From positions 1 through 37,430 of the IMG/VR virus record IMGVR_UViG_3300025086_000094: 37,430 nt of DNA. One strand, written 5' to 3'. Source of the stretch: a virus. Positions 1-37,430 of this stretch are shown piece after piece. Both the position numbers and the translations under genes were made by a program. Below the pieces are notes generated by a model. It ran no database searches, was not told the origin of the DNA, and saw only the letters and a program-made list of their open reading frames with translations. Each line of letters starts with the position of its first letter. Position 1 is the stretch's first letter.

Positions 1-15
1 TATATAGATTTTATT

Positions 16-732
16 ATGATAAAAACATTCGCAAATAAATTTAGAAACGCGGACGAAGCTTTTCAGTATTGGTACCAATGTATAGAACATTATGGCCAAA
101 ACTTTGCTGGAACTAAAGCTTTATTTAATATAGGTTTTGAAATGGAAAATCCAGATCAAATGGATATTAAAGCACCATGGCGTAGGTGGAATCCTGATTA
201 CGCTGCGGCTGAATGGGCTTGGTATATGACCGGAGATAGAAACGTAGAAACACTAGGTAAACTATACGGTAAAATACCTGAGATATGGAAACGTATGGCT
301 GACGGAGAAAACAACGTACATTCTAATTACGGTTATCAATGGGGTAGAAATTCACAACTTGATCATGTGATAAAAAGATTAAGACGTCATCCTGATACTA
401 GACAAGCTGCAATATCAATTTACGATGGTAAAGAGATACGTAAATATAGGTATGATACTCCATGCACATACGCAATACAGTTTACAGTTGTAAATGATAA
501 ACTGAATATGTGTGTTACGATGCGATCTAATGATCTCTGGTACGGTTTCTGTAATGATCAGTATTGTTTTGCACAATTACAATTATTAGTTGCAGAGGAA
601 GCCGGATATGAATTAGGTACATATTATCACTTTGCTCATAACTTACATCTTTACGAGAAAGATTTAGGTAAGTTCTTGAGTAAGAAAGAGAAAGGACCAG
701 CACAATCAAGAGCAGATGAATATGGATGGTAA
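16..732 (+). CDS. ThyA-fold thymidylate synthase / deoxypyrimidine hydroxymethylase
   Basis: This enzyme adds a one-carbon group from methylene-tetrahydrofolate to position 5 of dUMP or dCMP. The 238-residue protein has the ThyA core: the nucleophile Cys150 in a PC dipeptide, the phosphate-binding RSND at 170-173, and a late HLY motif (211-213) like the H-x-Y of ThyA. In an ungapped comparison with E. coli ThyA from RSCD onward, the position of Asn177, which selects uracil, is Asp181 here. Established knowledge: an Asp at this site is typical of dCMP hydroxymethylase (T4 gp42). A dCMP hydroxymethylase is therefore possible, but phage ThyA homologues are often labelled thymidylate synthase. 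The start has no Shine-Dalgarno, only an A/T leader ending TTTTATTATG. The 3' end overlaps the next gene by 17 nt. Family membership is firm; substrate is open. Confidence 0.85.
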   Translation: MIKTFANKFRNADEAFQYWYQCIEHYGQNFAGTKALFNIGFEMENPDQMDIKAPWRRWNPDYAAAEWAWYMTGDRNVETLGKLYGKIPEIWKRMADGENNVHSNYGYQWGRNSQLDHVIKRLRRHPDTRQAAISIYDGKEIRKYRYDTPCTYAIQFTVVNDKLNMCVTMRSNDLWYGFCNDQYCFAQLQLLVAEEAGYELGTYYHFAHNLHLYEKDLGKFLSKKEKGPAQSRADEYGW

Positions 733-1528
733 TATAACATATTATTTATACCACATCCCGGGTAAAAAGATTGGAGTTACACGTGATCTTAATAACAGGG
801 TAACAAAAAAACAAGGATACAATCCAGACGAATATGAAGTTCTTGATCATAGTAAAGATATAGATTATATATCAAAACGTGAGATAGAACTTCAAAAGTC
901 TTACGGCTATAAAGTAGATTTAAAACCATATAATAAATTATTTAAAATGAAAATAAACGCAACCGAACAAACCAGCACATTTCCAGTTCCATTAAACAAA
1001 TTAAAAGGCAGATTAATGGATGAGCTAGGTAAGAAATGGACAACAGTTCATGGTACATTTGAACTAACTAAAGATACTATAGACTGGATAATGAAAAACG
1101 CATCAACATCTATGTTTAATAAAAATAGATCTTACATATACAACAAAGCGTTTTATGAAGCCTTTTTAAACGAAGCTAAGAATGAAGCCACTTTATTTTA
1201 TAATCAATTAAAGAATAGAGCTAATGGTGTAGAAAAAGATAGGTTTCAATTAATTAGAGATTGGGCTGATGAAAGAGGACTTTATGATAAGGGAGATACT
1301 AAAACCCAATACTGTAAATTAATGGAAGAAGCAGGAGAGCTTGGTAGAGCGATATTAAAAGATAATCAAGTTGAATTTGTAGATGCTATAGGAGATATGG
1401 TTGTCGTATTAACGAATCTAGCTATGCTAGGAGGAACATCAATTGAAACATGTATTGATTCAGCTTACAACGAAATAAAAGATCGTAAAGGCGGAATGCA
1501 AAACGGAACATTTGTAAAAAATGGATAA
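716..1528 (+). CDS. GIY-YIG-like N-terminal domain fused to MazG-like NTP pyrophosphohydrolase
   Basis: The 270-residue protein has two recognisable ends. Residues 7-75 resemble a compact GIY-YIG domain: YLYHI (10-14) in place of GIY, KIGVT (18-22) in place of YIG, Arg28 in the usual basic position, and REIELQ (55-60) where the metal-binding Glu region falls. Residues 175-265 look like an all-alpha MazG fold: EEAGE at 204-208 and E220/D223/D227 in a helix, the usual Mg-binding acidic set for hydrolysing NTPs to NMP and PPi. Residues 80-175 are unassigned. The MazG half would remove non-canonical or excess (d)NTPs, fitting its place next to the ThyA-like enzyme and upstream of the RNR. Translation could start at Met1 or Met3 (716 or 722). 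The GIY-YIG half lacks the canonical first motif, so nuclease activity is uncertain. Confidence 0.75.
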   Translation: MNMDGNITYYLYHIPGKKIGVTRDLNNRVTKKQGYNPDEYEVLDHSKDIDYISKREIELQKSYGYKVDLKPYNKLFKMKINATEQTSTFPVPLNKLKGRLMDELGKKWTTVHGTFELTKDTIDWIMKNASTSMFNKNRSYIYNKAFYEAFLNEAKNEATLFYNQLKNRANGVEKDRFQLIRDWADERGLYDKGDTKTQYCKLMEEAGELGRAILKDNQVEFVDAIGDMVVVLTNLAMLGGTSIETCIDSAYNEIKDRKGGMQNGTFVKNG

Positions 1529-1613
1529 TCCAACACTTGGGATAGTATTAGCTAATTTAGTAGCATTATTATTTATTTTAATAGGATATTATTATGACAG
1601 AAAAAACAATTAA
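1521..1613 (+). CDS. predicted 30-residue single-span membrane peptide
   Basis: A short reading frame starts inside the last codons of the MazG fusion gene and runs 20 nt into the next gene. It encodes 30 residues: a short N-terminus with one Asp, a hydrophobic stretch of about 19 residues (5-23, rich in Leu, Ile, Val and Ala), and a charged C-terminal tail (DRKNN). The composition fits a single membrane span. It fills what would otherwise be a 65-nt gap, with overlaps at both ends as elsewhere in this cluster. No homologue is recognised; a holin-like or membrane-modulating role would be a guess. Being this short, it could be a chance ORF. Confidence 0.45.
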   Translation: MDNPTLGIVLANLVALLFILIGYYYDRKNN

Positions 1614-1905
1614 ATTTAGAGACCCTGTAGTTGAAAGAGTGTGTGACAAATTTGTAACACGTTCTGATGTGGGTTACAAAAAATACGGTAAGACATTACA
1701 TGATGAAAGAACAGGTAAACATAAAGATCTATTAGGTTATTTAAACGATATACAAGAAGAACTTATGGATGCAATACTATATATACAAGCTGCACGTGAA
1801 GAGTTGAAAGATCAAGCTGTTGTTGAAGCTGTAAGCTCAGCACAATTAGACTTTAACGATAGAAATGCAGGTTTACCTTATTACGTGACAGATGTTGCGA
1901 CGTAA
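1594..1905 (+). CDS. small MazG-like all-alpha NTP pyrophosphohydrolase-fold protein
   Basis: The 103-residue protein has a first helix leading to KKYGKTL (29-35), a Lys/His-rich loop, then a helix with EELMDAILYI (55-64). The order KYG-x-L then EExxDxxxY is typical of small phage proteins in the MazG-like all-alpha NTP-PPase superfamily, where the acidic residues (E55, E56, D59) bind Mg2+. The second acidic pair of a full MazG domain is not obvious, so it may work as an oligomer or be a divergent member. It would be the second dNTP-cleansing candidate in this cluster. The start context is TATTATTATG without a Shine-Dalgarno, and the 3' end overlaps the nuclease gene by 14 nt. The fold call rests on pattern recognition only. 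Confidence 0.55.
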   Translation: MTEKTIKFRDPVVERVCDKFVTRSDVGYKKYGKTLHDERTGKHKDLLGYLNDIQEELMDAILYIQAAREELKDQAVVEAVSSAQLDFNDRNAGLPYYVTDVAT

Positions 1906-2335
1906 AAAACGAGGTCCTGTACGATCTAAAAAAGTTATCGTTGATAACATAGAGTTTAAGTCAGGCCTTGAAGCTTATATGTATAAAGCATTAAAAGCTG
2001 CAAAAATAAAAGCTACATACGAAGGGATTACTTATGAATTAATCCCTTCATTTGACTTTAAAAATAAATGTTATGAAAGACAAGCAAACTCTAAAGGAGA
2101 GTATAGAAATAGAGGAGGCAAAGCGATACGTAAGGTCACTTATACACCTGATTTTACAGGAAATGGATTTATCATTGAATGCAAAGGACGGCCTAATGAA
2201 TCTTTTCCTATACGTTGGAAACTTTTTAAGATGTATGCCTCGAAAAAATTACCTAAAATTAGTATCTACAAACCTCAAAATCAAAAAGAGTGCGACGAAA
2301 CTATAAACATCATCCTAAACAAAGCGCAGCTTTAG
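1892..2335 (+). CDS. PD-(D/E)XK endonuclease, phage endonuclease/resolvase type
   Basis: The 147-residue protein carries the nuclease core TPDF (85-88) followed by IIECKG (94-99), giving Asp87 and Glu96-x-Lys98, with an upstream conserved Glu27 in the helix SGLEAYMYKAL. This layout (E, then PDF, then E-x-K-G) matches the small PD-(D/E)XK proteins of phages that include T7 endonuclease I-like resolvases and DUF1064-type proteins. It would cut branched DNA or host DNA during replication, recombination or packaging preparation. The N-terminus is very basic (LRRKKRGPVRSKK), consistent with DNA binding. It starts within the preceding gene. Fold and catalytic residues are well supported; the exact substrate is inferred. 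Confidence 0.75.
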   Translation: MLRRKKRGPVRSKKVIVDNIEFKSGLEAYMYKALKAAKIKATYEGITYELIPSFDFKNKCYERQANSKGEYRNRGGKAIRKVTYTPDFTGNGFIIECKGRPNESFPIRWKLFKMYASKKLPKISIYKPQNQKECDETINIILNKAQL

Positions 2336-2340
2336 CTCGT

Positions 2341-2448
2341 ATGCAATACAAAAATAGACAATTAGATAAGTTTATAAAATGGAGTATTGAAGTTAAAGGA
2401 TATTTAAAATTAAAAGAACTATTAGAATACGAAAAACAATATGAATGA
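2341..2448 (+). CDS. hypothetical 35-residue charged protein
   Basis: An ATG six bases after the nuclease stop opens a 35-residue frame rich in Lys and Glu with a likely single helix (residues 6-33). The frame is open further upstream, and a GTG at 2290 could extend it by 17 basic residues (VRRNYKHH...), overlapping the nuclease gene. It ends 8 nt into the next small ORF, in the nested style of the cluster. No family is recognised. It is supported only by position, spacing and the lack of a competing frame, so it may not be expressed. Confidence 0.4.
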   Translation: MQYKNRQLDKFIKWSIEVKGYLKLKELLEYEKQYE

Positions 2449-2596
2449 ATGGGAAATTAGTTTAGGTTTTTACCCTGGATTTTTAATCGGAGTAAGAACT
2501 TATAAAACAGTAAATAATGTATCCCATGTTTTTTACCTACCCTTTATAGATCTTTGTATTACAATACATAAAGATGAACAAGAAAAACCAACATAA
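2441..2596 (+). CDS. conserved-looking small phage protein (51 aa)
   Basis: The 51-residue product begins MNEWEISLGFYPGFLIG and continues to a hydrophobic HVFYLPFIDLCITI segment (29-42). The pattern (W-E-I-S, YPG-x-L-x-G-x-R-x-Y, then HVFYLPF-D) is one I associate, from memory, with short hypothetical proteins in several marine phages, which supports a real gene. Function is unknown. The aromatic and hydrophobic content suggests a small membrane-associated or beta-strand protein. It overlaps the upstream ORF by 8 nt and the tonB-like start by 23 nt, implying translational coupling. Confidence 0.6.
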   Translation: MNEWEISLGFYPGFLIGVRTYKTVNNVSHVFYLPFIDLCITIHKDEQEKPT

Positions 2597-3215
2597 ATTA
2601 ACCCATACTCTAAGCGGTATAGTGTTAGCTTTAGCTATAACATTATGCTGTTTAGAGTACAAAACAATATCTAGTAAGAATTACAAAATACAATCACAGT
2701 TAATACAACTAGAAGAAGAACCTATATTAGAAATAGAAATACCAAAGCCACCACCACCACCACCACCGCCGCCAAACGTAGCGGAAGAAATAGAGGTAGT
2801 TAAAGATGAAAAGGTAATAGATAAACCTATATTAATACTCAACGAAGATCAGGTTGATTTAGTTATAGATATAGAACCTGAACCACAACCTGTAATTGAA
2901 CAAATATTTGACGTTGTTGAAGAAAATCCTGAATTTTTTGGTGGTATTCAAAAATTATATGAATACTTAGGAAAACAATTACAATACCCAGAAATTGCTA
3001 GACAAAACATGATACAAGGTAAGGTGTTTGTACAATTTGTTGTTTGGAAAGATGGTAGTATAAGAAAAGTAAAAATTGTAAAAGGTGTTCATAAAACGTT
3101 AGATAATGAAGCTTTAAGAGTTGTTAAATCAATGCCTAAATGGAAACCTGGTAAGCAAAGAGGTAAAAGAGTTAATACCAAGTTTACTTTGCCAATAAAA
3201 TTTAAAATAGGATAA
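2574..3215 (+). CDS. TonB-family energy transducer
   Basis: TonB carries proton-motive-force energy from the inner membrane (with ExbB/ExbD) to TonB-dependent outer-membrane receptors. This 213-residue protein has the complete layout: short basic N-terminus, one membrane span (about 12-27), a periplasmic spacer with nine consecutive prolines (59-67) and acidic segments, and a TonB C-terminal domain (about 120-213). That domain shows EFFGG, YPEIARQ, GKVFVQFVV, DGSI and the block MPKWKPGKQRGK, ending in a LPIKFK strand, all in the style of Bacteroidota TonB proteins. No ExbB/ExbD gene is present in the window, so it would have to use host partners. The Pro run is encoded by CCA/CCG triplets that could vary in number by slippage. 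Function inside a phage is inferred; family assignment is firm. Confidence 0.92.
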   Translation: MNKKNQHKLTHTLSGIVLALAITLCCLEYKTISSKNYKIQSQLIQLEEEPILEIEIPKPPPPPPPPPNVAEEIEVVKDEKVIDKPILILNEDQVDLVIDIEPEPQPVIEQIFDVVEENPEFFGGIQKLYEYLGKQLQYPEIARQNMIQGKVFVQFVVWKDGSIRKVKIVKGVHKTLDNEALRVVKSMPKWKPGKQRGKRVNTKFTLPIKFKIG

Positions 3216-3433
3216 TGAAAGAAAGTACATTGCTAGAAATGCAAAATAAAATTAAATCTTTAACAAATGTAATACAACATTTGATGAATGAAATAGAATA
3301 CATAAGAACTGTTTCTTATGGTACATTAGAGACGATAAAGCAAATGCCTGATTATGAGGAAGCTTTAGGTAAAGTAAAAACAAAAGTTAAAGAAGCAAAA
3401 GAAGATGGAGTTATCGAACAAGATACTAAGTGA
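3215..3433 (+). CDS. hypothetical small coiled-coil protein (72 aa)
   Basis: Its ATG overlaps the TonB stop by one base (TAATG), which indicates translational coupling. The 72 residues are almost entirely helical and charged, with a heptad-like run (LEMQNKIKSLTNVIQHLMNEI, residues 7-27, in pieces) suggesting a coiled coil, and a Lys/Glu-rich tail. There is no signal peptide, membrane span or catalytic motif. It overlaps the RNR gene by 29 nt. Function is unknown. The coupling to TonB could mean a soluble partner, but nothing in the sequence proves it. Confidence 0.6.
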   Translation: MKESTLLEMQNKIKSLTNVIQHLMNEIEYIRTVSYGTLETIKQMPDYEEALGKVKTKVKEAKEDGVIEQDTK

Positions 3434-5267
3434 TATAACAGTATATATGAAATATGCAAAATATATTCCTGAATTAAACCGTAGGGAAACATGGGACGAA
3501 CTAGTAACACGTAACATGAATATGCACATTAAAAAATATCCTGAGCTCACAGATGACATTAAAACAACATATAAATTGGTCTATGAAAAAAAGATTTTAC
3601 CATCTATGCGATCGCTTCAGTTCGGAGGTAAACCGATTGAAATTTCACCTAATCGTGTTTATAATTGTGCTTACTTACCTATCGATCATATTGAATCGTT
3701 TAATGAGATAATGTTCTTGTTATTAGGTGGTACTGGTGTAGGTTATTCTGTACAGCAACACCATGTTGATAAATTACCTATGATAAGCAAACCTTATCAA
3801 AAAAGAACTAGAAGATTTTTAATAGGTGACTCAATTGAAGGTTGGGCGGATGCTATTAAAGTGTTAATGAAATCGTATTTAGGTGACAAAAGGAGTTCAC
3901 GAATAGAATTTGACTACTCTGATATACGTCCTAAAGGCGCTATGTTAGTAACGTCCGGTGGTAAAGCACCTGGACCTCAACCACTTAAAGAATGTATAGT
4001 TAAAATAACAGGAGTATTAGACTCAAAGGAAGAAACAGACACACTATCCACATTGGAAGTACACGATATAGTTTGTCATATAGCAGACGCTGTTTTAGCT
4101 GGTGGGATCCGACGCGCAGCTCTGATCAGTTTGTTCTCAGCAGACGATGATGAAATGATATCTTCAAAATCAGGAAATTGGTGGGAAACAAACCCTCAAA
4201 GAGGTAGAGCAAATAACTCAGCTGTGCTTATGAGACATAAAATAACTAAAGAATTTTTTATGGATCTGTGGAAACGTGTAGAGTTATCAGGAGCAGGTGA
4301 ACCTGGAATATATTTTAATAATGATAAAGACTGGGGTACAAACCCTTGTTGCGAAATAGCTTTACGACCATATCAGTTTTGTAACCTGTGTGAAGTAAAT
4401 GCTAGTGATATTGAATCACAAGAAGATTTAAACAACAGAGTGAAAGCTGCTGCCTTCATTGGCACGTTACAAGCAGGATATACTGACTTTCACTATTTAA
4501 GAGAAGTATGGCAACAAACAACAGAGAAAGACGCTTTAATAGGCGTCTCGATGACTGGGATAGGCTCGGGCACGGTATTAGGATACGACATGAAGAAAGC
4601 CGCTCAAGTAGTAAAACGAGAAAACGCAAGAGTCGCGAAAGCGATTGGAATTAATTCAGCGGCACGATGTACAACTGTAAAGCCTGCAGGGACGACATCT
4701 CTGGCGCTAGGAACGTCATCCGGTATTCATGCATGGCACAATGATTATTATGTGCGTAGGATCAGGGTTGGTAAAAACGAAAGTATATATAAATATTTGG
4801 TTGAAAACCACCCTATGCTAGTTGAAGATGAATTTTTTAGACCTCATGACACAGCTGTAATTAGTATACCACAAAAAGCTCCGGCTGGATCTATACTTAG
4901 AACTGAATCACCTTTTCAACTACTTGAACGTATAAAAAAAGTAGCAACAGAGTGGGTTGCACCTGGTCATAGAAAAGGTAGTAACACTCACAATGTTTCA
5001 GCTACAGTTAGTTTAAAACCTGAAGAGTGGGAAGATGCAGGAGAGTGGATGTGGAATAACAGAAAACACTATAATGGTTTATCTGTGCTACCATTTGACG
5101 GCGGGACATATACTCAAGCTCCTTTTGAGGATATTGACGAAGGAACTTATATAAATAAGTTGCAACATTTAAAAGATATAAATTTAGAAAATGTACTCGA
5201 ATCCGAAGATAACACTGATCTGTCTGGTGAGCTTGCTTGCGCTGGCGGTGCTTGTGAAATTACTTAA
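3405..5267 (+). CDS. nrdJ: class II adenosylcobalamin-dependent ribonucleoside-triphosphate reductase
   Basis: This enzyme reduces ribonucleotides to deoxyribonucleotides using a cobalamin-derived thiyl radical, supplying dNTPs for phage replication. In the 620-residue protein the expected cysteines are present: Cys88 in VYNC and Cys326 (11 after the radical Cys) as the redox pair, NPCCE (313-317) with the radical Cys315 and Glu317, and a C-terminal relay pair Cys612/Cys617 in CAGGAC. PAGTTSLALGTSSG (427-440) is the phosphate-binding loop region. The layout matches the monomeric Lactobacillus-type RTPR (about 740 aa, from memory), but is roughly 120 residues shorter, including about 60 fewer between Cys88 and Cys315. 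No NrdB-like radical subunit is needed. The N-terminal KYAKYIPELNRRETWDE supports the chosen start. Confidence 0.93.
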   Translation: MELSNKILSDITVYMKYAKYIPELNRRETWDELVTRNMNMHIKKYPELTDDIKTTYKLVYEKKILPSMRSLQFGGKPIEISPNRVYNCAYLPIDHIESFNEIMFLLLGGTGVGYSVQQHHVDKLPMISKPYQKRTRRFLIGDSIEGWADAIKVLMKSYLGDKRSSRIEFDYSDIRPKGAMLVTSGGKAPGPQPLKECIVKITGVLDSKEETDTLSTLEVHDIVCHIADAVLAGGIRRAALISLFSADDDEMISSKSGNWWETNPQRGRANNSAVLMRHKITKEFFMDLWKRVELSGAGEPGIYFNNDKDWGTNPCCEIALRPYQFCNLCEVNASDIESQEDLNNRVKAAAFIGTLQAGYTDFHYLREVWQQTTEKDALIGVSMTGIGSGTVLGYDMKKAAQVVKRENARVAKAIGINSAARCTTVKPAGTTSLALGTSSGIHAWHNDYYVRRIRVGKNESIYKYLVENHPMLVEDEFFRPHDTAVISIPQKAPAGSILRTESPFQLLERIKKVATEWVAPGHRKGSNTHNVSATVSLKPEEWEDAGEWMWNNRKHYNGLSVLPFDGGTYTQAPFEDIDEGTYINKLQHLKDINLENVLESEDNTDLSGELACAGGACEIT

Positions 5268-5284
5268 TTTTTAAAACAAAAACT

Positions 5285-5323
5285 ATGTGTCCATATTGCA
5301 ATAGCTACTGCGGTAGCTGCTAA
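5285..5323 (+). CDS. putative 12-residue Cys-rich micropeptide with CPYC motif
   Basis: Seventeen bases after the RNR stop, an A-rich leader (AAAACAAAAACT) is followed by an ATG frame of 12 residues, MCPYCNSYCGSC, ending in TAA just before the terminator hairpin. Four of twelve residues are Cys in a CxxC-x3-CxxC spacing, and CPYC is the active-site motif of classical glutaredoxins, the electron donors of ribonucleotide reductases. The peptide is far too short to fold as a glutaredoxin; a zinc-binding or thiol-exchange peptide is conceivable. The non-random composition and the position between the RNR and its terminator argue for a real gene, but the length alone cannot exclude chance. Confidence 0.4.
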   Translation: MCPYCNSYCGSC

Positions 5324-5328
5324 ATAAT

Positions 5329-5357
5329 AAAAGGGAGGTCTTTCGGCCTCCCTTTTT
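5329..5357. terminator. bidirectional intrinsic terminator between convergent clusters
   Basis: A 12-bp stem, AAAAGGGAGGTC paired with GGCCTCCCTTTT through one G-T wobble, closes a TTTC loop and is followed by a T run on the + strand. On the - strand the same stem is followed by a run of T from the left AAAA. It lies between the end of the + strand metabolic cluster and the end of the - strand virion cluster, so it can stop both convergent transcripts. Confidence 0.9.
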
Positions 5358-5386
5358 GGTTACAGGAACTTTGGGTATGGTGCCCA

Positions 5387-5914
5387 TTATTTTTTGTTCC
5401 TAATATGTCTACTCATTTCTAGACCTAACTCTTTTCCAAAGTCAGAGTCTGATTTATAATGAGCTCTAGCTACGTTTCTACTATCTGAAATATCGTTAGC
5501 TACCTTATCTAGTTCTTTTGATTTTTTTGGATACTTGTTTTTTAAATAATCGCCTATTAAAAAACCTTGAGCGGAATGACCTGATGGATATGAAGGAGTA
5601 TCCATAGATTTTAATTCTATATTGTCTAATTTTAAACCAAAGTTTTTAGCTAAATCTTTTGGCCTAGGTCTATTGAAGTAATTCTTTAATTTTTTTATAT
5701 GAGGAACAGATTGCTCTATTAGAATATCTATATCTTCATCGTCACCTACAATATTTTTAAATTCAGCTTCAATGTTATCATTTTTAGATACAAATTCTTT
5801 ATCCATTTTTATTTTAGATAAGTTTTTAATTTCCTGCAATGTATTTAAAGAGTTGTCACCTGGAGGTTGCTTACCTTTAAACACTTCTATATCAAAATCT
5901 TCTAACATTTCCAT
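5387..5914 (-). CDS. soluble PAP2-superfamily acid phosphatase
   Basis: The 175-residue protein has all three motifs of the PAP2/haloperoxidase phosphatase family: K77-x6-R84-P85, P110-S111-G112-H113, and S145-R146-x5-H152-x3-D156. His152 would be the nucleophile and His113 the acid/base. These enzymes remove phosphate from lipids, nucleotides or small phosphoesters. There is no signal peptide or membrane span, so it is probably cytoplasmic or packaged in the virion; the acidic N-terminal 70 residues are unassigned. It is the last gene of the leftward virion operon, overlapping the upstream gene by 13 nt, which suggests co-expression with virion proteins. Substrate cannot be told from the sequence. 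Family call is strong. Confidence 0.88.
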   Translation of the reverse strand: MEMLEDFDIEVFKGKQPPGDNSLNTLQEIKNLSKIKMDKEFVSKNDNIEAEFKNIVGDDEDIDILIEQSVPHIKKLKNYFNRPRPKDLAKNFGLKLDNIELKSMDTPSYPSGHSAQGFLIGDYLKNKYPKKSKELDKVANDISDSRNVARAHYKSDSDFGKELGLEMSRHIRNKK

Positions 5915-6588
5915 CTACGTCTAGCAGCTTTGCCTCTTTCACCTGTCCAACCTTTTGATCTAGCACAAAAAGATTTTCTACGTTTAGCGGCTTTACTACC
6001 TGGTTTAACTTTTCCTGTTACAGCAGTTTTTAATTTACTGCCAGGGTTTTTCTTTCTATATTCTTTAACACCCTTAGAAGTCATGCCAGCTCCTTCTTCA
6101 GTTGTTCTAAAGTTTCTACCTTTACCTTTAGTTGTTTTTCTAGGTTCGCTTTTATCTAATGGAGAATCATCTTGTATTGATTTAACATAATTCATAGCAT
6201 TATTAAAAACATCAATATTCTTTTTGTTTTTTCGTTTGTTTTTAACCACGGGAGGTTCAATCCAATTAGGCCCATCATTATCATCTGGAGAAACAGAAAA
6301 TGCTCCTTTTTTAACTAATTTTTTAACCTTCCTTTTTAGTTTTCTATCAGGGTTTCTAAGATCTAATGGAGATTTAAAATTTTCTCCTAGATTTCTCTTC
6401 TTAACACCTTTAGTTATAGGTATGTCAGCATCATCAGTAGGTAACAAAGAGACTTCTTTATTTTTTTTATCATAATAAAATTCTCTTTTTTCCCTATTAT
6501 ATTCTCCTGATTTTATTTTACCAGCATCTCTATAACCTTGCTCAAAAGCTTTAATAGTTTTTCTTCTTCCAGGCTTTTTAAGTGACAT
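5902..6588 (-). CDS. basic virion-cluster protein with RRRWKC-type C-terminus
   Basis: The 228-residue protein is highly basic. The first 130 residues are low-complexity, Lys/Arg-rich and probably disordered. The C-terminal 60 residues contain GMTSKGVKEYRKKNPGSKL, then TGKVKPGSKAAKRRKSFCAR and a final ARRRWKC, a block I associate with small basic phage proteins in marine phages and which I take as the conserved domain. DNA or RNA binding, or a packaged basic protein, is plausible but unproven. I choose Met at 6588 rather than the upstream ATG at 6630, because 6588 lies one base after the stop of the preceding 45-residue gene and begins MSLKKPGRRK, whereas the extra 14 residues merely read through that gene. 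Confidence 0.65.
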   Translation of the reverse strand: MSLKKPGRRKTIKAFEQGYRDAGKIKSGEYNREKREFYYDKKNKEVSLLPTDDADIPITKGVKKRNLGENFKSPLDLRNPDRKLKRKVKKLVKKGAFSVSPDDNDGPNWIEPPVVKNKRKNKKNIDVFNNAMNYVKSIQDDSPLDKSEPRKTTKGKGRNFRTTEEGAGMTSKGVKEYRKKNPGSKLKTAVTGKVKPGSKAAKRRKSFCARSKGWTGERGKAARRRWKC

Positions 6589-6589
6589 G

Positions 6590-6727
6590 TTATTTGTTTT
6601 TAGGTACACAATTAGGTACTGTTCTACCACCTTTTTTCTTCATTCCTACCATTTCGTACCCTTTCCAGCAAGGTCCTTTTTTCATTAATGGTGTATCTTT
6701 CGTGTTGTGTTTCATTGTATATGCCAT
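6590..6727 (-). CDS. small basic conserved phage protein (45 aa)
   Basis: The frame begins three bases after the giant gene's stop and ends one base before the next start. It encodes 45 residues with 11 Lys/Arg and two Cys: MAYTMKHNTKDTP, then GPCWKGYEMVGMKKKGGRT and VPNCVPKNK. The GPCWKGYEMVG...K-G-x-x-VPNCVPK pattern resembles short basic proteins I recall from many marine phage genomes, often near virion genes. The two cysteines and compact size could support a small metal- or nucleic-acid-binding fold. Function is unknown. The exact packing between neighbours and the familiar motif support it. Confidence 0.65.
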   Translation of the reverse strand: MAYTMKHNTKDTPLMKKGPCWKGYEMVGMKKKGGRTVPNCVPKNK

Positions 6728-6730
6728 AGC

Positions 6731-9700
6731 TTACTTGTTTAGTTCTATTATTTTATTTACTCTATCTTCTTCGTATTTAAGTCTTTTTATAGCATCAGTA
6801 GTTAAACCTAACTGTCTTAAACTATCTATTTGCTCTGCTTTCTTAAGTTTAAATAACGTTTTTTTAGTTTTTTCTAGTTCAATAGCTTTATACTCTTCTG
6901 CGGTAGGTAGCTTTTTAGGATAATACTGTCTAGTATTTCTTTTCTTAACCTCAGCTCTATATTCTTTTCTACCTTGAGCTTCCTTAGCATATCTTTCTTC
7001 TCTTTGAACTTTATTTTCTAACTGCCATTTAGGCCAACCCATTAACATTGCTACTCTTTGCCAAGTTTCATTTGTATCGTCTAAAGCTCCTTGAATATTT
7101 TCTACCTTTTGAAATAGTCTGTCTATAGGAACGTTAGTAACTGCTGATATAACTTTAGCAGCTGCTCTATATGAAGGATTATTTATATTAAAAGGTTCAT
7201 TAGCTTCAGGTCTCCAAGAGTTCATTTCATAATCTCTTAAACCACCGCTGAATTTCTTTAGCTTAATAGATATTGGAGGACTAACTTCTAATAATTTAGT
7301 ATCAGCATCTGAATATTCAGGTCCTGGCCAAGTTCCTTCTTTTTTAGACCTATCGTAAAGATCCATAACAGTATTTTTAACTGTAGATAATATAACCCCT
7401 TGAACGCCAATACCTCTTAATATATTATCTAACATACTATTTGCTGTTTTAATAGTATCTTTATCTATTTCTTCTTCATCATCACCAAAACCTGTAAACA
7501 TCAATGCTGACTGAAGAGCTGTAAACAATAAGTTTTGTGCAAACCCATAATATAGTATTTTACTAACATTAGATTTCCAATCACCTCTATTATTTACTAA
7601 GTCTCTTCCAGCTTTATCCATTATTCTAGCATACTGAGATGGCGTGTTTGCAAAAGCTAAAACTAATCTACCTAAGTTTGACGATTGCTGTTGTGATATT
7701 TTATCGGGTCTAGCAGACTGTTGAGATTCTTCAGCCGTATCTCTAAAATCTAGAAAAGCTTTCGCCTCAGCATCAGCTTGGCTCATACCTTGTTTTACAT
7801 AAGTGTTAACTCTATTCCTGTAGAACGTGGCACCACCTGTCGCTATAGCAAAACTATCAGCAAACTGAGTTAGAACAAAACCTTTATTCAATAAATAACT
7901 TATAACACCTTTAACACTATTACCTGTTGTTTTAGCAGCTTCTGCTATTTCAGATTCACTTACATTTATTTTAAGTCCATTACGTCTATCTACTAAAAAG
8001 TCAGAGTTCATAAGCGACATAAAATCTGTCCAATATTGTTTTTGATTAGCAAAAGCTTTACCTGCTTTTAAAGGATTGTTGTCAGTCCAGTTCACAAAGT
8101 TAACAGCAGATATAGTTTGAAGAACAGCTGATCTAGCATTTAAGAACATAACAGCACCAACAGAGTTATTTATATAATCGGTAAATCTTTGTTCAAGTCT
8201 ACTGGCGCCTTGTTTTCTATTTCTACCAGTCTTCATTCTTCTTATAGAATCTTCTATAGCTTCTCTGTATTTAGATCCAAAAGCAGCTTCTAATTTGTTT
8301 AGTGTTTTTTCGTTAAAAGCTAAATCTATATTTTGATTCCACTGCTCTAAAACTCTTGGTCTAGTCTCTGTTCTTAAACCACCTAAAAAATCAGTTGTTA
8401 TAGTTCCAGCAAGCCAATCACCACCTGGGTAATGATAACCATCTTGTTTAGTAATAGCTATTAGTTGATTAACAAAAGTATCTATTTCGCCGTTGTCTTC
8501 TACAAAATCTCTAATTTGATTTAAGTCTCTCTCTGAAAGACCATCTACTTTTATACCTTGTCTATCCCAAGCAGCGATTCTAGTAACATCTTCATATGTA
8601 AAACCTCCAAAAGCTTTCTTTTTTAAGTTTTTAGGTATACCATCTAAGCTATTTTTTAAAGTCTTAAAGTCAGCCATTAATTGGTTTTGAGCCACAGATA
8701 AATCATTCATACCTCTACTAAATGGCTTAATTAAATTTTCTTGCATCCATTGCCATTGAGCCTCTCCTTTTTCTCCTTTTCCTAAAAGCTTATACAATAA
8801 ACCACCAAAATCTTGAGCAGATGGAGGTATTAAACTCCAAGAGTTTTTAGTCCTACCTCTTGCTTTAGCTCTCATAGAAGAATATTCTTTATATGACTCT
8901 ATACCTGTTTTATCATATATAATATCATTCATAGTTTGATCAACAGTTCTACTAAATTTTATTTTAGCTTGTTGAACTTTTGATTTAACATCTAATTGAG
9001 ACATTGCTAGTTTAACGGCATCTACGTTTTGCATAGCGTCATCAGCAAAGTAAAAATCATTAAAACCTTCAGCTGCTTTACCCACTAACCACTCTGCTTT
9101 TGCTTCTCCTGTGCTATTGCCTAATCCTATTATATTGTCTAATTTAAACTCTAAACCTTCTGACTTTAAAAATTCATATATAGCAGGTGCGGCTTCGGGT
9201 GCTCTAGCTGTTAATACAAATAAATCTTCATTTCCTCTAGCATTTCTTATTTTTTCAGCTACATCAAAAAGTGGTCCTCTTTTACCATCTACAACTTGGT
9301 TAAATTCTGAAAAGTCAAACACATAACCTTCACTCAACAACTTAGCACCATCAGTAGCAAACTCTTCAGCGTTTAATTTACCTTGAGTACCGTCAGGTGC
9401 TGTATACAAAACGTTACTATTTGTTCTAGCTAATGTGTCATCAAAATCAAATACTCTTATTTTTTTAACATCAGCATTAGGATCTCTTGCTACATCTAAA
9501 GCGTTATCTAATGTTATAGATGTTTGTACATTTTCAAAATTATTATTATTACTTGATTTTTTTATACCAACTACACCACTGGACTCGTTTTGTTTACCAG
9601 TTTTCTTTCCTGACTCTTGAATATCTTTCCATATCTTAGCATCACCTTCGCCATATATTTTACCCGTTTTTAAATCTCTAACAGGGTGAACTTCACCTCC

Positions 9701-12700
9701 TTTAGTAAACATGTTATACCATCTAGTAGTTGGCAAGTCGCCTAGTTGATACCCAAAGTAAGCTCTAGACTTAAAGAACTTACCAAAGTTATTATCCATA
9801 TCAACGTCTATGACTCCAACAGTATAACTATCTTTTAGTTTTTGCAGATCAGCTTCATTTTTTATATAACCTTTTCCTTTGTTAAAATGATAATCAAGTA
9901 AAAACAGGTTTACAACTCTTCTAGGTAACCCATGCTCGTATTCATATGCTTTACCACCTCCTGGTTTTTTAAGTTCTTTATATTTAGGATCTACAGGAAC
10001 AAACCTTAAAGGAGCAGCCATAGCTAAAGGACTATCCATACTAGCACTCATACTAGCATTAAGCATCAACAACATTCTATTATCAAAAGCTTGTTGTTGT
10101 GGATCTTTAACTATATCCGCCATTAAAGCATATGTCTCATTTATAAAATCCCAAGCATCATCTGCCGCTTCTTCTCTTTTAGCAACCTGTTCGTCAGATA
10201 TTGATCCATCAATCATACTTTCATTAACCTTTTGCGGAGGTACATTGTACGGAACTGTAACTGTTTCACCGTCAATTGTTACAATAACGTATGATTCTTT
10301 ATTTATGGAAGTTGTTTTGTAATCAGTTATACCAAATATTGGTTCTAAAAAATTTTTTATATAACTATCTTTGTCACCATATAAAACCCCATTACCTTTA
10401 TCTTTGGCACCTACATACTTATTAGAACCTTTACTTATTAAGCCTTTATATTTTATAAAATTAATACCTACATTTAATTTAGCTTCAGTAGTACCATCTG
10501 CTTCTACCATTTTAGAAACAACAGTGTTCATAGCTTTTTCATAAGTTTTTCTAACAACATCATCTTGAAACATAGCGGCAGCCGCTTCACTAGGTAATCC
10601 TAATATCTTCTTAGAAGCATTTATATCACCTTCTTCCATCGCCATTTCTAAGCTAGAAACATATGTATCTATTTCAAGTTCTATACCTGGGTAAGTTTCT
10701 TTTTGACTAACTAAATTACCTACTAATTTTTTGTATTCATTTTTAATTTGAGTAGCCCACTTGCTTGGTATCTCACTCTTTTTTCCATAAACATCATTCC
10801 AAGCATTTGTTACATTTTCACTAGTAACACCTAAATATTTCAACCTATTAAAGAAAGTTTGTCTCTTGTTTAAGAACATGTCTTTAGTATTTTGGTCGAC
10901 ATCGGAGTCTAAAAATCTTCTTGAGAACTTAGTTCCTAAACCTTGTTGAGCAACTTGAGCAAAACCATTTATTAACTCATCTGCGTTTAAAGTTTTCAAC
11001 TCTGGATTACCTAACGTCATTTTTTCTATAACATCAGGATTACCTAAAACATCCATTGTAGCGTCTAAACCTAGCTTACCGGCCATATTCTTAGCTAAAG
11101 CATCTTTCCTACCTCTTTTCTTAAAAAATTCTACAAACTGATCAGGAGTTGGATTTAATCTTTTATATAGTGTAGGTCCAGATGTTTTGCTAGTATAAAC
11201 TAATCTTCCACTACCTTCATATTTAGCTATATCACTAGGTGATATATTTTCTTTTTCTACAACTGCAAATATTTTGTCTTTAGATAGCCTTTCCATTGCT
11301 ACTAAATCACTAATGGGAAGCCCGCTAGATGATAATAAAGACTCTTGTATATCTTTTAAATACGTTTCATAATTAGCGCCAGTACCCATTTGTTGTTTTA
11401 TCTGTGTAAATAAAACAGTATCGTACGCGTTTCTTAACTTAAGTCTAACATCTTTATATATTCTAGCTATATCAATGTCAGCTTGATTTTTATCTGCTTT
11501 ACTAGCTTTAGGATCTTTTTTTATTTCTAAAGCTTCTTTTAAAGTAACAACAGTGTCTTTTTGTCCTTTCTTTTTTCTAGTGTATTCAAATTTTGGAACA
11601 GATGAACCACCTAAAACAGTTTCAACTTTACCTTTTATATCATTATATAAATCGGTATCTTCCTCTATTTTTAAACCTTCTCTAAAACTTAATTCACTTT
11701 CTATAGTACCTTGCTGTTCAGATATTAAGTTTTTTGTTTCTTTACCTACTAAACCATCTAAATCTTTAGTTGAAAAATCATTAAATACTTCTCCGCTTTT
11801 TAATACATCACCAATTCTGTTACTTAATCTAGAGTTTAAATAACCATACAAGCTAGTATTAGTTTTATTAAAACCTCTAATATCTGGAAGCATTGCTAAT
11901 TTAACAGCTTGTTGTAGTTCGTTAAGATCAACGTTATTTAATAAGTTAACTACACTACCATCTTTAGTTCTAAAACTTCTAGCTTTAGCTTCTATCATTC
12001 CGTCTAACTCTTGGTTTATTTTTTTAATAAAAGGATTTCTTTGATTATCTACTACAGTGTTTGAATTTCTATTACTTCCCGATGGCCATTCATTTTTAAC
12101 CTCATTAAAAGCTTCGTTTATGTTTTTCTTAGCATTTTGACCTTCTCTTGAAGCTGGTTCTTTACCACCGCCCATAGCAGATGAAGGAGCACTTGCAGCC
12201 CCACTTACCATGTCCCTTATTTTTTTAGCGTTAGATTTTATTTTATCCATGTAGCCTTTAGGTTTATCCGCTAAAAGCTTTTTATTTTCCGCTACTAATT
12301 CAGCTTTGCTTTGTGAGCTTTTCTTAGTTCTTGATGCTGCTGCTTTACTAGTTGTTTTATCAGTAATGTCTATAACTTTAGTTTCTTTAGCTTGATCTAA
12401 TAGTTTTCTATCAAATTTACTTTTAGAAAGATCCTGTCCCATTCCTAATAAGAATTGAGCTACATCATTAACACCTTTAAAATCTATTTCATAACCACCA
12501 GCTTCTTTAAGACCATTAGATAATTGTTTACCTAAATAAGCTGTGAAAGCCTTGTTTATTTTAGGATCTATTTTACCTGCTGCAACTTCCTCAACAAATG
12601 CTGAAATTACTTCATCATAGTCAAAACCTCCTTGACCATCTTGTAATCTATTAGTACCTTCTGTTTGCATTCTTAACCATAGGTCTGAGTAATTGCTACT

Positions 12701-15700
12701 TAAAAAATCAACAATAACTTGACCAGCCATATCAAAAGCTTCAGGATTTTGTTTAATAAGCTCTATAGTTATACCATGTGAAAGCTCATGCAATGGCACA
12801 CCTGGTTTTTGATTATTTATAGCATTTTCTTTAAAAGTAAATTGAGTATTTGTTAGTTGATCATAATAACCATTTAAGTCTCCATTTTCAATACCATCTA
12901 ACGCGTCTGTTATTTGTTGCTCTATATACTCTTTATAAGTTAAACCATTTTCCATCACTCCATCGATGTCTAAACCTTGAGCTTCTAAAGCGTTTAATTG
13001 TTTCGCTAGTATATCAGGCAGCAAAGACTTAGCTTCCTTGTTAGTATCAAAATTAAAAAAGCCAATACCTTTCTTTTTAGCTATAGTTCTAGCCTTATCT
13101 AGGTTAATATTATAATCTCTTGTATCAACTATCTTTATTGATTCGATTTCTATCTCTCTCGCTGTAGGGCCATCTACTAGAGGTCCTTTGTCCGCTATGA
13201 TGTTCTCTATAGCCTGCTGCTCTATCTTTTGTACCTCTTTTCTAGTCTTAGAATCCCAAACAGCTTTACCTTTCATCGCTATGAACTTATTTCCAAAATT
13301 TCTTTTATTTTTTAATTTATTTTGAATGTTTAATAAGTTATTATATTTTTTATCTAAATCATCTAATTTTAATTTTTGATCTGCACTTAAATTACCAGCA
13401 GCGTCTGCTATTATATTTCTAGCTTCTATTTTATATTCAGATATTTTAAGAGCGTTTTCTGCTGCAAGTCTTCCAGCGGCTTCTGAAATTCCATCATCTA
13501 CTAATTTAGATTCTACTTCTAACTGTTTAGTCATTAACAGTCCAGCTTGTTCATTTATCTCTGAATTAATAGTTTCTAATTCTTCTGCTATTTTTATGGA
13601 TTGTTCTATTTTATTTATACCGTCCACAGTTGTTTTAGCCGGCAAAGAATTTAACATTTGCAATTCTCCTTCTAGTATATCTTTTTTATTGCTTAATTCG
13701 TATATCTTTAAGTTTGTTTCATTGATTGAGTTTATTTCAGCGTTAGTTGCAAAGTCAGCAGTAATATAAGCGTGCATCATAGGTACTCCTTCAAACACAC
13801 CACCTAAAATAAATCCACCAGAATAAGCTTCTAAAGTACCATCCATTATAGGTCTTCCGTCTACCAAGTTAGTTCCCATAGTTACACCAACTTCTCCGAT
13901 ACCCTCTAAGTTTGCTGACTTAAGCCACTCAGGAGCTTTCTTTTTTAGGTATTGACCAGTTCCAGTGAATAAGTTGCTAGCAGCATTCTTATTTCCTCTA
14001 ATTACAGAATAAGCATCAGATATTTGAGCAGATGTAGTTAAATAAGCACAAGTTCCTTCAACAGCAAAATATGCAGATCCTTTTGCTATATATTCTGCTC
14101 TTCCTATTTTTTTATCTTCTAATTCTAACTTTAATTTTTCTTTTTCTTCAAAATCTATATCATCTCTACTCTCTAACTCAGATAATTCTTCATTTATCAT
14201 AAAGTTAGTTACATCCATTTCACTAAATTTTCCACCTCCTGACGAAGCACCAGCAACAACTGAAGAAATAAGTTGACCGTATGAAGCGCTTCCACCTGAA
14301 AGTACCATAGCTGCAACTATAGGTAAAGTTTCAGCTGTCATGTCCGTTATCCATTCACCAAAACCAAAAAATACATCCCAAGCGGATTTACCCTCAGTGT
14401 CTATCATGTCAGCGAAACTAGTTGTAGAAAAATTATATTCCATTTTTTCTTCATCTAACCAATTTGTTAATTGAGCATTAACATTTCTAACAGATTCCAT
14501 AGGATCGAAACCAGCACTAACACTAGCCCAGTAATAAGGGTTTGTGTAATTCGCGGCACTAACGCCAAAGTATACTATGTTTTTTAGTGTAGCAAGTCCC
14601 GTAATACCCATCTTAACAAAAAATCTTTGAGTATCATTATAATTCATTTGCCATATACTCATTTGCTCCCTAAAAGTAGGTATGTCTGCTAGTACTTTAC
14701 TATATTCATTATTATAAACACTTACCGTATTACCAGCATCAAACAAAACTTGAGCACTAGCCGTGTAGTTATTTATAACTGAAGTGGTAATTGTTTCTAC
14801 CGCTTCACCATCGTCCCAAGTAGGATTCAAATATGTTCCAGCTTCTATAAATTGTATCTTTCTCTCACCATCTACCATTTTAGCAACATAACCATCTTCA
14901 AGAGTTATATTTCTATCTGTTGGTATCATTCCTCCAAAATATAAACCACTATTTATATTAATACCGGTTTTTCTGAAAGCTTCAGCAGATTGACTTTCAC
15001 CAAACAAAAACTTAACTGCTAATCTATTATTAACATCACTAGAATATTTTTCAAAAACAGTGTCATATTTTTCTTGAGCAACTTCTTTTTTTAGAATTGC
15101 ATCTCCAAGAATTATCTCATCTTCAACATTGTTTAATAAAGAAGCAGCAATCATAGAGCCTTGCCTAAGGTTTTCTTTATCTAAACTATCAGCTTTTTCT
15201 ATCCACTTTTCAATGTTAATTTCATAGAACTTTTTCTTCTTTTCGTTTATAACAGCGTTCTTAGCTGTTTCCATTATAAATTCTTGAGTTGGTGGAGGAA
15301 GATTTAAAGATTTAAACTGAGCTATTAAACCTTCTTTAGTTTGCTGATATAACGTACGGTTTTTTAAAAAGTCAGTACCTAAATTAGGATCAATGGTAGT
15401 TTCGACGTAACCCCCAAGTATATCACTCGCGTAAACAATACCGCCAGCTGGTTCCACCGGTGGTAAATCTATATCCGTCTCAGGACCAGCAACTCCAACT
15501 TCTTCAAAATTAGGGTCCCCTTCAAGACCTGTTACACCTGTTGTACCTGTTGTACCTGTTGTACCTGTTGTACCTGTTATACCTTGAGGACCTGTAACGC
15601 CTTGAGGACCTGTAACGCCTTGAGGACCTGTACCGCCTTGAATACCTGTCGGACCAGACGGTGCGATCTCTTCACCTAAAAAATCAGTCGTTTCTGTACC

Positions 15701-17107
15701 ACCTATACCCGTTGGCCCAGTACGCTCTAATTTTGAAGGAGGAACATCAGGACCAGCGTATGGGTTTTTTTCTCCATGAAAATCGATCTGCATGTCAACT
15801 GCTGGATTGTAATCAGGATCATTACCAAACATTTGTTCGTATGATTGGTTTTCTAGATTACTTATAACCTTAGATTGAGCGGTAGTAAAACCTATACCAC
15901 CTTGATCTGCAGATTTTGCCTCTAGATTTTTAGCAAAATTTCTTAAACCTCCTGTTTTAGATCTCCAAGAGGTAAGTGATTTAGTAGTAGCAAAATCTAC
16001 AAAGTCAGTAAGATCATCTCCTCTTAAAAATCCCATTGTCATCAAATCGTCATCGCTAAAAGTAGAATTTTTTATAAAATATTTAAAAGGTTCGTATTCT
16101 TTTTTTGATTCACCACCAAAAAGCATTCCGTCTTTACCTACAGTAACTACTACAGATTCGCCACGTTGGTTAGTTATTTTTATAGCATCGTTATCATCAG
16201 CACTATTTGTTTCCTCTAGTTTAAATAAGCTACCATCACCTGTTGGCGGTAAAGCTTGTTTAAGAGTTACAATATCTACACTTTCACCTTTAGAACTGTT
16301 CCATCTATTATTTAAAAACATTTCATCAAAATAAAAATCAAAACCTTTTTCAAGTATTATTTTTGATTTATTTTCTTCATAAGAAATATCTCCGGTTAAT
16401 CTTTTAGTAGTTTCTAAAACTTCTGAACCTTCATTTGATGACACAGACCAATTAACATCTGGATTAACTTTGTTTAATGCTGTAATATAAGAATCAAGTG
16501 TTATAGTTTCTGGATTTAAACCAGTAAATGAAGCGGCTTCTTTTACAAAGCTAGGGTTATAATTTTTTGAATTTTCATCGAAATAACTTTCAAATAATTT
16601 TTTATCAAATTGTTGTTTGTATTCTTTACCGTCTTTAATAGAGCTTTTTACAATGACCTCGTCTCCCTTTTCCACAACTAAATCTTTCATTAGTCTAGCA
16701 AGTTCTTTTTCTCTTTTCGCCCGAGCAAGGCTGTTATATGTGGGATCAATAAAGTTTTTTAATTGTTGAGTTTGATCAGCACTATTTTTTTGAACCTTAC
16801 CAGCTGTTTTACCATCGTTAATATCGCTGATTATCATTTCATCACTAACTTCAACCTCCTTGTCTACGTCAAAAAGACCTTTTGGTGGTGGATCACTTTC
16901 TACTACTGTAGCTATTGGTTTGTTCTCTTTCTTCTTTTTCTTGTCATCACCTTCACCATTATCAATAATAGACTCAGTATCTGTTAAAGATATTATCTCA
17001 TTACCTGGACCAGCTAAATACTCGTCAAAAGTCATACCATAGCTATCAGCTCTTTCCTGTATTTGAATTTCATCTACGTCATTCCCTCTGTAAGAATATT
17101 TTCTCAT
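6731..17107 (-). CDS. giant polyvalent ejection-type virion protein (3458 aa)
   Basis: One uninterrupted 10.4-kb frame takes up 28% of the window. From the N-terminus: an acidic, Lys-rich low-complexity region (1-480); collagen-like Gly-x-y repeats (about 485-529); a region with hydrophobic, Gly/Ala-rich membrane-seeking segments (about 828-868, 910-965, 1006-1040 and 1086-1123); coiled-coil regions (about 1125-1330); a HELSH zinc-metallopeptidase motif (1440-1444) with a candidate third ligand in [10 protein letters not shown] (1498-1507); a long unassigned middle (1600-2540) holding a [11 protein letters not shown] motif near 1750; a HAD phosphatase domain (D2554-x-D2556-x-T2558, T2633, D2689/D2690); and a conserved helical C-terminus (about 2970-3210, with [23 protein letters not shown]) resembling LPD38-type polyvalent-protein domains. 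Its position after gp14/gp15-like genes suggests it is the functional counterpart of T7 gp16, injected with the genome. No lytic transglycosylase motif is visible. Confidence 0.8.
15523..15655 (-). repeat. collagen-like Gly-x-y coding repeats with nested DNA tandem repeats
   Basis: Within the giant gene, about 45 codons read as Gly-Pro-Thr, Gly-Pro-Gln, Gly-Val-Thr and Gly-Thr-Thr triplets. At the DNA level there are four copies of a 9-bp unit (ttgtacctg, 15541-15576) and three to four copies of an 18-bp unit (ccttgaggacctgtaacg, about 15583-15650). Both periods are multiples of three, so copy-number changes keep the frame. The repeat would form a trimeric stalk or flexible linker. Confidence 0.85.
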
Positions 17108-17116
17108 ATAATATAT

Positions 17117-18817
17117 TTAAGGTAAATCGTAACTATTGTTATTATTAAATTTATCTTTACTTAAGTACTTAAAAGCTTTAGCTGATGTTTTTAACCCAAC
17201 ACCTGCTCTATAAGCTATAAGTTGCATTAATAAACCTTCTTTAACTTCTCCTTTATCATCAAACAGGTCAAATTCAGATTTACCTATCTTAACCACGCCT
17301 GGCTTATCGGGATTTATACCACTAATTCTATTAAACTGATTTCCTTCTCCAGAGTTAATCATATCTACAACTTGAATAGCAAAATTTTCTTTATCAAGTT
17401 TTCCATCAGTTCTTGGAGTAGCGGCATCGTTAGCATATTCTCTAACTTTTCCATAAATATTATTAATAACATCTCTATTTGAATTTAAAACTGACTCTTC
17501 CTCTACAGTTGTCTTGTTCAATTCTACTCTGTCTCTATTAACTACTTTCATTTCGTCAATAGAACTAAACCCTCCTTTTTCTTGGAGCTTAGTAAAATAA
17601 TCTTCAGCAGACAGATCTAAATCTAGAGCTTTGCCTTCTTTATCTACTGCTACAAATTTACCGTCTATCTCTTTACCTTGTATCAAACCTCTTCTTAAAA
17701 GTTGTTTTTGTATACCTGAATTTATTAAATAAAGTCTAGCTTTGTTTCTGTTTTCTTCATTTTTTTCATTACTTTCAGTAAAATAATCAGTATCTTCACC
17801 CATTATATCTCTCCAAACACTGTTCATAGCGTTTTTATCGTCTAAAAGAGTTGTATAAGCATTTATCTCTAACTGATCTTTCTGCATCTTGTTAGTGCTA
17901 TTAGCATCCATAGTAACTTTAGTAGATGTAGTACTGTAATCACCAGTCTCGTCTACCTCATAAGTTTCACTAACTATATAATAACCATTATTATAGTTGT
18001 TCATGTCCATTATCTCTGGAGCTTCATTAAACTTTGCTTGGTAAGCACTTATAGGAGTTATTCTTTTAACAGCGCCTTTAGCACCACCATCCTTCAGTAA
18101 CTCATCTAAGTTTACTAAAGCACCTTGATTTTTAGCACCTAATTCTTGATTATAAACACTTCCATCTTTGTTTGTTTCAGCTACATTAAAAGATCTTAAC
18201 AATTCATCATTACTAATAGTTCCGTCAGACATGTATTTTTTTTCAGCATCTTCAGGAAGTTTCATTAGCCATACGTTTCCAGTTTTAGGATCTTCTACTG
18301 TATAAACATTACCACCCTGAGCTATGCTACTAAATATAGTTATAACTTCTTTTGGAGTTGTTGCTGTGGATATACCATTTTCTTCACCAGCTGTACCTGC
18401 AGATTCGTATACCTCATTTGCTATTTTTAATATCTCAGGAATATAAGTACCCATTTTTTCAGCGTTAAGCATCATGTTGTTTAATATCTTATTACCCTCT
18501 CGCTTATCTATCTCACCTTTACGCATACCGTTTTTTATATCATAATACTTTTGTATTTGATCGTCGTAGTACATTCTTAAATTATCGTCAAACATCTTAC
18601 CTGAATCCGATGTGTCTACACTATCAAGTTTAAAAGCATATTGATTTTTAGAATACTCTAACTGATCAAGCTCTTTTTTATTTATTTTTCTTTGCTGTAT
18701 AGAATAATCTATTTGATCACTTAAGCTATTAACTATAGCGTTGTTATTCGCTTGAGTCATTCTAGCGAATATTTCCCATGTCTTGTTTATTACTCTTTGA
18801 GGATTTTCATAACTCAT
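17117..18817 (-). CDS. internal virion / ejection protein (gp15-like position)
   Basis: The 566-residue protein is mostly helical, acidic and charged, rich in Asn, Asp, Lys and Glu, with coiled-coil-prone stretches at 30-65 and 90-145 and no membrane span or catalytic motif. It ends 9 nt before the giant gene and starts 2 nt after the 249-residue gene, so the three are tightly linked. In T7-like podoviruses the order gp14-gp15-gp16 encodes the ejection proteins that form the DNA channel; size and order here (249, 566, 3458) parallel this. No sequence similarity to T7 gp15 is claimed. A tail or internal core protein is the best inference. Confidence 0.55.
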   Translation of the reverse strand: MSYENPQRVINKTWEIFARMTQANNNAIVNSLSDQIDYSIQQRKINKKELDQLEYSKNQYAFKLDSVDTSDSGKMFDDNLRMYYDDQIQKYYDIKNGMRKGEIDKREGNKILNNMMLNAEKMGTYIPEILKIANEVYESAGTAGEENGISTATTPKEVITIFSSIAQGGNVYTVEDPKTGNVWLMKLPEDAEKKYMSDGTISNDELLRSFNVAETNKDGSVYNQELGAKNQGALVNLDELLKDGGAKGAVKRITPISAYQAKFNEAPEIMDMNNYNNGYYIVSETYEVDETGDYSTTSTKVTMDANSTNKMQKDQLEINAYTTLLDDKNAMNSVWRDIMGEDTDYFTESNEKNEENRNKARLYLINSGIQKQLLRRGLIQGKEIDGKFVAVDKEGKALDLDLSAEDYFTKLQEKGGFSSIDEMKVVNRDRVELNKTTVEEESVLNSNRDVINNIYGKVREYANDAATPRTDGKLDKENFAIQVVDMINSGEGNQFNRISGINPDKPGVVKIGKSEFDLFDDKGEVKEGLLMQLIAYRAGVGLKTSAKAFKYLSKDKFNNNNSYDLP

Positions 18818-18819
18818 AA

Positions 18820-19569
18820 TTAACTCATTTTAAGTGCGCCTCCTAAGAACGCTGATCCTACCTGTCCGTATGCTCCAGCAGCCGCTAAATCAGCTTGCAT
18901 CATACCAGCTTGAGCGTCGTTAGCCATTTGCATATAATTCATTTGCATTGCAGACGCATTATTAAGATCTTGCATTGATCTAGCCTCTAAAGTTTCTTGC
19001 ATAAATTGATTGCCTTGACCTTGTAGAGTCATGACTTTTTCTTCACCAGCAGCTTTTAATGTATCAACATCCATTTGTCCTTTAGCTATCTGAGCTTGAA
19101 CTTCCATAGCTCCTTGTGCAGCTAGTTTTTGATTTTGCGCCTCTTGTCTTTGTATGTCAGCAGAAATACCTCTTTTACTTTGAAGTGCAGCTTGTGCTAA
19201 TGCTGTAGCTCCTCCACCACCAGAACCAGTCATAGCTATAGTGTCTAATGTATTTGCTAAAGCTATATCAGCTTGTTCTGCTTGATATTCTGCAGCTTGA
19301 GTAGCAACGCCTAAATTAGCATATTGATTAGTTAACTTTGCGTAAGGATTTTTCATGTTTGCAAACGCATTAGTCATGTTTTTATATGGATTATATACGT
19401 TTGGTCTATTTTCCTTTATTCTATTAAGTTCTCTCTCCCATCGAGCTGCATCGCTTGCTGCTTGACCAGCCATTGACTCAGCTTGCTCTTTAGCTTGATT
19501 ATTTTTCCAGAGAGAAGCCGCTGTGCTAGCACCACCTATTAAAAGAGCTGTAGTTATTCCTATTGGCAT
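18820..19569 (-). CDS. internal virion protein, gp14-like (Ala/Gln-rich)
   Basis: The 249-residue protein starts with a hydrophobic, Gly/Ala-rich segment (GITTALLIGGASTAASLW, 4-21) and continues with long Ala/Gln/Met-rich helices, an NPY-rich section (56-87), a GSGGGG loop (116-121) and a Gly/Ala-rich end. This composition, with an N-terminal membrane-inserting segment, is typical of T7 gp14-like or P22 gp7-type ejection proteins, which line the channel through the cell envelope. It lies directly upstream of the 566- and 3458-residue genes. Assignment rests on composition, length and order, not on a diagnostic motif. Confidence 0.65.
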   Translation of the reverse strand: MPIGITTALLIGGASTAASLWKNNQAKEQAESMAGQAASDAARWERELNRIKENRPNVYNPYKNMTNAFANMKNPYAKLTNQYANLGVATQAAEYQAEQADIALANTLDTIAMTGSGGGGATALAQAALQSKRGISADIQRQEAQNQKLAAQGAMEVQAQIAKGQMDVDTLKAAGEEKVMTLQGQGNQFMQETLEARSMQDLNNASAMQMNYMQMANDAQAGMMQADLAAAGAYGQVGSAFLGGALKMS

Positions 19570-19610
19570 ATTATAAGTATTAAAAGTTTATTATTAGTAT
19601 AGTTACACAT

Positions 19611-21491
19611 TTAAAATCCTGATTTACTAAAAGTTGTGGATACTGCAAAAAGTTCTTTCATACCTCCAACATCTGTAACGTCGTCTACAGAAAAAGTAAC
19701 AGTAGCATAATTTGCTTTTACGCCTGCTGTATGTTCATTATCATTTATAGAACTAAATTGTATTTCATCAGGTCTAGTAACAGAATTGCTTCTTAAAGAA
19801 CCAACATATAGATTTTCTTTTCTATCAAATCCAGATCTATATATAGGAGGTGTTTGTATATTAATTCCATATCTAGGACCAGCTGGAGCTGGAGTAGAAT
19901 CATAAGCTCCGTCTATGTAACTTCTGATAGGTATAATAGAATCTTTATAAGAATTATATATATTAAAGTTATAACCTAAGTTATCTACAAAGTTGTCTTT
20001 TTCTTGCATGTCAGATTCAAAAGAGCCACACTGCCATCCGCTGGTTCCCTCATAGTTTACAGTTAAAAAGTTTTTACTTAAATCTGGTTGAGGATTAAAA
20101 ACAAAAGTTACCCTAGAAGGTGTTCTAACACCGTAAAAATTACTTCTATTATTACCTGAGTTAACATTATGTTCATAAAGTTTACCACAATAAGCAGAGT
20201 AATATTTATTTTTTAAACTACCACACCATTCTGGATTATAGCTAAAGTAACTTGTCCAACCTAAAACTGACTCATCAAAAGCTAAAGTAGAATAACTTTC
20301 TTGTCCTTGATTTTCTACAAAGTATGAGTCACCCTGCTGCAATGATAATTGATATTGTTTAGTATATATATCCCAACCACCAATTATTCTTGGCTTAGTA
20401 AAACCAGTGATCTTCACTTGATCACCATTTACAACCGTACCTGGTAGAGGATCACTAAATGTTATTGTGTACAAACCTTGATTGTCTGCTATGTTTGTAA
20501 CTGTTCCTATAGGTAGAAAGTTAGCGTTACCATCAGAGTAAGAAACAACACTGCCTATATTAATTAAATCAGCAACTTGATTAGCAATAACAGATACTAC
20601 ATTAGGAGAACTTGGATTAAAGTTTCCACCGACACTTATTGTAAATAAAAACTCCTTGTAATTAAGTTGATCTTTATAAGTTGAAAAAGAGTCTCTAAAC
20701 CAGTCAACCATACCGTAATTTGATATCTCTGTTAAACCATCTCTAGATAATCTCATAACAGCATTTCTACTAGTATCTGTAAAATATTTTCTAAAACCAT
20801 AAACTGCGAATGATTCCGGGTTTTTGCTTATTCCGTAATCACCTACATAAGGCACTATTTGACCTATAACTAAATTAGTTGATGTAACAGCTCCACCACC
20901 CTCAGCAGAGAATATAGCATCTTTATCTATCAAAGCTCTGCTTATTTTATCTTCTTGACAAACTATTAAATTAGTATCTTCAGCATATAACTTTTGAACA
21001 CTTCCGTTGTGAGGATCTAAAGCTTTTGTTATAGCATCACCTACAGGAAAAACATTTGTTTCATTGAAGTTGGTATTACTATTAAACGGTCCAGAATATA
21101 TCAACGCATTTGATCTAACTTTTTGTAATGGATTTTTTTCGTTTAAGTAAGCTTTAACTCCTAAATCAGTAACAACATTATTAAATCCACCTCTTATTCT
21201 ACTTTCTTCTATATAATAATTTTGGCTAACAAAAGTTGGATCTGGTGTATTTCCTGGTTCATACCCAGAGCAACCTAAAGAATTATTTGTAGGTGTACTG
21301 TCGCTTTGTTCAGCATCTGCAAAGTCTATTGGTCCTGGCCAAGTAAAATTACCATTAGTATTAGTAACTACATAACTACCAGTTGATGTTCCTTTTTCTG
21401 TAACTTCAGTACACAGATCTCCAGTACCTATTCTTTTAACCCAATACGAGTTAAAGTAACTAACTTCTATTATTCCGTTAAAATTACTCAT
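19611..21491 (-). CDS. tail nozzle/stabilisation-type beta-rich structural protein
   Basis: The 626-residue protein is beta-rich with many Gly, Asn, Tyr and Ser and few charges. The blocks AEDTNLIVCQEDKISRALIDK (in pieces, around 165-190), SKNPESFAVYGFRKYFTD and NAVMRLSRDGLTEISNYG, plus a C-terminal DVTDVGGMKELFAVST, look like repeated beta-propeller or beta-sandwich strands seen, from memory, in podovirus tail nozzle or stabilisation proteins of Bacteroidota phages. It would form part of the tail tip between the ring proteins and the receptor-binding parts. It follows the 237-residue gene by 2 nt. It may share one functional unit with the 1611-residue protein upstream. Confidence 0.6.
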   Translation of the reverse strand: MSNFNGIIEVSYFNSYWVKRIGTGDLCTEVTEKGTSTGSYVVTNTNGNFTWPGPIDFADAEQSDSTPTNNSLGCSGYEPGNTPDPTFVSQNYYIEESRIRGGFNNVVTDLGVKAYLNEKNPLQKVRSNALIYSGPFNSNTNFNETNVFPVGDAITKALDPHNGSVQKLYAEDTNLIVCQEDKISRALIDKDAIFSAEGGGAVTSTNLVIGQIVPYVGDYGISKNPESFAVYGFRKYFTDTSRNAVMRLSRDGLTEISNYGMVDWFRDSFSTYKDQLNYKEFLFTISVGGNFNPSSPNVVSVIANQVADLINIGSVVSYSDGNANFLPIGTVTNIADNQGLYTITFSDPLPGTVVNGDQVKITGFTKPRIIGGWDIYTKQYQLSLQQGDSYFVENQGQESYSTLAFDESVLGWTSYFSYNPEWCGSLKNKYYSAYCGKLYEHNVNSGNNRSNFYGVRTPSRVTFVFNPQPDLSKNFLTVNYEGTSGWQCGSFESDMQEKDNFVDNLGYNFNIYNSYKDSIIPIRSYIDGAYDSTPAPAGPRYGINIQTPPIYRSGFDRKENLYVGSLRSNSVTRPDEIQFSSINDNEHTAGVKANYATVTFSVDDVTDVGGMKELFAVSTTFSKSGF

Positions 21492-21493
21492 AG

Positions 21494-22207
21494 TTAAGCT
21501 TTTAGTCTTACTGATATTGGTGCGTTTATAAGAACTTGAGTAGCTCCCACACCATTAGGCGCCCATTGCCCATAATTATCCCAAATTCTTAATTGATGAC
21601 CAAATTTACCACCGGTAGTAGGATACATTTGACCAGCATTGAAGTTGTTAGTGTCAATTCTCATAAATATTTTCCACACGTCATATGTTTCTTTTATGTC
21701 AGTCCATTGATTTAAGTTTCCTTCTGAGGCTTGTACAGCATTTAAAAATTCACCTTCACTAACAACAGGGTTAAGGTTCGGTAAAGGGTTTGTTAAACAA
21801 TTACCCATTTCAGATCCTTGCCAATACCATTCAATTTGAACACCCCATTCAATAGGTGCTGATGCTGGTTGTCCAGCACCTCCCCAACCTATATTAGCTA
21901 TATTACTAACATATCCACGGTTGTTTGAATTAAGACTTTGTGTTGCTTGACTTCTACAATGCCATCCTATAGCTGCGCCATTATAAACATTAGGATTTTC
22001 AGTAAAATCTCCAGTATTGGGTCCGTTATCTCCTATCTCTTGTTCAGGCACATTTCCTGTACCAGGGCCTGGACTCCAAATAGCATTAGCTGAAGTTAAA
22101 GCTATTGCTCTACATCTAGATATTTGACCACTTGTAGCAAAATTAACTCCTGAACCAGGGTAAGTTAGTATACATCCGTATCCTTGACCAAATTGACTTA
22201 TTGCCAT
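21494..22207 (-). CDS. putative tail protein, Gly/Asn/Trp-rich (237 aa)
   Basis: The 237-residue product is beta-rich, with 13 or so Trp, many Gly and Asn, four Cys and few charged residues, typical of extracellular virion proteins such as tail tip, fibre or receptor-binding modules. No family motif is recognised. It sits between two large tail proteins, 17 nt after the 1611-residue gene and 2 nt before the 626-residue gene, so a role in the tail is inferred from context. The high Cys and Trp content compared with its neighbours suggests a compact, perhaps host-facing domain. A carbohydrate-binding role would be speculation. Confidence 0.5.
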   Translation of the reverse strand: MAISQFGQGYGCILTYPGSGVNFATSGQISRCRAIALTSANAIWSPGPGTGNVPEQEIGDNGPNTGDFTENPNVYNGAAIGWHCRSQATQSLNSNNRGYVSNIANIGWGGAGQPASAPIEWGVQIEWYWQGSEMGNCLTNPLPNLNPVVSEGEFLNAVQASEGNLNQWTDIKETYDVWKIFMRIDTNNFNAGQMYPTTGGKFGHQLRIWDNYGQWAPNGVGATQVLINAPISVRLKA

Positions 22208-22224
22208 ATTTATTAACTTTAAAT

Positions 22225-25200
22225 TTACATACTAATTATTGAACCATTTCCACCTTGTCTATCTGGATGCTGTGCAAATGCAGTAGAAGGCGGTATACCA
22301 CCACAAGCGTTTCCTGGTGGAGGCCCAGGATTTGTTGGGCTAAAAGGTGATATAACGCTTAAAACTTGAGACGATGGAGCTGTGTCAGAACTAGCCGTTG
22401 ATATGCTATTTGTTCCTTGATTACAACACCAATATGATAAGTTGGAAAGATCGGTATTATCAATATCAAACAAGGGGTTATACCCATCTGCTCCTACGAA
22501 TCCACTTGTATAGTATCCTTCTATCAAACCGTTAGCTTGTGTAATAGGAACTCCAAAATCTATTCTTATACCTTCTTGATTTGTAATATTACTCTCTACA
22601 TCTGATCTTAAACTTAATGCAGATCCATTAGCATCTCGTGCTATTAGTTTTATATATCTTGAAGCTAACCATGGTTCAGTTCTTCCAGGTCTTATTGTAG
22701 CTGCATCTTGCTGCATCGCTTGAAACCCAGATAAAAAATAAGGTTGATTAGTGTCTGGATTTATTTTTGGTTGACCAAAAGCATCAACTAAGTCAGGATC
22801 GCTACTTCTATACCAAGTTGGATTAAAAGCAACTTGAAAACTATCTACTCCATCAGGTATATTATAACTAGTAGGCGTTAACGTTGGTGATGAAAGACCA
22901 CCTGGTTGAATATAAAAACCATCATAAACTGTTACTACAGAGTTTACAGTGGTACTAGTTCCTGTTTTGCTTTGAAAAACCGTAGAGGTTACTGTTATTT
23001 GATCCGAGCTAACTATGCAAGAGTTAAATTCTTGTTGAAAGTTTGGATTTGTACTCGTGCTTGTTAAATCGCAATTAGAAACTTCTAAATCTAAAGTTGT
23101 TTCAGACCATTCATTAACAGTTAAACCTTGTATAAAAAACTCAGCACCAGATCCATTTTTTATATAAACTCTTCTATCAATAGGAGAAGAATTTCCTTGA
23201 CTTGCTACAGCATATTTACCTAATACAACTGTTGATGAATTATCAACAATATTAATTACCTCTCCTGTAGGATTATTTGGATATCCACCATTTCCATCAA
23301 TTAAAGGAAAACCTTGGAATTGAGGGAAAAAGTTTGTGATAGCTACAGAATAAGTATAATAATTAGTTAAATTATTACTTCCTATTTGTGTGTCTTCTAC
23401 TTCAAATAAAAACACTCTCTGATTTGAGCTAGCTTGCTCTATGAAAACAACAGGTGTTGTAGCTTCAATATTGTATTCATTAGTATTAGGAACTTGAACA
23501 ACGTTATAATCGCTAGTTAAATTTACACCATTTCCATCAATAACTGAAATTAAAGTTATATTACTACTTACGGTTTGACCAGCACCATCAACAGCAAAAA
23601 CTTTTCCTACAACTGCTGGAGAGGTACTTGAAGGTTCTAGATTTTCAGGTTGGAAAAATTCAGAAGCACCTCCAACCCCAGCAACATCGTTTTGAGAAAC
23701 TATTAAATCATTTAATTCTGATATTAAACCACTAGTAGTTGTTTCCCAGAATATATCTAATTCAGATATAGTAGGTTCAGTTTCAATTACAGAAAAAGTT
23801 TGAGGCTCTGAAGAACCAGATCCTATTTGAAAAGTATTACTGAATATAGCGGTAAAAGGATTTGTATTGGTTTTATATAAACCAGTTCTTTTGTTTGTTG
23901 TAAAAGTATCATTCCAATCAGACATAAACTTAACAACATCATATTCTGTAATTGTGTCAATTTGAGATGGGTATACTAACGTTGTACCTGGTCTAGGTTT
24001 TTCTTGACTATCTGGTATAAAAAATTTATCTGCTTGCTGCATAGCAACTCTAGGATAAAATATCTTATCGCTAGTTGAGAATTGATTTTGATTAGGTCTA
24101 ACATCAGAAAGATCTGCAGGAACTTTATTAACATTATCTGTTAGTAAAGTTGTAGTCATTTCGTCTGGAGAAGAAACAGAAGCAGTTGTAATTATTGCTT
24201 GGCCTGAATCTTGAAATAACAAAGCTTGTGTAGGTTGAGAATTTGCAACTGAAGGAGCAGGTGCAGTAGATATAGCGCTAGAAGTATTAACGTTGAATAT
24301 CCAAGGGTTTTTTGCGCAACAGCTATTATCTGAAACATCTCCAGGTTGGATTGGTACTGGAATTGGAGTAGGGGTATTATCACAAAATGGATAATAAGTT
24401 TGAGCAGCAATTGGACTAAACTCTATAGTAGTGTCATCTAAAATATCAACTATTTCATAACTATCGCAAGTAACACCTGTAGACCCACATTGAAATACAG
24501 CTGGAGAATTTGGAGGAAGATTAGCATTTGTGCCAGTTTGATAACTTCCAGATTTTAAAACAAATTTCATTCCCGCTCTAAGTCCATCTGTAGTTGATAA
24601 ACCAGTTAAAGTGTTAGAACCAACAAATACTTCATTTGTAGTTTCTGCACCACAATTAGCTGCACCACCAGTCACATTACGTCTATTCCAGTCTACAGAA
24701 ATTGATCCACCTAAAGGAACACCGTAAAGCAGACTAGGTAAATATACATTATAGTAATCTTGTTGTTTTTGTTTTACAACTATTTTATAACTATACCATC
24801 CAGTTGGATTATCTGGACTATAAAGTCCTGGATAACCTTCTCTATCAGCTATTGTTTCTGGTATTACGTTTCTAAAAAACACTTTCAAACTGTCTCCAAA
24901 CCATTCTAAAACCTCAGATGATCCATTAAATTGATCAGGCTTATATGCATGATATATTGTAGAATCACCATAAAAATTTCCAGAACCAGCAGGGGCTTCA
25001 ATTTTACCGCCTTCTAATGGATCAGCTAATATAACGTCTGATTGTCTTCCATATCTATCTTGAAGTATTATCCCTACTTGATATGTTCTATTTTGTTTTA
25101 AAGTGTGATTAGGATATTCTACAAAACTATCTATTGTGCCTAAGTCATTAGGACCAAATTTAGTTCCGGAATTTACTAAATAATCTAAAGTTAAAGGAGA

Positions 25201-27060
25201 AGTATGTTTATCTACAAAGTTACCGTATATTACTCTATTACCAGAGGTTTCTTGTGCTAACGCTTTCAAAGGGACTTTATCTGACACTCTGGTTATAACT
25301 TTTTCTGGTAGTGTTTTAAAAGGTTTTCCTGATTGATAATTATACGTTATTGTGTTTGTTGAGTTATTTACTACACTTAAATTTGACGAAGTAGTGTCTA
25401 TATCTTCTACAACTTTTAAAGCTAAAGCATCTGATTCTTTGTATATTATTTGAATTTCTTTAACTTTTAATTTGTCAAAAAGTTCATTAGCTTGAAATTC
25501 TAAAGGTATACTAAATTTTATTTGATTTACTTTATTTTCAAACCACTTAAGTACAGTTTCTGTACCAGCTTCAGACTGTTGGTTTACCATTGAGTCTGTT
25601 AAACCAGAATTAAATGCACCTATTCTGTTCAACATATAACCATCTTGTTCTGGAATAAATACTGGTTGAGTAAAAGGAGAAAGAAGAGAATATTCGTTAT
25701 CATCAAACTTAAATCTATAAGCAAATCTAACAAACTTATCTTTTAAGTTTTCTTTATCTCCAGCAAAATTATCTTGATATTGAGGATTAGGTAAACATAA
25801 ATCAAAAAACACAGATTGACCAGCAAATAAAGTAAAGTTTTGTTGTAGTCTAAAACTGTCTAGGGTGGCTCCGTTTACAACGAAATTAATTCCATTTAAT
25901 CTATTTCCGTTAACATCTTCTAAATTCTCATTAATGACACTAGAAAAAACACCACAACCGACGTACATTGCTGGATCTAAATTTGTTCCACCTGACTGTA
26001 AATCATTACCAAAAAGTTGCCAATCAACTCTAGGAGACATCCAAAAAGCTTTTGTATTACCAGTTGGTGAGAAAGCTATAGAATCTCCAGCACTAAATAA
26101 AACAGCTTGAGAATCATCATTTCTTAATTCAATTCTAGCTGATGGAGGTAAAAACTTTGAAGTAGCATCTACTGCATTATTTTTAAATAATCTTATTTCT
26201 TTTCCAATTTGTGTAGATTGATTAGATAACCTTCTCCATACTATTATACCATTTTTATTACCTGTTGTAGAACTGTATCTAAAATCAGCTATGTATAAAG
26301 GTTTATCTTCACCTACAATATTTATTTGATCATATTTTTTATAATCATTTAATCTTGGCCAATCTGTATTACCCGCTTGATAAAAAACAGTTGCAGCTAT
26401 TGTTTCTGTTGGGCTAGTATCGGGCCATGGAAGCCAGTCATAGTCTTCCCAAAATACATTATTTATAGTTCTTTTCTCTAATATTTTTATTGGAAGAACA
26501 GGTGCATATTTAGCTACTGATACTTGATCTTCATTAGTGTAGTATGGTTGAGTTTGAAAATAAGCTCTTGCAGTTTCTATATTTATTTTTCTAGGTTGAT
26601 TTCTATTGTCGGTCCAAAAAAGTAAATCTTCTATTATATTTATTCCTGTTATATAGTTACCTGTTGAAAAATTCAAAAAACTACCCTCTACTAATATATT
26701 AGATGTTTTTGTTTTGATATTGTATTCTGCAATTAAACACGTTGCATTTGCTGTTGCAGGACTTTTTTGTTGATCAAAACTAGTATCACAATAGTTTGTT
26801 AAAAAAAGATAAACACTGTTTTTTTCATTACTAGTATAACCACCTATGCACTGTAGATTAGTAGGTATAGTAGCACCGTTGGGAAATAAAGTACTTATTA
26901 ACTCGTTTCCTAAAACATTTTCTAATGCGCCTACATCAGAATCTTCTGACTTGCTTACTGCTATGTTTAATGCGTCTCTATATTGTCCACCTGATAATAA
27001 CCTATCGTCAAGGTCTTTATTCATTTTAGACTCTACAAAAGTATGCTTTGCTTGTGCCAT
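22225..27060 (-). CDS. large tail nozzle/hub protein with N-terminal beta-propeller region (1611 aa)
   Basis: The first 150 residues carry NKDLDDRLLSGGQYRDALN (14-32), SEDSDVGALENVLGN (37-51) and then strand blocks (CIGGYTSNEKNSVYLFLTN, LIAEYNIKTK, IEDLLFWTDNRNQPRKIN), a pattern I associate with phage tail nozzle/hub beta-propellers that count and compare values along a blade repeat. DKFVRFAYRFKFDDNEYSLLSPFTQPVF (about 455-482, in pieces) belongs to the same conserved section. The middle and C-terminus (about 1100-1611) look like stacked beta-sandwich modules, with LDIFWETTTSGLISELND near 1130. The end is Gly/Pro-rich with several Cys. It would form the main tail-tip structure. It lies directly after the ring-protein genes. 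Motif recall is from memory; a tail role is well supported by context and composition. Confidence 0.65.
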   Translation of the reverse strand: MAQAKHTFVESKMNKDLDDRLLSGGQYRDALNIAVSKSEDSDVGALENVLGNELISTLFPNGATIPTNLQCIGGYTSNEKNSVYLFLTNYCDTSFDQQKSPATANATCLIAEYNIKTKTSNILVEGSFLNFSTGNYITGINIIEDLLFWTDNRNQPRKINIETARAYFQTQPYYTNEDQVSVAKYAPVLPIKILEKRTINNVFWEDYDWLPWPDTSPTETIAATVFYQAGNTDWPRLNDYKKYDQINIVGEDKPLYIADFRYSSTTGNKNGIIVWRRLSNQSTQIGKEIRLFKNNAVDATSKFLPPSARIELRNDDSQAVLFSAGDSIAFSPTGNTKAFWMSPRVDWQLFGNDLQSGGTNLDPAMYVGCGVFSSVINENLEDVNGNRLNGINFVVNGATLDSFRLQQNFTLFAGQSVFFDLCLPNPQYQDNFAGDKENLKDKFVRFAYRFKFDDNEYSLLSPFTQPVFIPEQDGYMLNRIGAFNSGLTDSMVNQQSEAGTETVLKWFENKVNQIKFSIPLEFQANELFDKLKVKEIQIIYKESDALALKVVEDIDTTSSNLSVVNNSTNTITYNYQSGKPFKTLPEKVITRVSDKVPLKALAQETSGNRVIYGNFVDKHTSPLTLDYLVNSGTKFGPNDLGTIDSFVEYPNHTLKQNRTYQVGIILQDRYGRQSDVILADPLEGGKIEAPAGSGNFYGDSTIYHAYKPDQFNGSSEVLEWFGDSLKVFFRNVIPETIADREGYPGLYSPDNPTGWYSYKIVVKQKQQDYYNVYLPSLLYGVPLGGSISVDWNRRNVTGGAANCGAETTNEVFVGSNTLTGLSTTDGLRAGMKFVLKSGSYQTGTNANLPPNSPAVFQCGSTGVTCDSYEIVDILDDTTIEFSPIAAQTYYPFCDNTPTPIPVPIQPGDVSDNSCCAKNPWIFNVNTSSAISTAPAPSVANSQPTQALLFQDSGQAIITTASVSSPDEMTTTLLTDNVNKVPADLSDVRPNQNQFSTSDKIFYPRVAMQQADKFFIPDSQEKPRPGTTLVYPSQIDTITEYDVVKFMSDWNDTFTTNKRTGLYKTNTNPFTAIFSNTFQIGSGSSEPQTFSVIETEPTISELDIFWETTTSGLISELNDLIVSQNDVAGVGGASEFFQPENLEPSSTSPAVVGKVFAVDGAGQTVSSNITLISVIDGNGVNLTSDYNVVQVPNTNEYNIEATTPVVFIEQASSNQRVFLFEVEDTQIGSNNLTNYYTYSVAITNFFPQFQGFPLIDGNGGYPNNPTGEVINIVDNSSTVVLGKYAVASQGNSSPIDRRVYIKNGSGAEFFIQGLTVNEWSETTLDLEVSNCDLTSTSTNPNFQQEFNSCIVSSDQITVTSTVFQSKTGTSTTVNSVVTVYDGFYIQPGGLSSPTLTPTSYNIPDGVDSFQVAFNPTWYRSSDPDLVDAFGQPKINPDTNQPYFLSGFQAMQQDAATIRPGRTEPWLASRYIKLIARDANGSALSLRSDVESNITNQEGIRIDFGVPITQANGLIEGYYTSGFVGADGYNPLFDIDNTDLSNLSYWCCNQGTNSISTASSDTAPSSQVLSVISPFSPTNPGPPPGNACGGIPPSTAFAQHPDRQGGNGSIISM

Positions 27061-27063
27061 GTA

Positions 27064-28251
27064 TTAATGTTTTAACCACTTAGATTTACCTCTCATAACT
27101 TGTATTAGAGTATCTAATTTTAAATTTTGTAATCTTATCTTAGCGTTTCTTAATTGAGCTCTTCTATCTTTTTTAAATCTTTGAACCACATACTCAGGTG
27201 TTCCTATTTTGCTTGACAATATGCTATAAGCTATATGCATGTACATAGCTTCTTCTATCATTTTAGGCACTTTAGAATCTAAATCGTATGCTAAACCGTC
27301 TGATACGTATTCTATAATTACAATTTTTTTACACAAGTTACTACTAAATCCAAATGTTCCTTTTCTATCATCTATAGTGAACCAACCGTTAGATTGTGAA
27401 ACTACAGGATCTAAACCATATCTTTGTCCATAAGCTGTTTTCCACCAAGCATAATTGTATATATTAGATGCTTGATTATTTTCCCAATTAAACTCTCCAT
27501 TGAGATCGTACTTATCAAATTCTTTCCACCTATCTTCAGTTATTGAAGTAGATGCTTGTATATTTTGTTCTAAATTGTCTTGAATATATGTACCTTCTCC
27601 ATCTTGTATAAGTGGATCTGTTGGATCCATAGTTAGTGTTCCAGCTGGAAAAATAGTTCTTTGAACACCGTTTTCATCAACCCATGATAATCTAGTATAA
27701 TTAACATAGTCTTGTGGTATTATTATATTTAAGTTGTTTGGAACTTGAACCTCTTGAGACTTTAAACTTTTTAAGGTATCATAACTAAACTCTTGCAAAC
27801 CTCTCTTCGCATGGAATATAACGTCTTTTCTAGCAACTCTAGATATATACTTACCATCACCAACGTAAGCTGTCATAAAGTTACTTATTATATCGTTTAG
27901 TTTCACATATTGATATTCACCGTTGTTATTCCATATAGCTTGTGTTCCTAATTGAAGTAAAATAACATCCCCATTAGATATATCAACTACATTATTGTTA
28001 GCATCTAATACTTGGGCTTTTATTTTAAAAGTTTGTTGATTTACAAATTCATATCCAAAACTTTGATCACCTGGTTGTTCTACTTGGTTTACAGATATTG
28101 AAAAATTAGTATTAGATACACTTTGTATTGTAGGAATAAGTTTAGTATCACCTGTCCAAGTGTATTCTTTTTCAGTTGCATTACCACCATCGTGAATATA
28201 GTTTTGTTGACCAGCGTAATATTGAGCGTTTGTTTCTGTAATTAGTCCCAT
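27064..28251 (-). CDS. head-tail ring/tail tube protein (gp11-like)
   Basis: The 395-residue protein has a beta-rich N-terminus (1-125), a central helix-strand block GKYISRVARKDVIFHAKRG and PQDYVNYTRLSWVDENGVQ, then FPAGTLTMDPTDPLIQDG, and a helical basic C-terminus (MIEEAMYMHIAYSILSS, KKDRRAQLRNAKIRLQN). Helical ends with a beta domain fit ring proteins that sit between portal and nozzle, like T7 gp11 or the crAss-like ring proteins. I recall similar blocks in structural proteins of Bacteroidota podoviruses. It starts 3 nt from the stop of the preceding ring candidate and ends 3 nt before the nozzle gene. Role is from position plus recalled pattern. Confidence 0.6.
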   Translation of the reverse strand: MGLITETNAQYYAGQQNYIHDGGNATEKEYTWTGDTKLIPTIQSVSNTNFSISVNQVEQPGDQSFGYEFVNQQTFKIKAQVLDANNNVVDISNGDVILLQLGTQAIWNNNGEYQYVKLNDIISNFMTAYVGDGKYISRVARKDVIFHAKRGLQEFSYDTLKSLKSQEVQVPNNLNIIIPQDYVNYTRLSWVDENGVQRTIFPAGTLTMDPTDPLIQDGEGTYIQDNLEQNIQASTSITEDRWKEFDKYDLNGEFNWENNQASNIYNYAWWKTAYGQRYGLDPVVSQSNGWFTIDDRKGTFGFSSNLCKKIVIIEYVSDGLAYDLDSKVPKMIEEAMYMHIAYSILSSKIGTPEYVVQRFKKDRRAQLRNAKIRLQNLKLDTLIQVMRGKSKWLKH

Positions 28252-28254
28252 TTA

Positions 28255-28977
28255 TTAAGATTTTTCATTTTGATTTTCCTGACCAACGAACGCGGCCGCT
28301 GTTTGTATAACTTGCTGATCTCTTATTATAACACCACAATAAGTTAATATAGTATTTATTAACTCTACTTGATCTATAGAAGATATTTCAAAATCCACAC
28401 TAGGGTTTGTAATCGCGGTGACTGGGTTAAATATATAATTACCAACTTGACCTAAACTATAATTCCATTCAGGTTTTTGTGGTTTTTTAATATAAAACAC
28501 CGTTAATTTATCAACAGGTAAATCATTTGGAAATGTAACTATATCATCTCCTTTTATAGTAAAAGCAGGATAGTCTTCAGTAGGTCTAGTTAAGTTAGAT
28601 CTTATAGCTAGATTAAAATCATGACGAGTCATCTCTTCTAACTCTACAGGTAAAGAGAAATCTTTAGTATATTCTATAGTTCCTAATCTATGAAGTTCTG
28701 GTGATAAGTCAGATAATTTTTTATTTGAGTTTACAAATGCAGAAGACACCGCAAACATATCTATCTTTTCTTGAATAGTTTTAACTCTGTTTGAATACTC
28801 ACTGTCATTAGGCGGCATTCTCAACGCTTGATTAAGGTCTTCAAAATACTTTTCAAAAATAGTTAATTGAGCTTGTTCTGCTAAACTATTAAACTCAGTA
28901 GGTGGTATATAACCCCTTTGCTCTTTGTTTAATATATACATAACAGTTTGGTAAACGTTGTTTATATCTATCGCCAT
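28255..28977 (-). CDS. portal-proximal ring/adaptor protein
   Basis: The 240-residue protein begins with helices (VYQTVMYILNKEQRGYIPP, 8-26, then EFNSLAEQAQLTIFEKYFEDLNQAL), has a beta-strand middle (LPVELEEMTRHDF, DYPAFTIKGDDIVTFPND) and a helical C-terminus. NKEQRGYIPPTEFN followed by AEQAQ is a motif I associate with adaptor or ring proteins of Bacteroidota podoviruses, including crAss-like phages. It would dock under the portal and start the neck. It is followed closely by a second ring candidate and then the nozzle gene, as expected for head-to-tail order. A terminator lies just upstream of its start, so its transcript may depend on read-through or a promoter that I could not identify. 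Confidence 0.6.
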   Translation of the reverse strand: MAIDINNVYQTVMYILNKEQRGYIPPTEFNSLAEQAQLTIFEKYFEDLNQALRMPPNDSEYSNRVKTIQEKIDMFAVSSAFVNSNKKLSDLSPELHRLGTIEYTKDFSLPVELEEMTRHDFNLAIRSNLTRPTEDYPAFTIKGDDIVTFPNDLPVDKLTVFYIKKPQKPEWNYSLGQVGNYIFNPVTAITNPSVDFEISSIDQVELINTILTYCGVIIRDQQVIQTAAAFVGQENQNEKS

Positions 28978-28988
28978 TTTTTTATATT

Positions 28989-29013
28989 AAAAAGGCGGCC
29001 GCATAGCCGCCTT
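28989..29013 (-). terminator. intrinsic terminator downstream of the 258-residue gene
   Basis: Read on the - strand, an 8-bp perfect GC-rich stem (AAGGCGGC with GCCGCCTT) closes the loop TATGCG and ends in TTTTT. It lies 16 nt beyond the stop of the 258-residue gene and just before the adaptor gene start, so it would cut transcript level between the head genes and the neck/tail genes. Confidence 0.85.
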
Positions 29014-29028
29014 ATTTATAATCACTTG

Positions 29029-29805
29029 TTATTTAAGTTTTTTCTCTATAGATTTAAAAACTTCTAATCCTTCATCTGTTTTAAACCAAGCTGCTAAAGC
29101 AGAGTAAGGGTGTTCATCAAAAGGAACATTAAATAATTTTCTATTATTAGATCCCCAACTAAATGTTCTATTGTCACCAGATAATTTAAGTATACCGTTT
29201 TCTACTGCTACTATACCTAAATTTCTTAATTGAACATTATCATCTGTAGCTAGATCAACAAATAGTTTAGGATTTCTTTTAGCAAAAACTAAAGAATCTC
29301 TTTTTAGTTCACTATTTGTCATTGTAGTAACAGAAGATCCAGTTTCAACTCTCATTATAGCTTCTAAATGATCTAATGGTAACTCTTTAGCTAAATTTAA
29401 AGCTTGAATTTCCATTTCAATCATATGTAAATCATTGTTTGCTACAGCTACTGGATTATGTTCAAAAAACTTAACTCCGTTTTGAGGGTGCAAACTTAAA
29501 AATTGCTGTAATGTTGGATTTTCTTTAGGAACCATTAAAAAACCTTTTTCAAATATAATATGTTTTAAGGTAGCTGGTCCTTTTTGTTCATCTACAAATA
29601 CTGACTTTTGATTTGTAGCATATCTTAATTCTCTATTATACCCTTCATCTTTGTCAAACCATAATAAAGGATATTTTCTAGTATGTCGTGTAGGGATAGT
29701 ATAAGTTAAAGGTTCGTATTCATTCATTAGTACGTATCTTCTATCTTTATATTCCCAATCACTAAACTTTTTTGTTTTTTCTTTTTCTTTTTCTTTTGTT
29801 GCCAT
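29029..29805 (-). CDS. conserved hypothetical virion-cluster protein (258 aa)
   Basis: The 258-residue protein starts with a Lys/Glu repeat (KEKEKEKTKK) from a short pyrimidine-rich DNA repeat, followed by YVLMNEYEPLTYTIP, RELRYATNQKSVFVDEQKG (about 56-74), HIIFEKGFLMVPKENPTLQQFL and HPQNGVKFFEH, then a mainly helical C-terminal half. The NQKSxFVDEQ block is one I associate with conserved proteins of marine phages located near capsid and tail genes. No enzyme motif is visible. It stands alone between two terminators, which suggests its dose is set separately from the capsid genes. Role in head completion or internal structure is possible. Confidence 0.55.
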   Translation of the reverse strand: MATKEKEKEKTKKFSDWEYKDRRYVLMNEYEPLTYTIPTRHTRKYPLLWFDKDEGYNRELRYATNQKSVFVDEQKGPATLKHIIFEKGFLMVPKENPTLQQFLSLHPQNGVKFFEHNPVAVANNDLHMIEMEIQALNLAKELPLDHLEAIMRVETGSSVTTMTNSELKRDSLVFAKRNPKLFVDLATDDNVQLRNLGIVAVENGILKLSGDNRTFSWGSNNRKLFNVPFDEHPYSALAAWFKTDEGLEVFKSIEKKLK

Positions 29806-29827
29806 AATATAATATAATATAATAATT
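29806..29827 (-). promoter_or_regulatory. A/T-only leader with ATATT pentamer repeats at start codon
   Basis: Read on the - strand, three ATATT pentamers abut the ATG of the 258-residue gene, preceded by AATTATT, with no G or C in the 22 bases. There is no Shine-Dalgarno. A/T-rich unstructured leaders are a known feature of Bacteroidota translation initiation, so this may be the initiation determinant of a highly expressed gene. Confidence 0.5.
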
Positions 29828-29855
29828 AAAAAAGACCCCGCCGAAGCGGGATCTT
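29828..29855 (-). terminator. intrinsic terminator after the capsid/decoration genes
   Basis: On the - strand, AAGATCCCGC pairs with GCGGGGTCTT across a TTCG tetraloop (10 bp, one G-T wobble) and ends in TTTTTT counting the stem base. On the + strand the wobble becomes a C-A mismatch, so the hairpin favours the - direction. It lies 16 nt beyond the stop of the 235-residue gene. Confidence 0.9.
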
Positions 29856-29871
29856 GTTATTGTTTGATTAT

Positions 29872-30579
29872 CTAAACAGTCGTTGGATTTTTACCAAACG
29901 CTATAGATTTAACCTCAGCTCCACCAAACCAAACAACCTCAGGTTGTGAGTTTATAGCAGAAGCAGCTTTTGCAATACCTTCTGAAATAGAAGCTATACA
30001 ATTAGCTTGGTTATAATCTTCATCTTCAAATTCAACAGTCCAACCAGCAAACTCAATATGAGTGTTCGATGCGCCAGTTGCTCCACTAGGTATTTTAGTT
30101 GAAATAAATAATTTATTATCAACTAAGCTTCCACTAGCAGACACACTTTCTACACTGATTATATCGTCAATTGGTATCATCTGATTTTGCCCAGCAAGTG
30201 GATCTAAAGCTACAAGCATAGCTTCAGTAACTGTAAACTGAATAGGCTGTGACCAAGTAGTTTCAGTACCACTTGTAGATGCAGCTACACTTACTACATC
30301 ACCTACCTTGTAGTTATTACCTACACTAGCAACCGTAAGTGTTAGATCATTTAAACCACCTACAGGAGCACCAGCAGTACCAGTCGCACCAGTGAAAGTA
30401 GCTCCACCTTCATCTGCAGCAGCAGCCGCAGAATCTCCTCCTGCATCACCACCTGAAACAACAGCTGGATTTGCTGGATCAACACTAGTTATAACTCCGG
30501 CGCCTGATATAGTTATAGATGTACTTCTAAACGCTCTCCCTGGATTAGCAGCAAGAGGTATTTTTATATAATTACTCAT
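29872..30579 (-). CDS. capsid decoration / head fibre candidate (235 aa)
   Basis: The 235-residue protein is Ala/Gly/Ser/Thr-rich with beta-strand patterns and few charges, typical of exposed virion proteins. It begins MSNYIKIPLAANPGRAF, the same N-terminal motif as the next gene upstream (MSYIKLPL). It has an Ala/Asp/Gly-rich low-complexity stretch (about 40-65) and then regular strands. The start of the protein and its place immediately after the major capsid gene suggest capsid decoration or head fibre, with the shared N-terminus acting as the capsid-binding piece. That is an inference. The gene ends the capsid transcription block and is followed by a strong terminator. Confidence 0.55.
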   Translation of the reverse strand: MSNYIKIPLAANPGRAFRSTSITISGAGVITSVDPANPAVVSGGDAGGDSAAAAADEGGATFTGATGTAGAPVGGLNDLTLTVASVGNNYKVGDVVSVAASTSGTETTWSQPIQFTVTEAMLVALDPLAGQNQMIPIDDIISVESVSASGSLVDNKLFISTKIPSGATGASNTHIEFAGWTVEFEDEDYNQANCIASISEGIAKAASAINSQPEVVWFGGAEVKSIAFGKNPTTV

Positions 30580-30589
30580 GTCTTATCTT

Positions 30590-30928
30590 TTAAATAGGGT
30601 CGTTAGCTTTAGCAAGTACACCTTGACCAGAAACTCCTGATTGAACTTTAGCTTCTGAAGCAAGTTCAAACATAGGAACGTTGCCTTCTTGAGCATTTAC
30701 TTTTAGTATTAATTTTTTCAAATTTAATACATCTTGCTCAGTAACTACACCGTCATAGGTAATGCTAACTCTTAAATAATCGTCTCCAGTTACTGCTGGA
30801 GAAGTATAATACAAATGTATAACATCAGTACCCGAAAGTTCTAATTCATACACACCATCTACATTACATACTATGTAATCTTGTAGAGGATTTCCCACGT
30901 CCTTTAAAGGAAGTTTAATATAACTCAT
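30590..30928 (-). CDS. small capsid decoration candidate (112 aa)
   Basis: The 112-residue protein begins MSYIKLPLKDVGNPLQDY and continues with strands (VYELELSGTDVIHLYY, YLRVSITYDG), then a helix with EQDVLNLKKLILKVNAQEG and a flexible Gly/Ser tail. The N-terminal SYIKLPL motif recurs in the next gene downstream (SNYIKIPL), suggesting paralogues or a shared binding piece. It lies 28 nt after the major capsid gene, the usual place for head decoration or completion proteins. No named family is recognised. Expected to be made in quantity because of operon position. Confidence 0.55.
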   Translation of the reverse strand: MSYIKLPLKDVGNPLQDYIVCNVDGVYELELSGTDVIHLYYTSPAVTGDDYLRVSITYDGVVTEQDVLNLKKLILKVNAQEGNVPMFELASEAKVQSGVSGQGVLAKANDPI

Positions 30929-30956
30929 AATTTCTATGTTTAGAGGTTAATAAAAA

Positions 30957-32456
30957 TTACGCAGCCTTAAACAATACGAAGTTATTTGCAGCTTGTGTTA
31001 CTAAACATCTCTCAGACAAGAAGTGTACTTGCATAGCATCTAAACCAGAAGTATAAGCACCTCCCACAGATCCAGTGATCCATGATTTGTATCTTCTATC
31101 TTCAGTTTCAGAAGCTCTATATCTAACATGTAAGAAAGGTCTTCTAATGTTAACACCCATCATTTGATCGTATACTGTAGTTGTCCCAGCTGGTATCATA
31201 ACACCATCAATAGCTTTAGACATACCACGAGTAGTAGCGTCATTTAGATATTTCCAGTCAGTTTTGTAGAAGTCATAAGAACCTCTTCTAAAACCAGAAA
31301 AACCAAAGTTCAATGCCATTTCAGACTCATTGTCAAAAAGACCATAAGACGCAGAAGCAGTTGAACCATAACCACCACCAGCCATAGCTCCGATCATATC
31401 ATCGAAATCTAATGCAGTAGATCTGTTTAAGAATAACATGTTTTCTTCAATAGCACCTTGCTTATCTAGTTGCTGTAGTATAGCATCGAAATCAGCTAAA
31501 GCACCAGCTCCAGGAGCAGCAGCACCAGAGAAACCAGAGTATACATTACCTCTTGATTCAATAGCAGCAAACATACCTTCAGAACCTTTAACCTCTATAT
31601 TAGCAGCTGGATTTGTAGCAGCACCATAGTTAAATGCGTGCGTAGCTTTCTCAGCTTCAACCATAGACATTTCTAGGTAATCATCAAATCTTAATCTTGT
31701 TTCAGATTCAGACTTTAAATACCATAAGTATCCTGATGTACCATCTTCTGTAGCCACTTCAACCCATCCAATTTGCGCAGTATCAGAACCATTGATCTCG
31801 AAGAAATCTTTAAGAATCATTGGAGAATTGTGATATTGAGTAAATGAAGGCTGAATAGCACCTTGCATTGAATCCATACCTTTTCCAAAGTCAGATCCAT
31901 ATACAAACATTTTAATAGCTGCACCAGCAATACCAGTCACCCAGTCACCACTGTTGTTATAAGGCACTACAGTAATGATGTTTTTAGCTACACCAGCACC
32001 TGTTCCAGTGTCTAAAGGAGACTGAACTACTAAAGCTTTTTGCGTGATTAAGCCAGTAGCTTTATCAGAAACTAAAACAGTTTGACCTGTTCTAATTGCA
32101 ATAGTATCAGTTCCAGTATCACCAACACCTGTACCCATGTTATTAACTGTTAGTTTACAACCTGATGTACTATTTCCACTAGCACTAGCATCATCATAAG
32201 CGATGTGTAATCTATTTTGTTCAGACCAAATTACTTGGTCAGATGTCATAGGCATTTCTGCGCCTACCATTCTTAAGAAACCTGATAATGTTCTATTACC
32301 ATATCTCTCTACTTCCGCCTCATAAAGCTCTGGTAAATACTGTTGTGCAAAATCATTAGCACCGTTAGTAAAATCCAAATAGTTAGTCTGTAAAGCTAAC
32401 TTCTTTTGAGATGGAACAATTTCCGCGGGAAAAGATCCCGAATTTTGAAATCCCAT
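30957..32456 (-). CDS. major capsid protein
   Basis: The 499-residue protein lies directly after the scaffold gene (2 nt apart) in the usual portal-scaffold-capsid order. It is Gly/Ala/Ser-rich and of low charge. It starts with QTNYLDFTNGANDFAQQYLPELYE (an N-terminal arm) and ends with FLSERCLVTQAANNFVLF, which I recall from major capsid proteins of Bacteroidota podoviruses, including crAss-like phages. The length and composition fit an HK97-fold capsid protein without a maturation protease, since none is seen nearby. Position and C-terminal motif make this the best capsid candidate in the window. It has no obvious Shine-Dalgarno, and its leader overlaps the end of the scaffold gene. Confidence 0.8.
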   Translation of the reverse strand: MGFQNSGSFPAEIVPSQKKLALQTNYLDFTNGANDFAQQYLPELYEAEVERYGNRTLSGFLRMVGAEMPMTSDQVIWSEQNRLHIAYDDASASGNSTSGCKLTVNNMGTGVGDTGTDTIAIRTGQTVLVSDKATGLITQKALVVQSPLDTGTGAGVAKNIITVVPYNNSGDWVTGIAGAAIKMFVYGSDFGKGMDSMQGAIQPSFTQYHNSPMILKDFFEINGSDTAQIGWVEVATEDGTSGYLWYLKSESETRLRFDDYLEMSMVEAEKATHAFNYGAATNPAANIEVKGSEGMFAAIESRGNVYSGFSGAAAPGAGALADFDAILQQLDKQGAIEENMLFLNRSTALDFDDMIGAMAGGGYGSTASASYGLFDNESEMALNFGFSGFRRGSYDFYKTDWKYLNDATTRGMSKAIDGVMIPAGTTTVYDQMMGVNIRRPFLHVRYRASETEDRRYKSWITGSVGGAYTSGLDAMQVHFLSERCLVTQAANNFVLFKAA

Positions 32457-32458
32457 TT

Positions 32459-33631
32459 TTATTTATTTTTAAGTTTTCGTTGTATTTTTAGCTTGGAACT
32501 ATCAGCGCCTGTTATAGCTCTAACCTTAAATCCATTTACAAAAACATCACCAGGATCAGCAGATCTAGGCTCGGAGTTTATATTTTTAGATTTAGCTACT
32601 ATATCTTTAGTTGCATCGGCTACGCCTTGCTCGTAAAAATGTTTAGCAACTGTATCAGGATTACTAGCCATATATAACGCTTTGTGATAATCTTCCATAT
32701 TGCCAATCGTACCATCTTCTTTTAGAAACTTTCTTAAAAAATTATTAATACTAGATTGATCATTGGACGTTTTCTCAGTGTCGCTTATTCCATATCTAAA
32801 CTTTTTGTCACCTAAATTAAATTCAAAACCTTTGAATTCTTCTTGTTTGAAGTAACTTTGAGTTCTTTCTTGAAAATCGTCACTAAGTTTTTTTGCTTGT
32901 TCTTGTTCCTTATTGTATCTATTGAAAAAGTCCATTGCTTTTTGTTGTTCTTGATTTATACCGGGTCTCAACTTGATCTCGTCATAATATCTCTTTTTAG
33001 TTTCTTCCAAAAAGTTTTTGGCTTTTGCAATTTCTTCTTTGCGAGCTAGCTGTTTCTTTTTAATAGCTTTCTCGTCTTCAACCTCATCATCAAAATAAAA
33101 TTTATCTTCTAATAGAAAATTAATTTCATCTGTGTCTAAATGAGGTTTAGTATTTTTATAATATTCTAATAATAAAACATCATCGTTTATATTAGAGTAA
33201 TCTCTATTTAATCTAACGTAGTCTTCTAGATTACCACCAGTTTCTTCCATAAAAGTAACTAGTTTTTCTACGTTTTCAGGAAGTTTAGGAGCTTCAACTT
33301 TAGGCTCTGTTTTAATTTCTTCTTTACTTTCAGTTTTTTCTACTTGTGATAAAGGTGATTTTACTTCTTCCTCTTTTTTATTAGCATCTTCACTGGACTC
33401 GACCCGTACTTGTTCGTCCACTTTCTCGCTATCTCCGGATGTTTCGCCCATAAGTACTTCTTCTGTTTTTCGCTCTTGAACGGCATCTTCTTCTTTTTTA
33501 GTTTCTTTATTTGCTAAATCTATTTTAGTTGTTTCGCTTTTCTCTACAAGCTTTCTAGGTCTTCCAGGCTTTTTCTTCACCTTTAAACCTTCGACTTTTT
33601 CGTCGACTATTGGTTTTTCTTTTTCTGACAT
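32459..33631 (-). CDS. capsid scaffold protein with N-terminal AT-hook
   Basis: The 390-residue protein is highly charged. Residues 1-125 are a Lys/Glu-rich disordered region containing KKKPGRPRK (18-26), a match to the AT-hook core GRP that binds the minor groove of A/T-rich DNA. Residues 130-290 are helical with coiled-coil tendency (KKKQLARKEEIAKAKNFLEETKK), and the C-terminal 100 residues include a possible capsid-binding end (SKLKIQRKLKNK). High charge, coiled coil and location between portal and capsid genes match scaffolding proteins. The AT-hook may bind the scaffold to phage DNA, or be incidental in a basic region. Scaffold role is inferred from composition and order. Confidence 0.7.
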   Translation of the reverse strand: MSEKEKPIVDEKVEGLKVKKKPGRPRKLVEKSETTKIDLANKETKKEEDAVQERKTEEVLMGETSGDSEKVDEQVRVESSEDANKKEEEVKSPLSQVEKTESKEEIKTEPKVEAPKLPENVEKLVTFMEETGGNLEDYVRLNRDYSNINDDVLLLEYYKNTKPHLDTDEINFLLEDKFYFDDEVEDEKAIKKKQLARKEEIAKAKNFLEETKKRYYDEIKLRPGINQEQQKAMDFFNRYNKEQEQAKKLSDDFQERTQSYFKQEEFKGFEFNLGDKKFRYGISDTEKTSNDQSSINNFLRKFLKEDGTIGNMEDYHKALYMASNPDTVAKHFYEQGVADATKDIVAKSKNINSEPRSADPGDVFVNGFKVRAITGADSSKLKIQRKLKNK

Positions 33632-33649
33632 AATATAATATAATAGTTA
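33632..33649 (-). promoter_or_regulatory. A/T leader with ATATT pentamer repeats at scaffold start codon
   Basis: Two ATATT pentamers abut the ATG of the scaffold gene on the - strand, in an 18-base stretch with a single C or G. This is the same arrangement as before the 258-residue gene (29806-29827). No Shine-Dalgarno is present. Confidence 0.45.
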
Positions 33650-33657
33650 ATAATAAC

Positions 33658-36099
33658 CTATTTTTTGGTCATGAAATTAGACATTAAATCTAATGAATTA
33701 TCATTTTGTTTTTCAAAATCAATAGGCATATCGTTGTTTTCTCTCTGAGTTATCATAGCTGATTGTTGACTACCAACTATTTTAGCTCTTTTATCTTTTC
33801 TGTTTTCAATTTCTTGTTCTCTTTCTTTATCTCTATCTACTCTCATTGTTTCTTTTTGAACCTCCGTGTTAGCCTTTAACTGAGCTAACTGCATATCATA
33901 TTGAAATTTAACCTGAGCTAATTGCTGTTGTATTTCAGCTTCTTTCAACATTCTTTCTATCTCAAATTGAGATTTACCTTGTTCAATCTGTAGATCAGTT
34001 TGAGCTTTCGCTTGATTCTTTTGCATTTCCGCTGCCGCCGCTCTTTCAGCTTGTTCAGCATTTGCATCAGCTTGCATTTGTATCATAGCTTGCTGCTGCA
34101 TTTGATCTTTTTCTGCTTTTTTCTTTCTTCTTAATTTTAATAAAGAATTTGCTAATTTAAGATTGTGTATTTCTCTTACATCTATAGCATCTTCTAAAGT
34201 TATACTTTGTTGCTGAATAGCCATTTGTATATTTTGCTCTAGCATAGCTTTTTCTTCTTCATCAGGAACTAAGTCTAAATATATACCAAAGTCATATAAG
34301 TGAAGTTCTCTTATGTCGTCTAAAGTTCCTACATTATAAGTGCTTATAGAAGATCGCAAAGCTTCTGCAGTTAGATCAAACTCTAAAGTGTCATTAACTC
34401 TACAAACTATATTTTCACAAGTTCTTACAGTTAGATATAACGCAGCTTGTAATATATGTTTAGTTGCTACATTAGAATTAGCAGCAGCTAACTTTTGTAA
34501 TCCTACTAACGCATCTTCGTGAGGCGTGCTTGCGTCCCTAGCTTCATTAAGTCCGGTTACGTCTCTTATCATTTGCAAGTAGTATTGATAAGTTTGTATT
34601 AAAGAAGCAATTTTTTGTTGACCACTCGAAGAAGATAACTCTTGAATTGGAACTTTACCCGGATTCATATCACCGTCTTGAGTCATAGAGCGACCGACGA
34701 TACTACCAGTTTGAAAATACATATTCAATGCTTCTTGTGGATTGTAATTAGTTCCATTTCCTAAGTCAACTTCTGCTAAACCATCAACGTCCATAAACAC
34801 ACCATCTGGAACAACTCTTGATAATACTTGTTGTAACTTTAAATGTGTTAATTGTATCATGTCTGCAAACCCAGTTATTCTACTAACCAATGATTCTATT
34901 CTACCTTTATACATTTTAGGAGCGCAGATGTTGTAATTCATATTTACTTTAACCAAATTAGATTTAGGTCTAGTCATATTTTCTGCTAAATTCCATTTTA
35001 ATAGCATGTCATGACCTAATATTTTAGCTCCACTATATAGAACTTCTATTGATCTAGAAACTCTGTCAAAGTTGTCATTTTCAGGTGGATTAAAAGTATC
35101 TGGTTTTTCTAAAGCTTTTTCTAGTCCAGAAGCGGTTTGCTTTATTTTAAAAACTTGATCGCTATAAGTTTTATATTCAAAGTATAAAACATATATCATG
35201 TTACCATCGTTTCTACCGTTCCAGTTATATATTAAATTATTGTTACCTGGAAACTTTTGTATTTTCTGTAATTCTTCAGGTGTTAATTTTGGAAACTGTT
35301 TTTTTAAATCTGCTAATGTTATAGCTTTAACTTCACCTACATACCATAAATCTTGAAAGTTTGGATCTTCAGTATAAGAGTAAACTAAATAAGCTGGATC
35401 AACATAATCAACTGTTATACCTTCAGATTCATTCCAATTCGTTTTAACAGCTCCTATACCTAATATTGTTAAATCTTCATTAACTCTTCTTCTAGTTAAA
35501 TCATATTTATTTCTAGACAACACATTATTTATAACCTCTTCTTCTGCTATTTCCACCGACTGCTTATAATCTAATTGCATGTGCAAATCTAACTCCTCTG
35601 CATTCTGTGGTAAATCTTCTGGGTTTTCGTTGTTGTATAAATCTATACCTGTATTTTTCTTAACTTCCGCTAAATACCTATCTGCTTCCATATCTCTCAA
35701 TATGTTTTCTGCGTATTCAGTTCTTTTCTTTAATGAAGCAGGGTCTTGAGCATACGCTTTTATATCATACTGTTTATCAGACATACCATTTACAACTATA
35801 TCTACAAACTTAGGTATAATAGGTATAGGTTTCCAGTCTAAGTTTAAATAACTTAAGTCACCATTAATTGCTAGTTCGTCTTTATATTTTTGAACAGGTT
35901 GTTCAGCTCTAGCGTAAAGTCTTAAAGTTCTAAAATTATTAAAATTATAATTATATCTATTTTGCACGCCAGTTCTAGTTCCGCTAAACCAATCAGCTTC
36001 TATTGCTCTACCCACTTGTCTACCGTAATCAATACTATTCTTAACTTCATCAGGTACCACCTGGTCAGGAAAAATGCTGCTATTATCTGTATAAATCAT
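33658..36099 (-). CDS. portal protein
   Basis: The 813-residue protein begins directly after the terminase stop (TAA ATG) and precedes the scaffold, the standard place of a portal gene. An early block, NLDWKPIPIIPKFVDIVVNG (about 86-105), is one I recall from podovirus portals of Bacteroidota phages. The middle has helix-rich stem and wing sections, with RITGFADMIQLTHLKLQQVL and LIQTYQYYLQMIRDVTGLNE as long helices. The C-terminal 150 residues (about 640-790) form a Gln/Ala/Glu-rich coiled coil that would make the portal barrel. It forms the dodecameric entry ring for DNA and the docking base for the neck proteins. Length is on the large side for portals but normal for this group. Confidence 0.85.
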   Translation of the reverse strand: MIYTDNSSIFPDQVVPDEVKNSIDYGRQVGRAIEADWFSGTRTGVQNRYNYNFNNFRTLRLYARAEQPVQKYKDELAINGDLSYLNLDWKPIPIIPKFVDIVVNGMSDKQYDIKAYAQDPASLKKRTEYAENILRDMEADRYLAEVKKNTGIDLYNNENPEDLPQNAEELDLHMQLDYKQSVEIAEEEVINNVLSRNKYDLTRRRVNEDLTILGIGAVKTNWNESEGITVDYVDPAYLVYSYTEDPNFQDLWYVGEVKAITLADLKKQFPKLTPEELQKIQKFPGNNNLIYNWNGRNDGNMIYVLYFEYKTYSDQVFKIKQTASGLEKALEKPDTFNPPENDNFDRVSRSIEVLYSGAKILGHDMLLKWNLAENMTRPKSNLVKVNMNYNICAPKMYKGRIESLVSRITGFADMIQLTHLKLQQVLSRVVPDGVFMDVDGLAEVDLGNGTNYNPQEALNMYFQTGSIVGRSMTQDGDMNPGKVPIQELSSSSGQQKIASLIQTYQYYLQMIRDVTGLNEARDASTPHEDALVGLQKLAAANSNVATKHILQAALYLTVRTCENIVCRVNDTLEFDLTAEALRSSISTYNVGTLDDIRELHLYDFGIYLDLVPDEEEKAMLEQNIQMAIQQQSITLEDAIDVREIHNLKLANSLLKLRRKKKAEKDQMQQQAMIQMQADANAEQAERAAAAEMQKNQAKAQTDLQIEQGKSQFEIERMLKEAEIQQQLAQVKFQYDMQLAQLKANTEVQKETMRVDRDKEREQEIENRKDKRAKIVGSQQSAMITQRENNDMPIDFEKQNDNSLDLMSNFMTKK

Positions 36100-37430
36100 T
36101 TATTCTATTATTTTTGAAAAAGATCCTTCATTATTATATTGTTTAATGCCTAAGTTTACTTTTTTTGTAGTTCTTTTACTTATAGGTCTGTAACTATTTT
36201 TATTGCAAGCCATTATAGCTAAACCAGAACTTATAGAAGCATCATGCTTAGTTCTATTATTTATATCAAATGTAGCCCAATCTTCTAGAGTTTTTTGATG
36301 GTACATATCACCATAATTTTCACCACTTCTCCCTACGTAATTTTCTATATAAGCCTCTATAGCAGCTGCATGAGCTTGCTTTATATCTTCGCTGGAATTA
36401 GGTATTCCACCAATTTCTTTTTCTGCTACAGATAGTTTATTCCATATTTTGTCTGGACGGTTAATGCTAAAACCTCTATATCCTCTTCTTTTTAAATAGT
36501 ACAACAATCTAGGTTTATTATTTTCTGCTAGTATTGGCATACCATAAAAAACTAAAGCCATTAAAACATCTTCAAAAAATATCTCAGCAGTCTGTGGTCT
36601 AGCTATGTATTCTAAGAAGAAATGGTGTGCTGGAGCATTTTCCATAGAAAACTTAGTCAATCCATGAAGCGATCCTTTAGAGCCGTTACCATCGACAGTA
36701 CCACTAATATCATAAGAGTCACAACCAAATGCTCCGATATGATCGTTTCCAGGGTATCTATTACCATCTTTTAGTATTACATTGTTTTGATTAATTTTAT
36801 CTGGAATCCAAGATATATTAAACCTACCTTGATTATTTGGTGTAAAAATCACTCTAGTATCTTTAACACCGTTTTGCCATTGAAAATTACCTTTAATTAT
36901 TTTCTTAACATTAGATAAATCTTCGTTATAATCTATTTGCTCATATATTTTGGTAAGATTAAATAAAGAAAATTTAGACTCATCTCTAAACGCATGCTTT
37001 TCAGTTCTAGGAAATTGCCTATAAAACTCATTTAACCCGTCTTGATCTTCCTTTAATCCTTCAACTTCGTTTTCCCAGTGTTCGATAACTCCAATGCTAA
37101 TTGGGAGACCATCGACTCCTTTGACTTTATTTTTTGGCGTAACGAATACAGGTAATCCAAAAGTATCCATGTATCCTTCGTAGTTCCACTCCATAGGTAT
37201 GAAGAAAGAATAGAGTCCGCTAGAAGTTTGTCCGTTTTTATTTCTTTTCGTAACGTCTGAACTGTAGTATAATTTTTTGAAGTTTGCCCCACCTTTATCT
37301 AACGCGTTTGAAGTTGAGCCCATCATACACTTGCCTACTATTCTTCGGCCTAGTCTTAATGTAGTTTTTGTAACTCTCCAGTTGTTTAATATATTGTCTG
37401 GTCGTTCCCATTTTCCTGATTCGTCGTGTG
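36100..37430 (-). CDS. terL: large terminase subunit, 5' end outside the window
   Basis: The frame is open to the right edge of the window. It is not limited to the Met at 37326, because 34 more codons upstream read as typical TerL sequence: HDESGKW (the DE would be the Walker B acidic pair) and RIVGKCMMGSTSNALDKGG, which resembles the coupling (motif III) region. The visible 442 residues therefore cover the end of the ATPase domain and the nuclease domain. The nuclease domain shows GAFGCDSYDISG (candidate first Asp), EDVLMALVFYG and KHDASISSGLA (candidate last Asp). TerL pumps DNA into the procapsid through the portal and cuts concatemers. The Walker A motif lies outside. The neighbouring portal confirms the assignment. 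Confidence 0.85.
   Translation of the reverse strand, partial: HDESGKWERPDNILNNWRVTKTTLRLGRRIVGKCMMGSTSNALDKGGANFKKLYYSSDVTKRNKNGQTSSGLYSFFIPMEWNYEGYMDTFGLPVFVTPKNKVKGVDGLPISIGVIEHWENEVEGLKEDQDGLNEFYRQFPRTEKHAFRDESKFSLFNLTKIYEQIDYNEDLSNVKKIIKGNFQWQNGVKDTRVIFTPNNQGRFNISWIPDKINQNNVILKDGNRYPGNDHIGAFGCDSYDISGTVDGNGSKGSLHGLTKFSMENAPAHHFFLEYIARPQTAEIFFEDVLMALVFYGMPILAENNKPRLLYYLKRRGYRGFSINRPDKIWNKLSVAEKEIGGIPNSSEDIKQAHAAAIEAYIENYVGRSGENYGDMYHQKTLEDWATFDINNRTKHDASISSGLAIMACNKNSYRPISKRTTKKVNLGIKQYNNEGSFSKIIE

Follow-up and report, generated by a model that had tools for sequence, protein, structure and literature searches.

A 3458-residue polyvalent protein with a zincin domain and mosaic cargo as a candidate ejection protein of marine flavophages

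The viral DNA analysed here (the window; 37,430 nucleotides, IMG/VR record IMGVR_UViG_3300025086_000094) contains a gene of 3458 codons, hereafter the giant. It is one unbroken frame on the minus strand, with its ATG start codon at 17107 and its stop codon ending at 6731; the plus-strand reading of 6731-17107 is stop-rich. The single 10.4-kb frame reported in a first-pass annotation was thus recovered, together with its strand, which had been left unstated. As the final large gene, the giant closes a late operon on the minus strand. Portal, capsid and tail genes belong to this operon, and its first gene, at 37326, occupies the terminase position by synteny and gave no Pfam match. Immediately upstream lie a 566-aa protein in the position of gp15 and a 249-aa protein with a hydrophobic N-terminus in that of gp14 (Table 1). 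The earlier description of these neighbours as gp14/gp15-like therefore holds for their position, whereas sequence comparison revealed no relation to T7 gp14-gp16. No homologue of the 566-aa protein was found in the cultured phages compared. For the 249-aa protein, iterated profiles also established links to phi38:1 gp099, elemo gp20 and Panino 072, and its counterpart in phi18:3, gp120, has been detected by MS/MS. Further upstream, the minus-strand genes 19611-21491 and 22225-27060 match the C-terminal and N-terminal parts, respectively, of one protein that occurs undivided in phi38:1, phi18:3, elemo and MW202828; a 237-aa gene (21494-22207) sits between the two halves, and Panino shows a similar split.

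Table 1 Features of the giant and its upstream neighbours (window coordinates).
Feature	Position	Strand	Evidence or occurrence
Giant, whole gene, 3458 aa (coordinates include the stop)	6731..17107	-	long homologues in ~95 contigs
566-aa protein, gp15 position	17117..18817	-	homologues in 16-26 related contigs
249-aa protein, gp14 position	18820..19569	-	profile-linked to phi18:3 gp120
N1, residues 1-460, lineage-specific	15728..17107	-	among giants in L003 only
Collagen-like Gly-X-X run, residues 485-532, 16 triplets	15512..15655	-	PF01391 E=1e-5; tandem DNA repeat
N2a, residues 613-899	14411..15274	-	present in 10 giants
N2b, residues 916-1169, delivery-type region common to virion proteins	13601..14362	-	blastp, profiles, alignment
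Zincin block, residues 1206-1588	12344..13492	-	window and 75 family members; alignment
HELSH motif, residues 1440-1444	12776..12790	-	H, E, H invariant in 48 sequences
E1499, candidate third zinc ligand	12611..12613	-	invariant in 48 sequences
M block, residues 1734-2109	10781..11908	-	41 members
V block, residues 2241-2506, globular, invariant EHxxP	9590..10387	-	alignment; AF2 pLDDT 88, pTM 0.82
HAD phosphatase domain, residues 2536-2715	8963..9502	-	alignment; phrog_415 E=5e-7; weak PF11019/PF12710
C domain, residues 2719-3458 (core 2722-3367), all-helical	6734..8953	-	universal in family; AF2 pLDDT 59

Portal and capsid relatives of the window include cultured phages of Flavobacterium (elemo), Cellulophaga (phi38:1, Calle, phi18:3) and Maribacter (Panino), and podoviral morphology is documented for Calle and Gundel, which represent the two families concerned (PMC8776804). 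The whole giant, searched directly against cultured phage records, gave no match at E 1e-3. A search of IMG/VR with the C domain returned at least 571 confirmed stretches, and genome assemblies added 11 contigs, mainly from MAGs of marine Bacteroidota; contigs assigned to MAGs of unrelated organisms, namely L108, L109, L111 (Woesearchaeota MAG RS366) and L112 (Maricaulis MAG), are probably misbinned flavophage contigs. A set of 105 family members was extracted, and the 97 with an uncut 5' end measure nearly all between 2.1 and 3.7 thousand residues. In each of five relatives examined, the giant gene (1691-3859 codons) occupies the same position at the end of the virion module. The giant of Panino (L019:18229-23718, CDS0069), likewise at the end of its structural module, carries "tRNA methyltransferase" as its sole annotation, a name probably derived from one cargo domain.

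The connection to virion proteins is provided by N2b. Residues 916-1187 of the window protein match phi38:1 gp101 by blastp (E=1.7e-10), phi38:1 gp101 and phi18:3 gp123 match one another (E 3e-12 to 3e-16), and the iterated N2b profile also reaches phi18:3 gp123 and elemoE gp18, the links from the window to phi18:3 and elemo being detectable only with such profiles. The annotation of phi18:3 gp123 reads "experimental MS/MS proteomics", phi38:1 gp101 is annotated as structural by similarity, and elemoE gp18 is annotated as structural too. The segment-wise profile searches proposed in the first-pass annotation thereby led from N2b to virion proteins, and as one of these is known from MS/MS, packaging of the giant is well supported: judged by its relatives, it should very probably be present in the virion. 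N2b contains a conserved Gly-rich hydrophobic stretch near residues 928-960 (LPIVAAM..SGG), with the counterparts LPVLATLAISGG in phi38:1 and LPILLSIGLAG in elemo, and its alignment holds one invariant Glu. It forms the most hydrophobic segment in 19 of the 31 N2b-bearing proteins, compared with about 11% expected by length. The hydropathy peaks of these proteins lie mostly under the usual transmembrane cut-off, and no segment of the window protein attains it (top Kyte-Doolittle value 1.22, at 930), so that of the membrane-seeking segments described earlier a conserved hydrophobic site persists, while strong membrane segments are not supported in this copy.

The metallopeptidase motif noticed previously proved to be part of a conserved catalytic block. 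In an alignment of 48 diverged zincin blocks with a mean column identity of 18%, the only invariant columns are H1440, E1441, H1444 and E1499, which is the set of ligands and catalytic residue expected of a zincin according to the fold description in PMC5512222. HExxH is found in 93 of 97 relatives as opposed to 0.4% of shuffled versions, and two of the four relatives devoid of it are short pieces. Pfam searches with the zincin blocks of family members returned weak Peptidase_M78 and SprT-like matches, and the alignment gave nothing significant against PDB profiles. With HExxH and a conserved downstream Glu ligand both in place, as in zincin-like metallopeptidases, the sequence predicts a real and intact zinc-protease domain. 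HExxH is missing from phi38:1 gp101, phi18:3 gp123 and the Panino giant and present in the elemo giant; hence, the zincin is not required for ejection in every lineage.

The HAD phosphatase domain recognised in the first-pass annotation was corroborated by the conservation of all its motifs. DFDDT at 2554, T2633, K2670 and DD at 2689-2690, corresponding to the DxDxT, T/S, K and DD elements of the superfamily, are conserved in a 24-sequence alignment and kept in 83 of 86 members. The alignment gave nothing significant against PDB profiles. The matching family phrog_415 is named polynucleotide kinase; direct comparison with T4 PseT aligned motif I alone (probability 39%). The window protein contains no 5'-kinase domain of the kind found in a T4-type polynucleotide kinase-phosphatase. 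A P-loop kinase was detected in five relatives only: in four of them (L036, at 9017-9583, L063, L066 and L076) it interrupts the HAD domain, separating motif I from motif II, whereas the fifth (L098) carries it in another part of the chain, outside the HAD. Its matches are AAA_33, Zeta_toxin and the polynucleotide kinase family phrog_505, and weak PDB matches include zeta toxin and 4gp7, which we take to be the kinase domain of a bacterial Pnkp. A role of the HAD domain in the repair of nucleic-acid ends is possible, though less likely than not.

Comparison of the M alignment with PDB profiles gave nothing of note. The V block, whose EHxxP motif occurs in 45 of 45 members, yielded nothing significant against PDB profiles, and its confidently predicted structure found no convincing partner with Foldseek, where the lowest E values were 0.6 (PDB) and 0.1 (BFVD), or with VIA-align (best Z 4.1). 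As the latter match is confined to the variable N-terminal 48 residues, the modelled V core appears to have no structural match, which does not prove a new fold. The conserved helical C-terminal domain of the earlier description is indeed universal in the family and all-helical; its AF2 model, built from 16 sequences, is of low confidence, and fold comparison gave no Z above 5.2, which is noise level for helical models. A Pfam scan of C-domain members produced weak scattered matches only, and C and V belong to no Pfam or PHROG family. Scanning 72 unassigned stretches of the relatives against Pfam and PHROG revealed little except the P-loop kinase and uncharacterised PHROGs. In the giants of L006, L007 and L017, zinc-knuckle-like tails (RCTKIKSDGTRCK...CHFH) are appended to the C domain, and that of L017 is duplicated.

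The blocks of the giants are mosaic. In C, the window protein shares 77-78% identity with its nearest relatives (L001-L003), which have no V, whereas L072, L073 and L077, only about 51% identical in C, possess V at 35-42% identity. Where two members share more than 75% identity in C, 32-37% of such pairs differ in V and none in HAD. An assembly chimera as the source of the V discordance was rejected because M, V, HAD and C recur in the same order in L072, L073 and L077. Other giants bear other cargo, such as DUF3293 in elemo and, in Panino, probably the domain behind the annotation of its giant as tRNA methyltransferase. Such a pattern would be expected of a delivery chassis whose cargo can be exchanged.

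Several known systems share parts of this design. Phage polyvalent proteins are typically encoded near late virion genes, with the zincin as their commonest domain (PMC5512222), and the giant resembles the polyvalent proteins of phages and conjugative elements described there by Iyer et al. 2017 in its disparate domains, zincin hub, mosaicism and late-gene neighbourhood. At least two domains of disparate activity (zincin and HAD, plus V) are predicted in the giant, and its gene lies beside late virion genes, as is usual in phages. HAD and nested kinase-HAD domains were not found among the polyvalent architectures in the parts of PMC5512222 covered here. Polyvalent proteins as such are an already described class, and it is the C and V domains that are absent from the family libraries searched. 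The open-access papers searched contained no description of the giant family or of the nested kinase-HAD, which does not prove that none exists. Closest in virion-module position are phi18:3 gp123 (Pachyviridae), phi38:1 gp101 (Pervagoviridae) and elemoE gp18 (Elemovirus), which carry N2b like the giant, but have neither the C domain nor the HAD motif and bear different cargo. Coliphage N4 displays the same three-gene layout of a small protein, a virion protein of ~645 aa and the vRNAP gp50, which with ~3500 aa is the last gene of the structural module, contains an HExxH zincin and is injected with the DNA. A marginal match between the zincins of gp50 and the giant places both HExxH motifs in register; the giant blocks show no similarity to gp50 outside the zincin, and no RNA polymerase domain was found in the giant. 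The T7 core set gp14/gp15/gp16 follows the same order of small, medium and large proteins, presumably with a similar ejection role; no homology to it and no transglycosylase domain was detectable in the giant. Crassvirus phi-crAss001, a podovirus of Bacteroidota, stores large proteins in its head and ejects them by partial unfolding (PMC10172136). By analogy, drawn from the literature only, no other structural example comes as close to the exit of large, partly unfolded proteins from the head by way of the tail, although the cargo there (gp45-gp50) is related to RNA polymerase, unlike the giant.

Taken together, the homology of N2b and of the 249-aa protein to virion proteins proven by MS/MS, the operon position and the zincin combined with mosaic cargo argue for the polyvalent, ejection-type protein suggested in the first-pass annotation. 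We consider the giant to be a virion-packaged, ejected protein with a delivery N-terminus, a central zincin and C-terminal cargo, with a probability of roughly 0.72. Injection itself is probable from the class to which the giant would belong, and we infer the presence of the cargo half in the virion solely from its residing on one polypeptide with N2b. In the course of events that we infer, including the direction of ejection, the role at the membrane and the substrates, the giant would be packed in the head together with the 249-aa and 566-aa proteins as a podovirus three-gene ejection set, and would exit N-terminus first, with the Gly-rich hydrophobic region of N2b aiding its passage and that of the DNA across the envelope. 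The zincin may cut the chain between a delivery half (residues ~1-1200) and a cargo half (~1650-3458), either in the capsid or after entry. Cleavage of its own chain by the zincin is a published hypothesis for polyvalent proteins (PMC5512222), to which we assign about even odds because the N4 vRNAP is packaged uncleaved despite its zincin, as the same source states. The cargo half would finally work in the cytoplasm, where the HAD may be active as a phosphatase whose substrates are probably nucleotides or the ends of nucleic acids, with V as a putative further enzyme and the universal C domain as a helical platform.

A purely structural ejection protein, in which HAD, V and C have their roles in assembly or the organisation of intracapsid DNA and no effector works in the host, would fit the gene position and the N2b homology, and phi18:3 and phi38:1 are infectious isolates even though their smaller giants have neither HExxH nor the HAD motif. 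We nevertheless regard it as improbable, since zincin and HAD retain their catalytic residues while almost all else diverges, and since cargo blocks are gained and lost around a constant C, unlike in a structural scaffold. Even less probable is a non-virion cytoplasmic polyprotein made late for assembly or lysis, with the virion annotation of the relatives reflecting the shared N2b only. The virion link of the window protein does rest on relatives, and those giants that are annotated from proteomics or as structural have no C domain; against this, N2b, the 249-aa neighbour and the gene order all point to virion proteins, and N2b and the cargo reside on the same polypeptide. A tail-fibre or stalk protein, to which the collagen and tail-fibre PHROG profile matches at 461-576 would correspond, was discarded as next to negligible, as these matches fall entirely on the Gly-X-X run that is absent from the other 110 of the 111 sequences compared and is the sole support for a stalk, and as a fibre would not be expected to bear catalytic domains or a helical C domain. 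Of the collagen-like stalk claimed previously, the triplets themselves are real, with a PF01391 match slightly under Pfam's gathering score, but they are a peculiarity of the window protein rather than a conserved family feature.

If the reading of the giant as an ejected polyvalent protein is true, its family would offer a catalogue of what marine flavophages deliver as infection begins. Among these proteins there would be candidates, open to testing, for enzymes that counter defence early in hosts of ecological importance. The mosaic family may serve as a natural experiment, in which a near-constant C domain and a delivery-type region are combined with exchanged cargo. One unlikely, more specific version holds that the self-processing giant injects a pre-made end-healing enzyme, namely the HAD phosphatase, joined in some relatives by the polynucleotide-kinase-like domain nested at the cap site of the HAD. 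Damage done to tRNA or DNA by the defence nucleases of the host would then be mended before expression of any phage gene, with V as a new enzyme fold delivered likewise.

Two further genes of the window are of note. Directly downstream of the giant, 5387-5914 on the minus strand encodes a PAP2-type phosphatase (motif PSYPSGHS) without a membrane helix, homologues of which follow the giant in 11 related contigs; lipid or undecaprenyl-phosphate is a possible target. On the plus strand, 2574-3215 encodes a TonB-like protein with an N-terminal membrane helix (hydropathy 2.0), a proline run and a TonB C-terminal domain (PF03544, E=4e-22). Close homologues occur in the related contigs L070 and L082, and C-terminal matches in nine phage records of gut or metagenomic origin. 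The alteration of TonB-dependent uptake or receptor use by a phage would be unusual.
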